Assembly: GCA_029565675.1 (NCBI GenBank)
Contig: JAKQNP010000040.1
Span: 1 to 64,000, forward strand
DNA: 64,000 bases
Direction: 5' to 3'
Source of the DNA: a bacterium
GTDB lineage: Bacteria > Zhuqueibacterota > Zhuqueibacteria > Residuimicrobiales > Oceaniaggregativiventaceae
Below are positions 1-64,000 of this stretch, in pieces (within the stretch, counting starts at the first letter, position 1; each line of letters opens with the position of its first letter). The notes beneath the pieces are model-generated. The model did no database searches. It worked only from the letters and a program-made list of their open reading frames with translations, and had not been told where the DNA came from. The translations under genes were made by a program, and so were the position numbers.

Positions 1-63
1 GTTTTCTAAATGATCACGGATAATTTTTACTTTTTGCTCTGGTGAATAGCGTTTGCGTTTCAT
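1..63 (-). CDS. IS3-family transposase OrfA, N-terminal fragment
   Basis: Only the first 21 codons are in the window; they begin MKRKRYSPEQKVKIIRDHLE. This basic start resembles the helix-turn-helix N terminus of OrfA proteins of the IS3 family, which bind the IS ends and are extended by frameshifting into the OrfAB transposase. An AAGGAG ribosome site sits at 73-78 on the minus strand, 9 bases from the ATG. The gene runs off the left edge. The identification rests on a short stretch and could also fit another HTH_Tnp_1 transposase. Confidence 0.6.
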   Translation of the reverse strand, partial: MKRKRYSPEQKVKIIRDHLEN

Positions 64-120
64 AGATCGGTCTCCTTTTAAGGGTTTTGCAACCACCTTA
101 AAGTAAGACCGAATTATTCA
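1..120 (-). mobile_element. End of an IS3-family insertion sequence (partial)
   Basis: The left edge of the window holds the 5' end of a transposase gene (1-63, minus) and its upstream segment. Read on the minus strand, the element probably begins TGAATAATTCGG at 120-109, the TG... end expected of IS3-type elements. It interrupts the FtsH-like reading frame at 114-317, whose stop codon lies inside the proposed element. The other end and any target duplication lie outside the window, so the exact boundary is inferred. Confidence 0.5.
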
Positions 121-317
121 AATTTCAACTGAACTTTAACAGCACCGGGCATCAACACCCTGCCCAATATAAAGTTGGCCAGCAGAATACCCATAAACCA
201 CAGCCAGGTTTTACCCCGCGGCATTGTTGCTTGTGAAGTCTTGTTTTTTCCTGTCTCCGGTTTCTCATTCGGCTTGCCGCTGTTGGGTTGCTTTATTTGC
301 TCACCTTTAGAGTTCAT
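114..317 (-). pseudogene. Truncated FtsH-like N terminus cut by an insertion sequence
   Basis: This 67-codon frame encodes a polar lysine/glutamine-rich N terminus (residues 1-35) followed by one membrane span (about residues 37-55, around TWLWFMGILLANFI). That layout resembles the start of the membrane protease FtsH in FCB bacteria. The AAA and zinc-protease domains are absent: the frame ends at a stop within the neighbouring IS end. A GAGG ribosome site precedes the ATG at 317. Most likely it is an ftsH paralogue broken by IS insertion; a genuine small membrane protein is possible. The similarity is by eye only. Confidence 0.4.
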
Positions 318-728
318 GCAATCCTCAATTCTCTTCCTTCAAACCCTGGTGGGAAAGCATAACCCAATCGGCCAGGGTATAGATTATTTTGCCTAAAGAT
401 AACCAAAATAGTGCATCTTAAGCAAATAAAAAAACTGCGCATTATTCTGGTTGCAGCAGGGCCTTTGGTTGGTGGCATTTCAGGTAGAGGAATATATCAA
501 GTTTGCTGCTGGTTTTTCCCCCACTTGCGAGGAGTATGTAAAATTTCTCTTTTTTTCCCTGGGTAAAATGGTTAGTTTTTAGAGCAGCAACGTTTGCCCT
601 GTTTTGCTCGGGTTGAGCGGGGAGCAGCAATCGCCTTTCATGCGGAACCCATTCTTTTGGTCCGCTTTGTGGAGAACGTAAGCAATTGTTTCGTTTCCTG
701 TTAATTAAGAAAAAAGAGGAAAGTACCC
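318..728. other. Non-coding stretch, no gene recognised
   Basis: This 411-base gap lies between the divergently read truncated FtsH-like frame and the ferritin-like gene. It is AT-rich around 395-435. A minus-strand frame at 442-750 has no recognisable motif and runs into the ferritin gene, so it is not accepted. No convincing promoter or hairpin was found, although the promoter of the ferritin-like gene should lie here. Confidence 0.5.
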
Positions 729-1256
729 ATGAACAATGAAACCATTTCACTGGCCGAAGCCATCAAGATGGCCGTCGACCTGGAAAAGAACGGTCAGGCT
801 TTTTACATCCAAGCTGCGGAAACAGCCCAGAACGAATCGGGCAAAAAGATTTTTGCCCAACTCGCCAAAGAAGAGATGCAGCATCTGGCCACTTTTCAGA
901 CGATGTTGAACCACTCTTCAGAGATCGGCGATTGGCGGGAACTGGTCAAGGGCTATCCCGCGCCTGGAAGACAAGTGCCGGTTTTCGCTCTTCGTAAGAC
1001 AAAGCCCGATGTCGCCAAAGCGCGAACCGATGAAATCGAAGCCTTGCGAATTGCCATGAAGCAGGAACGGGAAGCGATCGCTTTTTATGAGCGCATCGCC
1101 AATCAGGCTAAGGATTCGGCAACGACCAAAATATTCGATTTTGTGCGTGAGCAGGAAACCTATCATTACGATCTTTTGCAGGCAGAATTGGATCATATTC
1201 AGCAAACCGGTTTTTGGTTCGACCGGGCTGAATTCCGCATGGATGGAAAATTTTAA
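729..1256 (+). CDS. Ferritin-like/rubrerythrin-type diiron protein
   Basis: This 175-residue all-helical protein belongs to the rubrerythrin-type ferritin-like family, which handles iron or detoxifies peroxide/oxygen at a diiron site in the cytoplasm. The four-helix diiron pattern is visible: Glu19, an E-x-x-H at 49-52, a glutamate cluster at 113-115, and a second E-x-x-H at 143-146. The C-terminal rubredoxin domain of classical rubrerythrin is missing, as in many erythrin-like proteins. AGAGGA at 714-719 supports the ATG. The Fe-S gene starts 8 bases downstream, so the two are probably co-transcribed and may work together in redox or iron stress. Confidence 0.85.
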   Translation: MNNETISLAEAIKMAVDLEKNGQAFYIQAAETAQNESGKKIFAQLAKEEMQHLATFQTMLNHSSEIGDWRELVKGYPAPGRQVPVFALRKTKPDVAKARTDEIEALRIAMKQEREAIAFYERIANQAKDSATTKIFDFVREQETYHYDLLQAELDHIQQTGFWFDRAEFRMDGKF

Positions 1257-1264
1257 GAGAGGCG

Positions 1265-2548
1265 ATGGCACATCACACCTTGAAATCCGGATATGCCTGC
1301 TTGACCGAGCGCCTCAATCGATTTCCGCAGGGCGCACCGCCGAGCGAGAGGCTTTTCCAAATTTTGCAGATGCTTTTCAGCGAAAAAGATGCCGAGTTGG
1401 TGGCGCTGCTGCCGATCAAACCCTTTACTGCACAAAAGGCGGCGACGATCTGGAAAAAGACATTGGTTGAGGCAGAGAAAATCCTGCAGCAGTTGGCGAG
1501 TCGGGCCATCCTGGTCGATGTCGAGCAAGATGGCAAGTCGCTCTATTGTCTGCCGCCGCCGATGGCTGGCTTTTTCGAATTTTCGCTCATGCGCGTGCGC
1601 GGCGATATCGATCAACGGCTGCTATCCGAGCTGTTCTATCAGTATATCACCGTTGAGGAGGATTTTATCAAAGCCCTCTTTGCCGACGGCGAAACCCAGT
1701 TGGGACGCGCGTTTGTGCATGAACCGGTGTTGAGCGGCGAGAATGCTTTGCATGTGCTCGACTATGACCGCGCCAGCCAAGTGATCGAGAGCGCTTCGCA
1801 TTTCGCTGTCGGTCTGTGCTATTGCCGGCATAAAAAAGAGCATCTGGGAATGGCCTGTGCCGCGCCCCTGGATATCTGCATGACCTTTGGCGGCACTGCT
1901 TTTTCGCTGGTGAAGCACGGCTATGCGAGGGCAGTGGATGCCAAGGAGGGTATAGATCTGCTGCAGCAGGCCTATGATCACAAACTGGTGCAGTTTGGCG
2001 AGAACGTTCGGCAGGGAGTGAGTTTTATCTGCAATTGTTGCGGCTGCTGCTGTGAAGCGATGATCGCACAGCGCCGCTTCGGCAGCTTGCAGCCGATTCA
2101 CACCACATCGTTTATCCCCCGGATCGATTCTCAGGCATGCAACGGTTGTGGTAAATGCGTTTTCGTGTGTCCGGTCGAGGCGATGGCATTGGTCTCGGCC
2201 AACGATCCGCAAAGGCCGAAAGCGCAGGTGGCGCGCCTGAATGAATCGCAATGTCTGGGTTGCGGCATCTGCGTGCGCGAGTGCAATCGGAGTGCCTTGA
2301 AATTGTCGCTGCGGGCTCAGCGCATCCTGACGCCCCTCGATACGACACATCGGGTGGTGCTGATGGCGATCGAGCGCGGAAAATTAGCGGAACTGATTTT
2401 CGACAATCGGGTACTCTGGAGCCATCGCGCGTTGGCGGCGCTTTTGGGCGTCATTTTGAAATTGCCGCCTCTCAAACAAGCTCTGGCCAGCCGGCAGATC
2501 AAATCGCAATATTTGGAAAAACTGATCGCGAGCCGGCAAAAGCGGTAA
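1265..2548 (+). CDS. Cysteine-rich 4Fe-4S dicluster protein of unknown role
   Basis: This 427-residue cytoplasmic protein has two classical 4Fe-4S ferredoxin motifs (Cys-x2-Cys-x2-Cys-x3-Cys at 292-302 and 330-340). They are preceded by a CYC pair (185-187) and a dense cluster CNCCGCCC (256-263). Residues 1-110 look like a helical, possibly winged-helix-like domain, and the C-terminal 75 residues are helical. Similar proteins are usually annotated only as ferredoxin-like or 4Fe-4S binding. The AAGAGAGG segment (1252-1259) is the ribosome site. Pairing with a ferritin-like gene suggests electron delivery to a diiron protein, but this is inference; the substrate is unknown. Confidence 0.75.
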   Translation: MAHHTLKSGYACLTERLNRFPQGAPPSERLFQILQMLFSEKDAELVALLPIKPFTAQKAATIWKKTLVEAEKILQQLASRAILVDVEQDGKSLYCLPPPMAGFFEFSLMRVRGDIDQRLLSELFYQYITVEEDFIKALFADGETQLGRAFVHEPVLSGENALHVLDYDRASQVIESASHFAVGLCYCRHKKEHLGMACAAPLDICMTFGGTAFSLVKHGYARAVDAKEGIDLLQQAYDHKLVQFGENVRQGVSFICNCCGCCCEAMIAQRRFGSLQPIHTTSFIPRIDSQACNGCGKCVFVCPVEAMALVSANDPQRPKAQVARLNESQCLGCGICVRECNRSALKLSLRAQRILTPLDTTHRVVLMAIERGKLAELIFDNRVLWSHRALAALLGVILKLPPLKQALASRQIKSQYLEKLIASRQKR

Positions 2549-2563
2549 ACCGCAAAAAGCTGC

Positions 2564-2594
2564 GAGGGGAGTTTGATAATCTGAATTTCCCCTC
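2564..2594. terminator. Possible bidirectional terminator between convergent genes
   Basis: GAGGGGA (2564-2570) and TCCCCTC (2588-2594) form a 7-bp inverted repeat with a 17-base loop between the convergent Fe-S and thioredoxin-like genes. There is no clear T-tract, so the call is weak. A second short inverted repeat, CGCTCG/CGAGCG (2622-2627/2642-2647), lies just downstream. Confidence 0.3.
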
Positions 2595-2671
2595 ATCCTG
2601 TTAGCAAACGAGCAATCGCCCCGCTCGACCCTGAGCAGAGGCGAGCGAAATCGCTGGACGACATCGGCTTG

Positions 2672-2902
2672 CTAGCGCAGCCACGCCAATATCTGCTCTT
2701 CGCTGGGTATTTTGCCGGCGCTTTTGAATTCGCCGTCGATGACCAAACCCGGCGTCATCGGCACACCATAGGCCATGATGTCGTTGATATCCATCACTTT
2801 TTCCACCTCGATGGCGATATTGTTTTTATCGGCAACTTTTCTCACCGCCTCTTCCAGCGCAATGCATTTGGGGCAGCCTTTTCCCAGAATTTTGATTTGC
2901 AT
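2672..2902 (-). CDS. Small thioredoxin/glutaredoxin-like protein with CPKC motif
   Basis: This 76-residue protein matches the small redox-active disulfide (TM0996/MTH895-like) thioredoxin family. It has a beta strand, then GKGCPKC with the active pair at Cys10/Cys13, and a cis-proline site at MTPG. Such proteins often travel with CACS-motif permeases and arsenic genes and are thought to hand electrons or thiol-bound metalloids to them. It is the last gene of the leftward arsenic block, 117 bases after the universal-stress gene. AGGAG upstream of the ATG supports the start. Confidence 0.85.
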   Translation of the reverse strand: MQIKILGKGCPKCIALEEAVRKVADKNNIAIEVEKVMDINDIMAYGVPMTPGLVIDGEFKSAGKIPSEEQILAWLR

Positions 2903-3019
2903 GAATTGGTTCTCCTGTAATGAAGGTTTGGGTATCGTCGCACCGTTCTGACACTCAAAGCTGATTAGACAGACCTTTCCGGGCAGATTTAAAACCTGCG
3001 TGGGAATACCTGCGCAGTC

Positions 3020-3892
3020 TCACTGAATTGCCGGTATCAACAAAACCGGAGCCTTGGAATGGCGTGCTACATAGTGACTGACACTGCCAAGCACTATCTC
3101 ACCGAAATAACCCCGTCCTTGACTGCCCAATACGACAAGAGAGATATCTTGTTGTCCGATACGATTGATGATCTCTTTTTTGGGCAAGCCATAAGGGAGT
3201 TCCGTCCTAACGTCTTTCGCACCGGCCTTTTCAAGATCTTTTTTCAATCTTTGCAAGCGTTCTGTATCAATTTGGTTAAATTCCTCCAACCTGTTCTTGA
3301 GATGACGGTCAATTTTTTCCTGGTCCTGGACATGCAGGATTGTAATGCGTTTTGCCCCGCTCTCGGTGATCTTTTTCATATAGGAAAACGCATGTTCAGC
3401 GTTGTCAGAAAAATCAGTGGGAAATAATACATGTTCCAACGGGTTCCACTTTTTTTGCTTGTCTTTTTTTCCACTTTTTTCATTCATCCACTGTTGCCGA
3501 AAGATCAACGCCGGTCGCGTTGCGTTATTAATCACCGCACTTGCCACGCCACCCAGCAGAATTTCCTGCGCCATCGTACCGCCGACGGACCCCACGACAA
3601 TCAACGAACAATCGTGTTCGACGGCTTGACGATTGATCTCGATTTGCGGCAACCCCATGACCATCTTGGCGGTTACGTTGAATCCGAGTTTTTGCAAGGC
3701 TTTCTTTTGACGCTCAAAGTAAGGTTCTCTCAGTTCAACTATTTGATCTGCAAGAGTCCCAACTTCACGAATGTTGAGACAATGCAGCAGCAGAGCGTCA
3801 CGAGTTCCCAAAACTTTCAGATCGCCAATAGCAGAGATCACATTATCTGAAATTTCCGACAAATCTGTTGCAACAAGAATTTTTGAAAACAT
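3020..3892 (-). CDS. Universal stress protein, two tandem UspA domains
   Basis: This 290-residue protein consists of two UspA folds (about 1-135 and 150-290). Each keeps an ATP-binding-type glycine motif: VVGSVGG in the first repeat and VLGSQGRGYFGEIVLGS in the second. UspA-domain proteins bind ATP or AMP and help cells survive stress; no specific enzyme activity can be assigned. The gene starts 23 bases after the ACR3 stop with an AAAGGAAA ribosome site, which makes co-expression with arsenite efflux likely. Confidence 0.85.
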   Translation of the reverse strand: MFSKILVATDLSEISDNVISAIGDLKVLGTRDALLLHCLNIREVGTLADQIVELREPYFERQKKALQKLGFNVTAKMVMGLPQIEINRQAVEHDCSLIVVGSVGGTMAQEILLGGVASAVINNATRPALIFRQQWMNEKSGKKDKQKKWNPLEHVLFPTDFSDNAEHAFSYMKKITESGAKRITILHVQDQEKIDRHLKNRLEEFNQIDTERLQRLKKDLEKAGAKDVRTELPYGLPKKEIINRIGQQDISLVVLGSQGRGYFGEIVLGSVSHYVARHSKAPVLLIPAIQ

Positions 3893-3915
3893 TGTCGGTT
3901 TCCTTTCTGTTTAGG

Positions 3916-5100
3916 CTATGAATTTGAGGCGAACCAGTGCTGGGTTTTCAAACTAATCCTGACCAACATCAGCATCACTGGCACCTCAATCAACACACCA
4001 ACGACTGTTGCCAAAGAAGCGCCGGAAGAAAGGCCGAAAAGCATGACCGAGGTGGCGATGGCGACTTCGAAATGGTTCGAGGCACCGATCATGGCCGCCG
4101 GCGCGGCGTCCCGGTAGTTCAATTTCAGTAGTTTTGCCAGACCATAACCCAACCAAAAAATCAGATTGGTCTGAATAAACAGCGGAATGGCAATCCAGAC
4201 GATGGTCAGCGGATTGGCAATGATCACGTCACCTTTAAAGCTGAACAAGAGGATCAGTGTTGCCAACAGGGCGATGATGGTCACTGGCGTGAGAAAATGA
4301 AGAAATTTTTGTTGAAACCATTCAATCCCACGAGCCTTGATAATCCAATTGCGGGAAAGGTATCCTGCCACCAGAGGCAGCGCCACATAAACAGCGATGG
4401 AAAGAAGCAAGGCTTGCCAGGGAACGGGAAGTTTACCGACGCCGAGCAAAAAACCGCCCAGCACGCCATACAGCACCAGCATGGTCAAAGAATTGATCGC
4501 CACCATGACCAGAGTCAGTCCATCGTTGCCTCTTGCCAGATAGCCCCAGACCAGGACCATTGCGGTACAGGGGGCGATGCCCAACAGAATGCAACCCGCC
4601 AGATAGCTGCGCCACAGAGGAATCTCGAGCATTTTCGCGCCATCGGCCAGAACCACGGTTCCGGCGCCATGCTGTGCGCCGACCGGCAGATCGAGCCCGA
4701 AAGGCATTTTGACCAGATCTGTGGCTTCAGCGCCGATCAGACCGCGAAACAAGACGCCGAGGAAGAAAAGCGCAATTGCATACATGGTAAAGGGCTTGAT
4801 CGCCCAATTTATGAACAAGGTCAATCCGACCGGCTTGCCGCTTTTGCCGGCTTTAATGACTTCCGCAAAATCGATTTTGACCATGATGGGATACATCATA
4901 AAAAAGAGACAGACCGCAATGGGAATCGACACCACCGGGGCGCCATTGATGATCAACGAAAGTCCATCCAGATAGCGCGCCACACCTGGCGCGATTTTTC
5001 CCAGCAGGATACCGCCGACGATACAGAGTCCGACCCAGAGAGTCAAATATTGTTCAAAAACATTCATACTCCCGGTTTCTAATCTGGAAATTTTGCTCAT
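3916..5100 (-). CDS. arsB: ACR3-family arsenite efflux transporter
   Basis: This 394-residue inner-membrane protein has about ten hydrophobic segments and matches the ACR3 (bile/arsenite/riboflavin transporter superfamily) arsenite exporters. The N-terminal [20 protein letters not shown] segment and the [12 protein letters not shown] motif, with its conserved cysteine, are characteristic. It should expel As(III), possibly Sb(III), using the proton motive force. I chose the ATG at 5100 because GGAGGAG lies just upstream; an in-frame ATG six codons earlier would place that site inside the gene. It is followed by usp and the small thioredoxin. The gene name acr3 is equally used. Confidence 0.9.
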
Positions 5101-5131
5101 GCACTCCTCCAAAACCAAACAATTTTTAAGC

Positions 5132-5202
5132 TGTCAACGACCAAGCTCACCGGCGGCAATGGCGCGCAGCGGAATTGCCGCCGGTGGAGAGTCTTGTTAG
5201 GC
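5132..5202. other. Integron attC-like recombination site
   Basis: This 71-base imperfect palindrome lies between the arsenite pump and the Cys-rich gene. The core is a perfect 13-bp inverted repeat, CACCGGCGGCAAT (5148-5160) with ATTGCCGCCGGTG (5174-5186). At the outer ends are GTTAGGC (5196-5202; GTTRRRY 7/7) and TGTCAAC (5132-5138; RYYYAAC 5/7). Spacing and layout match attC sites of integron gene cassettes. No integrase gene is in the window. A simple attenuator-type hairpin is the alternative, although no T-tract follows. Confidence 0.5.
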
Positions 5203-5231
5203 AATGATAATCTCCTATTGGTTCTACCAGC

Positions 5232-5426
5232 TTAAAGTCTTTTTTTCTTATCTTCATTCTTTCTTAAATCAGGATTCGGCGTTGAGCTACAGCAGCTCGG
5301 TGTACAATTTCTTGAGTCAGAAGATTTTACTTCATTTGAATCGACTTCTTCAAGCTTCGGTGAGCAACAAGAAGTTTTTTGTCCAAAGATTTTTTTGAAA
5401 AAGCTGGTCTTTTTTTCGTCTTTCAT
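5232..5426 (-). CDS. Small cysteine-rich cytoplasmic protein next to permease
   Basis: This 64-residue, strongly charged protein has no membrane span. It carries two Cys pairs (SCCSP near residue 20 and SCCSS near residue 46) plus one more Cys at 41, and ends in a lysine tail. The cysteine pairs suggest soft-metal or metalloid binding. AAGGAGA lies 8 bases before the ATG at 5426, and the gene begins 19 bases after the permease stop, so it is translated with it. I infer that it is a metalloid-binding partner of the permease; no named family was recognised. Confidence 0.65.
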   Translation of the reverse strand: MKDEKKTSFFKKIFGQKTSCCSPKLEEVDSNEVKSSDSRNCTPSCCSSTPNPDLRKNEDKKKRL

Positions 5427-5445
5427 GTATTTTTCTCCTTTGAAA

Positions 5446-6348
5446 TTAGAGGATTGTGTTGAATAAGTACCCGCCCACGACTGCTGTTGTCCAGATGACA
5501 ACAACGATTGCGCCAACCAGACGCTTTCTAAAAATACTCGCCAGCATGGCCATTTCGGGTATCGCCATGCCTGCACCGCCGATAATTAAAGCAATAACCG
5601 CTCCCATGCTCATACCTTTTTGCGACAAGGCCAACCCAATCGGAATGGCTGTTTCAGCCCTGATGTAAAGCGGGACCCCAATGCTTGCCGCGACAGGAAT
5701 AGCAAATGGGTTGTCTGGGCCGGCTATGTTTGTCACAAAGTCTTGAGGAATGTATCCGTAAATACCAGCACCGATTGCGACACCAACTAGAAGATAAATG
5801 AGGACCGCTTTAAAATCGCCCCAGGCGGAGATAAATGACGCTTTTAATTTCCCGGAAAAGGTTAATGGACTACTTTCAGAATCATGGGTAGCGCCACAAC
5901 AGTTCGGTTTGATCCTGAGCTTTTTCACATAGTGCGCCCCACCGATTTTTTCAAGAACAACACCGAAGAGCATCGATCCCACAAAAGTGACTCCGAAATA
6001 GAGCAAACACGCTTTTATCCCCATCAGCGCCCAGACCATGCTGATAATGATCGGGTTGAGCAGAGGTGAAGCGATGACAAATGACATGACCGGTCCAAAT
6101 GGTGCCCCGGCATTCAGCATGCCAAGCGTCATTGGTATGGTTGAGCATGCGCAAAAGGGGGTGAGCGATCCAACCACGGCCCCCAGAAAGTTTCCCCAAA
6201 TTCCGCGATGCGAGAGCCACTGTCTGAGTTTTTCTTGCGGGATATACATTAATACCAGCGCAACGATTGTGCTGATGCCCAAAAAAAGCACCGTCAGTTC
6301 TGCAGTGATGATCAAAAAATATTGAATGGTACTGATCAGGTTGTTCAT
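5446..6348 (-). CDS. CACS-motif permease (ArsP/DUF318-like)
   Basis: This 300-residue membrane protein has about eight spans in two similar halves. It carries the TPFCACSTIPM motif near residue 62, a signature of the DUF318/ArsP permease family that includes exporters of organoarsenicals and possibly other thiol-reactive ions. A cytoplasmic loop around residues 145-160 has an extra CC pair (PNCCG). The Cys-rich gene follows after 19 bases. Attachment-site-like sequences flank the two genes at 5132-5202 and 6407-6458. Substrate is inferred from the arsenic context only. Confidence 0.8.
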   Translation of the reverse strand: MNNLISTIQYFLIITAELTVLFLGISTIVALVLMYIPQEKLRQWLSHRGIWGNFLGAVVGSLTPFCACSTIPMTLGMLNAGAPFGPVMSFVIASPLLNPIIISMVWALMGIKACLLYFGVTFVGSMLFGVVLEKIGGAHYVKKLRIKPNCCGATHDSESSPLTFSGKLKASFISAWGDFKAVLIYLLVGVAIGAGIYGYIPQDFVTNIAGPDNPFAIPVAASIGVPLYIRAETAIPIGLALSQKGMSMGAVIALIIGGAGMAIPEMAMLASIFRKRLVGAIVVVIWTTAVVGGYLFNTIL

Positions 6349-6406
6349 TCCATAATTCTTTCTATCATGGTTGACGATTTCAACTTGTTTTGTGATTTTT
6401 TCTTAC

Positions 6407-6458
6407 GCCTAACAGATTGTCCTATTGACATTTTGACAATCACCAGCGATTGTTGAGC
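6407..6458. other. Possible second, short attC-like site
   Basis: GCCTAAC (6407-6413; RYYYAAC 7/7) and GTTGAGC (6452-6458; GTTRRRY 7/7) bracket a 7-bp inverted repeat, GATTGTC (6415-6421) and GACAATC (6435-6441). At 52 bases the element is slightly shorter than usual attC sites, and the spacing of its arms is asymmetric. Short consensus boxes recur by chance, so support comes mainly from the stronger site on the other side of the permease pair. Confidence 0.25.
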
Positions 6459-6470
6459 AAAACACGGTTT

Positions 6471-7247
6471 TTATTGCCCAGCCAGTTTTTTATAGAGGCT
6501 GGTCAAACGAGAGTGGTAAATCGCGCGAATCTGTGTTTCGCTCTCCTCCAGCGGCTTTACCGGAATGAGATCGGCCATCTCTTCATACGGCATGCCTGAA
6601 TCGAACAACAATTCCAGCGTATTGCGAGTCATTGCTTTCAATGCGGCGATGGCCTCTTGATCCGTCAATCCGAATTCGATCCCCAGTTTTTTCAGCTCAT
6701 CCAGGTGCGGCGACAGATAAGTTGGGCCCATCGCGGTGAGAACCGCATAGGCTTCGAGTTTCTCTTCATCCACCTGGGGACACTGTCCAAAGAGCGCAAA
6801 AAAATCGAGCAAATTCTTTTTCTCAGCCGCGGTGAATGATTCAGCAAACCACACCGGATTATAACCGCTATTCATCAAGGTTGCTGCATTGGGTATCATG
6901 CGCACAATCCGGTTAAAACCATTCAACAAATCGAGCAGCCTGCTCGATTTATAGACTGGCGCCAGCGATACAACCGCTTTTGCATTTTGAATGCTCGAAG
7001 CGATTTCGGGCAATACGTGCTTGAAAACCGGCGGATGAACAGCCAGAAATACGAGTTCCTGATTTGCGGCGTCGACAGCTGATCCAGGTGAAATGTTCAA
7101 GTTGGGCTTTCCGAATGCCAACCTGGACACGGCTTGACTATCAGGATCGCTGACAACAATTTGGGCAGCCTCGAACCGTTTGTTGTGCAAGGCCTGCAGA
7201 AAAATATTGACAATTCTCCCCCCGCCAATAAAACCGACGCGATTCAT
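6471..7247 (-). CDS. Pyrroline-5-carboxylate reductase-like NAD(P) enzyme
   Basis: This 258-residue protein begins with a Rossmann motif (VGFIGGGRIVNIF; Gly-x-Gly-Gly) and shows the ProC-like order: nucleotide domain to about residue 150, then a helical dimerisation domain. Conserved-type segments include FLAVHPP and RMIPNAATLMNSG, which resembles the ProC substrate loop. ProC reduces pyrroline-5-carboxylate to proline. This sequence is divergent and sits among metalloid genes, so a different imine or F420-type substrate is possible. AAGGAGG at 7254-7260 fixes the start at 7247. Confidence 0.65.
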   Translation of the reverse strand: MNRVGFIGGGRIVNIFLQALHNKRFEAAQIVVSDPDSQAVSRLAFGKPNLNISPGSAVDAANQELVFLAVHPPVFKHVLPEIASSIQNAKAVVSLAPVYKSSRLLDLLNGFNRIVRMIPNAATLMNSGYNPVWFAESFTAAEKKNLLDFFALFGQCPQVDEEKLEAYAVLTAMGPTYLSPHLDELKKLGIEFGLTDQEAIAALKAMTRNTLELLFDSGMPYEEMADLIPVKPLEESETQIRAIYHSRLTSLYKKLAGQ

Positions 7248-7388
7248 TTTCAGCCTCCTTGATCGGCGTTTTTGCTGGATCACCTGACCTATTCCTGTCG
7301 ATATCGGGCAATCAGCCGATTTGCGAATACTCTACTCTCCAAGGCAAAGTGCTCGATTACAAATTGCCGGCTCACAGAGGACAGCGGA

Positions 7389-8165
7389 TCATAAGGCGAT
7401 TGCATACGCCACATTGATGGTCTCCACCAGGTTCTGAAGAAGAACTTTTACCGATTTTTCTCGTCCATTAATCGCACTCATCGCCAACTCGTCAAGTTGG
7501 GCAGATAAAGTTTTCAAAGCAGCCTGGTAATCGCTACACCGCTCCGGATTGTGTGGAGCAGGACAGGGAGCCAGAACAACAGCATCGCGCAACTCGAGCA
7601 GGTCACGCATCAGCGGCTGGATAGCGGAGAGTCCCGATTTTGTTTCCAGATCGATGATTTGTTTGGCCAGCTTGCGCAGATGGAAAAGACGATCCGCCGC
7701 ATAGACCAGGTTGTTCTCTTCATGCATTTGAACGAACAGGCCGCACGCTTTGGCACAAGCCTTGAAGGACAATTGAACATCCCCTTTGGCCAGTTCGTTT
7801 TCCATCTCGTTCATTGCCTGATGGATAGCCGCCAAACGAGCGGCAAAGGTTGTATCGGCTCGATACTCGGCCGGCGGTTGATTCTTATATTTTTGCTCGA
7901 GTTTTTGCCATTTTTCGACTGATTTTTGGATATGCTCGATTGCAGCCGCTTGTTTTATTTCATCAAACTCCTTCATCAATTCCTGCATCAAAGCGCAGCT
8001 CTTGCGCATCTCCTGGCGGCTTTGCAGCACCAGGGCATCAAAAATTTCCAGCTCTGCAGACATTTTAAAGCTGTATGCGTTGTTTTGTTCGGTTTGCCCG
8101 GCGAAAGAGCAAACCGCTAAAGCCAGAAGAAGTGCAGCCCTGGTGAAAATAAAATGTGGTTTCAT
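7389..8165 (-). CDS. Exported helical protein of unknown function
   Basis: No family was recognised. The 258-residue product has a signal peptide (hydrophobic core about residues 8-21, ending near SFAG) and is then almost entirely helical and charged. It has a CAKACG pair in the middle and two cysteines around CPAPHNPERC near residue 195. There is no CxxCH haem site. AGGAG precedes the ATG at 8165. The 118-residue gene ends 18 bases upstream, so the two are co-transcribed. A periplasmic metal-binding or chaperone-like role would fit the island but is conjecture. Confidence 0.6.
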   Translation of the reverse strand: MKPHFIFTRAALLLALAVCSFAGQTEQNNAYSFKMSAELEIFDALVLQSRQEMRKSCALMQELMKEFDEIKQAAAIEHIQKSVEKWQKLEQKYKNQPPAEYRADTTFAARLAAIHQAMNEMENELAKGDVQLSFKACAKACGLFVQMHEENNLVYAADRLFHLRKLAKQIIDLETKSGLSAIQPLMRDLLELRDAVVLAPCPAPHNPERCSDYQAALKTLSAQLDELAMSAINGREKSVKVLLQNLVETINVAYAIAL

Positions 8166-8183
8166 AGCCAACTCCTGAAAAAG

Positions 8184-8540
8184 TTACATTTTTGATTTGC
8201 GATCTAGGTTTTCTGTTATACTGACAATATCCTGTTCCGTCAGTGCGTATCGGTTCGGCTGTTTTACCATATCCTGCAAAAGGCGGTATTCCGGGAATTT
8301 ACCAAAAGATATCAAGACATTGTCAAGATAGATCAACGGATAGATTTTGTCATGCAAATAACGCTCGGCCGTCAATGCCAATTGATCCAGTTCAACCCTG
8401 TTGATGGCACGATCGAGGACATCCACATCGACGTTTTCCTGATCTTTGAACCACCCTTCCAGCGCGGTTCGGACCATATCTGTTGAAAGGATTCTGCAGC
8501 AGGATTTCAATCCGCCGTTCAAAATTACCGTAATTATCAT
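8184..8540 (-). CDS. Small protein of unknown function, possibly thioredoxin-fold
   Basis: This 118-residue product has an initial beta strand (IITVILNG) followed by a CC pair at residues 14-15, a helix, a strand (VDVDVLD), and then a strand-turn segment (YPLIYLDNVLISFG). That order and the early cysteines resemble thioredoxin-fold proteins such as DUF1462/YuzD, but the similarity is by eye and weak. It lies just before the exported helical protein, in the same direction. The ribosome site is poor, so the start is less certain. Confidence 0.5.
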   Translation of the reverse strand: MIITVILNGGLKSCCRILSTDMVRTALEGWFKDQENVDVDVLDRAINRVELDQLALTAERYLHDKIYPLIYLDNVLISFGKFPEYRLLQDMVKQPNRYALTEQDIVSITENLDRKSKM

Positions 8541-8639
8541 CTGTGCTTTTTAGTCAGGCCGTTGCAGTGTCGATCATTTTTTAGGCTCAGCCGCGCAGTG
8601 GAGCAAATTTGGCTGCAACCCGATGTTTTTTATGTCCTT

Positions 8640-9434
8640 TTATCCATTAGAAAACAAAGCATTCAAAATCATAAAAAGAGATGCCACCAAAGTTGTATAT
8701 GCAAATACCTTTTTTAATTTCTCCGGTTTGGTTTTCAAGGCGAATTTACCGCCTATTAGCCCGCCGAGAACAGCGATCACTGCAAAAGGGATCGCCCCTT
8801 TAGGATCAAAATGTCCTTGACTGGCATGGCCAATAAACCCCATAATTGCTGTTGCAGCGACCATTGCCGAAGACGTGCCAACAGCAATCCGCATAGGAAC
8901 CCCACACAGCAAAACCATCAGGGGGACCTTAAATGAGCCGCAGGATATTCCTACGGCACCGGCTGCTAAACCGGCCAGCGCCGTAATGGGAATCGTGTAC
9001 CAAAGATTGACGACATAGCTCTGCCCTTGAAATTCTCTATGCCAGTAACCCAATTTCTTTCGAGTTTGAATGGGGCGTTCTTTGATTTTTATAAGCATCA
9101 GGAACCCTGCAATGACAAGAAGCCCTGCTAAAATCAATTTTAAAGAAACATTGCTGGCATAGCTGGAAAAATATCCGCCAACGAACGCCATGATATCCGT
9201 TGGCGGATCGATAACGAGCGCAAGCTTCCAATCAACCGTTTTGTTTTTCTGAAATATCAACATCCCGGCAAAAGCTGTCAACATCAGAATAAACTGCGCC
9301 GATGTCGCCGCCTGGTGCATAACCTGTCCGGCCGCAACCAACACCAATACATAAAAATTCCCACCTCCCCGCCCTGTCATCGTCATGATGATCGCAATGG
9401 CGAATATGATTATGCTGACGAGCACTATGTTCAT
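8640..9434 (-). CDS. TauE/SafE-family sulfite/sulfonate exporter-like protein
   Basis: This 264-residue membrane protein has about eight spans in two halves, each holding the glycine-rich pattern typical of TauE/SafE: GRGGGNFYV near residue 22 and AGAVGISCGSFKVPLM near residue 158. Family members move sulfite, sulfoacetate or other sulfur-containing anions. The start codon overlaps the rhodanese stop by 4 bases (ATGA), so the two are translationally coupled. This points to export of a sulfur product generated by the rhodanese. Confidence 0.85.
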   Translation of the reverse strand: MNIVLVSIIIFAIAIIMTMTGRGGGNFYVLVLVAAGQVMHQAATSAQFILMLTAFAGMLIFQKNKTVDWKLALVIDPPTDIMAFVGGYFSSYASNVSLKLILAGLLVIAGFLMLIKIKERPIQTRKKLGYWHREFQGQSYVVNLWYTIPITALAGLAAGAVGISCGSFKVPLMVLLCGVPMRIAVGTSSAMVAATAIMGFIGHASQGHFDPKGAIPFAVIAVLGGLIGGKFALKTKPEKLKKVFAYTTLVASLFMILNALFSNG

Positions 9435-9832
9435 TTCTCATTCCCCCGAGAAAAGTGTTTGAGCAATTTTCCGGGCTTGAGTTCTTCGACAAGCTCAGTA
9501 TAACCGCCTTCAATTATTCTCACCTTGTCAAAACCGAGCACCCTTAAATAGAGGTACACCATTGTGGACCGCACTCCTGATGAACAGAAAACACCGACGG
9601 TTTTATCCTTTGGGATTTCTGAGATCCGTTCAGGCACCTCATCGATTGGGATATGAAGAACCGGCATATGATGAACTAAACTGAAAGAAATTGTTTCAAA
9701 TTCTTTCTTTGATCTGACATCCAAAAACACCGCGTTTTTTTCTGACAGATGCATTGAAGGGGTTATTTTATGTTTCCCGCTTGCAAAAAAGTCAAAATCC
9801 ATTGATTTTAGTATTTTGTCAACTCGTTCCAT
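9431..9832 (-). CDS. Single-domain rhodanese (sulfurtransferase)
   Basis: This 133-residue protein has the rhodanese pattern: FLDVRSKKEF near residue 38 and the active-site loop VGVFCSSGVRSTM with catalytic Cys at about residue 80. Rhodaneses carry sulfane sulfur as a persulfide, using thiosulfate, persulfides or polysulfide. The start at 9832 follows AAGGAGATTGTG. Its coupling to a TauE/SafE exporter is a common arrangement in sulfur-oxidation or sulfur-detoxification loci. Confidence 0.85.
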   Translation of the reverse strand: MERVDKILKSMDFDFFASGKHKITPSMHLSEKNAVFLDVRSKKEFETISFSLVHHMPVLHIPIDEVPERISEIPKDKTVGVFCSSGVRSTMVYLYLRVLGFDKVRIIEGGYTELVEELKPGKLLKHFSRGNEK

Positions 9833-10031
9833 CACAATCTCCTTTTCGGTTATGGTGTCAACTAAATCCAATAAAAAGTATCTTTAAAAATCTATTCTAT
9901 TTGCAGCGGCCACCGTTCTAGCCCGATAGATGTAACACTGCAAGTCTGTATAGGGGTGATTTGGTGTTTTATACCGAATCCGGCTCACTGCTGACAGGCA
10001 CAAGTGGCCCCTATTCCGCTCTAACAAGTTT

Positions 10032-11384
10032 TTATAAACTCCGCATCCATTGCTGAGCAGCCATTTGCACTGGATCCCAGGGACTGGAAAGCGGCGGCGT
10101 ATAGCTCAGATCCAGATTGTTCAGTTCCTCAACTTGCATTTTGTGATAGACCGCCGCGGCCGCAATATCGATTCGCTTGGAAACCTCTGTTCCATAGGCG
10201 CCGACAATCTGTAGCCCCAACAGCCGATGCGTTTTGCGATCGCCTGTCAGGCGGAAAAAGAGTTTTTTTGCACCTGGATAATAGACCTTGTGATCCCATG
10301 TTGCAAAATCCGCAGTGAACGGATCGAACCCCTCGCTGCGGGCTTCATCGTTTTTCAATCCGGTCCGCGCGGCAACCAAATCGAATATTTTTACCGATTG
10401 CGTTCCCAAAGATCCGGCATATTCGCGCGATCCGCCGAGAGCGTTTTCGCCGGCAATTCGCCCTTGCTTATGCGCGGTTGTTCCCAACGGCAAATAGCGA
10501 TTTTCTCCCAGCAAACAGTGATAGGTTTCGGCACAATCACCGGCAGCATAGATGTGGGAAACCGTTGTCTCCATTTTTCGATTGACTCGTATCGCACCCT
10601 TGAAACCGAGTTCAAATCCCGCTGTTTGTGCCAGTGCCGTTTCAGGCCGGCTTCCGGTGGCGATCAGCACCATGTCGGAATCGACTGTAAAACCATTTTT
10701 CCCCCTTACAACCAATTTTTCTTTTTGCCTTTCGATCGCTGTCACGGCGGTCTGGGTATAGACTTGAATTCTGTGACGTTCCAATTCCGATTGGACAAGT
10801 TGCCCCAAGGGCAGGTCCACGGTCGTCAGCACTGAGGGAAAAAACTCGACCACATTGACTTCCAGTCCCAGCTGGTGCATGGCATCGGCCATTTCCATGC
10901 CGATATAGCCGGCGCCGATAATGGTAATCGACTTGGGCTTTCGACTTTCGAGATGCTTCTTGAAGGCAAAACTATCGGCCATCCAACGCAAAAAGAAAAC
11001 ACCGTCAAGATCGACACCGTCGATCGACGGCCGCATGGAAACGGAACCGGTGCCGATGATCAACTTGTCATAGTTCAGATCCATGCTTTTGCCGGTGTTC
11101 AGATCCTGGATGTGAACGCTTTTTCTTGCCGCGTCGATTGATTGCGCCACGTGCTCCGCCAAAACCACAATACCCTGATTCTGGATATCATTCAGCGTCC
11201 GATGCGCCAAATTGCGCCAATCGCCGACCTCACCGCTCAAGTAAAAAGGCAAGCCGCAAATGCTGAAATTGGGGTAGCGGTCAGACAACAGCAGGGTAAA
11301 CTCGGTTGCCGGGTCGAGCTCTTTTGCCCGCAGTGCGGCGCTTATTCCTGCATCGCTGCCACCAATGGCGAGAATTTTTTGCAT
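10032..11384 (-). CDS. CoA-disulfide reductase/NADH oxidase-like flavoprotein
   Basis: This 450-residue FAD/NAD(P)H enzyme belongs to the pyridine nucleotide-disulfide oxidoreductase class III branch. An FAD Rossmann motif lies at 7-12 (IGGSDAG), the redox-active single cysteine at Cys43 (SICGLPF), the NAD motif GAGYIGMEMA near 165, the AAGDCAE FAD motif near 295, and the C-terminal dimer segment LDLSYTPPLSS. It probably reduces CoA disulfide, CoA persulfide or polysulfide. The fused rhodanese domain seen in some relatives is absent, but a rhodanese gene lies just downstream. Confidence 0.85.
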   Translation of the reverse strand: MQKILAIGGSDAGISAALRAKELDPATEFTLLLSDRYPNFSICGLPFYLSGEVGDWRNLAHRTLNDIQNQGIVVLAEHVAQSIDAARKSVHIQDLNTGKSMDLNYDKLIIGTGSVSMRPSIDGVDLDGVFFLRWMADSFAFKKHLESRKPKSITIIGAGYIGMEMADAMHQLGLEVNVVEFFPSVLTTVDLPLGQLVQSELERHRIQVYTQTAVTAIERQKEKLVVRGKNGFTVDSDMVLIATGSRPETALAQTAGFELGFKGAIRVNRKMETTVSHIYAAGDCAETYHCLLGENRYLPLGTTAHKQGRIAGENALGGSREYAGSLGTQSVKIFDLVAARTGLKNDEARSEGFDPFTADFATWDHKVYYPGAKKLFFRLTGDRKTHRLLGLQIVGAYGTEVSKRIDIAAAAVYHKMQVEELNNLDLSYTPPLSSPWDPVQMAAQQWMRSL

Positions 11385-11589
11385 CGATCGAACGCTCCCT
11401 GTTTAGTGATATCCTGATCAGCTGTTGTAAATGATTAGCCGAGTGCCCAAATAGGTGACGATGCTCTTCAGAATAGACGTTCTAAAGGATTGTCTTAAAA
11501 TAATTGCGCACAAATCAATCACCAAACACTGTATATAACCAAGTGCAACCGACAACCCGGTTAATGTCTGTTAACATATAATTTGGGGA

Positions 11590-11946
11590 CTAGTCTTTGG
11601 TAAGAAAGCCGACGATTTCATCGATTTTTTCATCTGTTACCGGCGTCTGTCCTTTCACAATACCAAAATCCGTGGTATGCACATGTTCAAAATTATCAAT
11701 ACCACGCTCTTTGAGAATTTTTGCCGCACAATCGATCGGACAACCATCCAGCACAACGATTCGAGCGTTTTGCAACAGATCATTTTTTTGCGTTTCAGCC
11801 CACTTTTCATCGACAGCGAAACGCGCCAAACAGAGCATTTTGCCCTTGCCGCTCTTCATCAATTTTCGTGCCACTTTATCCGAATAAGCACCGGTATTGG
11901 ATGCTCCGGAACAGGCGAGTATGACAACTTTGTTGTTTGTTTCCAT
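11590..11946 (-). CDS. DGC-motif putative zinc-binding protein
   Basis: This 118-residue cytoplasmic protein shows the features of the DGC family: ACSGASNTG at residues 10-18, an internal CLARF, and the LDGCPIDCA motif at about 69-77, with cysteines proposed to bind zinc. The family function is not established; it is often found with arsenic or sulfur redox genes. The gene stands between the flavoprotein and a thioredoxin-fold gene, all leftward. Confidence 0.75.
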   Translation of the reverse strand: METNNKVVILACSGASNTGAYSDKVARKLMKSGKGKMLCLARFAVDEKWAETQKNDLLQNARIVVLDGCPIDCAAKILKERGIDNFEHVHTTDFGIVKGQTPVTDEKIDEIVGFLTKD

Positions 11947-12043
11947 GGTCTTGACTTGCCTTTCTGTGTTTAGCGGTAATCACCAAACTCGGTGTCGATT
12001 GAGTAACGATTGGTGCAAATTTCAGTTATTTGTTTGTCAAAAA

Positions 12044-12598
12044 TCATTTATCCCAGAAATGCAGTTTAGCTTCCAAACTGTTTGGAAAGGTATAGCGGAG
12101 ATCGTTCATTGCCTGGCGAAAGGCGCCGCTGTCTTTTGTTTTGATATAGGCGGTAATATTTTCCTGCACGAGCAATTTGGGAAACAATGAGCTGGCAGTC
12201 AGCTGCTCCCGATCCTTTCGCAGTGCAACGAGCACCTCATCGTATTTCCCGCGCGGGATCAACGTCTCAGCCAGGCCGAGCCGCATCACCACGCGAAATT
12301 CTTCCGGCGGCAAATAGCCATTGAAGTTGAAATGGGGTTTGCCGGTGTGATCCAAAAAATAAAATGAGGGCGTCCAATAAGCCGCCAATTCCCGGCGTAC
12401 CTCGCGATCGCGGATCAGATCGAGTTTGAGAGGAACAAACCAATCGATTAATTCTTGCTGAACTTGAGGATCTGTGTAGGTCTTTTCATAGAGCGTTTTA
12501 CATCCGCCGCAGCCACCCATCTCGAACTGCAGCAGAATGGGTTTGCGTTCGTTTACGGATACATCTTTGGCTTTTAGAAAAACAGTCAGCCACTTCAT
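12044..12598 (-). CDS. Thioredoxin-fold protein with CGGC active site
   Basis: This 184-residue protein has a thioredoxin fold in its first 110 residues: strand PILLQFEMGG, active site CGGC at about residues 27-30, and a cis-proline in YWTPSFYF. A helical C-terminal extension (about 110-184) follows. No signal peptide is visible, so it should act in the cytoplasm as a reductant for thiol or metalloid stress proteins. ACAGGAGTAAAG precedes the ATG at 12598; an ATG six codons upstream would swallow this site. Confidence 0.75.
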   Translation of the reverse strand: MKWLTVFLKAKDVSVNERKPILLQFEMGGCGGCKTLYEKTYTDPQVQQELIDWFVPLKLDLIRDREVRRELAAYWTPSFYFLDHTGKPHFNFNGYLPPEEFRVVMRLGLAETLIPRGKYDEVLVALRKDREQLTASSLFPKLLVQENITAYIKTKDSGAFRQAMNDLRYTFPNSLEAKLHFWDK

Positions 12599-12711
12599 CT
12601 TTACTCCTGTGCTCATGCACTCTTTTGCAGAACAGCCAAAAAAATGGCAAATGAGAGATCTTCCAGCAGTCTTTATCGGTCCAATTGACGATTTCGATCC
12701 GAATCTCTCGA

Positions 12712-13161
12712 TTAAGCGAGCATCACATCAATTGTTGTATCCGCCTTAATATTATCAGTTACCGGACAGCGGCGTTCGGTTTCCTGCAGCCACTGTTTCT
12801 TCTCTTCTTCGCTTGCACCATCGAAATCGGCATCGATCTTGACGGTGATGCTTTGAAAACCCGCACGCTCCTCAAACGAACAGCCGATGAAGGTACAGGG
12901 ATTCATCACGCCCTCGATTCTGATTTTCATACCGTTCAACCTCATTCCGCTTTGCCGAGCAATCTCGTGGCCGGTGACATTCAGACAACCTGCAAGTGAC
13001 ATCAACAATACTTGAATCGGCGATGGGCCCTGGTCGGTTCCGCCCATCGTTTTGGGCTCATCGATGATCAGTTTGTGTTTGCCTGAGATGAGGTTGAGTT
13101 TCGTCGGGCTTTCACTTTCCCCGATAACCAGCACTTTGATTTCGCGTTGATGGGTGTTCAT
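12712..13161 (-). CDS. OsmC/Ohr-family thiol peroxidase-like protein
   Basis: This 149-residue protein has the OsmC fold and its two reactive cysteines, in SLAGCLNVTG (about residue 59) and RRCPVTDNI (about residue 131). OsmC/Ohr proteins reduce organic hydroperoxides; YhfA-like members are less well understood. AAAGGATATCTC before the ATG is a clear ribosome site. It follows DUF169 by 18 bases in the same operon. Confidence 0.85.
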   Translation of the reverse strand: MNTHQREIKVLVIGESESPTKLNLISGKHKLIIDEPKTMGGTDQGPSPIQVLLMSLAGCLNVTGHEIARQSGMRLNGMKIRIEGVMNPCTFIGCSFEERAGFQSITVKIDADFDGASEEEKKQWLQETERRCPVTDNIKADTTIDVMLA

Positions 13162-13179
13162 GAGATATCCTTTATCCGT

Positions 13180-13947
13180 CTAGGTGTTCAGAGGGTCGGC
13201 CTGTTCACTATTATTCGAATCTTTTCGTTTGAGCATTTCCAGGGCGTTTTTACTGCGTGAATTGGGTATGGCTTTATTCTGCAGAAAGTCGATGGCGCTG
13301 GCAATCGCTTCGAATTCATGAAAAGGGAAACCGAGCACCGTCTCATTCGCGCCAATATCCGTTGCATCGCGACAGCCGTAACAGCCGAAACTCATATTGA
13401 AGCGGTTTTGCAAAAAAGGAATGAGAGTGGCATCGACACACGCGGCTTGCAAAATTGCGGTTGAGCTTTCGATGCGTTTGCCACCTTGATTGTTCAGATG
13501 TGCCAGGGCGATCCACATCAATTTTTCGATTTCATCTTCGACAACGACGATATCAGAGATGATAACAGCCTGTTCAAGCGGGAACAGATAAAGTGCCTGC
13601 AGCGTCCCCGGCTCCAGCGCAGTCATTCCCTCAAACATACGCTTTCCCGTATCAGCATTCGCAACAATGCCAAATCCCTGCAATCCTTTACCGGTTTGCA
13701 ATGCCGGCGGTAACGCTTTAAAACCAAATGCGGCTGCTGCCGCCGGACAGGAGATGCCTTCGGCGTCGAGCAAGACATGTTCTCCCTGTCGCGCTTTCAT
13801 CAAGGCCTGGCAGTAACGATGCTGTAACAGTCGACGACCTCTGACATGGATCGGTTCATCCTTAAGAATAAATTTGACACCGACCACAAAACTGTTCAGG
13901 CCTAAATCAGCCTTGATTTTTTGGGCGGCAGCTTGAATTGTTGTCAT
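13180..13947 (-). CDS. DUF169-family protein
   Basis: This 255-residue cytoplasmic protein matches DUF169. It has the RYCQALMKA segment near residue 43, a CPAAAAAFG motif near residue 67, and a C-terminal MSFGCYGCRDAT cysteine pair. The family has no proven reaction and is often found near metalloid, corrinoid or sulfur genes. Its ATG directly abuts the TAG of the RND pump gene, so translation is probably coupled. Confidence 0.75.
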   Translation of the reverse strand: MTTIQAAAQKIKADLGLNSFVVGVKFILKDEPIHVRGRRLLQHRYCQALMKARQGEHVLLDAEGISCPAAAAAFGFKALPPALQTGKGLQGFGIVANADTGKRMFEGMTALEPGTLQALYLFPLEQAVIISDIVVVEDEIEKLMWIALAHLNNQGGKRIESSTAILQAACVDATLIPFLQNRFNMSFGCYGCRDATDIGANETVLGFPFHEFEAIASAIDFLQNKAIPNSRSKNALEMLKRKDSNNSEQADPLNT

Positions 13948-16900
13948 CTACTGCTTTTCCGTTTTTTCAAAAATATAATACAGGTTCGGCAGCAGCAACA
14001 AGGTCACAAAAAGCGAAAAGAACAAACCGCCGATCACGGCGATCGCCATGGGCTGCAGCATGTCGCCGCCTTCGCCCCAATTGATCGCCAGCGGCAAAAG
14101 GCCAAGCATGGTGGTCGCCTGGGTCATCAGAATCGGACGCACCCGCAACGGCGCGGCTTCGAGAATGGCCTCCTTCAGTCCCAGCCCTTTTTGTATATAC
14201 TCGTTGATAAACGAAATCAGCACCACTCCCTGGGTGGCGATACCGCCGGTCATGATGATGACACCGATCAAGACCGTAGCTCCGGTTGGAAAGCCGGTTG
14301 ACAGCAAGGCCACGACCACGCCCACCAATGAAAAGGGCACGCCCAGCAGAATCAGCAGCGGTTGTTTAAAAGAATTGAATTGAATGGCCAATATTACATA
14401 GGCGAAGAACAGAGCGAACAGAATGATCTGCAGCATGGTCCGCTGGCTCTCTTGCATCAAGTAAACCTGGCCACCGAGATCATAGGAATAGCCTTCCGGC
14501 AGACTAAAATCCGCCAGGGCTGCAGTGACGGCTTTTGCCATTTCGCCGATGCTGGCGCCGGCGCTAACATCGCTGGAAACGACGATTTGCTTCATCTGGT
14601 CTTCGCGCACAATTTCCACCGGGCCCAGGCGAGGCACAACCTCAGCGACTGTGCGCAACGGCAGTTTCAGGCCGCCGGGAGCATCCAGGTAGAGATTTTC
14701 AATGTCTTGTCGCGAGCTTATATTGGTTTCCGGTATCATCACCCGTATATCGTAATATTCGCCTGCTTCGCGAAATTGGGTAGCCACGGCACCATCCACC
14801 AGGCTCCGGGCAGCCTGTGCTACTGCCTGGGTCGACAGTCCTGCATCGGCCAACCGCAGTCGGTCCACCAGAATCTGGTATTCCGGTTTGGTAATCTGGG
14901 TGCCGATGCGCACATTGGTGAGCCCTGAAATGTTCTGCATTTGTGCCGCAACTTGCTGTGCCAATCGATCCAGTTCCTCCAGATCAAAACCTCGTACGCG
15001 AATCTCCACATCGCTTTCACCCGTTTTGCGAATACCTTTCATTTTTTGTTGCGCTACAACGAGTTTTGTTCCTGGCTGCATGAACTTGGTCACTCGTGGC
15101 CTTATTCTTTCGACATATTGCTCGGTGGAAAACGGCCGTCGGCTTTTCGGTTTCAACTCGATATCGATTTGCCCTTCATTGGCAATTTCATAAGTGACCA
15201 GTCCCCAAACCTTGCCGCCGGAAAGAGTAAAATAGCGATCTACGTATGGATCGTTTGCAACCACACTTTCAATGCGTGCCAACAGGCTGTCACAGCGCGC
15301 AACCGATGTCCCTGTAGGCAGAATAACCTTGATCATCACCCGGCCATCGTCCACTTTGGGCAGAAATTCGCTGCCCAGGTTTCGAAAGAGAATGACCGAT
15401 GCAATCATCAAAATCACAAAAACACTCAGCACCAGCCAGCGCAAGGGCAGCAGAACAACCAGCAAACGGCGGTAAAAACGATCGATAGCCTGGATTAAAC
15501 TATCGGCTAGACTGCGGTTTTCACGGTGATGTCCCTTGCTCGTGACCAGATAGTGGGTCAACATGGGGGTAACCGTAAGCGCCACCAGCAGCGATATAAC
15601 CACAATTCCTGCGATTGTCAAAATCAACTCTCTAAACAGAAGCGATGTCAAGCCCGGAATGAAAAGGAACGGCATAAACAACGCCAGAAAGGTCAAGGTA
15701 GATGCCAGCACAGCGAGAGACACTTCGCTGGTGGCCGTGTCTGCAACGGTATCGGTGCGGCTTCCCTTGTCCAGATGCAAGCGGGTGATGTTTTCTATCA
15801 CCACGATGGAGTTGTCCAGCACAACGCCCATCGCCACCACCAGACCGCCCAGCGAAAATATATTGAGCGAAAAGCCTAGTGTTTTCATCAAAAAGAAGTT
15901 GAGCAAAATTGTGGTCGGCAAAGCGACCAACATAACCACGACCTGGCGCCAGTGTCCCAAAAAGATAAAGATGACCAGAATCACCAGGATAATCGCGACA
16001 ATGGCCGAGTCCTTAACCCCGGCGATAGCACCTTTGATGTAATCGGCTTGATTCTCGATGGTGCTGAATTGAATGTCAGGGGGGGCTGTGGTTTCCAAGT
16101 TTTGAATAAGCGCGTTGACGCGATCGGCGATTTGCACAGTGTTGGCATCCGCCTGTTTCAGGATATTGAGCTTGACAGCTGGTTTGCCATTGAAACGGGT
16201 GATCACCCGCTGTTCCGCATGGCTGTCCTCGACTGTCGCCAGCTCTTTCAGGCGCACCATGGATTTGCCGTCGTTGAGAACCACCACGTTGCGGATGTCT
16301 GCCAAGTCGCGGAACTCGGCATTGGTGCGCAGGATGAATTCCCTTCCTCCTTCGGTCACTCTTCCTGCCAAACGTTCGATATTTTCTTCCTGCAGCCGTC
16401 TGATCACCTCGTTCAGAGTTAAATCATACGCCGTCAATCGTTCGCGATCGAGGTGGACGCGGATTTCCCGGGTCAATCCGCCGACGATCTCGGTGCCTGC
16501 CACTCCTTTTACTGCAAGAAATTGATCTTGCAGCACATTTTCAACCCATGTGTTGAGCTTCACCAGGTCTCGGCCTTCTGACATGACGATCAGTTGCACG
16601 ACGGGCAATTGTGATGGATCGGCTTTCATCATAATCGGCGGATCCGCATCCGGCGGCAATTTGCGTGCAGCCAAGCCCATCTTGGCCACCACATCCTGAT
16701 AAGCCACATCCACATCGGTGCCGTATTCAAAATTGACCAGCAATTGATACAGACCTTCGATGCAGGAGCCTTCCAGATAGTCCAGATCATCGACCGTGGC
16801 AAGAGTGCGTTCGATAGGTTCAGCGATATTGTCGTTGATTTCCTCGGGCGTGGCTCCTCGCCAGTAGACATAGACTTTGATCATGGGGTAGGTGATGTCG

Positions 16901-17013
16901 GGCAGAAAATCGGTCGGCAATTGAATAAAACCATATACACCAATAACCAATGCAGTTGCCATCAACACCAGTGTGGCGACAGGACGGCGGATAGAGACAG
17001 TGGTCAGCTTCAA
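13948..17013 (-). CDS. RND-family inner-membrane efflux pump
   Basis: This 1021-residue AcrB/HAE1-type protein has the usual RND layout: an N-terminal span, a large periplasmic loop (about 40-335), a six-helix bundle, a second periplasmic loop, and a final bundle. The proton-relay segment GVVLDNSIVVIENITRL is present near residue 400. It exports lipophilic compounds or metals across both membranes with the adaptor and TolC encoded upstream. Its ATG overlaps the adaptor stop by 4 bases. The arsenic/thiol neighbours suggest metalloid conjugates or toxic organics, but the substrate cannot be read from sequence. Confidence 0.93.
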   Translation of the reverse strand: MKLTTVSIRRPVATLVLMATALVIGVYGFIQLPTDFLPDITYPMIKVYVYWRGATPEEINDNIAEPIERTLATVDDLDYLEGSCIEGLYQLLVNFEYGTDVDVAYQDVVAKMGLAARKLPPDADPPIMMKADPSQLPVVQLIVMSEGRDLVKLNTWVENVLQDQFLAVKGVAGTEIVGGLTREIRVHLDRERLTAYDLTLNEVIRRLQEENIERLAGRVTEGGREFILRTNAEFRDLADIRNVVVLNDGKSMVRLKELATVEDSHAEQRVITRFNGKPAVKLNILKQADANTVQIADRVNALIQNLETTAPPDIQFSTIENQADYIKGAIAGVKDSAIVAIILVILVIFIFLGHWRQVVVMLVALPTTILLNFFLMKTLGFSLNIFSLGGLVVAMGVVLDNSIVVIENITRLHLDKGSRTDTVADTATSEVSLAVLASTLTFLALFMPFLFIPGLTSLLFRELILTIAGIVVISLLVALTVTPMLTHYLVTSKGHHRENRSLADSLIQAIDRFYRRLLVVLLPLRWLVLSVFVILMIASVILFRNLGSEFLPKVDDGRVMIKVILPTGTSVARCDSLLARIESVVANDPYVDRYFTLSGGKVWGLVTYEIANEGQIDIELKPKSRRPFSTEQYVERIRPRVTKFMQPGTKLVVAQQKMKGIRKTGESDVEIRVRGFDLEELDRLAQQVAAQMQNISGLTNVRIGTQITKPEYQILVDRLRLADAGLSTQAVAQAARSLVDGAVATQFREAGEYYDIRVMIPETNISSRQDIENLYLDAPGGLKLPLRTVAEVVPRLGPVEIVREDQMKQIVVSSDVSAGASIGEMAKAVTAALADFSLPEGYSYDLGGQVYLMQESQRTMLQIILFALFFAYVILAIQFNSFKQPLLILLGVPFSLVGVVVALLSTGFPTGATVLIGVIIMTGGIATQGVVLISFINEYIQKGLGLKEAILEAAPLRVRPILMTQATTMLGLLPLAINWGEGGDMLQPMAIAVIGGLFFSLFVTLLLLPNLYYIFEKTEKQ

Positions 17014-18053
17014 TTGCCTACTCCTCCTGTCTGTTGGATTTTTTTCTCAATGCCCTGAATTTTAACCGGATTGCCGGTTTTTAACTGTTCCTGGCCTTCC
17101 ACCACGAGCTCGTCGCCCAAAGCAAGTCCTTCATGAATCTGCAACCAACCTTCAGCTTCTATGCCTGTTTTCAGCAGGACCTCTTTGGCTTTTCCATCCT
17201 GAACAACAAAACAAACCTTTGCCTGAGGTCGATCGATAACTGCCGAAACTGGAATCGCGAGGGCATTTTCAATGGTTTGGGTGACAAAGGTGACCCGCAC
17301 AAACATGCCGGATTTCAAATAAATACACGGGTCGGCGATGCGGATTTCAACCATGCCGTTTCGGGTCTTGGCTTCGACCTGAGGGTAAATTCGCTGGATC
17401 ACGCCTTTGAATCTTTTTTCCGGACAGGCATCGGCGTAAATCTCAGCTGTCTGACCCAGTTTCAAACTGCGGATATCCAATTCTGAAACCGGCACATCTG
17501 CCAACAATTTGTCGCTGCTTTGAATTTCAAACAGCTTGGTTTTTGCGGGGATCATGTCGCCCAAATCAACCCATCGTTGCGAAACCACACCGGTAATGGG
17601 CGATGTTATCGGGATTTCCTTGTATTGCTGTTGGGCAAAAAGATAATCCGCCTGCGCCTCCTGCATCTCTTGCTGCAATTGCAAGTTATCCGGATCTTTT
17701 TCCAGTTCTTCCTTCTTGGCTTGCATCAACAATCGCGCCGAGTTGATGATATCCTCCCGCACCAATGAGCTGAGCATGGCCACTACCTGATTATGAGACA
17801 CTCGGTCACCTTCGCGAACCAGCAGTTGTGATATCCCTCCTTCAGCGGTCGAAAGGATGTTAGCCACACTTGCGGCACGCAGAGTTCCGGGCAACTGCAG
17901 CGTTTCGGTCAGCTGCCTCGTTTGAACCACCTGGGTTCTAACCAATTTGGCAGTTGATTTCTTTATTTCCGAAGGGCTAGCCTGGTTAGAATCGCATCCC
18001 TGATACAACCCTGTCGATGCCATCAACAGGACAAATAAAATCGCTCGTTTCAT
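17010..18053 (-). CDS. RND efflux periplasmic adaptor (membrane fusion protein)
   Basis: This 347-residue adaptor has a lipoprotein-type signal ending at GC (residues 19-20), so it is probably anchored in the inner membrane. It has a lipoyl/biotinyl hairpin domain (about 60-175) with a coiled coil at 100-140, a beta-barrel domain, and a C-terminal domain with the ALAIPVSAVI segment typical of MFPs. It bridges the RND pump and the TolC-like channel. It follows the TolC gene by 9 bases and overlaps the pump gene by 4. Confidence 0.9.
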   Translation of the reverse strand: MKRAILFVLLMASTGLYQGCDSNQASPSEIKKSTAKLVRTQVVQTRQLTETLQLPGTLRAASVANILSTAEGGISQLLVREGDRVSHNQVVAMLSSLVREDIINSARLLMQAKKEELEKDPDNLQLQQEMQEAQADYLFAQQQYKEIPITSPITGVVSQRWVDLGDMIPAKTKLFEIQSSDKLLADVPVSELDIRSLKLGQTAEIYADACPEKRFKGVIQRIYPQVEAKTRNGMVEIRIADPCIYLKSGMFVRVTFVTQTIENALAIPVSAVIDRPQAKVCFVVQDGKAKEVLLKTGIEAEGWLQIHEGLALGDELVVEGQEQLKTGNPVKIQGIEKKIQQTGGVGN

Positions 18054-18062
18054 ATCATCCTC

Positions 18063-19352
18063 TTATAATATACCCATTACAGCCAGCAGCTTTGCTCGGG
18101 CAAGATTGTAATCCAGCATCGCCTGGTTCAGGGTGAGCCTGCTGTTGAAAAGCGCATTTTGAATATCCAGCAAATCGGTGTTCGAACGCCGGCCAGCGTG
18201 GTATTCAATCAAGGCCAATCGGTAACTCTGTTGTGCCTGTTCGAGCGCTTGTTTTTGAATGGCGATCTGGTTTTCTCGTTCAATCAACCGCCCGTAGCCG
18301 TTTTGCAGCTGGCTGCTCAGATTTTTTTGCAGATATTCACGTTGCCATTGGATCTGTTCAACTCCCGCACGGCCCTCTTTGATTTTCGCATCGATGACTT
18401 TGCCGTCGTAAATCGGCATTTTGACATTCAAACCCCAAAAATAGCGCTTGTTTTCATCAAAGGAAAAGGATTCGAGCCCGAATTCATAGCCGTAATACGC
18501 CTGTGCTGACACCTGCGGTAACCGTGCTGCTTGCTGCACCCTAACCTTCGATTCAGCTTTGCGCAGGTCCCATTCCACCTGTTTCCAAATAGGATTCTGT
18601 TCCAGCGCCACAGGCAACAAATTTTCCGGATTTTGTTCAAATGGGATCACCTGTAGAGAATCCTGTGGCAACAACAGCTGCGGTTCCTGCCTGCCCAACA
18701 GCAGGCTCATCTCGTTACACATAGTCTGATAATCAACATCAATCCTGAGCAGATTTCCGTCAACCGCAGCCAAAGCAACAGCGATCCGATTCAGCTCAAG
18801 CTGCGACATGTGTCCCGCTTCCACCAACAAACGGGCATAGCGGCGATGGGTCTCCAGCTGTTTTCGGTTTTCAAAAAGAATCTGTCGTTGATTGATCAGC
18901 GACTGTAACTGGAAATAAGCCGCCGTTACCGCCAATTTCAGACCCAACTGTTCCGACAGAAACGCCTGTTCAAGCGACTGCATGCCGGCCAGGGCCTCTT
19001 GTCTTTGATGCTTCAATTTGCCACCAGTGTATAGCGGTTGACTGATGGACAGAGTAGGAAAGAAATCGTGTTCGATATTGCCAAGTATCACGCTCCTGAA
19101 ACCCGGAACGATATCCAGATAGCCATAGGAAAGATTGGCATCGATTTTTGGCTGCATTTCGCCTTCAGCCTGCTGCAATACCGCCTGACCGGCTTTCAGA
19201 CGCGCCGCACTTTTTTTCAGCAGTTCGTTATTGGCCAATGCTTCGTTCACCACAGCGCTTAAAGAAATGGCACTGGTATCTGTTGGCGACTGTTGAGCGT
19301 AGACAAACAACGGCAATAACAAAAGTGAAAAAACACGTAAGTTTTTCTTCAT
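18063..19352 (-). CDS. TolC-family outer-membrane channel
   Basis: This 429-residue protein has a signal peptide ending near YAQQ and two long helical repeats typical of TolC, each with alanine/leucine/glutamine-rich coiled-coil stretches. It completes the tripartite export system with the following adaptor and pump. I chose the ATG at 19352 because it places the signal peptide at the N terminus; a start 28 codons upstream would add a basic tail in front of it. Confidence 0.9.
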   Translation of the reverse strand: MKKNLRVFSLLLLPLFVYAQQSPTDTSAISLSAVVNEALANNELLKKSAARLKAGQAVLQQAEGEMQPKIDANLSYGYLDIVPGFRSVILGNIEHDFFPTLSISQPLYTGGKLKHQRQEALAGMQSLEQAFLSEQLGLKLAVTAAYFQLQSLINQRQILFENRKQLETHRRYARLLVEAGHMSQLELNRIAVALAAVDGNLLRIDVDYQTMCNEMSLLLGRQEPQLLLPQDSLQVIPFEQNPENLLPVALEQNPIWKQVEWDLRKAESKVRVQQAARLPQVSAQAYYGYEFGLESFSFDENKRYFWGLNVKMPIYDGKVIDAKIKEGRAGVEQIQWQREYLQKNLSSQLQNGYGRLIERENQIAIQKQALEQAQQSYRLALIEYHAGRRSNTDLLDIQNALFNSRLTLNQAMLDYNLARAKLLAVMGIL

Positions 19353-19462
19353 GACGGATCCATTGACTGCTGTTAAAATTCTCTTCTTGTATTGGCCGAA
19401 TTTTTTAGAACTTTTTTGGTTCTTTTGTGGCTTCATCGCGGTGTTCTCGGAATAGTTGATCT

Positions 19463-19924
19463 TCAGTTCGATTTGCAGTGCTGAATAACCTGATCGGTGT
19501 CAGCTGATAAAACCTTTGAATAGAGAACCAGAGAAGCAAGAGTCAGCAAAACGTTTTCGAACAGCTTTTTTATCCCTATGTGTGTGCCCTCATCACCGAC
19601 AGAGAAACAGCCACAGCTGATGTCCAAGCCCTGGATCAGTGCTGCACCAACAGCGATGAGAAAAACCAAATTCATCGCCACCAGCAGCAAAAGCGTCCCA
19701 TGCAGCCATTTATTGACCATGAGCAGAAGACCACATATCAACTCCAACCAGGGCAAAACAACCGCGATCAGGGTTACGAAAAGATAGGGAAGCAGGCGAT
19801 AATTCATAACCTGTTCGGCGAATGCCTGCGGGTTGAAGATTTTGACCAGACCGGAATAGATGAAAAGCACGGCGATCAGCATCCGCAACGCCCAAAAGAG
19901 CCATTTCAAGCCCTCAGTTTTCAA
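19463..19924 (-). CDS. MauE/DoxX-like redox-associated membrane protein
   Basis: This 153-residue protein has four membrane spans and the MauE/DoxX signature: YSGLVKIFNPQAFAEQV near residue 23 and GLDISCGCFSVG near residue 100, with a CxC pair facing the next helix. Such proteins assist disulfide chemistry of exported partners or act in quinone-linked redox. The start is a TTG at 19924 with AAGGAG upstream, overlapping the rhodanese stop by 11 bases. This coupling suggests a membrane redox pair with the exported rhodanese. Confidence 0.8.
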   Translation of the reverse strand: MKTEGLKWLFWALRMLIAVLFIYSGLVKIFNPQAFAEQVMNYRLLPYLFVTLIAVVLPWLELICGLLLMVNKWLHGTLLLLVAMNLVFLIAVGAALIQGLDISCGCFSVGDEGTHIGIKKLFENVLLTLASLVLYSKVLSADTDQVIQHCKSN

Positions 19925-20489
19925 ATTCGTTTTTCTCCTTACCGAATTCGAGTGGATAGAATTTTTTCCATTCGTTTAATCCGTCTTGATACACGGCGAT
20001 CTTTTGAAAACCCCTTCCCAGCAATTCCCACGCCAGCAGTTCCCCCAGATCGCAGGGTGGACCATCGCAATAGCAGATAAGCCATTTGTCTCTGGATAGT
20101 TGTTCAATCACTTTTGGGTAATCGAACAATCGCTCTACAGGCAAAAGTCTTGCACCAGGCAGATGGCCTGCCTCATATTCATCCTGAGATCGCGCATCCA
20201 ACAGCTCAGCCCGTCTTTGTAAAAGAAGATTTCGCACCTGCTGCGAATTGACGGAGATCGGTTCACCGTTCGCATGGTCCGGCAGTGCGGCATGACCTTC
20301 TGGTTCTTCGATGGCGACAGGCGAGAGCTCTTGTCCCAGCAGCGAATCGGCGGCGTATTGCAGCGGGGGACGGCTAAATGAGATGGTCACCTTTTTCGGG
20401 TGAAACGTATTCGCCACCATGCCAAAAGCAAAGGCCAGTGCGATGAACGCGGTGCTTTGCCGAACAGCTTTCTGAGGAATCCATCTCAT
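19914..20489 (-). CDS. Membrane-anchored or exported rhodanese
   Basis: This 191-residue protein has an N-terminal hydrophobic segment (about 12-28) that can serve as signal or anchor, a linker, and a rhodanese domain from about residue 75. The DARSQDEY motif is present. The active-site loop has two cysteines in WLICYCDGPPCDLG; the catalytic one is probably the second. It probably handles sulfane sulfur on the outer side of the membrane together with the coupled MauE-like protein. GGAGAAGG precedes the start. Confidence 0.8.
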   Translation of the reverse strand: MRWIPQKAVRQSTAFIALAFAFGMVANTFHPKKVTISFSRPPLQYAADSLLGQELSPVAIEEPEGHAALPDHANGEPISVNSQQVRNLLLQRRAELLDARSQDEYEAGHLPGARLLPVERLFDYPKVIEQLSRDKWLICYCDGPPCDLGELLAWELLGRGFQKIAVYQDGLNEWKKFYPLEFGKEKNEFEN

Positions 20490-20571
20490 GCGATCAACCT
20501 TCTCCGCTTATCCGACTTATGGTTGTTTTTAATCAGCGCTTCCGAAATCAAGTTTATTCGATTGTCCACAC

Positions 20572-21876
20572 TCATGCATCGACCAACAGGCCAAAAACCA
20601 TTCCAGTGATCGTCGCCATGACGACCACCAGAGTCACAAAGATAAAAGTCTTTTTTGTGCCCATGATATTGCGTATAACCAGCATGTTCGGCAATGACAG
20701 GGCCGGACCTGCCAAAAGCAGTGCCAACGCCGGGCCTTTGCCCATGCCATTGGCCAGCAACCCCTGCAAAATCGGAATTTCAGTCAAGGTGGCAAAGTAC
20801 ATAAAGGCGCCGACAATCGAGGCAAAAAAATTGGAGAAAAGCGAGTTGCCGCCGACAAGGCCTGAGATCCAATGCGCTGGAATGATCCCGTCGCCGCCTT
20901 CCGGCGAACCGAGCATAAAGCCGGCGACCAAAACACCCGCGGCCAGCAGGGGCAGGATCTGTTTGGCAAAATCCCACGTCGCTTTCATCCACTCCTGCGG
21001 CTCGCCCGGACGACGTGAAATCAGGATACTGGTCAACACCACCGCGGTAATAAAGGGAATGATCGGATTTTCGCGCAAGAACAAAGCGACACCAATGGTC
21101 ACTCCAGTAGCCAGGAGAACCTGTATTTTTTCCAGCTTGAGGACGAGTATCAAAGAAGCGGCATATAAAAGTCCGAAAAACCCGGTAATCCACCACTTGA
21201 GCTGCCAGACGAGCAGCCAAAAGCCCACGGCATCGGCGGGCTTGCCCCAGTTGGCGAAAACCAGAATCGCCACCAGGACAAAAAAATGGTACGCCGTCTG
21301 CCATAACGGCCGGCTCTCCTCTGCATCCGGCAGAATCATCGCCTGTTCTTTGGTTTTCTCTTCTTTGCGGAAAAACAACTGCATCAGCAAGCCGATGATG
21401 ATGCTGAAACTGACCGCACCGACAACGCGGGCAATCCCCAAATCCGGCCCGAGTATACGGGCGGTTAAAATAATGGCCAGAATATTGATCGCCGGGCCGC
21501 TGTAGAGAAATGCCACCGCCGGCCCCAAACCAGCGCCGCGTTTGTAAATGCTCGCGAACAAGGGCAACACGGTGCAGGAACAGACGGCGAGGATTGTTCC
21601 CGACACAGAGGCCACCGCATAGGCAGCCCATTTCTTCGCCTGGGCGCCCAGATATTTGATCACCGAAGCCTGGCTGACAAAGACGCTGATGACGCCGGCG
21701 ATGAAAAAAGCCGGAATCAAACACAGAATCACGTGCTCGCGCGCATACCATTTGGCCAGGCCCAGCGCTTCATGCACCGACTGATCAAAGCGCTCCTTGC
21801 CGACCGGCAAAAAATAGGCGATCAGAAACAGACCTGCCATCCACAAGAGTTTTTTCCATTCATTGCGCCAATTCAT
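20572..21876 (-). CDS. CSC-motif permease (ArsP/DUF318 type)
   Basis: This 434-residue membrane protein has about 10-12 spans in two halves joined by a charged loop (about 170-190, RKEEKTKEQ). The first half contains GTILAVCSCTVLPLFASIYK, the CSCT signature of the DUF318/ArsP permeases, and both halves end in proline-rich GPA motifs (YSGPAIN, LAGPALSLPN). Homologues export trivalent organoarsenicals or other soft-metal compounds. It lies directly downstream of the ArsR gene, as expected for the primary efflux target. Confidence 0.85.
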   Translation of the reverse strand: MNWRNEWKKLLWMAGLFLIAYFLPVGKERFDQSVHEALGLAKWYAREHVILCLIPAFFIAGVISVFVSQASVIKYLGAQAKKWAAYAVASVSGTILAVCSCTVLPLFASIYKRGAGLGPAVAFLYSGPAINILAIILTARILGPDLGIARVVGAVSFSIIIGLLMQLFFRKEEKTKEQAMILPDAEESRPLWQTAYHFFVLVAILVFANWGKPADAVGFWLLVWQLKWWITGFFGLLYAASLILVLKLEKIQVLLATGVTIGVALFLRENPIIPFITAVVLTSILISRRPGEPQEWMKATWDFAKQILPLLAAGVLVAGFMLGSPEGGDGIIPAHWISGLVGGNSLFSNFFASIVGAFMYFATLTEIPILQGLLANGMGKGPALALLLAGPALSLPNMLVIRNIMGTKKTFIFVTLVVVMATITGMVFGLLVDA

Positions 21877-21929
21877 TGTCCATCCCTTTGTTATTTTGCC
21901 AACTGACGAATTGAGATATAGTAAAAAAT

Positions 21930-22274
21930 TTATAGACCACAGAGCTTGTTGCGGTTGACCTCCCGAACCTGTGCCGCATCTTCGCGATAAATTCCTTTGC
22001 TAAACGCTTTGTCTTGCAGTACCCGAAAAAGCGACTGCACCACCTCGTCTGCGTTTTGTCGATTCAGGTGATAAACGACCCATTTTGCATCCTTGATGTC
22101 GTAGATAAAACCGGCGTTGCGCAGGATCGCCAGATGCTGGGAGACTGTTGAGGTGGCCAGATCGAGGATTTCGCGGATTTCGCACACACAAAGCGCTCTG
22201 ATTTCCAGCATTTTTAAAATCCGCAACCGGCTTTGATCAGACAGTGCCTTGAATAATTTTACCTGGTTATCCAT
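21930..22274 (-). CDS. arsR: ArsR-family metalloid-sensing repressor
   Basis: This 114-residue winged-helix repressor has the metal-sensing box in the third helix as ALCVCEIREIL with Cys29 and Cys31, and an added cysteine near the C terminus (Cys112). The recognition helix is TSTVSQHLAILRNAGF. ArsR proteins dissociate from DNA when As(III) or Sb(III) binds the cysteines. The start at 22274 has an AAGGG site; longer in-frame starts would lie within the operator. The gene heads the leftward island and has its own promoter-operator. Confidence 0.92.
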   Translation of the reverse strand: MDNQVKLFKALSDQSRLRILKMLEIRALCVCEIREILDLATSTVSQHLAILRNAGFIYDIKDAKWVVYHLNRQNADEVVQSLFRVLQDKAFSKGIYREDAAQVREVNRNKLCGL

Positions 22275-22286
22275 TTTTGACCCTTT

Positions 22287-22333
22287 CATTTCGGAAATGA
22301 ACGAAATGTAATCTATTTTGGTCAATTTGTCAA
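22287..22333 (-). promoter_or_regulatory. arsR promoter with palindromic ArsR operator
   Basis: Read on the minus strand, TTGACA (22333-22328) and TACATT (22310-22305) form a -35/-10 pair with a 17-base spacer. A perfect 7-bp inverted repeat CATTTCG-N8-CGAAATG spans 22308-22287 and overlaps the -10 box. This is the expected place for repression by the adjacent ArsR. The signal controls arsR and probably the downstream efflux genes. Confidence 0.8.
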
Positions 22334-22349
22334 GCGAATTATCAGTACT

Positions 22350-22520
22350 TCAACCGTCCAGATGCGATTTCAGCGATAGCCTTGTATTTCTATCAATCCT
22401 CTCCAGCAGGATCTTGACAATCTCAAGCGCATCGTTGGTATCGCTGTCCAACACCGCCTGTCTGATCCGCATTTCCTCTTCCAGGCTGATTTTGATGATG
22501 ATTTGATTTGCCCTAATCAT
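22350..22520 (-). CDS. Small acidic protein coupled to the Fe-S gene
   Basis: This 56-residue product is helical and acidic (for example SLEEEMRIRQAVLDSDTNDA) and has no membrane span or cysteine. Its ATG at 22520 overlaps the end of the Fe-S gene, whose TAG is at 22513-22515, and a GGAG lies upstream, so coupled translation is plausible. No family was recognised. The codon frame is open from well upstream, so a chance ORF cannot be excluded. Confidence 0.45.
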   Translation of the reverse strand: MIRANQIIIKISLEEEMRIRQAVLDSDTNDALEIVKILLERIDRNTRLSLKSHLDG

Positions 22521-23319
22521 CTGTTGAATCTCCGGCAAAATATCCGAGTCCGTGGCAGACTTGCAGAAATGCATCTTTTAGATGCTGGTACTCACCTGTA
22601 AAAATCGGTTTGCAGGCACCTGGTTGTGCATTTCCTGTCCACAATTTCAGCGCTAAGGCCATGCAGGTTTTTTCTTCGCATTGGCGGCAATTGGTCCGCG
22701 GCAAGCGGAAATAGATCTCCAGTGCAGGTGGTTTTTTCCTGAGTTCACTGGAAGGTGTGATCATCGATCGCCGCGCCCAAATCTCATTGGCCGTGCAGCG
22801 GATTTTTTCCAGTATGCGCCAGCCATCCAAAAGATCGTCTGCCTTGGCAACGGCGATACGATTGGAATAGAGAGTGATCATCCGATACTGATCCATATAG
22901 AAAAAAGTGGGGCCATCGATATTAAAAGCTGCTTGAGGCATTTCTGAATTCATGTAGGGAAAGGCGGGTGAGAGATTTCCTGAAATGTGCGCGATGAGGC
23001 GGATTTTATTTTCGTCAGCAACGCAGACAGACAAAACCATAATCGCCGCATTGCCGAAAAGGTCTTCAGCAAAATCATTTGGTTTGTTTTTTGGAATCTG
23101 ACTTTCAATCGGGCGATAATCTATCCAGCCCGAAGTGATGACCGTTTGATTTTCCTGGATTGCCGATCGACCTTCAAGCGTTGTGGCAAGAGAGGAGACA
23201 CCGACCTTGCTATAGTATGGATAGGGATGGATCTCCAGATAGGGATATTTTCCTGTTTTGAGAATCTCAACCGCTTTTTCAAATTCACTGATACGGGGAA
23301 AAGTTGTCAGCGTTTTCAT
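22513..23319 (-). CDS. Protein with C-terminal Cys4 Fe-S domain (PF04060-like)
   Basis: This 268-residue cytoplasmic protein has an uncharacterised N-terminal 200 residues and a C-terminal cluster domain with spacing C-x2-C-x4-C-x16-C around residues 214-240. This is the pattern of the putative 4Fe-4S domain of corrinoid Fe-S protein and related proteins. In those systems the cluster activates a corrinoid cofactor for methyl transfer. Its placement downstream of a URO-D-fold gene, a family that includes corrinoid methyltransferases, makes a link conceivable. The substrate is unknown. Confidence 0.65.
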   Translation of the reverse strand: MKTLTTFPRISEFEKAVEILKTGKYPYLEIHPYPYYSKVGVSSLATTLEGRSAIQENQTVITSGWIDYRPIESQIPKNKPNDFAEDLFGNAAIMVLSVCVADENKIRLIAHISGNLSPAFPYMNSEMPQAAFNIDGPTFFYMDQYRMITLYSNRIAVAKADDLLDGWRILEKIRCTANEIWARRSMITPSSELRKKPPALEIYFRLPRTNCRQCEEKTCMALALKLWTGNAQPGACKPIFTGEYQHLKDAFLQVCHGLGYFAGDSTDD

Positions 23320-23433
23320 CTTGTTGGCTATCTCCCGATCGAATTGGCTAAATCAAGATTTTTTATTCGACAGCACTGGTCTTGTTGGCTTCTTTTCTTG
23401 GGTCGAAAGCCGAAAAAATGATTTCAACCGCTT

Positions 23434-25080
23434 TCAATCCGAATACACCCGCAACAATCCACCGCTGAAATAGATCACCATGCCGGTTATGGCGATGATA
23501 CCGGCTGCGTGGTGATGGCCGGCCGGTGCCAGGAATATACCCGACAGAAACAGAATCAATCCCACTGCCAATACGAACAAACTGAACCGACCGCGCTTGC
23601 TGACAGGGCGGATGTTGTAGGCGGTTCCAGAATCGATTTCTTCCTGGCTGACTTGCATGGCGTCGCGGATTCGCTCGATCTTGTGCGGCGAAGCGGGAGT
23701 GAGTAGCGAAACCAGCGGGCAGATGATCAGAGCGGCTCCGGCGCTGATGAAGGTGGTGATATTGACGTCGAATCCGCAGACAAAACGGCTGATCGCGCCG
23801 GCAAGTGCGCCGCCAAGGTAACCTGCCAAGGCTCCTTGCCAGTTTGTTCGTCGCCACAGCAGTCCGTACAGCACAGCGACCACAAAGAGCGGCATATCCA
23901 TGATGCTGATGATTGTGAGATAGGCTTGCACCGCACCACCGAGTTTGGGCACCAGGTAGGCAATGCCGATAATCAGCAACCCGGCGATCAAGGTGGTCAA
24001 ACGCGCCATACGCAACACTGCTTTGGGTGAGGCCTGGCGGTGAAAAAGGTTTTGGTAAATATCGCTGGTAAAAAGCGTCGCCACTGCGTTCAGATTGGAA
24101 TCGACGGTTGAGAGATGGGAGGACATCAATCCGCAGACGGTCACCCCCAGGACAAAGGGCATGAGGATCTGCGACATGAGGAGAGGCATGGCCTGATCCG
24201 GGTTGGTCAGGCCGGGCAAACGCACCGAGGCGACGAGCCCTGGAAATAGAATGACGAGAATGAAGGGAGTGGTGATAATGCCAGCCCAGACCATCCCGCG
24301 TGCCAGCGCGCGGACGCTGTTGGCGCCGAAGGCGCGTTGCATCATTCCTTGATCGGTGCACGCCCATTGGATGGCAAGAAAGGAAATGGCCAGAATAAAA
24401 AGCCAGTTGTAATGGCCTTCGGTTTTGACGAAAACGAAATGGTCAGCCGGTAATTTTTCCAACAGGCCTGGTAACCAGCCGACGCTTTGCATGGCCAGAG
24501 GCAAAAGGATGAGCGCGCCGCCGAGCATGAGCACGAACTGCAGAGCGTCGGTCAGCGCAACCGACCAGGCGCCGCCCAGAGTCGTGAAAATCACCGCCAC
24601 CAGGGTAAATACAACGATCCAAAGCAGAAATGAATGCAGGCCGGTGAGCATTTCGGCGGCAATTGCTCCGGTGTACATGGTTACGCCGAGCCAGAAGATC
24701 AGGCGAAAAACCCAGATAAAACCGACGATCGAGCGAACCGATTTGGAATAGCGCATCTCGAGATACTCCGGGATGGTTCGGATGCGCAACCGCCGAAACA
24801 CCGGCAAAATAAACAGACCAGCCGCTACCAGGGCCATATTGCCGGTCCAGGCTTGCCAGACAATGGCGATGCCTTCCTGGTAAGCGGCACCGCACTGGCC
24901 AATAAAGCTGTAGAGATTGACATTGGTGGCTACCAAAGTGGCAGCGAGAATGAAGGGGGGCAGTTGGCGGCCGGCGAGAAAAAAATCGTCGGGTTCACCG
25001 ATCCATTTGTAGAGAATCGAGCCGATAACAAAGATACCAGCCATGAAGGCGATAAAAACTGCATAGTCGATCAGCGTCAT
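23434..25080 (-). CDS. Sodium:solute symporter (SSS family)
   Basis: This 548-residue inner-membrane protein has about 13-14 spans of the LeuT-fold SSS type. Typical segments are FFLAGRQLPPFILAATLVAT near residue 33, RTIPEYLEMRYSK near residue 101, and TLGGAWSVALTDALQF near residue 165. SSS proteins import sugars, amino acids or carboxylates with Na+. It follows the 39-residue membrane peptide and a URO-D-fold gene in one leftward operon, so it may import the compound processed there. Confidence 0.9.
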   Translation of the reverse strand: MTLIDYAVFIAFMAGIFVIGSILYKWIGEPDDFFLAGRQLPPFILAATLVATNVNLYSFIGQCGAAYQEGIAIVWQAWTGNMALVAAGLFILPVFRRLRIRTIPEYLEMRYSKSVRSIVGFIWVFRLIFWLGVTMYTGAIAAEMLTGLHSFLLWIVVFTLVAVIFTTLGGAWSVALTDALQFVLMLGGALILLPLAMQSVGWLPGLLEKLPADHFVFVKTEGHYNWLFILAISFLAIQWACTDQGMMQRAFGANSVRALARGMVWAGIITTPFILVILFPGLVASVRLPGLTNPDQAMPLLMSQILMPFVLGVTVCGLMSSHLSTVDSNLNAVATLFTSDIYQNLFHRQASPKAVLRMARLTTLIAGLLIIGIAYLVPKLGGAVQAYLTIISIMDMPLFVVAVLYGLLWRRTNWQGALAGYLGGALAGAISRFVCGFDVNITTFISAGAALIICPLVSLLTPASPHKIERIRDAMQVSQEEIDSGTAYNIRPVSKRGRFSLFVLAVGLILFLSGIFLAPAGHHHAAGIIAITGMVIYFSGGLLRVYSD

Positions 25081-25147
25081 GATACTGTCCTGTCCTCGTG
25101 CCTGAAGGTGTTTTGCGCGCCATTCGATTCGTTGAAGTGCTTTTTTA

Positions 25148-25267
25148 CTATTTCCTGGAATGCTTTTTTTTCAATTCGCGAAACTCGCGGATCGGCAAAA
25201 TCATCCATGCGACCAGAATGATCAAGCCGATGGCAAACAATCCCCATGTTATCCAGTCAATTCCCAA
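25148..25267 (-). CDS. 39-residue single-span peptide, putative symporter accessory
   Basis: The frame begins with TTG at 25267, seven bases after GGGAGG (25275-25280 region), and ends with TAG at 25148. The product starts LGIDWITWGLFAIG, has one membrane span (about residues 5-25) and a basic tail (REFRELKKKHSRK). It sits between the URO-D gene (21 bases upstream) and the SSS symporter gene (67 bases downstream). Short single-span proteins encoded beside SSS symporters are known in other bacteria and are thought to be accessory subunits. The good ribosome site, location and sequence together support a real gene. Confidence 0.7.
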   Translation of the reverse strand: MGIDWITWGLFAIGLIILVAWMILPIREFRELKKKHSRK

Positions 25268-25287
25268 GATCGATCCTCCCGCAGGAA

Positions 25288-26343
25288 TCAAGCGTTCATT
25301 TCATTTACCGCCTCATACAGAGCGACAACATTTTCTGGCGGGCTGATGACCTGGATCTTGTGGCACGGTCCGACAATATAACCGCCATGTGCTCCGAGTA
25401 TGCGGGTGTTGTCGCGCACTTCCTCTTTGACTTGTTCAGGATTGCCAAATGCCAGAGTGAATTGATTGTCAACGCCGCCATGAAAAACCACCTTGCCGGC
25501 AAAGTCCCGCGCCAGCCCCTCGCGATCCATACCAGCGCAGCGCCATTGGATCGGATTCAAAACATCGATTCCCAGATCGATCAACTCCGGTATAAGCGGA
25601 CGGATGGCGCCGTCGCTGTGGTGAAAGACCACGCCGCCAAATCCGTGCACCAGATCGATCATGCGTTTCATATGGGGGAAAAAGAAATCGCGAATTTGTG
25701 TTGGTGAGTAGAGCAAACTTTCCTGTGTCCCCATGTCTTCCGCCACCCAGGAACCGAAAATTCGGCCAGGCAGGCTCTCATAGATTCGGCGTGTGTTTTC
25801 ATAACAGAGATGGTAGAGCTTTTCCAGACAATAGTGCACGATTTCCGGGTTTTGGATCAGATCGACAAAGGCCTGTTCAGTACCGCGCAATTGCTCTTTA
25901 TAATCCATGAACGGTTCTGAACCGCCGGCGATCAGGATCCAGCCTTCCTTGTTTTCGACCTGCTGGGTGAGATCTTTATACTCCCACCAATCCGGACTCG
26001 GCCAGGTGTAATTTTCTTCGATCTCCTCCACTGATGAAAAAGCCGCAAGGGGATGGTGGGTCACCACACCATCGATGCCCGAATAGACACCTCCGGCATA
26101 GGGGATGTTTTGAAACCGTGCTCCGAACACTGTTGCGTCAGCAGCCAGAGGCGGCCCGACGTAGCGCGGGGTTACGGTTGCGACTCGATCGATATGCAAT
26201 CGTTCGAGCAGCTTTTCATGGCTGTCGACTGCCAAATGGCGCATGAGTTTGGCTTCTGCTTCCGCAGTGGCATTGAAGAAACAGGGGAGGCGGTCTGGTG
26301 TTTTGCCGTGCAACACGGCTTGCCAACGTTCGACTGAGGTCAT
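25288..26343 (-). CDS. URO-D-fold protein with altered metal motif
   Basis: This 351-residue protein belongs to the uroporphyrinogen decarboxylase superfamily (N-terminal SVERWQAVLHGKTPDRLPCF, C-terminal GAHGGYIVGPCHKIQ). The superfamily contains HemE and the zinc methyltransferases MtaA/CmuA. At the methyltransferase metal site H-x-C-G this protein reads HHSDG (about residue 234), and the later position is VFHGGVD, so the zinc cysteine is missing and the reaction may differ. No other haem genes are near. The ATG at 26343 is preceded by a clear promoter. It heads an operon with the small peptide and SSS symporter. Confidence 0.8.
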   Translation of the reverse strand: MTSVERWQAVLHGKTPDRLPCFFNATAEAEAKLMRHLAVDSHEKLLERLHIDRVATVTPRYVGPPLAADATVFGARFQNIPYAGGVYSGIDGVVTHHPLAAFSSVEEIEENYTWPSPDWWEYKDLTQQVENKEGWILIAGGSEPFMDYKEQLRGTEQAFVDLIQNPEIVHYCLEKLYHLCYENTRRIYESLPGRIFGSWVAEDMGTQESLLYSPTQIRDFFFPHMKRMIDLVHGFGGVVFHHSDGAIRPLIPELIDLGIDVLNPIQWRCAGMDREGLARDFAGKVVFHGGVDNQFTLAFGNPEQVKEEVRDNTRILGAHGGYIVGPCHKIQVISPPENVVALYEAVNEMNA

Positions 26344-26375
26344 TGTGCTGCCTTTTGCAAATATTGAATTTTCCA

Positions 26376-26404
26376 AACATAATAAAAAGAGAGTCGAATA
26401 TCAA
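26376..26404 (-). promoter_or_regulatory. Sigma-70-type promoter of the URO-D/symporter operon
   Basis: Read on the minus strand, TTGATA (26404-26399) and TATGTT (26381-26376) are spaced by 17 bases, about 35 bases before the ATG at 26343. The -35 box overlaps the stop codon of the upstream flavoprotein gene. Confidence 0.5.
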
Positions 26405-27450
26405 GAAGAAAGGGATCGATTTAGCGGTGAGCTGGGAAACGATAACCTGTATTTATTGCGTTTGGACAGGGCGCTGTGTTTCGCGGGGATATTACTTGTG
26501 AAAATTGTTGATAACCAGGTGGGAAAGATCCGGCTGTAGAGTGGCAGGCTTGTGATGTCGACCGGCTGGCCGTCGGCGATGGAACGCGCGGCCAACAATC
26601 CGCTTTGTACGGCAGGGAGAATTCCCTCGCCCATATCGCGAGTCGCCAGTGCGGCGCTGTCGCCGATCACATAGGCCCGGCCTTGCTGCATGGTTGGGCG
26701 TCCATGACGGCGGTAATAGAATGCGGATCCTGGATGGTCGATGGGGTGATCCAACCATTTTCGCCGCAGCAACTCATTCTGCCAATTGTCCCAGGCCCGG
26801 CGCAGGTGCAAACTGCGACGCTGCAGCTGTTGCTGCAAAGCGCCGATACCGACATTGAGGACTTGCGGACCTTTTGGCACATACCAGGCATAGCCTGGCA
26901 AACCTTTTGCGGCAAAACGCAAATGACAGTTCGATTCATGCACCGGTTGATCGATTTCAGCCTCAAGAGTCAAGATCAATTCCTGCGAAAACCGCGGAAA
27001 ATGAGCTGCAAAGAATTGGTTATAGACAGGGCAGCGGGTACCACCGGCACCAACCAGATAACGGCAGCGGTAATGCTCGTCGATGACAAAGGTATCGTCT
27101 TTTTTTTCGATCTTGCGCACCAGATGGGTTGCGACTTTGGCCTGGCTGCGCTGCAACAGCCAAGCATCGAATTCGATGCGGCGGACGCCATGTTGTTTGC
27201 CACAGAGCGGAATGGTCAGAGGACCCAAATGGATGAGCAGGCGGTTCATTTCGATGAGAGTGTGGGGGTACTCTTGTGGTAATATCGCCAGGGCTTTCCA
27301 GAGAGAAGGTGACGTCCACCCCGCGCACAACTTTGGACGAGGAAAAGGCTGTTTGTCGATTACCAGACAGTCGATGCCCTGGCGAACCAGCTCGCCGGCG
27401 CAGGCGGCTCCAGCTGGGCCGCCGCCAACGACGATCACTTCATGCAGCAT
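26401..27450 (-). CDS. Geranylgeranyl-reductase-family FAD oxidoreductase
   Basis: This 349-residue flavoprotein begins with the FAD motif VIVVGGGPAGAACAGELVRQ and has the second FAD motif GDSAALATRDMGEGI near residue 255. Both are typical of the geranylgeranyl reductase/digeranylgeranylglycerophospholipid reductase family, which saturates isoprenoid double bonds; some members act on other ring or chain substrates. It starts 23 bases after the cyclopropane-fatty-acid synthase stop, so the pair may modify membrane lipid chains. AAGGAACAAC precedes the ATG at 27450. Confidence 0.8.
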   Translation of the reverse strand: MLHEVIVVGGGPAGAACAGELVRQGIDCLVIDKQPFPRPKLCAGWTSPSLWKALAILPQEYPHTLIEMNRLLIHLGPLTIPLCGKQHGVRRIEFDAWLLQRSQAKVATHLVRKIEKKDDTFVIDEHYRCRYLVGAGGTRCPVYNQFFAAHFPRFSQELILTLEAEIDQPVHESNCHLRFAAKGLPGYAWYVPKGPQVLNVGIGALQQQLQRRSLHLRRAWDNWQNELLRRKWLDHPIDHPGSAFYYRRHGRPTMQQGRAYVIGDSAALATRDMGEGILPAVQSGLLAARSIADGQPVDITSLPLYSRIFPTWLSTIFTSNIPAKHSALSKRNKYRLSFPSSPLNRSLSS

Positions 27451-27473
27451 GTGTTGTTCCTTGCATCTATCGG

Positions 27474-28592
27474 TCAGCTGAACCGGCAATCAGGTTGTTT
27501 TTGATTTTGCCGGGTCAAAACGATTTGCCAGACCTGGGCATAGCGTGAGCGGAATCCGCCGGCCGAACTGAGCAAGTAGTAGGACCACATTCGGAAGAAT
27601 CGCTCATCGTAGCGCCGGCGCAGTTTCGGCCAGGCTTGAAGGAAATTTTGATACCAGGCCATCAAGGTCGGATCATAGTGCGGACCGATGTTGTGCAGAT
27701 CTTCGACGACGAACAATCCCTCCATCGCAGTCGTCAACTGGCGCAGTGAAGGCAACTGCCCGTTGGGAAAGATATATTTTTCGATCCAATTGCTGGTGGT
27801 CACGGTGCTTACATCAGTGCCGATGGTGTGGACAAATGCCAAACCGCCAGGTTTAAGGCAACGATCGACCTGTCGAAAATAGGTCCGGTAGTTTTTATAC
27901 CCGACATGTTCCATTATTCCTATAGAGATCACCCGATCGAATTGTCCGTCAACCTGGCGATAATCCAGCAGTCGCAGCTCAACGGGCAAACCCTTGCACA
28001 TCTGAGTGCCGAGTTCGACCTGTTCCTTGGAAACGGTAACCCCCAACACTCTGGCGCCGTATTTTTCCGCGGCAAACTTGGCGAAGGCGCCCCAGCCGCA
28101 ACCGAGATCGAGCACGGTCATGCCTGGTTCGAGCCCTATTTTTCGACAGACCAAATCGAGCTTGGCTTCCTGGGCGCTGTCCAGATCGTCGGCGTTATGC
28201 CAGTAAGCACAGGTGTAATTCAGTCTTTTATCCAGCATGGCCACATAGAGATCGTTGCCGCGATCATAGTGTTTTTGCCCGATGATAAAAGCTCGGTGGC
28301 GGTTTTGCCGGTTAAAAAGTCGGCTTTTGATCGCCAACCACCAAACCCGGCCGTCCTTGCGAATCCGTTTTTGCACCTGGTGCGATAGAACACGGTCGAT
28401 CATTTGGTCAACCGCTTCTGCATCCCACCAACCATCCATGTAGGATTCACCCAGCCCCATTTCGCCTTCGCGGAAAACCCGTTGAAAGAAGCGTTCGTCA
28501 TGAACCTGCAGATCCCAGGGATCAGTGCCGTTGATTTTGACTCCGGTTTCTTGCAGCAGGGTTTCAATCGCCTGACAATAAGAATTTGCCAT
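27474..28592 (-). CDS. cfa: Cyclopropane-fatty-acyl-phospholipid synthase
   Basis: This 372-residue protein transfers a methylene group from S-adenosylmethionine to cis double bonds of phospholipid acyl chains. The SAM motif VLDLGCGWGAFAKFA lies near residue 165; the typical YDRGNDLY and LNYTCAYW segments precede it, and ISIGIMEHVGYKNY follows. Length and order match Cfa. I prefer the ATG at 28592 because AAGGTAGG lies at the right distance; the ATG five codons earlier is also possible. It pairs with the downstream flavoprotein. Confidence 0.9.
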   Translation of the reverse strand: MANSYCQAIETLLQETGVKINGTDPWDLQVHDERFFQRVFREGEMGLGESYMDGWWDAEAVDQMIDRVLSHQVQKRIRKDGRVWWLAIKSRLFNRQNRHRAFIIGQKHYDRGNDLYVAMLDKRLNYTCAYWHNADDLDSAQEAKLDLVCRKIGLEPGMTVLDLGCGWGAFAKFAAEKYGARVLGVTVSKEQVELGTQMCKGLPVELRLLDYRQVDGQFDRVISIGIMEHVGYKNYRTYFRQVDRCLKPGGLAFVHTIGTDVSTVTTSNWIEKYIFPNGQLPSLRQLTTAMEGLFVVEDLHNIGPHYDPTLMAWYQNFLQAWPKLRRRYDERFFRMWSYYLLSSAGGFRSRYAQVWQIVLTRQNQKQPDCRFS

Positions 28593-28649
28593 TTGACCTA
28601 CCTTCATGCAACCGCTTGGCCGATCATCTGCAGTTATTGTGCATTTGAT

Positions 28650-29840
28650 TCAAAAGTGCTCGCGATAGCTGCCTTTGTGCTTCTCTATTTTTATTTGCGG
28701 CAACGAATCGATGCGAATCAACACAATCTCAGGACGACTGGTCGTTCGCATCGGCGGGCCCCAGGTTCCCAGTCCACACGTAACATAGCAATAGGTCTCT
28801 CCCTTTTGGGATAAGCCATAGCTGTTTTTAAAAGACAGGCGAGTGATCCAATTGAGGGGAAAAAGTTGCCCATTATGTGTGTGACCCGAAACCTGTAAAT
28901 CCACTGCTTGGTCGGCCGCCTCCTGCAGTCCGACGGGTTGGTGGTCCAGCACAATGATTGGCAGTGAGCGATCGATGTTTTGCAGCAGATCGGCAAGGCT
29001 TTTGCGCTTGCCGTAAAAGGCATTGTGAGTTTGGTCGTCGCGTCCAACGACCGCGAAGGCGTTTTCGACTATAAGGGTTGAATCGCGCAAAACAATCATA
29101 CCGCAGCTGCGAAAAAAAGACAACGCTGAATCGATCCCGACATAATACTCATGATTGCCCGGGACGACATAAACGCCGTAGCGACTTTGCAATTGGTGCA
29201 GTGTTTCACCAAAGCGGTCATACAAGCGGTGCGGTTGATGGCCATCGAGGATGTCGCCTACCAGGAAAATGGCATCTGCTTGCTGCTGATTCATCCGTTT
29301 GACCCATTTTTGCAGACGTTCAGGCGGCACACTTTCATCCAGATGAAGGTCAGCAGCGAAGAGCAGGTGCAACGGTTTATCTATTGGCAGTTTTTTGTCA
29401 AAGGACAGCTCCTGGATAACCGTTTGTGGTTGGGAAGCACGCAGTATTCCGGCACCTGTGATGAGCGCGGCGATCGTGCACAGAAATAAAAAAGAGTTGG
29501 CTTGCAGCAGCGGTGTTTTGGTGTGCTTGATGATCCGGTTTTGTCCGACCTGCCACAGATCACGCAACAACAGACCCATCAGCATGTAGAACAACCAACC
29601 GAGATAGATGGCTCCCCATTTCAGCATTGCTCCTCCGAGATCGGCTGGCAAAAGTGCGGCAGCAGAACGGCTGACCGGATAGAGCAGTGCGGCAAAAATG
29701 ATTGCGAATTCTGCGCTGTCGCGCAAAAACCGCGGTTTGTGCTTGAAAGCTTGGCGGAGACGGCGCAACAGGTAGATGTGGATCAAGAGATAGATCGACA
29801 GAACGACGATCAAGAAAGGCACAGCAGCGGCAGCAGGCAT
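28650..29840 (-). CDS. Membrane-anchored metallophosphoesterase
   Basis: This 396-residue protein has about four N-terminal membrane spans (1-140) and a calcineurin-like phosphoesterase domain facing the periplasm or cytoplasm. All metal motifs are present in order: FAADLHLD, LVGDILDG, PGNHEYY, and VSGHTHNGQLFP near the C terminus. It resembles YkuE/UDP-2,3-diacylglucosamine-hydrolase-like membrane phosphoesterases; the substrate is unknown. The gene is divergent from the symporter at 29985 and has GAGGAG upstream. Confidence 0.88.
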   Translation of the reverse strand: MPAAAAVPFLIVVLSIYLLIHIYLLRRLRQAFKHKPRFLRDSAEFAIIFAALLYPVSRSAAALLPADLGGAMLKWGAIYLGWLFYMLMGLLLRDLWQVGQNRIIKHTKTPLLQANSFLFLCTIAALITGAGILRASQPQTVIQELSFDKKLPIDKPLHLLFAADLHLDESVPPERLQKWVKRMNQQQADAIFLVGDILDGHQPHRLYDRFGETLHQLQSRYGVYVVPGNHEYYVGIDSALSFFRSCGMIVLRDSTLIVENAFAVVGRDDQTHNAFYGKRKSLADLLQNIDRSLPIIVLDHQPVGLQEAADQAVDLQVSGHTHNGQLFPLNWITRLSFKNSYGLSQKGETYCYVTCGLGTWGPPMRTTSRPEIVLIRIDSLPQIKIEKHKGSYREHF

Positions 29841-29864
29841 GCGGTTGCTCCTCAGAAAGCGGCG

Positions 29865-29895
29865 TTGAAGCGTTGGGAATTTTTTATTTTATACT
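29865..29895 (+). promoter_or_regulatory. Candidate promoter for the SSS/ATP-grasp/two-component operon
   Basis: TTGAAG (29865-29870) and TATACT (29890-29895) lie upstream of the rightward symporter gene. The -10 match is good, but the 19-base spacer is longer than ideal, so the call is tentative. Confidence 0.3.
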
Positions 29896-29984
29896 GGAAT
29901 GGGATAAAAAAAGTTCTATATTTCTAAACAACGGGTCGACGAATCTTATGCCTGTGGATTGCACTGGTAAGGAAGGAAACACTG

Positions 29985-31484
29985 ATGCTGACGAGAATCG
30001 ATGTTGTTGTGGTTGTTCTTTATGGAGTGTTGGTGGCATTTCTCGGATATTATGCCAAAGGAATGATTAAAAGTTCGAGCGATTATTTTTGCGGTAACAA
30101 GCGGGTGCCGTGGTGGCTGGCGGCGATTTCCCACCACGTCTCAGGTTACAGTGCCTTTGCCTTCGTCGGGCTTGGTACGCTCGCCTATGGCAGCGGGCTG
30201 AGCGCCTGGACATTTTTTGGCCCACCGATCTTTATCGCCATGGTGGTTGGTTCCCTGATTTGGGCGCCTCGCTGGTCACGAATGAAAATATTTACTCCGG
30301 TTGAGTACCTCGAGACCCGCTACAACAAGTTCATTCGCCAGCTGTTTGCCTGGAGCGGCATTGGCATTAAATTTATCGATGAAGGAATCAAACTCTATTC
30401 TTTGGCGGTCATAGTGCATGTGGCCACCGGCTGGCCGATGCCGCACGTGATCATCGCCTGTGGCATCGTCACCATCGTGTATCTCTTTTTGGGCGGTCTG
30501 TGGGCAACGGTGCTCACTGATTTTGCGCAGTTCATTGTTCAGTTTGGTATTACGCTGTTGTTTGTACCAATGGTACTGCACAGGGTTGGAGGGATTAGCG
30601 GTCTCTATCAGCAAATGCCGCTCGATCAGCGCGGTTTGTTCAGCGCGCAAGTGTCTCCAACTTTTCTTTTTGTCTATTTGTTCGTCATCATACTCAGTTA
30701 CAACGGCGGGACGTGGGGACTGGCACAGCGCTTTATCAGCATCGGCAAACCGCGCGAAGCGCGCAAAGCGGCGTTTTTTTCCGGCGTGTTGTATCTTTTC
30801 TATCCGCTGGCGGTTTTTATTCCAATGTGGGCAGCCCACTCACTTCTTGGCCCGGTGGAAAACACCGAACATACCTACATGCTGGTGGCTGAAAAGATAC
30901 TGCCCACCATCGCACCCGGTTTGCTGGGATTGATGATCGCTTCCATGTTCGCTTCGACCATGTCCATGCTCGATACCGATATTCACGCAATGTCGACGGT
31001 TTTCACACACGACATCTATCGCCGTTCTTTTAATCAGAAAGCCTCTGACCGTCACCTGCTGCGAGTCGGGATGAGTGCGACTGTGGTGCTCGGGGCATTG
31101 ACCATTGCCTCTGCGCTTCTCACCATCCATATGCAAGGCGCTTTCAATGCCATGATTGAATGGTTTGCCGCGATCCTGGGCCCGGTCTCTCTGCCGCTTT
31201 TGCTCGGTATGGTTTTCCGCAAACCAACCTGGCGCGGAGCTTTGTTGGCATGGATCTTTGGTTTTATTGCGTTCATCTTTTTCAAATATGGTTGGCCGTT
31301 GATCACAGGCCTGCAATCGACCTTTGTGCTTTATACGGGTATGGAGCTTTTGATCAGTCTGGTTGTGTTTCTCGCCGACGGTTGGCTAAGCAAGCGCTCG
31401 CCTGAAGACGAAAAACGGGTGCAAGAGTTTTTTCGCCAATTCGATAATATCGATTCCGGATCGACTGAATCTATTTCCAGCTAA
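29985..31484 (+). CDS. Sodium:solute symporter (SSS family)
   Basis: This 499-residue protein has about 13 membrane spans of the SSS LeuT fold. Motifs include SSSDYFCGNKRVPWWLAAIS near residue 27, FTPVEYLETRYNK near residue 104 and GGLWATVLTDFAQF near residue 168. AAGGAAGGAAA gives a strong start. It is the first gene of the rightward cluster that continues with an ATP-grasp protein and a two-component system, so it probably imports or retrieves an amino acid or the cluster product. The substrate is inferred from context only. Confidence 0.88.
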   Translation: MLTRIDVVVVVLYGVLVAFLGYYAKGMIKSSSDYFCGNKRVPWWLAAISHHVSGYSAFAFVGLGTLAYGSGLSAWTFFGPPIFIAMVVGSLIWAPRWSRMKIFTPVEYLETRYNKFIRQLFAWSGIGIKFIDEGIKLYSLAVIVHVATGWPMPHVIIACGIVTIVYLFLGGLWATVLTDFAQFIVQFGITLLFVPMVLHRVGGISGLYQQMPLDQRGLFSAQVSPTFLFVYLFVIILSYNGGTWGLAQRFISIGKPREARKAAFFSGVLYLFYPLAVFIPMWAAHSLLGPVENTEHTYMLVAEKILPTIAPGLLGLMIASMFASTMSMLDTDIHAMSTVFTHDIYRRSFNQKASDRHLLRVGMSATVVLGALTIASALLTIHMQGAFNAMIEWFAAILGPVSLPLLLGMVFRKPTWRGALLAWIFGFIAFIFFKYGWPLITGLQSTFVLYTGMELLISLVVFLADGWLSKRSPEDEKRVQEFFRQFDNIDSGSTESISS

Positions 31485-31539
31485 AAACCAATAGGCAAGC
31501 AGGGTAATGATTCTCTAACTTCCAAGAACACAGGGACGC

Positions 31540-32517
31540 ATGATTCCGCCACAACAATATGATTTGGCGCTGGCATATGACTGGGAGTATGACCGGGATT
31601 TTATCGATCTGCTCGACTCTGAGGCGACGGGGATGGGCATGCGTGTGCTGCAAATTGGCACTGCTGAACTGCCGGCTGTGCTAGGTTGGCTGAACGATGC
31701 AGAATTTGGTGTCAGAACCATGATCGATCGCGCATCCGACACCAGTCCGCAATTCCTCGATCTGCAAAGCGGACTGCAAAAACGCGGCACCAGGATCATC
31801 GATCCACTCGAAGCTCTGCATTGGGCGTCCGATAAAGCCACCATGCATCTGGAATTCATTGAACAAGGTCTGCACACCCCCTATACCCAAATATTGCCGC
31901 CCTTTTCACAAGAGCCTGATTTTCCGCTAGACGACCGCCAAATCTTGCCGCTGGGATTGCCTTTTGTGATCAAGCCCGCGAATACGACAGGCGGCGGTCA
32001 AGGCGTCATTCTGACTGCACTGACCTTGGACGAGGTGATCCAAGCCCGGCGACAGTATCCACACGACAAGTATCTGTTGCAGGAACGTGTCCACGCGAAA
32101 TCAGAAGGCCTAAACCTGTTTTGGTTTCGCGCATTTTTTGTCGCCGGTTGGATTACTTTTTGTTGGTGGAATCCTGACACCCATATCTATCGCATGCTGC
32201 TGCCGCATGCAGTCAAGCCGGAAACATTCGCATCGTTGCTGACCATCATGGAACAAATCAGCCGGATCTGCCGTTTGACATTTTTTTCCAGTGAAATCAT
32301 CATCAATCAAAGCGATCAGCCGGTGATCGTTGATTATGTCAACGAGATCTGTGACATGCGTCTGCAATCCCGCCATCGCGATGGTGTCCCCGATGAGTTG
32401 GTGATGGCCATCTGCAAACAACTGGCTGGATACTGCTGCAAGATCGATCGCGGTGCTGATCCTGGCCAAAAACCGCCGTTCGACAATTTGGCGGACAGCG
32501 ACCGGAACTCTGATTAA
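31540..32517 (+). CDS. ATP-grasp family ligase of unknown substrate
   Basis: This 325-residue protein has ATP-grasp features: a KATMHLEF segment near residue 106, VIKPANTTGGGQGV (nucleotide-binding lysine and glycine loop) near residue 147, the Q(E)R gate LLQERVHAKS near residue 183, and a C-terminal IVDYVNEIC metal-binding segment. ATP-grasp enzymes join a carboxylate to an amine through an acyl phosphate. The sequence is distinct from the two ligases at 35749 and 36812. It ends one base before the kinase start, so it is co-expressed with the sensor. Confidence 0.75.
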   Translation: MIPPQQYDLALAYDWEYDRDFIDLLDSEATGMGMRVLQIGTAELPAVLGWLNDAEFGVRTMIDRASDTSPQFLDLQSGLQKRGTRIIDPLEALHWASDKATMHLEFIEQGLHTPYTQILPPFSQEPDFPLDDRQILPLGLPFVIKPANTTGGGQGVILTALTLDEVIQARRQYPHDKYLLQERVHAKSEGLNLFWFRAFFVAGWITFCWWNPDTHIYRMLLPHAVKPETFASLLTIMEQISRICRLTFFSSEIIINQSDQPVIVDYVNEICDMRLQSRHRDGVPDELVMAICKQLAGYCCKIDRGADPGQKPPFDNLADSDRNSD

Positions 32518-32518
32518 G

Positions 32519-34051
32519 ATGAAAAATTTCCTAAAAAAATTGCAGACCAATCGGGAAGAGTGGATTGAGCTGGCATGGCAGGATTGGCTTGCGTCGCCAA
32601 TGCCCTCGCTATGGACATCGGCACAGCAGAAAAAGTTGCTTCAGGGGTTGGCTTTTCACTTGCTGCAAGATCTCAAGCAACCCGAGTCGATCAGCAACGG
32701 CTCGCTCGTGCGTTTTTGTCGGCAGAATATCCAGCGCCGCGCCGATGGCAAACCAGAACTCGGCATGCAGGTCAATTTGTTGACCCGGTTGCGCGTGCAG
32801 ATCAACCACTTTGCCAAGGAGAACGGCGAGTCCAACAGCGATCTCTGGTTTGCTTTGCAGGATGTTTTTGACTTTGCGATGATCGCCATCAGCGAAACCT
32901 GGGGAGCCGTGCTGAGCTCGGAGCGGCAGAGAGATCGCGAAATCATCGAACAGCTCAAACAGGTCAAAAACGATCTGCAGCAACAGGTCAATGTCCACTA
33001 TCAGATGATCCGCGAATCGCCGGTCGCCACCATGAATTGCGATGCCGAATTGCTCATCACAAAATGGAATCCCATGGCAACACGCATGACCGGCTATCAG
33101 CCAGGAGAGATGCTGCGCCAGAGTGTGCTCAAACTGTTTGCAGCAAAATCGCGCGATCTTTTTATGCAAAAGATCCATGCCAGGAACGAGCGAATTTCTC
33201 GCCTGCATCTCAACATCATAAAGAAAAGCGGCGAGACCGCTTTGGCCCTGGTCTCGGTTTCGCGGATCAAATATCCTTATGACGATCATCTCTTCTATGT
33301 CATCAGCCTGCAAGATTTAAGCGTCCACGAACAGCTCACCTCAAAAAGTAAAAAAATCGACCAATTGATGACTCTTTCGCGGATCACCAGCTCGATGATG
33401 CACGATATCCGCAATCCGGTCAACACCATCGGCCTCTATTTTGATCTGCTGGCCGACAAATGGGCGGCAGAAGGAAACGGGGAGCAACAAAAAGGAAATC
33501 TCGAGCTGCTGGAAAAGATCCAGAGCCAAATCAGCCGGCTCAGCGAAAATCTCAACCATTATTTAACCTATCAGCACATCCCCGAATTGCACGTTTCAGC
33601 GGTGGATCTCGATTCGCAATTGCGCAGTTTGGCTGAGGAAACCAACTTTGAAGCTTCTTTGAAAAAGATCAAGGTTAGCTACAGTTCGCAAAAGCCGGCA
33701 TGGATTTTGGCTGATTGGCCACAGCTCAAACGGGCTTTTTTGAATATTCTGCAGAATTCGATTCAGGCAATCGGACAGGATGGCAAGATCGACATCGATT
33801 TGCGTCAAGCAAACGAACGGGCCATCGTACGGATCCGCGATGACGGACCGGGTATTCCCGTTCAAATATTGAGAAATATCTATGAGCCGTTTCTTACAAC
33901 CAAAGAAAGCGGCGAAGGCCTTGGACTGTTCATCACCCGCGAATTGGTGCGTGCCAGCCGCGGACGAATCCGCTGCTGGTCCGGTCAAGGTCGCGGAACC
34001 CTGTTTACGCTATCCTTTCCGACCATCGATCAAGGGGGAGAAGCAGAATGA
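32519..34051 (+). CDS. PAS-domain sensor histidine kinase
   Basis: This 510-residue cytoplasmic kinase has no membrane span. A helical N-terminal region (1-140) is followed by a coiled coil, a PAS domain (about 160-270, with WNPMATRMTGYQPGEML), a HisKA segment with the phospho-acceptor His295 in SSMMHDIRNP, and an ATPase domain with N (NILQNSIQAI), G1 (DDGPGIP) and G2 (GEGLGLFI) boxes. It should sense an internal signal and phosphorylate the response regulator, whose gene overlaps its end by 4 bases. The start lies one base after the ATP-grasp stop. Confidence 0.9.
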   Translation: MKNFLKKLQTNREEWIELAWQDWLASPMPSLWTSAQQKKLLQGLAFHLLQDLKQPESISNGSLVRFCRQNIQRRADGKPELGMQVNLLTRLRVQINHFAKENGESNSDLWFALQDVFDFAMIAISETWGAVLSSERQRDREIIEQLKQVKNDLQQQVNVHYQMIRESPVATMNCDAELLITKWNPMATRMTGYQPGEMLRQSVLKLFAAKSRDLFMQKIHARNERISRLHLNIIKKSGETALALVSVSRIKYPYDDHLFYVISLQDLSVHEQLTSKSKKIDQLMTLSRITSSMMHDIRNPVNTIGLYFDLLADKWAAEGNGEQQKGNLELLEKIQSQISRLSENLNHYLTYQHIPELHVSAVDLDSQLRSLAEETNFEASLKKIKVSYSSQKPAWILADWPQLKRAFLNILQNSIQAIGQDGKIDIDLRQANERAIVRIRDDGPGIPVQILRNIYEPFLTTKESGEGLGLFITRELVRASRGRIRCWSGQGRGTLFTLSFPTIDQGGEAE

Positions 34052-35400
34052 ACACCAGTGTTTTGTTGATCGATGATGACGTGGATGCGCTGCAAGCGCT
34101 GTGTATGGGCATCGACCGCGAATTTGCGGTTCTAAAGGCGACCAGCTACAAAGACGCCATTCAGCTGCTCAACACCCAGGAAGTCGATATCGTGGTCACC
34201 GATTTGAAGCTGAAAGACGGTTCCGGTTTGCAGATACTCAACCACGTACATGAAAACTTGCCGCATGTTTCGGTCATCGTCATTACTGCTTACGGTACCG
34301 TCGAAACCGCGATTCAGAGCATCCGCAGCGGGGCTTACGATTATCTCGTCAAGCCCTTTCGGCTGGCCGATTTGAAGCGTTTGCTTTACCGGTTGTCTGA
34401 AACGCAAAATTTGCGCAAAGAAAACAACCGGTTGCGCCAGGCTTTGCAGTTGGAGAAACGCAATCTGCAGTTCGTGACCGTCAGCAACCGCATGAAACGC
34501 ATCTATAGTCTGGCGCAGCAGATTGCCGAATCGCGCAGCACCGTGCTGATCAGCGGCGAAACGGGCACCGGCAAGGATATTCTTGCCAATCTGATTCATT
34601 ACTCCAGTCCGCGTTATCAGCAGCCATTCATCAAAATTGATTGTGCATCGATCCCGGAAAACCTTCTCGAAGCCGAATTGTTCGGCTATGAAAAAGGTGC
34701 GTTTACCGGCGCTGCCGGACAAAAACGCGGCAAGGTGGAGATGGCCCATATGGGCACGGTGTTTCTCGATGAGATCGGTGAATTGGCGCCGTTCATGCAG
34801 AGCAAGCTGCTGCGTTTTTTGCAGGATGGCGAATTCGAAAGACTTGGGAGCACGCAAACCTTGACGGTTGATGTGCGCGTCCTCGCCGCGACCAATGCCG
34901 ACCTGGAAAAGAAAGTAAAGGAAGGGACCTTTCGCAGCGATCTTTTCTATCGCCTGAATGTCATTGCCATCAACATGCCTCCTTTGCGCGAGCACACAGA
35001 GGATATCCCCTTTTTGATCCAATCCTTCATCGAAAAGTATAACGCCATCAACAACAAGCAGATCCAGAGCGTCGATCCGCAGGTGGTCAAGCAGGCGCAG
35101 CGCTATCCCTGGCCGGGAAATATCCGCGAGCTGGAGAACATGGTCGAACGGGCGGTGGTCCTGTCGCGCGAACCTGTCCTCTCATTGATGCATTTTCCAG
35201 GCTTGGCGGTCGGATCCGAGTCTGCCGAAGGATCCATCGGAGCGACGGTAGGCATGTCCTTGATGGAAATCGAAAAACTGGCGGTCGAAAAAAACCTGAT
35301 CTATTACAATTATGATAAAAACCGGGTTGCCCAGGTTTTGCAAACTGGATTGGCGACTCTCTATCGAAAAATCAAAGAGTATCAGATCCAGGACCATTGA
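34048..35400 (+). CDS. NtrC-type sigma-54-dependent response regulator
   Basis: This 450-residue activator has a receiver domain with phospho-acceptor Asp52 (VVTDLKLKDGSG) and Lys102 (YLVKPF). The AAA+ domain has Walker A GETGTGKD (170-177), the sigma-54 contact loop GAFTGA (217-222), Walker B VFLDEIGE, and the sensor segment PWPGNIRELENM. A Fis-type helix-turn-helix with NRVAQVLQTGLATLYRKI ends the protein. It activates sigma-54 promoters after phosphorylation by the coupled kinase. The likely target is the operon that begins 348 bases downstream. Confidence 0.93.
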   Translation: MNTSVLLIDDDVDALQALCMGIDREFAVLKATSYKDAIQLLNTQEVDIVVTDLKLKDGSGLQILNHVHENLPHVSVIVITAYGTVETAIQSIRSGAYDYLVKPFRLADLKRLLYRLSETQNLRKENNRLRQALQLEKRNLQFVTVSNRMKRIYSLAQQIAESRSTVLISGETGTGKDILANLIHYSSPRYQQPFIKIDCASIPENLLEAELFGYEKGAFTGAAGQKRGKVEMAHMGTVFLDEIGELAPFMQSKLLRFLQDGEFERLGSTQTLTVDVRVLAATNADLEKKVKEGTFRSDLFYRLNVIAINMPPLREHTEDIPFLIQSFIEKYNAINNKQIQSVDPQVVKQAQRYPWPGNIRELENMVERAVVLSREPVLSLMHFPGLAVGSESAEGSIGATVGMSLMEIEKLAVEKNLIYYNYDKNRVAQVLQTGLATLYRKIKEYQIQDH

Positions 35401-35748
35401 TTGCGCAGCCAACATCGGCACAACAGCTCATGATGCCACTGCAACGCGATTATCATTTTTGGAAACCTGGGCGTCGATATTATCCGTTTTTATCAATTTG
35501 ATAAGTCTGACCGCGATAAATTCCTTGCCATTCTCAAAAAAAGAAATAACCCCGCCTTTGTCATTTATCCATCAGCAAAGAAGCTGACTAACCCCAATAA
35601 TAACAATAAAAAAACTGCAATCGAATAGTTGGCACAATATTTGAAGGTGTGCAATAGAATAAGCCGAACAGGTTTCGGTGAACATTCAATTGTTCATCTC
35701 CAGCAGAAGCGAGATTGAGAACCATATAAGGTGAGTTGGAACCGGTCG
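35401..35748 (+). other. Intergenic regulatory region before the ligase operon
   Basis: This 348-base non-coding gap separates the response-regulator gene from the first ligase gene. It contains a sigma-54-like site at 35629-35645. An AT-rich segment (35530-35640) could hold enhancer sites for the regulator, but I found no convincing inverted-repeat operator by eye. Confidence 0.5.
35629..35645 (+). promoter_or_regulatory. Sigma-54-like -24/-12 promoter
   Basis: TTGGCACAATATTTGAA resembles the sigma-54 consensus TTGGCAC-N5-TTGCA. The -24 GG (35631-35632) is followed by exactly ten bases and then GA at 35643-35644, where GC is expected. The spacing is correct with one important mismatch. It lies 104 bases before the first ligase gene and directly after a gene for a sigma-54 activator, which raises its plausibility. 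Confidence 0.45.
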
Positions 35749-36798
35749 ATGAAAATTGCCTTGACATTTAGCACCAAAGCTGGACTCGAAGCAGAGTTTA
35801 AAAATCGATTGGGAGCAAAAGGGGTGTCGCAGGCCAGCGAAGATTTTTTCGCCGAGGGCGACAGCCCGGAAACCATCGAGGCTGTTCAAACAGGACTGCA
35901 GCATTCCGGGCATACTGTTATTGGCGTTGAAGCCGATAATCGAGCTGCCGACAGACTCTTTGAGGCTAACCCGGATCTGGTCTTCAATATGGCAGAGGGG
36001 TTGTTCGGCGATTTTCGCGAATCGTATATCCCGATGTTGTGCGAGCGGTTGGGATTGCCCTATACCGGTTCAGATCCGTTGACCTTGGCATTGTGTCTGA
36101 ACAAGGCGCGCACCAAAGAAATTCTGTCGTATCATCAAATCGCCAACGCGCCGTTCCGTTTGATCGATTCCATCGATCAACTCGACGGCTGGGAATTCGC
36201 GGAGCCGGTGATCATCAAGCCATTGGCCGAAGGCAGCAGCAAGGGTATTTTTGACGATTCGGTTGTGACCGATCCGCAATCGGCGCGAGCGCGAATCGCG
36301 GAAAAATTGAATCTCTACCAGCAACCGGTAATCGTGGAAAAATTTTTGTCAGGAGCGGAATTCACTGCTGCGGTTTGGGGGAACGGTCGGGAGACCATTC
36401 TGTTGCCACTGGTTGCGATTCAGTACCATGAATTGCCGGCAGGCGCCCAACCCATCTACTCATACGAAGCCAAATGGATATGGGATACAAGGGAACGTCC
36501 GTTGAATATTTTTCAGTGTCCGGCGCCAATTGACCAGCGGCTGTATCAGCAAATCGAAAAAGTGGTGCTCAAGACTTTTCAGGTGCTCGGCTTGCGGGAT
36601 TGGGGGCGTATCGATTTGCGCCTCGATGACCAGGGAATCCCCAATATTTTGGAAGTCAATCCTCTGCCCGGCATATTGCCAAAACCTGAGGACAACTCTT
36701 GTTTCCCCAAAGCCGCGCGTTCGGCCGGCTTTGGTTATGCCGACATGCTGCAGCAAGTTGTGTCGATAGCAGCTCGGCGCTACGGAATCGCTTCATAA
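35749..36798 (+). CDS. D-Ala-D-Ala-ligase-like ATP-grasp ligase 1
   Basis: This 349-residue cytoplasmic enzyme has the Ddl-type ATP-grasp fold. The N-terminal domain has VFNMAEGLFGDFRES near residue 76; the centre has VIIKPLAEGSSKGI near residue 156; the ATP/Mg segment reads RIDLRLDDQG and LEVNPLPGILP near residues 288-310. Unlike cell-wall Ddl it is not near murein genes; its partner at 36812 is a second divergent copy. It probably joins two amino acids or an amino acid and a polyamine. The ATG at 35749 is chosen over a GTG six codons earlier, which has no ribosome site. Confidence 0.82.
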   Translation: MKIALTFSTKAGLEAEFKNRLGAKGVSQASEDFFAEGDSPETIEAVQTGLQHSGHTVIGVEADNRAADRLFEANPDLVFNMAEGLFGDFRESYIPMLCERLGLPYTGSDPLTLALCLNKARTKEILSYHQIANAPFRLIDSIDQLDGWEFAEPVIIKPLAEGSSKGIFDDSVVTDPQSARARIAEKLNLYQQPVIVEKFLSGAEFTAAVWGNGRETILLPLVAIQYHELPAGAQPIYSYEAKWIWDTRERPLNIFQCPAPIDQRLYQQIEKVVLKTFQVLGLRDWGRIDLRLDDQGIPNILEVNPLPGILPKPEDNSCFPKAARSAGFGYADMLQQVVSIAARRYGIAS

Positions 36799-36811
36799 AC
36801 GGATCGTTGCG

Positions 36812-37852
36812 ATGAAAGTGCTGATCGCCTTCAACCAACCAGCAGAAGAAACACCGGAAAATGAGCTGGATCGCATTTCCGAGACCGCAGTCGAAAATCA
36901 AGTGGATGCTGTCATGCGCAGTGTGCGCGATCTCGGTTATGAACCGATTTGTCTTGGGGTGAAAAATTTGGAAATCGATCTCGAGATGATCGAGCAATTC
37001 CGGCCTGATGTGGTGTTTAACCTCTGCGAGGGTTATCGAGGCTCGGCTCGTCACGAGATGCATGTTGCATCAATATGGGAGTTATTGGGATTGCCGTATA
37101 CCGGCAATACTCCATTGACTCTTGGCTTGGCTCAAGACAAGGTTTTGAGCAAGCAATTGTTCCGCGCGCTCTCTGTCCCGACACCCGATTTCCAGGTTTT
37201 TACCGAGGTTGAGCAGAAATTCGAGCTTGATTTTCCTGTGATCGCCAAGCCTTCGCGAGAGGATGCCAGTCTTGGTATCACCGCCACTTCGGTGGTCAAC
37301 GACGAAATAGGGCTGCGGCGAGCTGTGGCCGATTTGCTGAAGCGCTACCGCCAGCCGGTTTTGGTCGAGTCTTTTATCGATGGCCGCGAGTTCAATGTCA
37401 GCTTGCTGGGCAATCAACCAGCTCGGGTCGTCGCGGTTGCCGAAATTCAATTCACCGATCTGCCCGCTGATCAACCGCGGATCACAAGTTATGAAGCCAA
37501 GTGGCTTCCCGATCATCCGGCCTATCGACAGACACCGTCGATTTGCCCGGCCAAGATCGATGCCGCTTTGCGCAGTCGCCTCGACGAGACCGCTCTGCAG
37601 GTTTACAGCGCCTTGCATGGACGGGATTATGGACGGGTGGATATGCGCGTCGATCATTCAGGAAAGGTATTCGTCCTTGAGTACAATCCCAATCCCGACA
37701 TTTCCGCTGATGCAGGATTTGCGCGGGCTCTACATGCCGCCGGCATTAAATACAGCCAATTTGTCTCGACGATCATCGAACAAGCCATTGCAAGGAAAAA
37801 CAATGATTCAAATCCGAAAAATGCTGCCTCGCGATCGTTCAGCAATTTATGA
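36812..37852 (+). CDS. D-Ala-D-Ala-ligase-like ATP-grasp ligase 2
   Basis: This 346-residue enzyme is a paralogue of the preceding ligase, with VVFNLCEGYRGSARHE near residue 68, PVIAKPSREDASLG near residue 139, and the Mg-binding RVDMRVDHSGKVFVLEYNPN near residue 276. The ligase pair has clearly diverged, which suggests different acceptor or donor substrates or sequential steps. It starts 13 bases after ligase 1 and its 3' end overlaps the acetyltransferase start by 50 bases, so the genes form one operon. Confidence 0.82.
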   Translation: MKVLIAFNQPAEETPENELDRISETAVENQVDAVMRSVRDLGYEPICLGVKNLEIDLEMIEQFRPDVVFNLCEGYRGSARHEMHVASIWELLGLPYTGNTPLTLGLAQDKVLSKQLFRALSVPTPDFQVFTEVEQKFELDFPVIAKPSREDASLGITATSVVNDEIGLRRAVADLLKRYRQPVLVESFIDGREFNVSLLGNQPARVVAVAEIQFTDLPADQPRITSYEAKWLPDHPAYRQTPSICPAKIDAALRSRLDETALQVYSALHGRDYGRVDMRVDHSGKVFVLEYNPNPDISADAGFARALHAAGIKYSQFVSTIIEQAIARKNNDSNPKNAASRSFSNL

Positions 37853-38303
37853 GATCCTGCAACAGACCGATATGTTTACGCTGGATGAAATCAGTGTGGC
37901 CATGGAATTGGTCGATATATTTTTGTTCAGCGCCGAGCAAAAGGATTATTTTATCTATGTCGCAACCACCCAGGCGGATCGAGTGGTCGGCTATATGTGT
38001 TACGGACCCACTCCTGCAACTGTAGGAACCTTTGATCTCTATTGGATCGCCGTTTCTCCGGACATGCAGAATCAGGGGGTGGGCAAACAACTGTTGTTGT
38101 ATGTCGAAAACCTCGTATTGGAACAGGAGGGGAGGATGTTGATTATCGAGACATCTTCGCAGGAGCGTTACAGCTCCACACAAAAATTCTATGAACGCAA
38201 TGGTTATGCGATCGAAGCCCGTATCGCTCATTTTTATCGGCTAGGGGACGATCGTCTGATCTATGTTAAACGATTCATACCCGCGAGAGGAGGCGAGGAG
38301 TAG
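37803..38303 (+). CDS. GNAT-family N-acetyltransferase
   Basis: This 166-residue protein is a single GNAT domain. The acetyl-CoA pyrophosphate loop is QNQGVGKQLL (about residues 90-99), preceded by the strand LYWIAVSP. The C-terminal segment SSTQKFYERNGYA is typical. The ATG at 37803 has AAGGAAA upstream and lies inside the end of ligase 2; an in-frame start further upstream would overlap the ligase for 400 bases and is rejected. Its position before the aminomutase parallels the ablA-ablB order, in which a GNAT acetylates beta-lysine. The substrate here is inferred. Confidence 0.8.
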   Translation: MIQIRKMLPRDRSAIYEILQQTDMFTLDEISVAMELVDIFLFSAEQKDYFIYVATTQADRVVGYMCYGPTPATVGTFDLYWIAVSPDMQNQGVGKQLLLYVENLVLEQEGRMLIIETSSQERYSSTQKFYERNGYAIEARIAHFYRLGDDRLIYVKRFIPARGGEE

Positions 38304-39446
38304 ATGGAACGCTGGCGCAAGCAATTGCAGAAAAGCGTCACTCATGTCGATGAATTGGCGAAGCGATTCGATATTTCTCCGGAAGCGCTGCGCAAAGTCG
38401 AACAAACGTTTAAAATGAAAATTACTCCCTATTATCTTTCTTTAATAGAAAAAAAGAATGATCCGATTTACCGACAAGTTGTCCCGGATGAGCGCGAACT
38501 GGAAAACCATGGACTATATGTTGATCCTCTTGCTGAGGATGAAGATTCACCGGTCAACAATATTGTCCATCGTTATCCTGACCGTTGCTTGTTTTTGATT
38601 TCACCGGTCTGTGGCAGCTATTGTCGCTTTTGTACTCGCAAACGCAAGGTCGGCGATCCTGAAAAAATAAATCGCAATTTTATCGACGAAGGGGTCGACT
38701 ATATTCGCTCTCATCCAGAAATCCGCGATGTGATTCTATCGGGTGGCGATCCTCTGATGTTGAGCGATGCCAAATTGGAAGCCATTTTGCAGAAAGTTCG
38801 GGCCATCCCGCATATTCAGATCATCCGGATCGGTACGCGGATGCCCTGTTTCTTGCCGCATCGCATTACCACCAAGCTCGTCAAAATGTTGAAAAAGTAC
38901 CATCCGCTCTACATGAACGTGCATTTCAACCATCCACGGGAACTGACCCCGCTGGCGGTCAAAGCTCTTGGCCGTCTTGCAGATGCCGGTATTCCGCTGG
39001 GAAATCAGACGGTATTGCTCAAGGATGTGAACGATGATCCGCAGACCATGAAGCTGCTGGTGCAAAAGTTGTTGCAGGCGCGCGTACGGCCTTACTATAT
39101 CTATCAGGCTGACATGGTCTTCGGCACCGATCATTTCCGCACCCGAGTTGAAAAAGGACTCGAGATCATCAAATCGCTGCGGGGCTGGACCTCAGGGCTG
39201 GCCGTGCCGCATTTTGTAATCGATGCTCCTGGCGGCGGCGGCAAAATCCCGCTGTTACCCGAATACGTGCAATCGATCACCGACACCGAGGTGGTCATGC
39301 GCAACTATGCCGGCAAGATCTTTCGCTATACGCAACCGATTGGCAAAAGCCGGCCGACTCAACATCGGGTGGCAAAAGAGGAAACCACTGATTCGTTGTT
39401 CGATGAGGTCGATCAAACTCTGTTGGTGGACGATCTGGTTTTTTAG
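38304..39446 (+). CDS. KamA-family radical-SAM aminomutase, lysine-type residues
   Basis: This 380-residue enzyme has the radical-SAM cysteines at 103, 107 and 110 (CGSYCRFC), SGGDPLML near residue 146, and the PLP-lysine segment DAPGGGGK with Lys314. Lysine 2,3-aminomutase binds the side-chain amine of lysine through two aspartates (Asp293 and Asp330 of the clostridial enzyme); glutamate 2,3-aminomutase lacks them. Here Asp270 (QADMVF) and Asp307 (VIDAPG) occupy those places, at a constant offset with the PLP lysine. A lysine-to-beta-lysine reaction is therefore favoured. The ATG directly follows the GNAT stop codon. Confidence 0.85.
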   Translation: MERWRKQLQKSVTHVDELAKRFDISPEALRKVEQTFKMKITPYYLSLIEKKNDPIYRQVVPDERELENHGLYVDPLAEDEDSPVNNIVHRYPDRCLFLISPVCGSYCRFCTRKRKVGDPEKINRNFIDEGVDYIRSHPEIRDVILSGGDPLMLSDAKLEAILQKVRAIPHIQIIRIGTRMPCFLPHRITTKLVKMLKKYHPLYMNVHFNHPRELTPLAVKALGRLADAGIPLGNQTVLLKDVNDDPQTMKLLVQKLLQARVRPYYIYQADMVFGTDHFRTRVEKGLEIIKSLRGWTSGLAVPHFVIDAPGGGGKIPLLPEYVQSITDTEVVMRNYAGKIFRYTQPIGKSRPTQHRVAKEETTDSLFDEVDQTLLVDDLVF

Positions 39447-39468
39447 GCTCTTGTATAAGTGAAACGCG

Positions 39469-41259
39469 ATGTTTAGAATTCGCCGTATATTCGATGCAGT
39501 TCTTCCACAGAATCGCGCGGCTGTCGAGCAGGTCAAAGATATTCTGGCGGCTCAGTTCCAGCAAATCCGCAAGAAAGAGATCGATGCTTTGGCCGAAAAA
39601 CTGCGCAATCCTTTCAAAACCGGATTCCAGTCGATCCTGTTCGTTGCCGAAGATCAGAACAATCGTGTTCTTGGTTTTGCTCTGTTGCTGCATGAGCCAG
39701 ATATGCGTTTCGCCTATCTAGACTATCTTTCAGCAGCTGCGCAGCTTACCGGGCGTGGGATCGGTGGCGCACTCTATGAACGGGTTCGACAGGAAGCGCA
39801 GCTGCTGGGAGGCATTGGCCTGTTTTTTGAATGCCTACCCGACGACCCAAATTTGTGCAGCGACTTGGCGGTTTTGAAACAAAACGCTGCAAGGTTGAAA
39901 TTCTACGAACAATACGGCGCCTATCCTGTCACAGGGACCGCTTACGAAACACCGGTAAAACCAGACGACGAATGCGCCCCTTATTTGGTTTTTGATTCTC
40001 TTGGACTGCCGCCACGTCTGCGGCGGGAAAGTGCCAAACAAGTTGTGCGCGCCATTCTGGAGCGCAAATACGGCGATCTCTGTCCTCCTGCCTATGTGGA
40101 GAAAGTGGTTGCTTCGTTTCACCACGACCCGGTGCGCTTGCGTTCACCCCGTTATGTTACTGCTCCGCGCGAAAACAAGACTGCCTTTCAGATTCCTGCC
40201 GATGAACGCATTGTTTTAACGATCAACGACCGCCATAATATTCATCACATTCGCGAACGCGGCTATGTGGAATCGCCGATTCGCATCGCTCGAATCCGCG
40301 AAAAATTGGCGCCCACAGGATTATTCCAGGAAGTCAAGGTTCATTCCTATTCGGAAAAATGGTTGCGCTCGGTTCACGACAGCGATTTTATAAACTATTT
40401 GCACGCTGTCTGCCTAAAATTGGAAAACAAAAGATCGATTTACCCGTACGTTTTCCCCATCCGAAATGCTGCACGACCGCCAAAAGAATTGCCAATTCGT
40501 GCCGGTTACTATTGCATCGACACTTTTACTCCCTTGAACCGCAACGCCTATATGGCTGCCAAACGCGCAGTTGATTGCGCCCTGACCGCAGCCTCGAGTT
40601 TGTTGCACGGCCACCTGCTCGCTTATGCTCTGGTTCGACCACCCGGCCACCACGCCGAAAACCGGGCTTTTGGCGGATTTTGTTATTTCAATTCAAATGC
40701 AATTGCTGCGGAGTTTCTCAGTCGACATGGCCGGGTTGCCATTCTCGATATCGATTATCATCACGGCAACGGCCAACAGCAAATTTTCTACAGCCGCAGT
40801 GATGTGTTGACGGTTTCCATTCACGGCCATCCCAGTTTTGCCTACCCCTATTTTAGCGGTTTTGCCGATGAACAGGGAGAAGGCGAGGGCAAAGGCTTTA
40901 ATATCAATTTGACCCTTCCCGAATCTGTAGATGGCGATCGCTATCGACAGTCCCTGCAAAAGGCGCTGGGCAAAATCAAACAATTCGATCCTGATTTCCT
41001 CGTCATTGCGCTGGGCCTGGATACCGCAAAGGGAGATCCAACCGGTTCCTGGAATCTCGCCGCCTGCGATTTTCTTGCAAACGGCGAGATGATCGGCAAA
41101 TTGCACCGGCCCACTCTGGTGGTGCAGGAAGGCGGCTACAATACCCGAAATATGGGCCGAAATGCCGAGCACTTTTTTACTGGGTTGTGGAGCGAACTGG
41201 TTGGGGCGAGAAATAAATCAGCAAGAAAATCCTCTTACTCCGGCAAAGGGTCGACATGA
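39469..41259 (+). CDS. GNAT-histone-deacetylase-like amidohydrolase fusion
   Basis: This 596-residue protein joins an N-terminal GNAT domain (about 1-180; LTGRGIGGALYERVR near residue 93) to a class II HDAC/acetylpolyamine amidohydrolase domain (about 245-580). The deacetylase site is complete: RPPGHH (His394/His395), Zn ligands Asp429 and His431 in LDIDYHHGNG, the third ligand Asp518 in GLDTAKGDPTG, and the Tyr of EGGY (554-557). One chain thus has an acetyl-adding and an acetyl-removing module. It closes the aminomutase operon. A small acetylated amine is the likely substrate, because bacteria lack core histones. Confidence 0.85.
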   Translation: MFRIRRIFDAVLPQNRAAVEQVKDILAAQFQQIRKKEIDALAEKLRNPFKTGFQSILFVAEDQNNRVLGFALLLHEPDMRFAYLDYLSAAAQLTGRGIGGALYERVRQEAQLLGGIGLFFECLPDDPNLCSDLAVLKQNAARLKFYEQYGAYPVTGTAYETPVKPDDECAPYLVFDSLGLPPRLRRESAKQVVRAILERKYGDLCPPAYVEKVVASFHHDPVRLRSPRYVTAPRENKTAFQIPADERIVLTINDRHNIHHIRERGYVESPIRIARIREKLAPTGLFQEVKVHSYSEKWLRSVHDSDFINYLHAVCLKLENKRSIYPYVFPIRNAARPPKELPIRAGYYCIDTFTPLNRNAYMAAKRAVDCALTAASSLLHGHLLAYALVRPPGHHAENRAFGGFCYFNSNAIAAEFLSRHGRVAILDIDYHHGNGQQQIFYSRSDVLTVSIHGHPSFAYPYFSGFADEQGEGEGKGFNINLTLPESVDGDRYRQSLQKALGKIKQFDPDFLVIALGLDTAKGDPTGSWNLAACDFLANGEMIGKLHRPTLVVQEGGYNTRNMGRNAEHFFTGLWSELVGARNKSARKSSYSGKGST

Positions 41260-42332
41260 CCGGTGCGGTGCAGTTGTTCCACGGCAAACAGGGCTGCATC
41301 GCGATTTTTTACCTGACAGATGCGCGAAAAACCGGTGCGGATGCGATCGCGATAATCAGCGGCGATCGGGACCGTCCATTGCACCAGAGCGATGCCGTGC
41401 GCGGCACAAGTTTCGTGCATCTCGAGCAAATCGTAATATTCACCTTGATAAGGATTGATCCCCCGCAATCCAGGCAGTGTCAAAAGCTCTTTCCACCACT
41501 GATGCGCTCTGCCGCAAAAGTGAATCCAGCCTCCCCACGGCTGCAAAAGCTGGGCATCGAACTCTCTTACCCACTTGCCATATGCGGTGCCGCTCAGATT
41601 GACCGTCGAGTCGTTGCGCACACAAACACCGCCTAAATAATTCCATGCACCGTCATGCTCAACCAAAGCGCGGCCGTCTACAAGCCGTTGCCGTTTGACT
41701 GCTTCAGCAATCGTCAGAGTGACCAGCTGCATCAGATCGCATATTTTTTCTGGTTGATCGTAGAACGCCAGGTAGATGTCCGATCCCCAGATGATGCTGG
41801 CATTGTCAAATGGACCCTGGATATCGAACATTTGGTAACCAATTTCCTGGGAAAGGAGGGGGTACGGCTGCAGCGCTTGTTGGTAAAAAGCCACAGTTTC
41901 TTCGATCTGCAGCCATGCAGGTTGCTGAAACGAGGGCACTCCCCGTTGCAGCAGGCCCTCGATAGCTGCCTGGCCCAGCGGCAGAGCGATCGGCAATGCG
42001 TGGTCAAAAGTCCGGATCTCGCAACCAAAGAGTGAAGCGATGATGCCGGTGCCGAAGTTGGCGCGGATGCCGGTCAGCCGGTCGTCTTTGATCAGGGCCG
42101 ACAGGTAGATCGGCCGCAGCTCGTTAAGCAGCATTTTTTGCCGGTCCGCGATAAATTCGTCAAAGCGAAAGGTGGGCCATTCCTCTTGCGCCACTGGAAA
42201 ATCGATCGCCGTCGGTAGATGATCGACAGGCTGAAAGGCGAATGCGCGTTTTTGCAATTCCCGCGATTTGCGCAGATGGTCAGGATCGAGGATTTTTTCC
42301 AGTTTTTCCAGGTAGTGATGCAGGTTTTTCAT
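41235..42332 (-). CDS. URO-D-fold protein retaining an H-x-C-G site
   Basis: This 365-residue protein has a divergent URO-D fold. The metal-site motif reads IHFCGRAHQW (about residue 270), so the H-x-C-G form of the zinc methyltransferases is kept, but the later part differs (VQWTVPIAADYRDRI). Residues 1-60 are helical and charged. It converges with the GNAT-HDAC gene, overlapping its 3' end by 25 bases, and ends the leftward glycan operon after GH2. A methyl-transfer or lyase role is conceivable; no function is proven for this subgroup. Confidence 0.65.
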   Translation of the reverse strand: MKNLHHYLEKLEKILDPDHLRKSRELQKRAFAFQPVDHLPTAIDFPVAQEEWPTFRFDEFIADRQKMLLNELRPIYLSALIKDDRLTGIRANFGTGIIASLFGCEIRTFDHALPIALPLGQAAIEGLLQRGVPSFQQPAWLQIEETVAFYQQALQPYPLLSQEIGYQMFDIQGPFDNASIIWGSDIYLAFYDQPEKICDLMQLVTLTIAEAVKRQRLVDGRALVEHDGAWNYLGGVCVRNDSTVNLSGTAYGKWVREFDAQLLQPWGGWIHFCGRAHQWWKELLTLPGLRGINPYQGEYYDLLEMHETCAAHGIALVQWTVPIAADYRDRIRTGFSRICQVKNRDAALFAVEQLHRTGHVDPLPE

Positions 42333-42353
42333 TATTCGTTCTTCTCAATGGCA

Positions 42354-45300
42354 TCAGCAGATGCGGTTCCAGTCGATCAAATCGAGCAGTCGCCGCGCAA
42401 ACCATTCGGCGGCTGGATTGCCGGTTATATGGTCGTGCAGGTGCAGCTGGCAGATGCGCCATACGCCTTTACCGGATCTTTTTTCAGCTGCGGCGAACTT
42501 GGGTTCCCAATCCGCCTGCCATGAACCATTGCCGCTGATCAGGATTGGAGTCCAGCCGGGAGCGACAAAAACGGTGTCCAAAAACGGCGTCACCCGATCC
42601 AATGGAGCGCTGTACCAAAACGAGAAATCTTTGGGCCCGAAACCGCTGGTCAGGTGGTGGCCGCAGCGAGCCACGAAATGGCGTTCTCCCATGCCGCATT
42701 TTTCCACTTTGATGCGATCGCCGGCGATTGTCATTTCTCCTGGTGCGAGCAAGAGCACTACGGCGGTTGCCCCCGCCTTGACCGCTTGTTCGATTTTTGT
42801 CATCTCACCGGTGTTTGACAACAACCCATCGAGGATCACCACTGCGTTTGCTGGCAGCGAATCCGGAATAGGCTCGGCAGCGATATTCAACGTTTGCAGG
42901 AGCGTTGCAGCCGGTCCAGGCGGAGCTGAGAAGGCATAGAAGTGGTGCCTCTGGTGTGCTGGCAAAGACGGAAAAATCGATAGCGTCGATTCCGATTCGC
43001 TCAACAGTGCGCCAGACTGGTCAAAGAGGCGCAAGCGGGCAATCCACTCGCAGCGGACGGATGTGCTGACCGGTTGAAAACGAACTTGCGCCGGGCAATA
43101 GCTGTCCAGCGCTTTGATCGCCGCCGATTGCTCGCCGCGCTGAGCGATTTGCCCTTCTTTTTCCAGAGTATAGACCAGTCGCAGATCTACGTAATTTTCT
43201 GCTGTATCGTTGCAGATCCAGGCTTCCAATTCGATCTCTTCGTCAAAATTCCAGGCCTGGCGGTCGCTGCGCCAACAAACCAGCAGCGGGGTCAGAGCCT
43301 CGCGATAGGCAAAGTAAGCAGGTTTGGCACGGCGTTCACTGTCGACGATCGCTTTCATCCAGCCTGCCGGAAATGCATCGATCAGCAGATGGATAGCAAA
43401 ACTGTGCATGTGCCGGTTGCGGCGGAATGCTTCAGTCATCAGGCGGGTGATCCACGCCTGGTGGGCATGGCTGGCTTCGACCCAGTCTTGCAGGGAAGCA
43501 GGGGTTTCAAACCAGAGATAGTGAAAACGGCCGGTCTGCGCCTGCAGAATGCGGTCGGGACTCCAGGTTTTTTCCACTTTTGCTGATTGCGGCAGCCACT
43601 CGGCCGGGTAATGCCGGCGCATGAGATCCACCGGATCAAGGCCTTCGGATCCGAATTCGCCGCACCCATAGTTCCAGCCAGGCTTGACTTTTTGCCAATA
43701 GCCTTTGTGGAGCTTGCCCAGATCGATGCCGTGGCCGTTGTACCAGCCGCAATAGCAATGGTTGTCCGGAAAGCCGGGTGCGGGAGGGTCGTAATCGCCA
43801 TCCACTGCTTTGATGACCTGGTCGGGATTTTCCTGACGGGCGACGAGATCGGCGATGGTAAAAAAATCTTGCAACTCACTGCGCAGCAGATGGCGGTGTG
43901 GTTCATCCATACCGTTCGGGAAGGGCTCATTGATGTATGAGATCAGGGCATTGCACGGATGGTCGCGAACCAGCCTGACCATTTCACCCACCTGGCGGAC
44001 TGCTTCGAGCCATTTTGGGCGGCGCAACACGCCAAACAAGGGCAGATCGGACTGCGTCAGCATGCCCAAACGATCACACATTTCATAAACCTGGCGCTGG
44101 ACCGGACGTTGGGTCAAACGGAGAAAATTGAGACCGGCAATTTTTGCCAACAGGATATCGTCGCGCAGTTGCTCCAAATTCTTTCGCATCACGCATTGCT
44201 GCTCATGGCCCATGGTGTTGGCGCCGCGCAATTTGATCGGTCGATCGTTGAGAAAAAAGCGTCCGCGCGGTTCGTCTGCAGTGTCCATGCGAAATGTCCG
44301 CATGCCAAAATCACATGCCAGGGAATCAATGGTTACCCCATTGGAGCCGAGCAAATCGACTTGCAGCTGATAAAGCCAGGGCGAATCCAGATCCCATCGC
44401 CGTACCGAATCGATCACGAATGGAACGCGAAACAGATTTTCCCCGGCGCCCGCTTTGAGCGGCAGTGCCGATTCCACGCGTTTGGCCACGTCTCCCAATC
44501 CCGGGATATGCAAGCCTTGCGGAGAAAAGCGCTTATTTTGAAAGATGATTTGGTCAAAATTCTTGCCGTACACTGACAAGTTGAACAGAACCTCTCCAGG
44601 GAAGACATCCGCTGAATGAACCGTGATCCATGCTTCGCCTGAACAACCGTCAGGCAGAAAACGGACAAAACAGTCGGCGATATGCATACGCGACCGCGCT
44701 TCGATGAACACCGGCTGATAGATCCCCATCGCCGGTGGGCAATGATGCCAGCCCATTTCGGCATCGTCGTAACCGGGACCGGTGGCGGCATAGAGCTTTT
44801 CGCCTTCATAATGCTCCGGGCTGTTTTCATCGCGGCTGCCCATAAAGATATAATCGTTTTCAACACGGATGACCACACAGTTTTTGCCGGGGCGAACCGC
44901 TGCGGTGATGTCGAATTCGAAGGGGGCAAAGAAGCCCTCGTGCGTACCGATGAAACTGTTGTTAACAAAGACCTGGGTTCGGTAATCAACTCCGTCGAAA
45001 CGGATAAAGATCGACCCCGCAGAGAAGAAAGGAGCGGTTAAATCGATAGTGGTGCGATAAATCGTGGCTTTGCGGCCGAGCGGCGGGCCGTAATGGGGGA
45101 CAACGACCGGTTGCCAATCGCCTTCGCCGTCCAACGCGGACTTGAAATCAGACCTGTCTGCGGTTGTTTCGATTCGCCAATCAAAGCGCTCCACCTCGAT
45201 GGTGTTGCGCGTGTGTTGGCAAGGCGGAGCGCAATCCCGCATAAAGGGAGCAAACTTGTGCCTATAAGAGGCGAGTTCCTGATCGAGTTTTTTCTGACAG

Positions 45301-45464
45301 TCGAGCTTTTCGGCCGGTTCTACGAGTTGCGGAACCGACAGCCACTCAGCCTGCCAAATTTGTTGCGGCGGAGGGGATGGTACCGGTTCGATGAGTTCCT
45401 GATCGCGCTGTTGAACGCGTTCAAGGGCAATACGGGCAAAAAAGTCCAATCTGTTTTCTGGCAT
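42354..45464 (-). CDS. Glycoside hydrolase family 2-like enzyme
   Basis: This 1036-residue protein has the GH2 architecture: a jelly-roll sugar-binding domain (about 90-260, with RFDGVDYRTQVFVN), an Ig-like domain, and a TIM barrel (about 400-720). The catalytic acid/base is probably Glu513 in the NE motif of SYINEPFPNG, and the nucleophile Glu603 in YGCGEFGSEG. A C-terminal domain (about 840-1036) has no recognised fold. There is no signal peptide, so it works in the cytoplasm on imported glycosides, consistent with the SSS gene just upstream. Specificity (galactosidase, mannosidase, glucuronidase) cannot be read. Confidence 0.85.
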   Translation of the reverse strand: MPENRLDFFARIALERVQQRDQELIEPVPSPPPQQIWQAEWLSVPQLVEPAEKLDCQKKLDQELASYRHKFAPFMRDCAPPCQHTRNTIEVERFDWRIETTADRSDFKSALDGEGDWQPVVVPHYGPPLGRKATIYRTTIDLTAPFFSAGSIFIRFDGVDYRTQVFVNNSFIGTHEGFFAPFEFDITAAVRPGKNCVVIRVENDYIFMGSRDENSPEHYEGEKLYAATGPGYDDAEMGWHHCPPAMGIYQPVFIEARSRMHIADCFVRFLPDGCSGEAWITVHSADVFPGEVLFNLSVYGKNFDQIIFQNKRFSPQGLHIPGLGDVAKRVESALPLKAGAGENLFRVPFVIDSVRRWDLDSPWLYQLQVDLLGSNGVTIDSLACDFGMRTFRMDTADEPRGRFFLNDRPIKLRGANTMGHEQQCVMRKNLEQLRDDILLAKIAGLNFLRLTQRPVQRQVYEMCDRLGMLTQSDLPLFGVLRRPKWLEAVRQVGEMVRLVRDHPCNALISYINEPFPNGMDEPHRHLLRSELQDFFTIADLVARQENPDQVIKAVDGDYDPPAPGFPDNHCYCGWYNGHGIDLGKLHKGYWQKVKPGWNYGCGEFGSEGLDPVDLMRRHYPAEWLPQSAKVEKTWSPDRILQAQTGRFHYLWFETPASLQDWVEASHAHQAWITRLMTEAFRRNRHMHSFAIHLLIDAFPAGWMKAIVDSERRAKPAYFAYREALTPLLVCWRSDRQAWNFDEEIELEAWICNDTAENYVDLRLVYTLEKEGQIAQRGEQSAAIKALDSYCPAQVRFQPVSTSVRCEWIARLRLFDQSGALLSESESTLSIFPSLPAHQRHHFYAFSAPPGPAATLLQTLNIAAEPIPDSLPANAVVILDGLLSNTGEMTKIEQAVKAGATAVVLLLAPGEMTIAGDRIKVEKCGMGERHFVARCGHHLTSGFGPKDFSFWYSAPLDRVTPFLDTVFVAPGWTPILISGNGSWQADWEPKFAAAEKRSGKGVWRICQLHLHDHITGNPAAEWFARRLLDLIDWNRIC

Positions 45465-45507
45465 CGGTTTTTCTCAAGCTATAATGGATTGTGCCGACTT
45501 GACCTGC

Positions 45508-47700
45508 TTACCATGCCCCAAGTCCCAGTTGTGCGATGGCATATAAAACCGCGAGTATTAAAAGTCCGCCGATGGTAAAAAGAACAATGCCGATAATATC
45601 GATTTTATCGAATTTTTCAAACTCCCAATTTGAATGCGGAAACAATTTTTTATCATCAAAACGCTGCGGTTGTGCATATGAGAGCTCAATTTCATGAGCA
45701 TCGACCTCGCGATTTGCCTGCACGGGTGTTTTCATTTTGACAAAAAAGCGATCCAGTCGCTGTTTGTCTTCCGGCTTGCTCAGGAGAGAGACAAGAATGA
45801 GTACGAAAAAGGGCACGCAGGTGCGAATGATCACCCGGATTGTCTCGTTGAGAGCGTGCGGATTTTTGCTCAGGTTGCCACCCAGCAGATCAAGGAGCAC
45901 CAACTCGAGCGTTAGCATGCCGCTGCCTTGCAGAACGCCGTTCTGGTTGTATTTCAATCCTTGCGTCCAGAAAATGGAATTTTTGGGTGTCTCATAGCTT
46001 TTGCGAAAAGTCATGCCAACCTCGAGCGATTGCGGGCGTTCGCCTGGCGCGCAACCTGCCTCGTTGAGGCTTTCCCAGATTTTGATCTCGGCTTGTCGTT
46101 CTTCCACATCGACCTGGCGAGCGAGATAAGTGCGCTCGACATGAATCGAATCGACGGTTTTTGCCAGATAAGGATGGGTCTTGACACCAGGCAGCATCGG
46201 AATTGCTACCTGCAGAATACCGAAAAAGAGCAGAGCGCTGACCATTGACCACCATGCGCCGGTGCGCGTCGCCCGGCGCCATTTCACGCCAAGCCAGAAG
46301 CCGGCCGCCATAAAGATGTTGAATTCCCACAGCAACTTGAGCATCTGAAAAACGGTATCAAACCAGCTGGCAAAAGCAACCCCGCCGAGCAAGATAAGAA
46401 ATCCGAATACTCTGCCGGTCCAGATATAGCCATGTTCGCTGAACTTTGGAAAAAGCGGGCGAAAAAAATTGTGTGTCATCAAGCTCGATGCCGTGAGCAT
46501 CAACGCATCGGCAGTGCTCATCAGAGCCGACATCAAACAAGCGATCATCAGACCGACCAATCCCACACCGACTGATCCGAGCAAATCGCGCGAGGCATGT
46601 CCCCATAGATAATCTGGATTTTTGACCACTCCGCTGTAGAGAATCACCAGCAAAAAGGCTGAAATGCCCCAGAGCAAGGTAGTAAAGCGTTTCATAAAGA
46701 TACCGGTGGTGAAGCCCAGACGGGCGGTATACTCATCTTTTGCTGAACCGCAGACGATCAGTTGATTGGCTTGCACTGCGACATTGATTTGACTCATGAT
46801 CATGATAGCGATAATATAGTACCAGGTAAAGTCGATCAATACCGGACTTCCCCAGATTTCGAATGCTTCCTGGGGCAAATGTGCCCGGGCGGCTTGCACC
46901 AGACCGCTTAAACCGCTGCCGCCGGTCAGGGTGTTGATCTTGACCGCGGCAAACGGCAGCAAAAGCAAAGAGAGGATCAGGATAAAGATACCCTGCAGCA
47001 TATCGGTCAAGAAAGCGGCCTCCAGACCACCCATCACGGCATAGATCATCACGATAATGGCAACCACCCAGATCAGAATTTTTTCATCGATGGGGGAGAA
47101 TTCCTTGCGCGGATTTTCGATCCGCAGGCGCTCGAGAGAGCTTTTATCATCTGCGCTCAACAGTGCACTGTCGGTATTTTCGAGTTGCTCCAATTCGAGA
47201 GCGTTTTCATATTCGGCGAGTTCGACGGATGAAAGTTGGTTTACAGGTTTGGCGGTGATGCCGGTAATGGTTTTGCTCATGGCGGTAAAACCCAGTCCGA
47301 TAACCAGCATAAAAAACGCAGCGCTGATCAGCGCATAGAGAGCGGCAATGCCCTTGGAGTTGTAACGGTCCTCGAAAAAATCGCCGAGTGTCAGCAGCCG
47401 CATGCGGCGATACCAGATCGATGTGATCCAATAGATCGGCAGACCAAAAACGCTGATCAAATTCTGCCATATGCCGGCTATCCCGTTGCGCGCCACCAGG
47501 ACTGTGGTACCGACTGCGCTCTCAGCTGAAGTGCTCTGTCCAAACGCAGCGAAGGTCTGTACCCATTTGCCGAAGCGTCGGCCGCCGAGAAAAAAATCTT
47601 CTTGATTGTGAATTCGCCGCGACGCATAGATGCCGATACAAATCACAAAACAAAAATAGATCGCGATCATAAGAATATCGATCAGGGGCAATCCGAACAT
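45508..47700 (-). CDS. Long SSS-family sodium:solute symporter
   Basis: This 730-residue membrane protein has the SSS core plus two soluble insertions. One is a charged loop of about 60 residues near 155-215 (LEQLENTDSALLSADD). The other is a segment of about 80 residues before the final spans (VDVEERQAEIKIWESLNE). A C-terminal extension carries two more spans, the last ending GLGAW. SSSs of this size often transport sugars or sugar acids. The gene lies between GH57 and GH2 genes, 12 bases from the former, and is the likely importer of their substrate. Confidence 0.88.
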   Translation of the reverse strand: MFGLPLIDILMIAIYFCFVICIGIYASRRIHNQEDFFLGGRRFGKWVQTFAAFGQSTSAESAVGTTVLVARNGIAGIWQNLISVFGLPIYWITSIWYRRMRLLTLGDFFEDRYNSKGIAALYALISAAFFMLVIGLGFTAMSKTITGITAKPVNQLSSVELAEYENALELEQLENTDSALLSADDKSSLERLRIENPRKEFSPIDEKILIWVVAIIVMIYAVMGGLEAAFLTDMLQGIFILILSLLLLPFAAVKINTLTGGSGLSGLVQAARAHLPQEAFEIWGSPVLIDFTWYYIIAIMIMSQINVAVQANQLIVCGSAKDEYTARLGFTTGIFMKRFTTLLWGISAFLLVILYSGVVKNPDYLWGHASRDLLGSVGVGLVGLMIACLMSALMSTADALMLTASSLMTHNFFRPLFPKFSEHGYIWTGRVFGFLILLGGVAFASWFDTVFQMLKLLWEFNIFMAAGFWLGVKWRRATRTGAWWSMVSALLFFGILQVAIPMLPGVKTHPYLAKTVDSIHVERTYLARQVDVEERQAEIKIWESLNEAGCAPGERPQSLEVGMTFRKSYETPKNSIFWTQGLKYNQNGVLQGSGMLTLELVLLDLLGGNLSKNPHALNETIRVIIRTCVPFFVLILVSLLSKPEDKQRLDRFFVKMKTPVQANREVDAHEIELSYAQPQRFDDKKLFPHSNWEFEKFDKIDIIGIVLFTIGGLLILAVLYAIAQLGLGAW

Positions 47701-47712
47701 GAGCGGTCCTCT

Positions 47713-49254
47713 CTAGAGCTTTTCAATCTCGATTCCACCGACCAGTTGTCGGGCGATTTGAAGGTCATCGGCGCGGATTTGGTATTCCGCCGGATAGAGC
47801 ACATGCTCTCCGCTTTGGTTCAATCGACCAGGATTGCGGACGGTTTGCAACCTGGCCTGCGCATCGGTGGCTGCGGCGTGCAGCCGCGGATCGCCGGAAG
47901 CGGCCAACTCTTTTGCCTTGGTGCTGATCCGCTCCGCTTGTGGAAACAGGATTTCCTGACAAGTTTGCCAAGGGTCGGTGGAAAGGCGAGAACGATCGAT
48001 CCCGCCGACCAGGAGCTCGGCCTTGAGCAGGTTCTCGAAACAGTAGCGATAATTGAACGGATGGATGATATGAGGCGCATCCGGCAAAGTCGGCGGCCAT
48101 TGGCCGTCCGAATTGTAGGAATTGGTGAGATGGTACCAGGCGCGATCCGCACTTTCCGGTTCCATCTTTTTTTGTTGCGCTTGCAGTTTTTCGCGGACGA
48201 GATCTTGCCAGGGGCGCAAGAGGCGTGCCATCGGTGTTTGTGCCCAGGTCGATGCACGTGCACCGTGCCAGGCAGAATCGTCGTCGAAACCGAGCTCTTC
48301 CGGCAGGGCCGGCAAGGAATGGCAGGCGTCTGAGAAGGTGATCAAGGAGCCGAGAGAACGACAGGATTCGACGAGGTCGATCAGTTTTTGCTGCGAATCC
48401 GGCGTCGCTTCGAAAACACGGTCCGGTTGATTCTCGTACTTTAAGCGAAACCAGCCGTTGGTGCCGATATATTCTGCATCATCGGCATAGATGATCAGCG
48501 CGCCCTCGGTTTCCCCTGCAGGTTGCTGTGAATACCTGGCGATCAATTCCTGATATTTTTCCAATGTATACCCCTGCATCCCCATGAAATAGCGCACGCC
48601 GAATTGAGCGATCCGGTCGGTGCGCAAAAAAATACGCAGCGGCGTGCCCTGCACACCGCGGATATGCTGAAAAGGAAAGTGAATGGCAGGTTCGGTTCCC
48701 GGCAAGTCATAACGGAAACCAAAATTGTAAAAGCCAGGTTCGTCTGAATGTTCTTTTTCATAGATCTCGGGCCTTAACGGCTGTCCATTGGCATCGACAG
48801 AGCGGCTGTAAGCTTCGAAATCGCCGATCAGATTTGTGTAACCGTTTTCCAATACTTGTTTCGGCACCTGGCCGTTCCAGCCGCATTCGGGATTCCAAAA
48901 GCTTGCCGGTGTCATTTCCAGGTGGCGTTGGTAGGCGCGATTGGAAAAGCGGATCGACCAACTGCCGTCCTCAGCCGGGAAATTGGGCAGCATTGGATGG
49001 GCATAGGGTGAACCCATGAATTCGCATTGGCCGCCGGCAACCGCCCGGCGCAACTTTTCCAGCACATCGGGCGTGCGTTGGGCGATCTCATCCAAAGTGT
49101 ATCCGGAGGCTTCAAAGACATATTGACAATCCGGAAAACGATGGTGAAAGGTGTCGATGATCATCTCATACGCGCGGCGGATGACGAATTCATAGCGATC
49201 CGGGGTCAGGTATGCGTAGTTGAGATTGGCATGGAAAATCAGGATCGGATGCAT
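47713..49254 (-). CDS. Glycoside hydrolase family 57-like enzyme
   Basis: This 513-residue protein matches the GH57 (beta/alpha)7 barrel: the N-terminal HANLNYAYL region, VFEASGYTLDEI, CEFMGSPYAHPMLP, then the nucleophile segment SFWNPECGW (Glu123) and a catalytic-type aspartate in IIYADDAEYIG (258-259). GH57 includes alpha-amylases, 4-alpha-glucanotransferases and alpha-galactosidases. No signal peptide is present. AAAGGAACAC precedes the ATG at 49254; a longer in-frame start has no support. It follows three URO-D-fold genes and precedes the SSS symporter. Confidence 0.8.
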   Translation of the reverse strand: MHPILIFHANLNYAYLTPDRYEFVIRRAYEMIIDTFHHRFPDCQYVFEASGYTLDEIAQRTPDVLEKLRRAVAGGQCEFMGSPYAHPMLPNFPAEDGSWSIRFSNRAYQRHLEMTPASFWNPECGWNGQVPKQVLENGYTNLIGDFEAYSRSVDANGQPLRPEIYEKEHSDEPGFYNFGFRYDLPGTEPAIHFPFQHIRGVQGTPLRIFLRTDRIAQFGVRYFMGMQGYTLEKYQELIARYSQQPAGETEGALIIYADDAEYIGTNGWFRLKYENQPDRVFEATPDSQQKLIDLVESCRSLGSLITFSDACHSLPALPEELGFDDDSAWHGARASTWAQTPMARLLRPWQDLVREKLQAQQKKMEPESADRAWYHLTNSYNSDGQWPPTLPDAPHIIHPFNYRYCFENLLKAELLVGGIDRSRLSTDPWQTCQEILFPQAERISTKAKELAASGDPRLHAAATDAQARLQTVRNPGRLNQSGEHVLYPAEYQIRADDLQIARQLVGGIEIEKL

Positions 49255-49344
49255 TGTGTTCCTTTCAGGATAAACAGCAAGATCAATCTTAATACGGTCT
49301 GGCTGATCGGATTGATTAAACCTCTTCAAGGAAATCCGCAAATG

Positions 49345-50463
49345 CTAGGCGCAGAAGGATTGCGGAAAACGCTCAGCTAATTTTATTGCTTCTTGTTCTG
49401 TGATGTTCGTGCAGCTGATCAAAATTCCCCGGCTGCCCACTGCTTGCACAAGATCATCGATCTCTTCCGGTCGGGCAAAAATTTGTACTGATTTCCGGTG
49501 CGCCAAAATGGTGCGGATCAGTTCGGTCCATTGGGCAATGCTCTCCCTGCCGGCGCCAGGCTGCCATTGGATCGCCTTCAGACGGTTTAGCCGCAAAAGG
49601 CTGGGGAGATGTGCCAGCGCTCTGTTTCCATCCAGATGATAGAGGGGATAATCGAGAAAATCGACCAAATCACCCAGGACTGGCAGGCAAAATTCATCGA
49701 AACAATCCGGAGAGAGCATGTATGAACAATCTTCTTGTAAAGGGAAAGTGGTGCCCGGTGCCCAGATGCCCGCCCAACCGATGCCTTCTCCTGGATGTGA
49801 CGCTGATAACAGGGATTGGATTTCCGCAAAAGCGTCGATCCAGAGCCGTTGTAAATGTTTGAGTACCGGCTTGATTCGTTTCTTGTGGTCGAGCAGCGAC
49901 GTCAGCGTTGTTTCTGCGCCACAGAGTCCAATGAGGTTGTCGAGAACACCGCCTAGGGCAAAGGGAGCAACAAAATGATGTCCCGGCGCTTTTTGGGTGG
50001 AGCGGCGGGTCAACTCGATGATGGTCTGATAGAAAGGCTGGTGAGGATCAAGACGACAGCGCAACGCTTCTTCAATATCGACAAAGACCGGATGGGCCCA
50101 GATGGTTTCGCTATCGATGAACTCCACTCGGGCGCCGAGCGCACAGGGCATGGCGCTGGCGCCGAGGTCGATGTAATGAAAGGGGACGGCCTCGCCGAGC
50201 CAGTGAGTCTGCTCGATTCGTGCCATCTCACGCGCCATCACGCCATCGATATCGGTCCAGTATCCTGACAGATCACGATCTTGCGGCAGAGACGGGCGGT
50301 CGGGTTCGATGGTGGCCAGGATACAGGGACTTTCCTGATCACCAAATTCCCACCAGTTCTGCAAGCGCTGCATCTTGTTCGGGTCTGCAATTCTTGCCGC
50401 GGAAACGGCTGGTGCCGCCTTGGCATACGAACTTGGATAGGGGTTGTCAGGGTTCGATTTCAT
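49345..50463 (-). CDS. URO-D-fold protein with YHLDG motif (copy A)
   Basis: This 372-residue protein is a close relative of its upstream neighbour. Both share the segments CSYMLSPDCFDEFCLPVLGD and LYHLDGNRALAHL (here near residue 270), and end with a conserved QWQPGAG segment. The metal-site H-x-C-G of URO-D methyltransferases is replaced by YHLDG. Its ATG at 50463 overlaps the end of the upstream paralogue by 17 bases, so the pair is translated together and may form a heterodimer. Function unknown. Confidence 0.7.
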   Translation of the reverse strand: MKSNPDNPYPSSYAKAAPAVSAARIADPNKMQRLQNWWEFGDQESPCILATIEPDRPSLPQDRDLSGYWTDIDGVMAREMARIEQTHWLGEAVPFHYIDLGASAMPCALGARVEFIDSETIWAHPVFVDIEEALRCRLDPHQPFYQTIIELTRRSTQKAPGHHFVAPFALGGVLDNLIGLCGAETTLTSLLDHKKRIKPVLKHLQRLWIDAFAEIQSLLSASHPGEGIGWAGIWAPGTTFPLQEDCSYMLSPDCFDEFCLPVLGDLVDFLDYPLYHLDGNRALAHLPSLLRLNRLKAIQWQPGAGRESIAQWTELIRTILAHRKSVQIFARPEEIDDLVQAVGSRGILISCTNITEQEAIKLAERFPQSFCA

Positions 50464-51544
50464 ATTTCTGCAAGAGTTCGATGACTTGGTTGCGCTGCGA
50501 GATGTCGGCATCGAGCACCGCCGCAAAAGCACCCGGGCGACCGGTTTGTTCGATCAGCTGGTCAATCGTGTCCAGACGGCCTCCGGCTTGCACATTGAAG
50601 AATTGCACATGCTTGCCTTTGGCCGTGATCCTCCGGTAGATTTCCGGCCAGCATCCGATATCAGGCGCTGCGTCGCCGGGAACCCATTGGATGCCGCGAA
50701 TCGCTTCGATCGCCAACAAATCGTCCAGATGGACTTTGGCATTGACGCCGTCGAGGTGATAAAAGGCATGGTCAAGCTTTTCAGCGCTTTGGCGCAGTTC
50801 CGGTAGGATGAAGCGGTGAAAAGCGTCAGGCCCGATCATATAAGAAAAATCGCATTGCAGCATGTAGTAAGGAGTTCGGGAGAAGAGAGGTGTCCAGCAG
50901 CTGTAGCCTGGATTGGTTTTTTGCAGCCGATTGTTCAGCAGGCCAAAAACCTGCCACCACGCCTGATGGGCTTGCCAGGTGAGGCGTTCCACTTCTTCTG
51001 GATCATCAAAAAGAGCCAGCAGCAATTTCTCGCCCGGCAGAAAAGTAGAGACCAGATCCAGATTGCCGCCCAGGTCGGTCATGCCGATCTGGACCTGTCC
51101 TTGCCAGCGAGCCACGCCGGCCTCGATGAGGTCGACCAACCGCTGCAACCAGGGGTGTTGCCAATTGACTTTCAATTCGATTTCAGCGGGTTTTTGCTCC
51201 GCCGGCGCGTGAAACCATACCGTCTCTTCCCGCAATTCCGGACGTGCACCCATGAATGCCCCCAGAACGCCGGCGCCGAAATTGGGCCAAAAGTGTGGGA
51301 AAGCGTCGCCCAGGAACTCGGTGCAGCAGAGCTCATAGTCGATGCGGTCAATCACCTGTTCGGCCGGGATCGCAAAGTCGTAAAAAGCCGTGAATTCGTG
51401 AAAAGGCAAGGGAGATGCGGGGCGCCGCGGATCTTTGCCGCGCAATCTAACCTGTATCAACGGCCGGTTGAGTTTATTTTGCCACCAGAGTTCAGTTTGT
51501 CGTTGCACCCGCTCCCAGCGGTCAGCAGAAAAATCGATCGGCAT
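50447..51544 (-). CDS. URO-D-fold protein with YHLDG motif (copy B)
   Basis: This 365-residue protein has CDFSYMIGPDAFHRFILPEL and FYHLDGVNAKVHLDDL (near residue 250), and GIQWVPGDAAPDIG. Like copy A it lacks the H-x-C-G zinc motif. The N terminus (residues 1-110) carries WWQNKLNRPLIQV, which occurs in expanded URO-D families of Verrucomicrobiota, Lentisphaerota and related bacteria. It starts directly beside the stop of the upstream URO-D gene (51545). The YHLD Asp may bind substrate or metal. Role unknown; its glycan-operon position is the best clue. Confidence 0.7.
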   Translation of the reverse strand: MPIDFSADRWERVQRQTELWWQNKLNRPLIQVRLRGKDPRRPASPLPFHEFTAFYDFAIPAEQVIDRIDYELCCTEFLGDAFPHFWPNFGAGVLGAFMGARPELREETVWFHAPAEQKPAEIELKVNWQHPWLQRLVDLIEAGVARWQGQVQIGMTDLGGNLDLVSTFLPGEKLLLALFDDPEEVERLTWQAHQAWWQVFGLLNNRLQKTNPGYSCWTPLFSRTPYYMLQCDFSYMIGPDAFHRFILPELRQSAEKLDHAFYHLDGVNAKVHLDDLLAIEAIRGIQWVPGDAAPDIGCWPEIYRRITAKGKHVQFFNVQAGGRLDTIDQLIEQTGRPGAFAAVLDADISQRNQVIELLQKYEIEP

Positions 51545-52798
51545 TTATCCTCCCATCTCTATGCAGCGCAGTCTATAATGTCGATAATTTTGCCAGGTCA
51601 CCTCAGGCGGTACACCATGGTCGCAAGTCGGGATATATCCGCCGCGCCGACGCATTGCCGGCAGAATTTCCTGCAAATGCGCATCGATTGCTCGTGGGCC
51701 CTGGGCCAGCACGCGTTTGTCGATGCCACCGCTCAGCACCATCCAGGGATAGTCGCGTCCGATTTGCTTCACATGGCATCCAGAAGCCACTTCAAACGGG
51801 CTCATGACATCCATCCCGATGGCGTTGCGATAGAGCTCGATTACCGGCACCGCATATCCGTCCGTGTCGAGTTGAACATAGAGATGACGGTTGCGGTCGA
51901 TCTGCCGCCGGCGCACCCGGCCGACCAACTCTTGATAATAAGGAAACAAAAATGCTTTGATCATATCGGGGGAGATCAGCGGACCGTTGTTGTAGCAGAT
52001 GTCCTCGCCAATATAGAGCTCATCCAGGGTGACGTATTGCTGATGTGCTGCGATGACGCGGTCGGCGAGTTCCAGCCAGGTCTGCATGCAGTCGTGCAGC
52101 AGATCCGGATGATCGTAGAAAAAGAAAAGCAAATTTTCCGGCCCAATCAGGCTGCGCAGATACATATAACCGCCGATGAGGCGCTGCTGGATCATTTTGC
52201 CGGTTCCGGCTGCAGCGATTGCGCTCCGCATTCTCGCTTCAAGAGAATGCCAACGCTCCGGTGTTCCCGGGTCTAGGCGCCATTTGACCTCTTCTTCCCA
52301 GGATCGTCGGTCGTGTACGGGATGGTCGAGATATTCGGGCATGAATCCCTGACGCCGACCTTTGAAATAGAGCACATGCCTGCCGGCGGTATCGCGGACG
52401 ATTTCTTTATCGCCGAGATCTTTGACCACCTCTTCCTGAAAAACAGGCGAAAATTCGGCTTCACACCAACCCAATTCCATCAACTCGTGATGCCCAGGCG
52501 GGTCAAAGAAGAAAAATTCGTCCAAATCGATGGAACGGTCCAACCCGGTTTCGTACCAGTGGTCGATGGCCATCCACAGGCCAAAAGTTTTTCGAAAAAA
52601 CGGCGCATCAGGGACCCGGTTATAAGTGTCGCGCAGTTTGACTGCCGCAGCACACATTCTTTCGCGCGGTACCGGGGCATGCACACCATTTGCAGCAGTT
52701 TGATGTCGTTGCAGCACGTTTACCTGATATCCTTTTCTGTCTTCGGTTCGATACCCATATAAGTGAAAATCACTTTGCCACACTCGTTCGATATTCAT
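51545..52798 (-). CDS. URO-D-fold protein with degenerate metal site
   Basis: This 417-residue protein has URO-D features: VPRERMCAAAVKLRD near residue 45, YLRSLIGPENLLFFFYDHPD, and SGGIDKRVLAQG near the C terminus. The metal-site region reads VQLDTDGYAVPVIE, with no His or Cys. It also has CDHGVPPEVTW, which is common in this family. The start is uncertain: the ATG at 52798 overlaps the end of the beta-helix gene by 29 bases, and a GTG at 52717 with AGGTAAAC upstream may be the true start. Confidence 0.65.
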   Translation of the reverse strand: MNIERVWQSDFHLYGYRTEDRKGYQVNVLQRHQTAANGVHAPVPRERMCAAAVKLRDTYNRVPDAPFFRKTFGLWMAIDHWYETGLDRSIDLDEFFFFDPPGHHELMELGWCEAEFSPVFQEEVVKDLGDKEIVRDTAGRHVLYFKGRRQGFMPEYLDHPVHDRRSWEEEVKWRLDPGTPERWHSLEARMRSAIAAAGTGKMIQQRLIGGYMYLRSLIGPENLLFFFYDHPDLLHDCMQTWLELADRVIAAHQQYVTLDELYIGEDICYNNGPLISPDMIKAFLFPYYQELVGRVRRRQIDRNRHLYVQLDTDGYAVPVIELYRNAIGMDVMSPFEVASGCHVKQIGRDYPWMVLSGGIDKRVLAQGPRAIDAHLQEILPAMRRRGGYIPTCDHGVPPEVTWQNYRHYRLRCIEMGG

Positions 52799-54995
52799 CG
52801 ATATACAGGCCGATCGCCGCAAATGGAATTTTTTTGAATTCGGGCAATTCCTTATACACCGGCGAATCATCGGAGAGCTGAAAATTCAAATCGGCTTTAT
52901 CTATAAAACCCGGGTCTTGAGAACTGATCAAGTTCAATCCTATTTCGAATTGTGCATGTTCGCCGACCCACCGATAGGTTTCGTCATACCCGATGATCGC
53001 GTTGTGGTAAAAGCGATTTCGGCGAGGACGCATGCCGACAAAAGTTTTACCGTCTGGCAGCAGGTCCATCCAGTCCACGAGTTCCGGATAGCGTTCGCTG
53101 TAGGGCGGCTTTTTGATGTCCAGCAGCTGGGTTAATCGGCGGTGATAGATGCCGCCGGAATCAAAAAAAATCGACACCTGATCACGGCCGAAATCGTACC
53201 ACATCGATTTGATGGTCAGGACCGGGCCATAACCTTCCACAAAGATATTGTTGCGCACTTCGAGGTCGTGGCCGGCATTGCTGTAAATCGTGCCGTAGGA
53301 CCCGACACGATAAAAGACATTGCCTTCGACCAGCGCACCGCAGGTGCCATCGTCGAAATAGACGCCCATGGTCCATTCGCGTTCCGGATTGCCGCAGTGA
53401 TGAAAAAAATTGTAGCGGATCACGTTGCCGCGATCGCTGGGATCCCGCCCCAGATACCAGGGCGATGAATCGTTGGAATTGAGAGCGATATGATGGATGT
53501 GGTTGTATTCAAAGAGATGATTGTTGCCATGCACATAGATCCCCTGGAAATCTGAATTGTAAATCTCATTGTGGGAGATGCGATTGCCGCAGCCATCGAT
53601 GTTGATGCCTGACCAGAGAAACTTGTTGCGACGGTTGTAGTCGTAGAGGCGACAATTTTCCACCGAACAATTGCCCGCTGTCAGTTCTTTTTTGCTGCCG
53701 CCGCTCAGATAGATAGCGCCGCTGCCGGTGTCGTAGATATCGCAGCTGAGGATGCGGTGATTTTTGCCGCCGTTGCGTTCCCAGGTGGTGTATTTGTACA
53801 GGTGACCCTGCAGGTTACCGATCTCGCGCGAGACCGGAAAACCTTCATAATCGTCTACGGTAATGTGGGGGAAGGTTTGTCGGGCACCCTGGCCCATGAA
53901 AATTCCGGTCATGCCCAATGCATGCAAAGTGCAACCGGCGATCAAATTGTTTTCCCCGCCTTCGATCGTGATGCCGATACCGCGGCTCATGCCGATAGTC
54001 AAATTTTTCAGATCGACAAAGGAGACATTTTCCATCACGATCAGAGGATCCTCTAACACGGAGACGCGGATTTCCGCATTGGCAAGATTGGCAGGCGGCC
54101 ATACGTACAAACGACCGTTCTTGCGATCGATATAATACTCGCCGGCTTGATCGAGTTCTTCCAGCAAATTGTGCGCATAATAATGGCGATAGGGTTTTCC
54201 AGTTCCGATGCCGTAGAGATGCGGATAAGCCAGGCGAACAGTTTTGGCTGCGGTATCGATTGCTGCCACCTGGATGTGATCGTCGGCATATCCCCACATA
54301 AAGGTGCCCTGCAGCCAAAGGTTGTCGGTCTGCATCCAGCGCGCATGGCGGTCATCGGTATAGCGAAAAGTGCCGCCGCGGATGTTTTCATAGTCGCCGA
54401 TGCGGGGAATGGAGCCGGGATCGAGGACCTCGCCGATCAACAGATAACCGCTGTTGGGGTAGCGCGCCAAGGTCATGACCCGGCGGTTGATAAAGAGTTC
54501 CATCTGGGCCGGTACCACCGATTGCGAATGGCCGTATTGCTGCAATCGGCCGTAATCCAGGATGCCTAGTTTGCGCAGATCGCAGCTCCAAACCTTGCCG
54601 CGGCTGATTTCAGGCAGGCGGCGTAAAAGTTCGGATGGCTGCACCGGCTGAAAAGATTCAGCGGGCAGGGCGTGTGAGCCGGTGATCAGCACGGATTCGC
54701 CCGGCCATGCGCTATAGGTGATGCGGGAAGTGGGCGTGCCTGAATCTTGTTCGAGCAATTCAAAACTGCTCGCAAGCTCATAGATACCCTGGCGCAGCCA
54801 CACCGTGGCGCCTTCCGCCGGCAGATCGTTTTGGGCTTTCAGCGCACGAATGACATCCCGGGCTTTCTCCAGAGTGCGAAAGGGTTTGCTCTCGCTGCCG
54901 GGCCAATTGTCGTCGCCGTTGGGTGAAACCGTCAATTCCAAACTCCAGAGCGGAACCGTAGTCACGATCAACAGGATGAACAGGAAATTTTTCAT
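52770..54995 (-). CDS. Secreted right-handed beta-helix protein
   Basis: This 741-residue protein has a signal peptide (residues 1-18, ending near WSLE) and a long parallel beta-helix repeat region (about 290-600). The repeats show the N-x-I/V-x-x-N pattern (NCSVENCRLYDYNRR, ISHNEIYNSDFQGIYVHGNN, NVIRYNFFHHCGN). The N-terminal segment DDNWPGSESKPFRTLEKARD is typical of DUF1565/pectate-lyase-like proteins. Such enzymes cleave or bind acidic polysaccharides outside the cytoplasm. GAGGAAGAT fixes the start at 54995. It opens the group with GH2, GH57 and SSS. Confidence 0.85.
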   Translation of the reverse strand: MKNFLFILLIVTTVPLWSLELTVSPNGDDNWPGSESKPFRTLEKARDVIRALKAQNDLPAEGATVWLRQGIYELASSFELLEQDSGTPTSRITYSAWPGESVLITGSHALPAESFQPVQPSELLRRLPEISRGKVWSCDLRKLGILDYGRLQQYGHSQSVVPAQMELFINRRVMTLARYPNSGYLLIGEVLDPGSIPRIGDYENIRGGTFRYTDDRHARWMQTDNLWLQGTFMWGYADDHIQVAAIDTAAKTVRLAYPHLYGIGTGKPYRHYYAHNLLEELDQAGEYYIDRKNGRLYVWPPANLANAEIRVSVLEDPLIVMENVSFVDLKNLTIGMSRGIGITIEGGENNLIAGCTLHALGMTGIFMGQGARQTFPHITVDDYEGFPVSREIGNLQGHLYKYTTWERNGGKNHRILSCDIYDTGSGAIYLSGGSKKELTAGNCSVENCRLYDYNRRNKFLWSGINIDGCGNRISHNEIYNSDFQGIYVHGNNHLFEYNHIHHIALNSNDSSPWYLGRDPSDRGNVIRYNFFHHCGNPEREWTMGVYFDDGTCGALVEGNVFYRVGSYGTIYSNAGHDLEVRNNIFVEGYGPVLTIKSMWYDFGRDQVSIFFDSGGIYHRRLTQLLDIKKPPYSERYPELVDWMDLLPDGKTFVGMRPRRNRFYHNAIIGYDETYRWVGEHAQFEIGLNLISSQDPGFIDKADLNFQLSDDSPVYKELPEFKKIPFAAIGLYIDEYRTSVAK

Positions 54996-55120
54996 ATCTT
55001 CCTCGTTTGTTGCCACTCAGTACATCTGATTTGTCGATCAAGGCCTGGACTGGTCAGAGTCGGCAGGCATGGCAAGCAGACGCAACCATTGGGTACCAGT
55101 CGGTACATTGTAGAGTGTCG

Positions 55121-56176
55121 CTATTTGGAGCTTTTCCCGGTGTTCCTGCTCGCCACGGGTGAATAAACACCATAATGGCGGAATGCTTCGCACATGGCGC
55201 GGATATTGTCGGGCTTGATCTGGATAACCTCCGGAGTGGTGTAGCACATGCTCACCAGACCACCGTTGTGGCTGCCGATGGTCTGCATCATCCTTTGTAC
55301 ATAGGCGACCACCTGTTCCGGAGTGCCGCTGCTGAGCGTCCGCTGAATATCTACCGGGCACCAGAAGGCGATGCGGCCTCCGAAGCGTTTCGAAAGGTTT
55401 TCCAATCCCATATTTTCCTGCTGATCCATCTGGATGACATTGAGGCCGGCATCGATGAAATCGTCGAGGATATCGACGATGCAGCCGCAGGAATGCATCC
55501 AGACCTGCATGCCCAAATCGTGTGCGCGCTGCCAGTTGGCGCGGTAATGGGGCAGGAAAAATTCGCGGATCAAATCGCGGCTGACCATCAGACGGTCCTG
55601 CAGACCCCAATCGTCGTAGAGCATCACGCCATCACAGCCGAGTTTTGCCATCAGTTCAATCGATTCGCGCTGTTTTTCGGCGAAGCGGGCAATGAGAGCT
55701 TTGAGGTGGTCGGGATGGAGATGATAGCTGAGAAACATCTGATCGAGGCCGATGTTGTTGTGCACTCCTTCATTCAAAGAGGAAAAGCCGAGAACGCCGA
55801 GGGCATATAGCGGATTTTCGGCAGCGTTGTTGGCTGCTATGGCTGCCCGGTGCGCTCGATAATAGCGAGGGTCATTGCGATCGGGAAAGAGATATTCGGC
55901 CTGGTGGGTAATGTCGGGTATCGAGGCCTGTTTAGCCTGACCGATGTCGTTTGGCTGGCCATTGGCCCGTTCCCACACTGTACCCCAGGCGTCGATGCGA
56001 CGGTCGATATCGCCGATCCGGGTCCATGGCTGGCGGTCGGGCGGGGTGGTGTCAGGTCCCATGGTCCACGGCGCCAACCACAGGATGTCATTTGGTTTGC
56101 CGTCGGGCAAATAGTGTGGAAGTTGATCGGGATGGCGAAAGGTGATGGCTCGCTTGACGCGTTCACGGCTGGTCAT
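55121..56176 (-). CDS. URO-D-fold protein with intact H-x-C-G site
   Basis: This 351-residue protein begins TSRERVKRAITFRHPDQLP, a typical URO-D superfamily start. It keeps the zinc methyltransferase motif WMHSCGCIVD (about residue 243) and a later cysteine in IAFWCPVDIQ; LYDDWGLQDR near residue 197 is also typical. Among the six URO-D-type genes in the window it is the best candidate for a true corrinoid-linked or zinc methyltransferase, although no corrinoid protein gene lies close by. A strong promoter precedes it, and it heads the leftward cluster. Confidence 0.75.
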   Translation of the reverse strand: MTSRERVKRAITFRHPDQLPHYLPDGKPNDILWLAPWTMGPDTTPPDRQPWTRIGDIDRRIDAWGTVWERANGQPNDIGQAKQASIPDITHQAEYLFPDRNDPRYYRAHRAAIAANNAAENPLYALGVLGFSSLNEGVHNNIGLDQMFLSYHLHPDHLKALIARFAEKQRESIELMAKLGCDGVMLYDDWGLQDRLMVSRDLIREFFLPHYRANWQRAHDLGMQVWMHSCGCIVDILDDFIDAGLNVIQMDQQENMGLENLSKRFGGRIAFWCPVDIQRTLSSGTPEQVVAYVQRMMQTIGSHNGGLVSMCYTTPEVIQIKPDNIRAMCEAFRHYGVYSPVASRNTGKSSK

Positions 56177-56244
56177 CAAGACAGTTTGCTCCTGAGTTCT
56201 TTGCGGCTTTTGATCAGATCTTTTTATTGCGGTTAGCAAGAACA

Positions 56245-56273
56245 AGTGTACGATTCTGGCGTTTCATTTGCAA
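56245..56273 (-). promoter_or_regulatory. Sigma-70-type promoter of the URO-D/glycan cluster
   Basis: Read on the minus strand, TTGCAA (56273-56268) and TACACT (56250-56245) are spaced by 17 bases and lie about 70 bases before the ATG at 56176. This is the only good promoter seen upstream of the leftward cluster down to 41235. Confidence 0.55.
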
Positions 56274-56721
56274 GTGAAAATTGCTCGAGATAACGTCAAT
56301 TCATGCTTATCCCGATTCGATGTTTCGCGCCAACTCCGCGAGACGATTCCACCCTCTGAACCCGGCCATTTATCAACAGATGAACAAAAATATTTGGTTT
56401 TTGTATAGAATTGCAGCAACAAAACGGAATAATTAATACACTATTTTGGTTTATTCTCTTAAACCGATTGTTTAGCAATGATCAAATTGACATTGTCCCA
56501 GCCGCAGCTGCAAGAACCCCAGCATTTCAGACCGCATCCTCACAAAGATTGATCAGCAAAGCACTTTACTTCAGCGAATTCATCAAACTGACGCATTTTA
56601 TTGTTCGACCCGGATTCGGTGCTTCGCACCGAATCCGGGTTCGACTTGTACGTGCGAGGCGAAAAATTACCGACGTTGCGCACTCGGCAGGATTAACCTT
56701 TCCTAATTGGAGGAAAAGCGA
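56274..56721. other. Intergenic region before the LamG gene
   Basis: This 448-base region lies between the divergent URO-D cluster and the LamG gene. It is AT-rich in its first half, contains the palindrome at 56608-56640, and ends with the ribosome site TTGGAGGAAAAG. Short open frames here have no recognisable motif. A TTGACA at 56489-56494 has no matching -10 box. Confidence 0.4.
56608..56640. repeat. Perfect 15-bp inverted repeat with 3-base loop
   Basis: ACCCGGATTCGGTGC (56608-56622) and its exact reverse complement (56626-56640) are separated by TTC. The stem is GC-rich but is not followed by a T-tract, so it is not a normal terminator. It may be a protein-binding site, a REP-like element or a 5' UTR hairpin of the LamG transcript. 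Confidence 0.7.
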
Positions 56722-59700
56722 ATGAAGAAAAAGTTACGATTTTTGCTTGCTGTGGTTTTGCTCATACCAGGCTGGCTCCTGGCCATTGGTCAAGCAGGCA
56801 ACATGTTGACCTTTGATGGTATCGATGACGCTGGAGTGATCGTCGATAACGCTCTGTTGGACGTTGCAGTTGGAAATTATACCCTTGAAGCATGGTTCAA
56901 CTCGACCGCCTATACAAACAATGATGTTATTCTAGACTGCAACGGCGTCTTCATTCTAAGATTGGGACCGGACAATACTGTCAAATTTTTGCTGCCACTC
57001 ACTCCCGAACTTTCTTCACCAAACAACACGGTAACTCCAGGCTGGCATCATGTGGCGGTGCGAGTCGCGGAGGTAGGCGCTGATGTCATCGGCACCCTGT
57101 TCTTCGATGGACTTCCGGTGGCCGTTCTAAATCACCCGAATCTGCTCTTGCCAGCCAGCATTGAGCCAATCACGGTCGGAAATCGTGTCAGTTTTGACCG
57201 ACCCTTTACCGGGGCATTGGATGAAATTCGAATCTGGAACATCGCGCGTACAGATGCAGAGATTAAGATCAATCGCGGTCTGCCCCTGACCGGAACAGAG
57301 ATCGGCTTGGTTGCATACCACAAGCTGGATGAGGGGATGGATCAGGTTTTCCAGGATGCGACGATCAACGATAATGATGGAGTGCTTGGTTCAGATCCTA
57401 TTCTTGCTGATATCAACGATCCAGCCTGGGCTGTGTCGACGGCTCCCATCGGCTTTAATCTTTTGACCCCCAATAGCGGCACCCTTCTCGCCGGTGATCC
57501 TTTGGCGGTCACCTGGGCAGTCAATCCCGAAATTGTTGCAGTCGCGATCCTTTTCAGTTTTGACGGCGGTATCAACTGGTTTAAGCTCACTGCCGATGCG
57601 CCCAACACCGGCAGCTATGCGACGATGGTGCCGGGTTATGCGACGTCGTCATTGCGCTACCGCATTGCAAATCCAGCGGATGAAATGGTGTATGATGACA
57701 GCGATGACGATATCGAAATCGATTTAACCGGCTACGTCTTCAGCTCAATCCGAAAAGAGGGGGAAGATGCAGCGATTTCTTCTCATATGTATGTGGGGAT
57801 CGATGGACGTGCTTTTGGCTGCCAATTCATCTATTCCGCTCGTGATGTCAGCAGCGATCCCGGGATCGGCACCCTTGATTTCGACATCACCTCTCCAGGA
57901 ATCTATGTCATCTGGGCAAGGGCGTTGGGCGCCGGCAGCACCCGCAACAGCTGGCTGGTCAAGGTTGATGGCGGTCCCGAGTATCTATGGGACACAACCA
58001 AGGGGTATGCCTGGACCTGGGACCGGATCAGCCATCGCGGTGTCACCGGTGTTCCCAATATTTTGGCTGAGCTGGATCCCATCTTTTTTCACCTTGCTGC
58101 TGGGCATCACACCATTCAGTTCCGCGGCAAGGAACACTACACCCGTCTGGATCGGATTGTGATCACCAACGATTTGGCCACCGATTTGCATGGTTCCCTG
58201 CCCATCGAAACGATCCACATTACGGCGCCGCCGGAAGAAAACCATGCCGAGATTGTGCGCAATACGCCGTACGAAATCCAGTGGGTCTCATCCAACATCG
58301 GCAACAAGGTCACCATCGAATTCCAGAAACATGACACCGATCCCAACTGGATTCTGATTGTAAAAGATACCCCAAACGATGGGTCGTATATCTGGACGGC
58401 TCCCGATGAGCTGTTGGACAAGGCTCATATTCGTATCTCTGAGGGAAACGGCGACTGTCCTGTCGATCAGACCTGGGAAACCGTGCACATCATCAATCCG
58501 CCGCCGGAAATCCTTGTCACCGCTCCCAATGGCGGCGAAATCTTCGCTTATGGCGAAAAAACCCAAATTACCTGGACCAGCAAGTCTTATATTGGAAAGG
58601 TCGATATCCTCTTCAGCCTGGACAACGGCAAAGCCTGGACTGGACTTGCTGCCAACCTTCCCCAAACTGGCCTATACGAATGGGTCATTCCAAAGGTCGA
58701 TTCTGATTCCTGCCTGGTAAAAGTGATTGACCGTACCAGTGGCACGCCGTCCGATGTCAGCGATCAGGTGTTTTCGATCGTCACTCCCGATACAAGCGCA
58801 CCTGCTGAGAATTATGCTCTCTATTTCGATGGCATTGACGATTTCCTGGAGGTGGCAAACCACCCGACCCTCAATGTCGCAGACCATTTTACCATCGAGT
58901 TCTGGATCAAAACAGACAATCCCACCCAGAGTTGGACACGTGTACTGGAAAAAGGGTCATGGGACGAATATTATATTGGATTCCACAACAAACCTGGCAA
59001 GATTCATGGCGGTCTGCGAACACTTGCCGTCAATGGTACGTCCAGTATGACCATTCCGCTCGGGCCTTCTTTGACGGCCTTGCAAGATGATCAGTGGTAT
59101 CATGTCGCCGCGACCTATGATCTCCATTCCCAGGAAGCCGTCATCTATATCAACGGTGTTCCTGAAGTGAAGAAGAAAGCAGTATCTTCACCCAGAAGCT
59201 TGCTCGGCGATCTGATTGTCGGCGCGGTCAAGCGTCCTTTTGGCAAAGAATTCTATTATGAAGCTCACCTGGATGCGATTCTCGACGAGTTGCGCATTTG
59301 GAATATCGCCCGAACAGAGGCTGACATCATCGGTGCCATGTATACAGGTTTAACCGGCGTTGAAACCGGTCTGATGGCCTATTATCCGTTCAATGAAGGC
59401 AGCGGACAGATCGCTCATGACTTGACCAGCAATGGCAATCATGGGCGTCTCGGTATGACAACAGTGGGAACCGGTGACAGCGCCGATCCTCTTTGGGTCA
59501 AAGTCGTTCGGCCGGCAAGCCCGCGCACGTTGCTTGCACAACAGGGAGCTGCCTATCAGGCAAGCGATAATCCGGATTTTACTGGATCGCTGCCGGAAGA
59601 ATTCAAATTGTATCCCAACTTTCCAAATCCGTTCAACGCCGGCACAACTTTCTCCTATGATGTGCCAAACACTTTTAACGATCCGATTGCAGTCAGACTG

Positions 59701-59886
59701 GAAATTTATGACTTGCAGGGTCGGATGATCCGGATGCTGATAAACGGCGCAATCCAGCCTGGACAACACCGGGTGGTGTGGGATGGTGCAGACAGCGGCG
59801 GTCAGCCGGTTTCCTCAGGAATCTACTTTTACCGACTGCAAGCCGGCGACTTTGTCCAAACCAACCGGATGATTATGCTCAAATAA
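56722..59886 (+). CDS. Secreted LamG-domain protein with type IX-like sorting tail
   Basis: This 1054-residue exported protein has a signal peptide (1-21, ending near LLA) and a first LamG/concanavalin-like domain (about 25-235). A carbohydrate-binding-like domain lies at about 350-500. There are three short beta modules with PNGGEIFAYGEKTQITW-type starts, a second LamG domain (about 700-890), and a C-terminal sorting module (last 85 residues) with NFPNPFNAGTTFSYDVP and SSGIYFYRLQAG. This tail is typical of type IX-secreted proteins in FCB bacteria. TTGGAGGAAAAG supports the ATG at 56722. It probably binds glycans at the cell surface; no catalytic site is visible. Confidence 0.88.
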   Translation: MKKKLRFLLAVVLLIPGWLLAIGQAGNMLTFDGIDDAGVIVDNALLDVAVGNYTLEAWFNSTAYTNNDVILDCNGVFILRLGPDNTVKFLLPLTPELSSPNNTVTPGWHHVAVRVAEVGADVIGTLFFDGLPVAVLNHPNLLLPASIEPITVGNRVSFDRPFTGALDEIRIWNIARTDAEIKINRGLPLTGTEIGLVAYHKLDEGMDQVFQDATINDNDGVLGSDPILADINDPAWAVSTAPIGFNLLTPNSGTLLAGDPLAVTWAVNPEIVAVAILFSFDGGINWFKLTADAPNTGSYATMVPGYATSSLRYRIANPADEMVYDDSDDDIEIDLTGYVFSSIRKEGEDAAISSHMYVGIDGRAFGCQFIYSARDVSSDPGIGTLDFDITSPGIYVIWARALGAGSTRNSWLVKVDGGPEYLWDTTKGYAWTWDRISHRGVTGVPNILAELDPIFFHLAAGHHTIQFRGKEHYTRLDRIVITNDLATDLHGSLPIETIHITAPPEENHAEIVRNTPYEIQWVSSNIGNKVTIEFQKHDTDPNWILIVKDTPNDGSYIWTAPDELLDKAHIRISEGNGDCPVDQTWETVHIINPPPEILVTAPNGGEIFAYGEKTQITWTSKSYIGKVDILFSLDNGKAWTGLAANLPQTGLYEWVIPKVDSDSCLVKVIDRTSGTPSDVSDQVFSIVTPDTSAPAENYALYFDGIDDFLEVANHPTLNVADHFTIEFWIKTDNPTQSWTRVLEKGSWDEYYIGFHNKPGKIHGGLRTLAVNGTSSMTIPLGPSLTALQDDQWYHVAATYDLHSQEAVIYINGVPEVKKKAVSSPRSLLGDLIVGAVKRPFGKEFYYEAHLDAILDELRIWNIARTEADIIGAMYTGLTGVETGLMAYYPFNEGSGQIAHDLTSNGNHGRLGMTTVGTGDSADPLWVKVVRPASPRTLLAQQGAAYQASDNPDFTGSLPEEFKLYPNFPNPFNAGTTFSYDVPNTFNDPIAVRLEIYDLQGRMIRMLINGAIQPGQHRVVWDGADSGGQPVSSGIYFYRLQAGDFVQTNRMIMLK

Positions 59887-59901
59887 AGTGAACCGACCGA
59901 C

Positions 59902-59936
59902 AAAAGGCGGCTCATCCAACGATGAGTCGCCTTTTT
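59902..59936 (+). terminator. Strong intrinsic terminator after the LamG gene
   Basis: A 15-bp stem with one G-T pair (59902-59916 with 59921-59935) and a CAAC loop is followed by a run of T. It lies 16 bases after the stop codon and should end the LamG transcript. Confidence 0.9.
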
Positions 59937-59940
59937 AATC

Positions 59941-60705
59941 GTATTTATTTCAACCTCCAGTTCCTGCGGGATGATGGTTGGGTGACCCTCGTTTGTTCGC
60001 CAGCCTGCCGACTGCAATCTGTAATTGCTCTTCAACCTTTCTGCTTTCCTCATTGCGATGCTAAAAAAATCATCGAAGAATTCAATTATCAATTCTGTGA
60101 ATTTATTCGCGATATTTTGATTTTGTCCTTGACTTCCGCCAACACGAACGTAAATTGAGAGAGAGGAGTTTGGTGTCCGGTCATCAAACGGGACATTATT
60201 GATAGGATGAAGTGATGAATACTGGGAAAAAGGGACCAATCGTATGAAAGGAGCAAGTAGAGGCTTGGATAAGCGCTAATGAGCGCGGACTCGGGATACG
60301 GGCGCAGATTACCTGGTGGTTTAAGATCTGACAGGCAAAACGGTAAATAGTTTTGTGATCCCTCTGATTGGATGGCCTGCAATCTTGGTTGTCGCTGCGA
60401 TACCTCAAGTTATTGTTCACAAAACCGCATGTTTCCTGCCATGCTACAGGGCTGTGCAGTCTATTTTGCGAGTAACGAAATGAATGATCCCGAATTGCTC
60501 AAATGGTGGAATTGGAAGGACAGAACCCTCTAATTTTCGTTTTTCTTCAAATCTGCAGTGTCGCATAATTCGAAGGCGATGAAGCGATTCGTCGCATTTG
60601 GACCGATTCGATTTGGTCGACACGAATCCCTGGAGCAACAGTTTGCTGATTCAGAGGGGACCAGCGGACCGAATTCCGAAAGGATGAAAAAAAATTTAAA
60701 AGTAC
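59941..60705. other. 765-base stretch without a recognisable gene
   Basis: Only short, composition-poor frames on both strands occur here (for example minus-strand frames at 59829-60239 and 60089-60382). None has a ribosome site plus a recognisable motif, and one overlaps the LamG coding end. A small imperfect hairpin lies near 60580-60601. The stretch may be degraded sequence. Confidence 0.5.
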
Positions 60706-60734
60706 TTGCGTATATAAAAAAAAAACCGTAAAAT
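60706..60734 (+). promoter_or_regulatory. Strong promoter of the cold-shock leader
   Basis: TTGCGT (60706-60711) and TAAAAT (60729-60734) are separated by 17 bases that include an A-tract. A small perfect inverted repeat CCGTA-AAA-TACGG (60726-60738) overlaps the -10 box and could be an operator. Transcription would start near 60741. Confidence 0.75.
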
Positions 60735-60740
60735 ACGGTT

Positions 60741-60877
60741 GTCAAGGAACTGTACACCGTTACTGAGCTTAGAGAGTTCTGCATTTGCTCGTGGCTACCC
60801 AGAATTATATAGAACTTGTATGAAAAGGTCGCAACTCTATTGGGCTGTCTTGACCAATAGGATGCGACCTTTTTTAT
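60741..60877 (+). ncRNA. Structured leader or small RNA ahead of the cold-shock gene
   Basis: The predicted transcript runs about 137 bases from the promoter to a strong terminator. It contains AGTTCT (60775-60780) and AGAACT (60811-60816), which can form the base of a hairpin. No ORF with a ribosome site lies inside. It could be a stand-alone small RNA, or a 5' leader in which most transcripts stop before csp and read-through is regulated. The true 5' end is predicted only. Confidence 0.5.
60823..60875 (+). terminator. Intrinsic terminator inside the cold-shock leader
   Basis: An 11-bp outer stem (60823-60833 with 60863-60873, core GGTCGCA/TGCGACC) and a 7-bp inner stem (CTATTGG 60837-60843 with CCAATAG 60854-60860) precede a T-rich tail. 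It lies 75 bases before the csp start codon, so transcription of csp from the upstream promoter must read through it. Confidence 0.8.
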
Positions 60878-60950
60878 TAGGCTCATTCGGCTGTACGTGT
60901 CATTGCGCTGTGTAAATCAGCGCAAAAATCTTTCGAGAAAGGGTTCGTGC

Positions 60951-61157
60951 ATGGAAAGAGGTACTGTGAAATGGTTCAACGGCGCCAAGGGTTATGGTTT
61001 TATCCAGCGTCCGGATGGCGATGACGTGTTTGTCCATTACAAAGCGATCAATGCCGAAGGTTACAAAGTTCTCAACGAAGGCGATGAAGTCGAATTTGAG
61101 ATCGAAAACGGGCCCAAGGGACCGCAAGCCGCCAACGTCAGCAAAGTCAACAAATAA
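60951..61157 (+). CDS. csp: CspA-family cold-shock RNA-binding protein
   Basis: This 68-residue protein is a single cold-shock domain with RNP1 KGYGFIQR (13-20) and RNP2 DVFVHY (25-30). It binds single-stranded RNA or DNA and acts as an RNA chaperone. The ATG at 60951 follows AAAGGG, and a small hairpin GCGCTG/CAGCGC (60905-60923) lies in the leader. The upstream terminator-bearing leader suggests control by attenuation or temperature; a terminator follows. Confidence 0.95.
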
Positions 61158-61167
61158 ATCTTTAGGG

Positions 61168-61198
61168 GGGCCTCGCTGAAAGCAGCGAGGCCCTTTTT
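61168..61198 (+). terminator. Intrinsic terminator after csp
   Basis: GGGCCTCGCTG (61168-61178) pairs with CAGCGAGGCCC (61183-61193), an 11-bp GC-rich stem with a 4-base loop followed by TTTTT. It begins 11 bases after the csp stop codon. Confidence 0.95.
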
Positions 61199-61240
61199 AT
61201 ACTCACAGCTTTTCCCTCTTTTTGTTTGCCTCTTTCAGCC

Positions 61241-61269
61241 TTGCTTGAAGTGCACAAAAGTCTTATATT
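61241..61269 (+). promoter_or_regulatory. Promoter of glgX
   Basis: TTGCTT (61241-61246) and TATATT (61264-61269) are separated by 17 bases. It lies downstream of the csp terminator and about 215 bases before the glgX start. The interval 61270-61486 has no recognised gene and is probably a long leader. Confidence 0.5.
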
Positions 61270-61486
61270 CCTCCGTTTCTGATTGCATCCAAAAAAAATT
61301 GGTTTTTGGCATCGGTTATCTGGTCAACGCCTGAAAGTATTCTGCGTACCGATTTCCTTCATCAGCAATAGGCATATCTTGAAAAAAACGGATAACAGCC
61401 ATCGGCTGGTGCTTGTGAAATGTTCGAAGAGGGGAAACAGTCTGTGCCGGCGCTGATGTGGATGGCGACTGCATGGGGGTAAAAAA

Positions 61487-63598
61487 ATGGCGCAAAGAGA
61501 GAGCAAAATTGATAACGGCCTGGGAGCGCGCATTCGGCATGATGGGGTGGAATTTGCCCTTTTTTCCAGCCGTGCTGAAGCGGTGCATCTCTGTCTATTC
61601 GATTCGAACAGGGATGAACCCGATCGCCAGCTGGCACTGCAACGCGATAACGATATTTGGCGTTTGTTTGTGCCCGGTATCGGTGCAGGTCAACTCTATG
61701 CATACCGGGTTGCAGGGCCTTATGCGCCCGAAAAAGGGTTGCGATTCAATCCGAACAAGATGGTGCTCGATCCCTACGCACAGGTGATTCTTCCCCGCTC
61801 AGATCTTGATCCGGAAGGAAAGCTCTTGTCCTACGGTCCGGAATCTGAAAAGGGCGATCTGTCGCTGGATTTGCGCAGCAATGGCGATGTTTTACCGCGC
61901 TGTGTGGTTTACCAGAGCGATTTCGACTGGCAAGGCGTCGAAAAACCGTCTATCGCGGCAACCGATTGGATCATCTACGAGGTGCATGTCAAGGGTTTTA
62001 CCGCCCATCCCAGCGCCAATACCAGGGGTACCGGATCTTATCTCAGCTTTATTGAAAAAATACCCTATCTGCAAAGTCTCGGGGTCAACGCTGTCGAACT
62101 CTTGCCGATTCAGGAAATCGCTCCGCGTTTCGATTTTCCTTCTGCAGCGTTGTCTGAATACTGGGGGTACAACACCATCGGTTTTTTTGCTCCCAATTGG
62201 CGGTACAGCAGTCGCCGTTTCCCCGGGTGCCAGATAGAAGAGTTCAAAACATTGGTTCGTGAGTTGCATCGCGCCGGCATTGCGGTGATCTTGGATGTGG
62301 TCTACAACCACACCGGCGAAGGCGATGAACGAGGATCGACTTTTTCGTTTCGCGGCATCGATAACCCGGCCTATTACGCCCTGCAGGGTCCAGGCGATGC
62401 ACCCGGCCGCTTTTACCGGAATGATGCGGGAACTGGCAATATTCTCAATTTTGACGAACCGATTGTGCGGCAAATGGTTCTTGACTCCCTGCGGTATTGG
62501 AGCCAGGAAATGCAAGTAGACGGTTTTCGATTTGACCTGGCAACGATTCTCGGCCATCACAATGGCAAATTCGATCGGGAAGCGCCATTTTTTCAAGAGG
62601 TGGCACAAGATCCGGTTCTTCGACAGGTAGGTTTGATCGCAGAACCCTGGGACACTGTGAGTTATCAGATGGGCAATTTCCCCGAGTTATGGGCTGAATG
62701 GAACGACCGTTACCGAGACACGGCGCGGCGATTTTGGCGGGGCGATCAGGGGCAGGCACGCCATCTAGCCGGCAGGGTAGCCGGGTCGGCAGATTTGTTC
62801 GAAGACGACCATCGCACACCTTACCGCAGCATCAATTATATCACCTGCCATGATGGCTTCACCTTGAATGATCTCTATTCGTATGAACAAAAGCGCAATG
62901 AGGCCAATCTCGAAGACAACCGCGACGGTTCGAACAACAATTATTCCTGGAATTGCGGCATTGAAGGCGAAACCGACCATCCGACTGTTGTGCAATTGCG
63001 CCAACGCATGATTAAAAATGCCTGGTGTTTGTTGATGATGTCGATCGGGACGCCTATGGTGCTGGGAGGAGATGAGTTTAACCGTTCACAGGCAGGTAAC
63101 AACAACGCGTATTGCCAGGACAACGAGATTTCGTGGTTCAACTGGCAAAAGGCTGCAAAGCATGCCGAGATTCGGGAATTTTGTCGACGGTTGATTTCTC
63201 TGCGCAAGCAATTTTCCGTTCTCCGACGGCAGACTTTCTTTACCGGCAAGGATCTGGATTTTGATCAGATTCCGGATATTACCTGGTATGATGCCAATCT
63301 CGAGACTCCGGTCTGGGAAGATCCCAATCTTCGCCTGTTGGCCTATTTGCTCGACGGCAGTGAAGTGCCCTCTGCTCTCGGCAATTATCATCTTTATGTT
63401 GTTTTTAATGCGGATTCGATCAGTCACCTGGTGCGGTTACCCGTTTGGCATACCCGCCCCTGGTTCAGACTCGTCGATACCGCTCAACCCGCCGGCAAAG
63501 ATTGTGTCGAGTCGATCGATGACGCCAGACAAATCGAGCAAAACAATCGCTACCCCGTGCGGTCAAGAAGTGCTGTGGTTCTGCTGCAAAAGGGATGA
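61487..63598 (+). CDS. glgX: Glycogen debranching enzyme GlgX
   Basis: This 703-residue protein is a GH13 isoamylase-type debranching enzyme that hydrolyses alpha-1,6 branches of glycogen-like glucans in the cytoplasm. An N-terminal CBM48-like domain (1-130) is followed by the barrel: the VVYNHTGEG motif near residue 270, nucleophile Asp350 (DGFRFDLA), acid/base Glu386 (IAEPWD), and His455/Asp456 (CHDGF). The DEFNRSQAGNNNAYCQD segment near residue 526 is typical of GlgX. The DHH gene starts 3 bases after its stop. Confidence 0.92.
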   Translation: MAQRESKIDNGLGARIRHDGVEFALFSSRAEAVHLCLFDSNRDEPDRQLALQRDNDIWRLFVPGIGAGQLYAYRVAGPYAPEKGLRFNPNKMVLDPYAQVILPRSDLDPEGKLLSYGPESEKGDLSLDLRSNGDVLPRCVVYQSDFDWQGVEKPSIAATDWIIYEVHVKGFTAHPSANTRGTGSYLSFIEKIPYLQSLGVNAVELLPIQEIAPRFDFPSAALSEYWGYNTIGFFAPNWRYSSRRFPGCQIEEFKTLVRELHRAGIAVILDVVYNHTGEGDERGSTFSFRGIDNPAYYALQGPGDAPGRFYRNDAGTGNILNFDEPIVRQMVLDSLRYWSQEMQVDGFRFDLATILGHHNGKFDREAPFFQEVAQDPVLRQVGLIAEPWDTVSYQMGNFPELWAEWNDRYRDTARRFWRGDQGQARHLAGRVAGSADLFEDDHRTPYRSINYITCHDGFTLNDLYSYEQKRNEANLEDNRDGSNNNYSWNCGIEGETDHPTVVQLRQRMIKNAWCLLMMSIGTPMVLGGDEFNRSQAGNNNAYCQDNEISWFNWQKAAKHAEIREFCRRLISLRKQFSVLRRQTFFTGKDLDFDQIPDITWYDANLETPVWEDPNLRLLAYLLDGSEVPSALGNYHLYVVFNADSISHLVRLPVWHTRPWFRLVDTAQPAGKDCVESIDDARQIEQNNRYPVRSRSAVVLLQKG

Positions 63599-63601
63599 TC
63601 G

Positions 63602-64000
63602 ATGGCAAATGACATTCTACAGGCTGACAACAGCCTTAATCGGCTGAAAAAATTGAGTGCAATCCTCAGCGAGCGCAAACGGCTGTTGATCGTCATCCAC
63701 AACCATCCGGATCCGGATGCGTTGGCGAGTGCTTTTGCTTTGCGCTATTTGCTGCAAGCTAGATTTCATCTGCCGAGCGATATTGCCTATGACGGTATCA
63801 TCGGACGCGCCGAGAACGCAGCGATGGTGCGTGAACTGCGAATCCCGGTCAAACGGCTTCGTCTTCTCAAACTGGAGAGGTATGACAGCGTCGCCCTGAT
63901 CGACACCCAGCCCGGTGCAGGCAACCACGCCATGCAGGGAGGGATGCCGATCGATCTGGTGATCGATCACCACCCGCGGCGGCGAACCAGCAGCGGCAGC
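63602..64000 (+). CDS. DHH-family phosphoesterase, N-terminal part
   Basis: Only the first 133 codons are in the window. The DHH signature motifs are clear: HNHPDPDAL (about 33-41), LIDTQP (about 99-104) and DHHP (about 121-124). They resemble NrnA-type oligoribonucleases/pAp phosphatases or bacterial DHH exopolyphosphatase-like proteins, which cleave phosphodiester or phosphoanhydride bonds with Mn. The C-terminal DHHA1 domain would lie beyond the right edge. It starts 3 bases after glgX, so co-transcription is likely. Confidence 0.85.
   Translation, partial: MANDILQADNSLNRLKKLSAILSERKRLLIVIHNHPDPDALASAFALRYLLQARFHLPSDIAYDGIIGRAENAAMVRELRIPVKRLRLLKLERYDSVALIDTQPGAGNHAMQGGMPIDLVIDHHPRRRTSSGS

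Follow-up and report, generated by a model that had tools for sequence, protein, structure and literature searches.

A probable single integron cassette with predicted export genes, a hybrid operator and a missing repressor gene upstream of an arsenite pump gene

A 1275-bp segment of the 64-kb stretch of bacterial DNA analyzed here (the window) is best explained, with high probability, as one integron cassette that was inserted at a secondary site, carries a pair of predicted export genes as cargo and has lost the gene for its repressor. An earlier interpretation made from the letters alone (the sequence-only reading) had proposed an integron-borne cassette beside an arsenite pump, and this proposal is supported by the results of a covariance model, similar attC sites on three unrelated plasmids, an integrase in the assembly, the transfer pattern of the permease and the gene order of relatives. 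It had also placed a CACS permease and its small Cys-rich partner between two palindromic elements, at 5132-5202 and 6407-6458, and the genes for both, the permease being of the ArsP_1 family, are indeed found there. The features of the locus, all on the minus strand, are as follows.

3916-5118, minus: host ACR3 arsenite efflux transporter gene (TIGR00832); the longest frame starts at a TTG, with an ATG at 5100
5101-5137, minus: host half-site, with GGAGGAG before the ACR3 ATG at 5100 (from the sequence)
5132-5202, minus: attC site, with R'' GCCTAAC (5202-5196), hairpin and R' GTTGACA (5138-5132) (from the covariance model and plasmid matches)
5138-6412, minus: inserted cassette, 1275 bp, with permease, Cys-rich protein and attC (from the junction letters, the length and the pairing of the 5' end)
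5232-5426, minus: small Cys-rich protein of 64 aa (in seven loci, a homologue is encoded 3' of the permease)
5446-6348, minus: ArsP_1 permease (PF03773, E 4.3e-54), 300 aa, with a CACS motif
6371-6383, minus: single hybrid MarR-type candidate operator, TTGAAATCGTCAA, overlapping a weak promoter-like hexamer pair
6407-6413, minus: 5' insertion junction, consisting of host G6413 and the cassette's TTAGGC; it falls within the second element of the sequence-only reading
6413-6470, minus: host half-site, downstream of the proC-like gene (from the sequence)
6471-7283, minus: host proC-like gene (profile match to F420_oxidored; TIGR00112 below its cut-off)

A single attC behind the cargo genes

To score candidate sites, we used an attC covariance model built from eight plasmid sites (six from Thiolapillus, one from Geoalkalibacter and one from Citrobacter), with the sites of the window excluded. 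The model replaced a home-made regular-expression finder, which was too strict and missed most of the model-found sites in the Thiolapillus array. All 72 model positions aligned to the minus strand of 5132-5202, with a score of 69.7 bits (E 2.2e-17), and this was the only match in the window at E <= 10. When the whole genome was scanned, the same element ranked first (E 1.5e-15); three sites were found at E <= 2.0e-6, and the fourth match had an E value of 3.98. As a control, 57 loci with permease homologues (452,014 bases) were scanned, which gave no match at E <= 1. When plasmids were searched by BLAST with 5100-6480 as the query, four records matched. Three of these match the attC element alone, over 63-69 bases (Geoalkalibacter, 93.8%; Citrobacter, 87.3%; Thiolapillus, 84.1%), and the fourth matches only part of the permease. 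The Thiolapillus match lies inside a multi-cassette array of small, mostly same-strand genes with attC sites between them. Because of the model score, the likeness to plasmid sites and the absence of matches in the control loci, we conclude that 5132-5202 is an attC, located on the strand of the genes.

This assignment keeps part of the earlier description and reverses another. The perfect 13-bp stem (5148-5160 with 5174-5186) and the GTTAGGC at 5196-5202 are present as described; the strand, in contrast, is the opposite one, such that what had been taken for a GTTRRRY box corresponds, when read in the direction of the genes, to the R'' box, GCCTAAC. The element was also called as an inverted repeat with 18-nt arms that are 89% complementary, and none of 200 shuffles folds as well as 5128-5208 does as single-stranded DNA, whichever strand is taken (z -4.5 and -4.8). 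Its R' box, GTTGACA, departs from the GTTRRRY form; 3' boxes that do so, e.g. GTTATGT, occur in the Thiolapillus array as well. An Rfam scan of 4500-7500 produced no match at the gathering score, and no match was seen in a phage search with 5120-5220.

The same model gives a different answer for 6407-6458, which had been proposed as a second attC. Box-like heptamers are present there, as claimed; however, with filters off, the element scores only 5.9 bits on the minus strand, where the boxes alone are aligned, and 3.8 bits on the plus strand. It also folds less well (z -2.3 and -2.5, equaled by 4 and 5 of 200 shuffles), and a plasmid search with 6400-6470 found no match. It is thus not an attC, and its GTTAGGC is read as the junction between host and cassette. 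Instead of an attC on both sides of the genes, we find one, at the 3' end, with a junction in host DNA at the other.

Cassette boundaries

Circular cassettes recombine by crossover between the G and the TT of the R' box. The first bases of an integrated cassette are therefore the TTRRRY half of its own R', and its last bases are followed by a half contributed by the next sequence. Applied to the window, this rule gives cassette edges, on the minus strand, of G6413|T6412 (5') and G5138|T5137 (3'), both of which are G|TT. The 5' start, TTAGGC, when joined to the host G, reads GTTAGGC and pairs at seven of seven positions with the cassette's own R'' (GCCTAAC), whereas the 3' box, GTTGACA, pairs with it at four of seven. 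The start/R'' pairing and the crossover rule at G|TT together define the cassette as 5138-6412. We read the R' bases at 5137-5132 as host-derived; the R' box would then depart from GTTRRRY because a host half-site forms the 3' box, with the cassette's own half, TTAGGC, sitting at the 5' junction. Within the window, GTTAGGC or its complement occurs in exactly two places, 5196 and 6407, adjoining the two ends of the cassette.

The Thiolapillus plasmid array served as a reference for this pairing. All ten model-found sites were used; the first cassette has no upstream site, which leaves nine starts, and every one of the nine pairs with its own R'' at seven of seven positions. Across the ten sites, R'' and the 3' box pair at 4-6 of 7. 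Seven pairs were also reached in 13 of 81 comparisons of an R'' with the start of another cassette, so that full pairing, taken alone, is not rare between cassettes of one array.

Insertion site and gene order in relatives

The cassette separates the proC-like gene from the ACR3 gene, whose product scores 375 bits against TIGR00832, above the cut-off. Without it, the spacer from the proC-like stop to the ACR3 ATG would be 58 + 37 = 95 bp, and the joined flanks would read ..GGACAATCTG|TTGACAGC... We compared gene order in 22 genomes, including the host's own, with a threshold of E <= 1e-50 for the proC-like gene. Eight relatives encode this gene at that threshold, and in five of them (G002, G006, G007, G010 and G014) it is followed immediately by an ACR3-like gene in the same orientation, with 27-118 bp between the matched stretches. 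The closest is G007, in which the ACR3 is 86% identical and only a short spacer separates the pair; in the other four, the main ACR3-like segment is 39-40% identical. In G001, which is of the same genus, the ACR3 is 91% identical and has a different gene context. The comparison with relatives lacking the 1.3-kb segment, which had been suggested earlier, thus reveals an uninterrupted gene order in these five. An empty site at the level of bases was not found: queried with the joined flanks, 59 relatives gave no match that spans the junction, and outside the window the only matches were of 25 and 32 bases, in two genomes, both off the junction. Emptiness therefore holds for gene order only. The letters of the insertion site fit G|TT, and in the model the flank on its upstream side does not pass as an attC. 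The host genome has a second ACR3 gene, on contig C4 at about 53326-54507, that is 85% identical to the one in the window.

Other explanations of the segment were weighed against these results. It is improbable that the segment is what remains of a longer array after erosion in situ, rather than a secondary-site insertion: an R''-like GCTCAAC in the upstream flank (6452-6458) would suit such a history, but this flank reaches only 5.9 bits as an attC and 5132-5202 is the sole attC that the model detects in 64 kb. In addition, the flanks run directly into the proC-like and ACR3 genes, which are an adjacent pair in five relatives, and the 95 bp of the joined spacer is within the relatives' range of 27-118 bp. 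Far less credible still is the two-attC structure of the sequence-only reading, with one site on either side of the genes. Box-like heptamers do occur at both ends; nevertheless, the second element fails the model at 5.9 bits, on which ground we rejected this structure, and its box is accounted for by the junction. We likewise give almost no weight to the idea that the hairpin merely ends transcription or acts as a regulatory palindrome, with the permease genes having been transferred in some other way. The hairpin is GC-rich and lies directly behind the genes, as a terminator would; yet no terminator-like site was called at it, and similar elements occur on three plasmids that lack these genes. 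The fit to the attC model over 72 positions and the exact complement of R'' at the far junction led us to reject this explanation. Insertion of one cassette at a secondary site is thus the reading that we carry forward.

Homologous loci and the pattern of transfer

The distribution of the permease shows a pattern of transfer. Proteins 93-95% identical to it are encoded in five records which, according to their titles, come from a Proteobacteria MAG (L020), a Geobacteraceae MAG (L021), a Verrucomicrobiota MAG (L022), Desulfobulbus rhabdoformis (L023) and Desulfocarbo indianensis (L024). The DNA identity to these five is 87.7-89.3%, and in every case the match stops at 6385 or 6386. No close permease was found in 59 relatives of the host, where the top-scoring match has 74 bits and 27% identity; among the matches listed, with partial ones counted, identity is 36% or less. 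An IMG/VR scan with the permease revealed no relative.

In the stretches examined of 80 permease loci, an attC was found in two, L022 (45.8 bits) and L020 (39.1 bits), each time right behind the Cys-rich gene. A further attC of L020 (4937-5027; 27.8 bits) follows a histidine kinase gene, and the start of the histidine kinase cassette pairs with the R'' of this attC at seven of seven positions, one G-T pair counted. L020 therefore holds at least two cassettes. A GTTRRRY 5' border was not seen upstream in L020 (1-171) or L022 (2600-3420). In L022, the attC region at 4920-5215 no longer gives the usual hairpin and, judged by eye, the Cys-rich gene has an apparent short deletion near its start; the Verrucomicrobiota copy may be decaying. 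In L021, just after 4173, a putative REP-associated (Y1) transposase gene follows the permease in place of the Cys-rich gene.

Predicted function of the cargo

The permease belongs to the ArsP_1 family and, from this family match, would be a candidate for ArsP-type export of trivalent organoarsenicals. Against NCBIfam, it scores 103 bits for SaoE (cut-off 325) and 94 bits for SO_0444 (cut-off 300), and so passes neither equivalog. The Cys-rich protein matched no Pfam or NCBIfam family. Its homologues are encoded 3' of the permease in L020, L023-L026, L028 and L029, and it has the pattern FxxK[IL]FGxxxxCC in common with the aligned homologues of seven loci. ACR3-like DNA lies close to the permease in L029, L030 and L032. 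Because ACR3 adjoins the cassette in the window and ACR3-like DNA is found near the permease in these three loci, the substrate is probably a thiophilic metal or an (organo)arsenical, for which the Cys-rich protein would probably be the metal-binding partner of the permease. The locus resembles ArsP_1 or SO_0444-type operons in combining a PF03773 permease with a Cys-rich partner, but differs in that homologous loci have a MarR regulator, which the window does not, and in missing the SaoE and SO_0444 cut-offs.

A hybrid operator and a missing repressor gene

A MarR-family gene precedes the permease in L020, a like frame does so in L022 and, by eye, like sequence does so in L021 and L023-L028. 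In many homologous loci, a predicted TTGAnnnnnTCAA operator stands before both the marR gene and the permease gene, whereas the window cassette has no marR gene and a single candidate operator. We compared this operator with those of 29 loci (L020-L049 minus L032). It agrees with the regulator operator of L022 at 12 of 13 positions, a score shared by L020, L023, L024, L027 and L040. The two flanks point in different directions. All nine bases of the left flank are identical to those at the L022 regulator operator (next best, 6/9), whereas in the right flank 9 of 12 positions agree with the permease operators of L023 and of L024, 3 of 12 with the L022 regulator operator, and no more than 7 of 12 with any regulator operator. 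Because the left flank is thus of the regulator type and the right flank of the permease type, we infer that the repressor gene was removed by a deletion between two operators. The promoter-like sites around the candidate operator are not above shuffles. A search of the host genome for a regulator homologue gave nothing, which is a weak negative because the search had no positive control.

Proposed course of events and relation to known systems

The sequence itself shows the attC, the pairing at the junction, the cassette-free gene order of relatives, the transfer pattern and the hybrid operator. In the following scheme we add by inference which integrase acted, how the strands were exchanged, the deletion, the exported substrate and expression. 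In the ancestral operon, a marR repressor gene would have been flanked by a pair of operators of the same type, and a deletion from one to the other would have removed it. An integron integrase would have recombined the bottom strand of the attC with an intergenic G|TT site between the proC-like and ACR3 genes. This target would be of the secondary or attG type, as it is not attC-like and no integrase gene adjoins it, and the result would be a single orphan cassette upstream of the arsenite pump gene and in the same orientation.

Recchia and Hall (1995) reportedly observed insertion of a cassette at a secondary site, that of aadB in pIE723, and Loot et al. (2024) are said to have observed insertion at attG sites. 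The case in the window would resemble such events in having one cassette at a G|TT that is neither attI nor attC, with a 3' box from the host, but concerns a natural chromosomal export operon rather than a plasmid resistance cassette or a cassette library made in the laboratory. Excerpts of PMC12444791, PMC12901181 and PMC10127599 describe how cassettes insert at attG or secondary sites, and single orphan cassettes, termed SALINs, are the subject of excerpts of PMC9229058 and PMC12690207; those of the former define a SALIN as a single attC lacking an integron integrase and count 115 in Shewanella genomes. The window likewise has a lone attC cassette in a chromosomal stretch with no adjoining integrase gene: there is one attC in 64 kb, and the integrase is on a separate contig (C48). 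It is unlike the SALINs in having readable junctions, the cassette-free gene order of relatives and an integrase elsewhere in the assembly. Orphan cassettes and secondary-site insertion are thus already known, and the cassette in the window is an unusually legible further example. In the literature on arsenic cassettes, SALINs and attG, surveyed with partial coverage and few subscription papers, none of the titles and abstract openings listed describes it.

More broadly, we suggest as possible rather than likely that an inducible export cassette that crosses phyla shed its repressor gene by deletion between its two like operators, became a compact two-gene cassette and was then placed directly upstream of an arsenite pump gene via an attG-type site, such that a resistance locus was extended without a local integron. 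If so, twin operators may offer regulated operons a general, inherent means of being reduced to cassettes. This one case allows the cassette, both G|TT junctions, the gene order of relatives and a plausible parent cassette with a regulator to be compared. It is a natural test case for the spread of cassettes beyond integrons and for the way in which an existing resistance locus gains export genes for metals or arsenic.

The integron integrase and other attC sites in the genome

An integron integrase elsewhere in the genome, the possibility of which had been raised earlier, is present: one protein in the assembly scores above the TIGR02249 cut-off (485.9 bits, contig C48, 2250-3188). Its gene (2247-3314; 355 aa) lies on a 3.5-kb contig that ends 185 bp past the reading frame. 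The protein is 47-60% identical to the integrases of 19 loci from relatives, and integron integrases were found in 25 of 60 genomes, the host's own counted. The tetranucleotide make-up of C48 is ordinary for the genome (13 of 32 chunks are no more typical). Because the contig is short and its SPFH neighbor gene has no close homologue in 21 relatives (top-scoring match, 26%), C48, and hence the integrase, could be misbinned, and the integrase that acted could have come from elsewhere.

Two further attC sites were identified on other contigs of the host. One, on C43 (59999-60072; 54.8 bits), is behind a cupin gene; the other, on C31 (5986-6060; 38.2 bits), is behind a gene that matches TPR weakly. 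The R'' of each site pairs at six of seven positions with a possible 5' junction, GTTATGC on C43 and GTTAGGG on C31. Among the 60 genomes, the host's own counted, 31 have attC-model sites at E <= 0.01; G002, G003 and G007 are among the model-positive genomes without an integrase at the strict limit. Past the integrase gene on C48, near the contig end, a possible attI, GTTAGGAG, can be made out by eye, perhaps together with the start of a first cassette.

Follow-up and report, generated by a model that had tools for sequence, protein, structure and literature searches.

URO-D-fold proteins in a predicted glycan operon of an uncultured KSB1 bacterium: possible corrinoid-dependent O-demethylases of methylated sugars

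Introduction

Which reaction might five proteins of the URO-D superfamily contribute to a gene cluster whose other members point to the breakdown of a glycan? The question is raised by an uncultured bacterium of candidate division KSB1, the name carried by a same-genus relative, of which one stretch of 64,000 nucleotides (the window) was analysed. Many glycans of algae, plants and bacteria contain methylated sugars. The URO-D superfamily includes characterised O-demethylases and characterised halomethane methyltransferases (PMC13222342, PMC10418091), and the statement of a preliminary description that the reaction is not established thus holds for the subfamilies found here and not for the superfamily. 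The same description named Lentisphaerota and Verrucomicrobiota for URO-D expansions; the host belongs to neither.

The literature searched, mostly without subscription papers, contained nothing relevant on URO-D proteins in polysaccharide loci or on corrinoid-dependent sugar O-demethylation, and no anaerobic sugar O-demethylase. It did contain an aerobic route, in which 6-O-methyl-D-galactose is oxidatively demethylated by a cytochrome P450 in marine bacteria (PMC10033563). This route would solve the same problem, the demethylation of a glycan sugar, but it employs an oxygen-dependent and unrelated enzyme, whereas the route proposed here is anaerobic and corrinoid-based.

Results and Discussion

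The cluster consists of nine genes on one strand (41235-56176, minus): five for URO-D-fold proteins, two for glycoside hydrolases (GH2 and GH57-like) and one each for an SSS symporter and a beta-helix protein. Open reading frames, Pfam, hhalign and predicted structures agree with the alternation of URO-D-type genes and glycan genes described previously, and the sixth copy reported beside an SSS gene was likewise confirmed. The features are:

55121..56176, minus strand: URO-D-fold protein 1 (P0005); Pfam URO-D 1.5e-14; motifs HSCG, QMDQQENMG and FWCPVDIQ
52770..54995, minus strand: predicted secreted right-handed beta-helix protein, GH141-like (P0010); Pfam Beta_helix 1.9e-19, GH141_M weak
51545..52717 (start approximate, longest reading frame to 52870), minus strand: URO-D-fold protein 2 (P0004); Pfam URO-D 3.7e-11
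50447..51544, minus strand: URO-D-fold protein 3 (P0003); HLDG; Pfam-negative, assigned by hhalign and AF2/Foldseek
49345..50511 (start approximate), minus strand: URO-D-fold protein 4 (P0002); HLDG; Pfam-negative, family profile common to P0003
47713..49254 (or to 49341), minus strand: GH57-like glycoside hydrolase (P0008); Pfam GH57 2.6e-22
45508..47700, minus strand: sodium:solute symporter, SSS (P0011); Pfam SSF 5.1e-26
42354..45464, minus strand: GH2 glycoside hydrolase (P0009); Pfam GH2 domains
41235..42332, minus strand: URO-D-fold protein 5 (P0001); invariant HFCG; Pfam-negative, assigned by hhalign and family alignment
25288..26376, minus strand: sixth URO-D protein (P0006); HSDG; Pfam URO-D 1.2e-20; adjoins an SSS gene (23434-25080)
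22513..23319, minus strand: CFeSP-type Fe-S domain protein (P0007); Pfam PF04060 1.7e-9; downstream of P0006 and the symporter

P0005 is likely the first gene of the predicted operon, and its start at 56176 is conserved in the subfamily alignment (n=30). The GH57-like protein carries the catalytic-type motifs PEC and DDAEY and the GH2 protein NEP and GEFG, with a signal peptide evident by eye in neither. Compared with the PDB, P0010 matched 9rx2 at 2.5e-19; its relation to the GH141 enzymes (alpha-L-fucosidase, xylanase, endo-fucanase; PMC10154630, PMC5593877, PMC12786026) is distant, the similarity to BT_1002 being weak (E 0.05) and the family not certain. With glycoside hydrolases and a transporter in one conserved, predicted transcription unit, the cluster can be regarded as a glycan utilisation locus, in which no gene directly indicates a methylated sugar. 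P0007 is a possible partner of P0006 and its symporter, as a candidate only: the PF04060 domain also occurs in the CFeSP large subunit of the same genome, and relatives of P0007 were absent from the relatives' loci compared.

Related genomes and one Chloroflexi MAG share parts of the operon, and the arrangement is therefore under selection. The beta-helix gene adjoins P0005 orthologues in L043/G056, L046/G003 and L047, and orthologues of P0004 (67-78%) are present in G001, G003 and G056. A constant tie of the GH57-like protein to URO-D genes is ruled out by genome G040, where its orthologue stands without the operon's URO-D genes nearby. The association of URO-D genes with carbohydrate genes, as suggested at the outset, was supported in the host genome and in its relatives: a GH78-type gene lies next to two host paralogues, and the rhamnose genes rhaM and RhaT were found near relatives.

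All five URO-D-type proteins of the operon are assigned to the URO-D superfamily fold, a TIM barrel. P0004 and P0005 match Pfam URO-D directly, and P0001, P0002 and P0003 gave no match in Pfam or NCBIfam. By hhalign, the P0002/P0003 family aligns with the URO-D core at 97.4% (E 1.6e-11) and the P0001 family at 94% (E 1.1e-7), which is the only fold evidence for P0001. The predicted structure of P0003 (AF2 pLDDT 75) gave UROD and MtaA as best Foldseek matches, and that of P0005 (pLDDT 88.7) lies nearest to HemE and MtaA. In total 37 URO-D proteins are encoded in the host genome, and random placement would hardly bring five of these together in 15 kb (Poisson about 2e-7, our own estimate). Tandem duplication as origin of the five copies was rejected; they fall into at least three separate lineages in a tree with several weakly supported deep branches, and only P0002 and P0003 (28% identity in pairwise alignment) form a close pair.

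A profile of 22 URO-D proteins, mostly host paralogues, matched MtaA (1e-21) ahead of HemE (7e-17) in the PDB. MtaA is a corrinoid/zinc methyltransferase. CdmB, the one type I methyltransferase (MTI) of the superfamily covered by direct sequence comparison, was matched by the same profile at 1.9e-5. At the position of the MtaA zinc site, H-x-C or H-x-D is present in 27 of the 37 host paralogues, and among those the third Cys was found in C35_3909 only. The window proteins show H-x-C in P0001 and P0005, HxD in P0002 and P0003 and DxD in P0004 (DTDG ... CDH in the motif table); a Cys of P0005 one position off the third MtaA ligand is not kept in its relatives (alignment, n=30). S-methyltransferases of the superfamily use His-Cys-Cys, whereas O-methyltransferases replace one or both Cys (PMC10418091). 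By this rule, the window sites (HxC without conserved third Cys, HxD, DxD) may be O- rather than S-methyltransferase-like.

A simple His-Cys-Cys thiol methyltransferase of the SCMT, MtaA type is ruled out by the motif table, in which the ligand triad is not kept. With MtaA and MtbA, the methylcobamide:CoM methyltransferases, the window proteins share the fold and, in P0001 and P0005, the H-x-C-G motif, but they lack the third zinc Cys at the MtaA position, lie in a sugar operon and give no sign of CoM use. With the O-demethylases and halomethane MTIs MtvB, OdmB, VdmB, MtoB, CmuA and CdmB they have the superfamily and, possibly, an O-methyltransferase-like loss of Cys ligands (PMC10418091) in common; corrinoid protein and activator genes are present in the host genome as well. 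In the characterised O-demethylase systems, however, the MTI gene is clustered with genes for a corrinoid protein, a type II methyltransferase and an activator, whereas the window operon has a GH/SSS context and no cognate set.

Neither the operon nor the rest of its contig revealed a corrinoid protein, an activator or a type II methyltransferase, and no B12-binding domain matched on this contig. The earlier remark that haem and corrinoid genes are missing nearby is thus correct for the locus; as to corrinoid genes it does not extend to the genome, which holds corrinoid proteins, two RACo, MTHFR, a pterin-binding enzyme and acetyl-CoA synthase elsewhere. Contig C4 combines a URO-D gene with a corrinoid protein, MTHFR and the pterin-binding enzyme, and contig C3 acetyl-CoA synthase with CFeSP and RACo. 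At locus L071 of one MAG, P0003-, P0004-, P0005- and P0006-like and further URO-D proteins are found with a homocysteine S-methyltransferase and RACo, and at L077 of another a P0005-like protein with a corrinoid protein, a pterin-binding enzyme and FTHFS; such genes were near only 2 of 80 P0005-family loci (tblastn with host-genome sequences). RACo occurred in all 13 genomes with P0001/2/3-type (Pfam-negative) proteins compared to 50 of 106 others (p 1.3e-4), and within the phylum in 12 of 12 carriers compared to 38 of 70 (p 0.0015), an association for which phylogeny, genome size or an anaerobic way of life may account. Two URO-D-rich genomes, G018 and G037, lack a RACo match. Of the sugar derivatives proposed before, methylated ones have gained from the proximity to MtaA among solved structures, the metal site and the RACo, corrinoid and homocysteine-methyltransferase neighbours; acid derivatives have gained nothing.

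As best reading, to which we assign a probability of roughly 45%, the operon proteins would act as methyltransferases that demethylate O-methylated sugars. The operon would then allow the cell to take up and break down an O-methylated glycan: cutting outside the cell would fall to the secreted beta-helix enzyme, the SSS protein would import the fragments, and the cytosolic GH57-like and GH2 enzymes would free the sugars. As type I methyltransferases, the URO-D-fold proteins would strip O-methyl groups and pass them to a corrinoid protein encoded elsewhere in the genome and re-activated by RACo, from which the methyl could reach tetrahydrofolate or acetyl-CoA synthase. Separate URO-D lineages might serve separate methyl positions or sugars, and in the most divergent members binding or rearrangement may take the place of demethylation. 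For the operon, we infer methyl transfer, its direction, the corrinoid partner and the sugar substrate, which may, as a guess, be a methylated 6-deoxyhexose or 6-O-methylgalactose. Against demethylation speak the lack, in the operon, of corrinoid, activator and type II genes and of any gene pointing directly to a methylated sugar, the rarity of the former near P0005-family loci, the two URO-D-rich genomes without a RACo match, and the number of 37 URO-D proteins compared to few free corrinoid proteins, which would therefore have to be shared.

The differing metal-site residues (DxD in P0004, HxD in P0002 and P0003) also count against demethylation. Together with the deep divergence of the operon members and with a gene neighbourhood in which sugar genes are common and corrinoid genes seldom adjacent, they would suit a sugar reaction that abandoned corrinoid chemistry, e.g. 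a metal-assisted elimination, an isomerisation or a sugar-acid decarboxylation. We consider this, though worth serious attention, unlikely, as methyl-transfer genes accompany the same types at L071 and L077, RACo co-occurs, and we know of no solved superfamily member with sugar chemistry. The methyl donor of corrinoid-dependent methyltransferases could also be a methoxylated aromatic, a methylated thiol or amine, or a methyl ester released along with the glycan; compounds of the first kind are substrates of MtvB, OdmB, VdmB and MtoB (PMC13222342). Glycoside hydrolases and a symporter as partners conserved across genomes, and relatives with sugar-linked neighbours, make such a donor rather improbable.

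DegT-type aminotransferases, typical of sugar-nucleotide synthesis, adjoin more distant P0005 relatives, and these, like the homocysteine S-methyltransferase of L071, would fit the opposite direction, sugar methylation, or a service role in methionine or thiol metabolism near sugar genes. The catabolic make-up of the window operon and the loss of the His-Cys-Cys thiol site leave this with little probability. Haem biosynthesis by HemE paralogues, named beforehand as the refuting outcome, shares the TIM-barrel fold (TM about 0.6) and is excluded to near certainty by sequence and motifs, three Pfam-negative types, the catabolic gene context and genome-wide scores, with no HemE found and a top host score of 209.7 bits compared to about 376 to 481 for HemE-type matches of relatives.

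Conclusion

Beyond this operon, a family of corrinoid-dependent O-demethylases for O-methylated sugars, residing in glycan operons of anaerobes and feeding the Wood-Ljungdahl pathway, might explain part of the URO-D expansions, a wider claim we advance tentatively and with the odds leaning against it. A few proteins and routine cobalamin spectroscopy would suffice to test the idea of sugar O-demethylases. If it is true, the operon would let its host live on methylated sugars anaerobically, some of the URO-D expansions of uncultured bacteria would have a function, and glycan breakdown would be linked to C1 metabolism.

Results and Discussion

Nine minus-strand genes run from 56176 to 41235; neighbours are separated by no more than about 125 bases, and some overlap.

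Genes of the operon in order, with metal-site motifs of the URO-D-fold proteins
55121, minus, URO-D (P0005), HSCG
52770, minus, GH141-like beta-helix protein (P0010)
51545, minus, URO-D (P0004), DTDG
50447, minus, URO-D (P0003), HLDG
49345, minus, URO-D (P0002), HLDG
47713, minus, GH57-like (P0008)
45508, minus, SSS symporter (P0011)
42354, minus, GH2 (P0009)
41235, minus, URO-D (P0001), HFCG

The catalytic-type motifs of the GH2 and GH57-like proteins are intact. Among the operon enzymes only the beta-helix protein carries a signal-peptide-like N-terminal stretch (judged by eye), which suggests that the URO-D proteins may act in the cytosol, after import. The 3' end of the last gene overlaps at 41235-41259 with that of a convergent GNAT-histone-deacetylase fusion (39469-41259). 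The latter belongs to a plus-strand cluster (35731-41259) with two ATP-grasp (D-Ala-D-Ala ligase-like) genes, a GNAT and a lysine-2,3-aminomutase-like radical SAM gene, a gene content suggesting beta-lysine derivatives or a small peptide as product.

Two of the five operon proteins match Pfam URO-D; those at 41235, 49345 and 50447 have no Pfam or NCBIfam match. In profile-profile comparison with the URO-D core, the 49345/50447 family reached 97.4% (E 1.6e-11) and the 41235 family 94% (E 1.1e-7), the sole basis for the fold of 41235. The nearest solved folds to the predicted structures of 55121 (pLDDT 88.7) and 50447 (pLDDT 75, built from six sequences only) are URO-D enzymes and the methyltransferase MtaA.

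The genome (4.43 Mb, 64 contigs, 95% complete; window on contig C44) encodes 37 URO-D proteins: 33 match Pfam, three are the window proteins that lack a Pfam match, and the last lies on contig C2. None is HemE by score, the best reaching 209.7 bits versus about 376 to 481 bits for HemE-type matches in relatives; HemE therefore seems to be missing from this genome. One relative (G054, 7.6 Mb) yielded up to 69 first-look URO-D candidates, 15 of them scored. At L124:9049-10668 (G000 C3:104054) a URO-D domain is fused to thioredoxin (539 aa); comparable open-frame lengths of URO-D matches in many relatives (about 540-560 aa) suggest that this fusion may be conserved. Near the sixth window URO-D gene (25288, P0006, motif HSDG) and an SSS gene, 22513-23319 encodes a stand-alone protein with the Fe-S domain of the corrinoid iron-sulfur protein.

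The operon arrangement is real and conserved. G001 retains the order 55121-beta-helix-51545-50447-49345-GH57 (L047, 65-78% identity) and, on a separate contig, 41235-GH2-SSS. G003 retains 51545-50447-GH57-SSS-GH2, with 55121-beta-helix on another contig, G056 both 51545-50447-49345-SSS and 55121-beta-helix, and G020 55121-41235. In a Chloroflexi MAG (L048), GH38, L-rhamnose mutarotase and GH2 genes accompany a 55121-like and a 41235-like gene and two additional URO-Ds. Across 119 genomes, 55121 orthologues (at least 55% identity) are confined to genomes that have the 41235 or 49345/50447 types as well. The literature searched held no system resembling URO-Ds arranged in a glycan operon. The Lentisphaerota/Verrucomicrobiota frame of the preliminary description does not apply to the host, whose same-genus relative G001 is assigned to candidate division KSB1; same-subfamily relatives are present also in those phyla.

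Families listed near other URO-Ds of the genome include SSF, GFO/IDH/MocA, AXE1, GH20, GlcNAc epimerase, sugar transporter and GH78-type; in a simple tally over lists of up to 25 families, these were mostly missing from nine control stretches. Elsewhere, 55121 homologues adjoin sulfatase, beta-helix, arabinofuranosidase and DegT genes, but in some lineages tRNA synthetase genes too. Relatives of 50447 adjoin RhaT, GH3 and MFS_2 sugar transporters, and one of 41235 adjoins SSF and more URO-Ds. The genome also carries two tandem L-rhamnose mutarotase domains in a single 252-aa open frame (G000 C35:18686-19333; L228, L229).

The best single reading of the URO-D proteins, at somewhat under even odds, is methyl transfer from O-methylated sugars; its main rival is a non-methyl reaction on sugars. 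Corrinoid genes are absent from the operon. Elsewhere the genome holds free corrinoid proteins, two copies of the corrinoid-protein re-activator RACo, a cluster of URO-D, corrinoid protein, MTHFR and pterin-binding enzyme, and acetyl-CoA synthase together with CFeSP and RACo. In a Chthonomonadales MAG (L071), P0003-, P0004-, P0005- and P0006-like genes and further URO-Ds lie beside homocysteine S-methyltransferase, DUF1638 and RACo; in an Armatimonadetes MAG (L077), a P0005-like gene lies beside two URO-Ds, FTHFS, a pterin-binding enzyme and a corrinoid protein. RACo occurs in 13/13 carriers of P0001/2/3-type proteins (strong matches) versus 50/106 others (Fisher 1.3e-4), within the phylum in 12/12 versus 38/70 (p 0.0015), and in 21/23 URO-D-rich genomes of the phylum versus 29/59 (p 2.7e-4), all uncorrected for phylogeny and genome size and with cut-offs chosen after the lists were seen.

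A PDB search with a profile of 22 URO-D proteins, mostly paralogues from this genome, returned MtaA first (4ay7, 1e-21); HemE structures followed, starting at 7e-17, and CdmB scored 1.9e-5. By hand count, 27 of the 37 paralogues carry H-x-C or H-x-D at the MtaA zinc-ligand positions; among these the third zinc Cys is found only in C35_3909, most having His or Asn there. S-methyltransferases of the superfamily use His-Cys-Cys, and in O-methyltransferases one or both Cys are replaced by carboxylates or non-coordinating residues (PMC10418091); some members do not need zinc (PMC13222342). On these grounds the pattern leans toward O-methyl chemistry, short of proof. For methyl transfer, the neighbouring genes allow the speculation that the substrate would be a 6-deoxyhexose or 6-O-methylgalactose.
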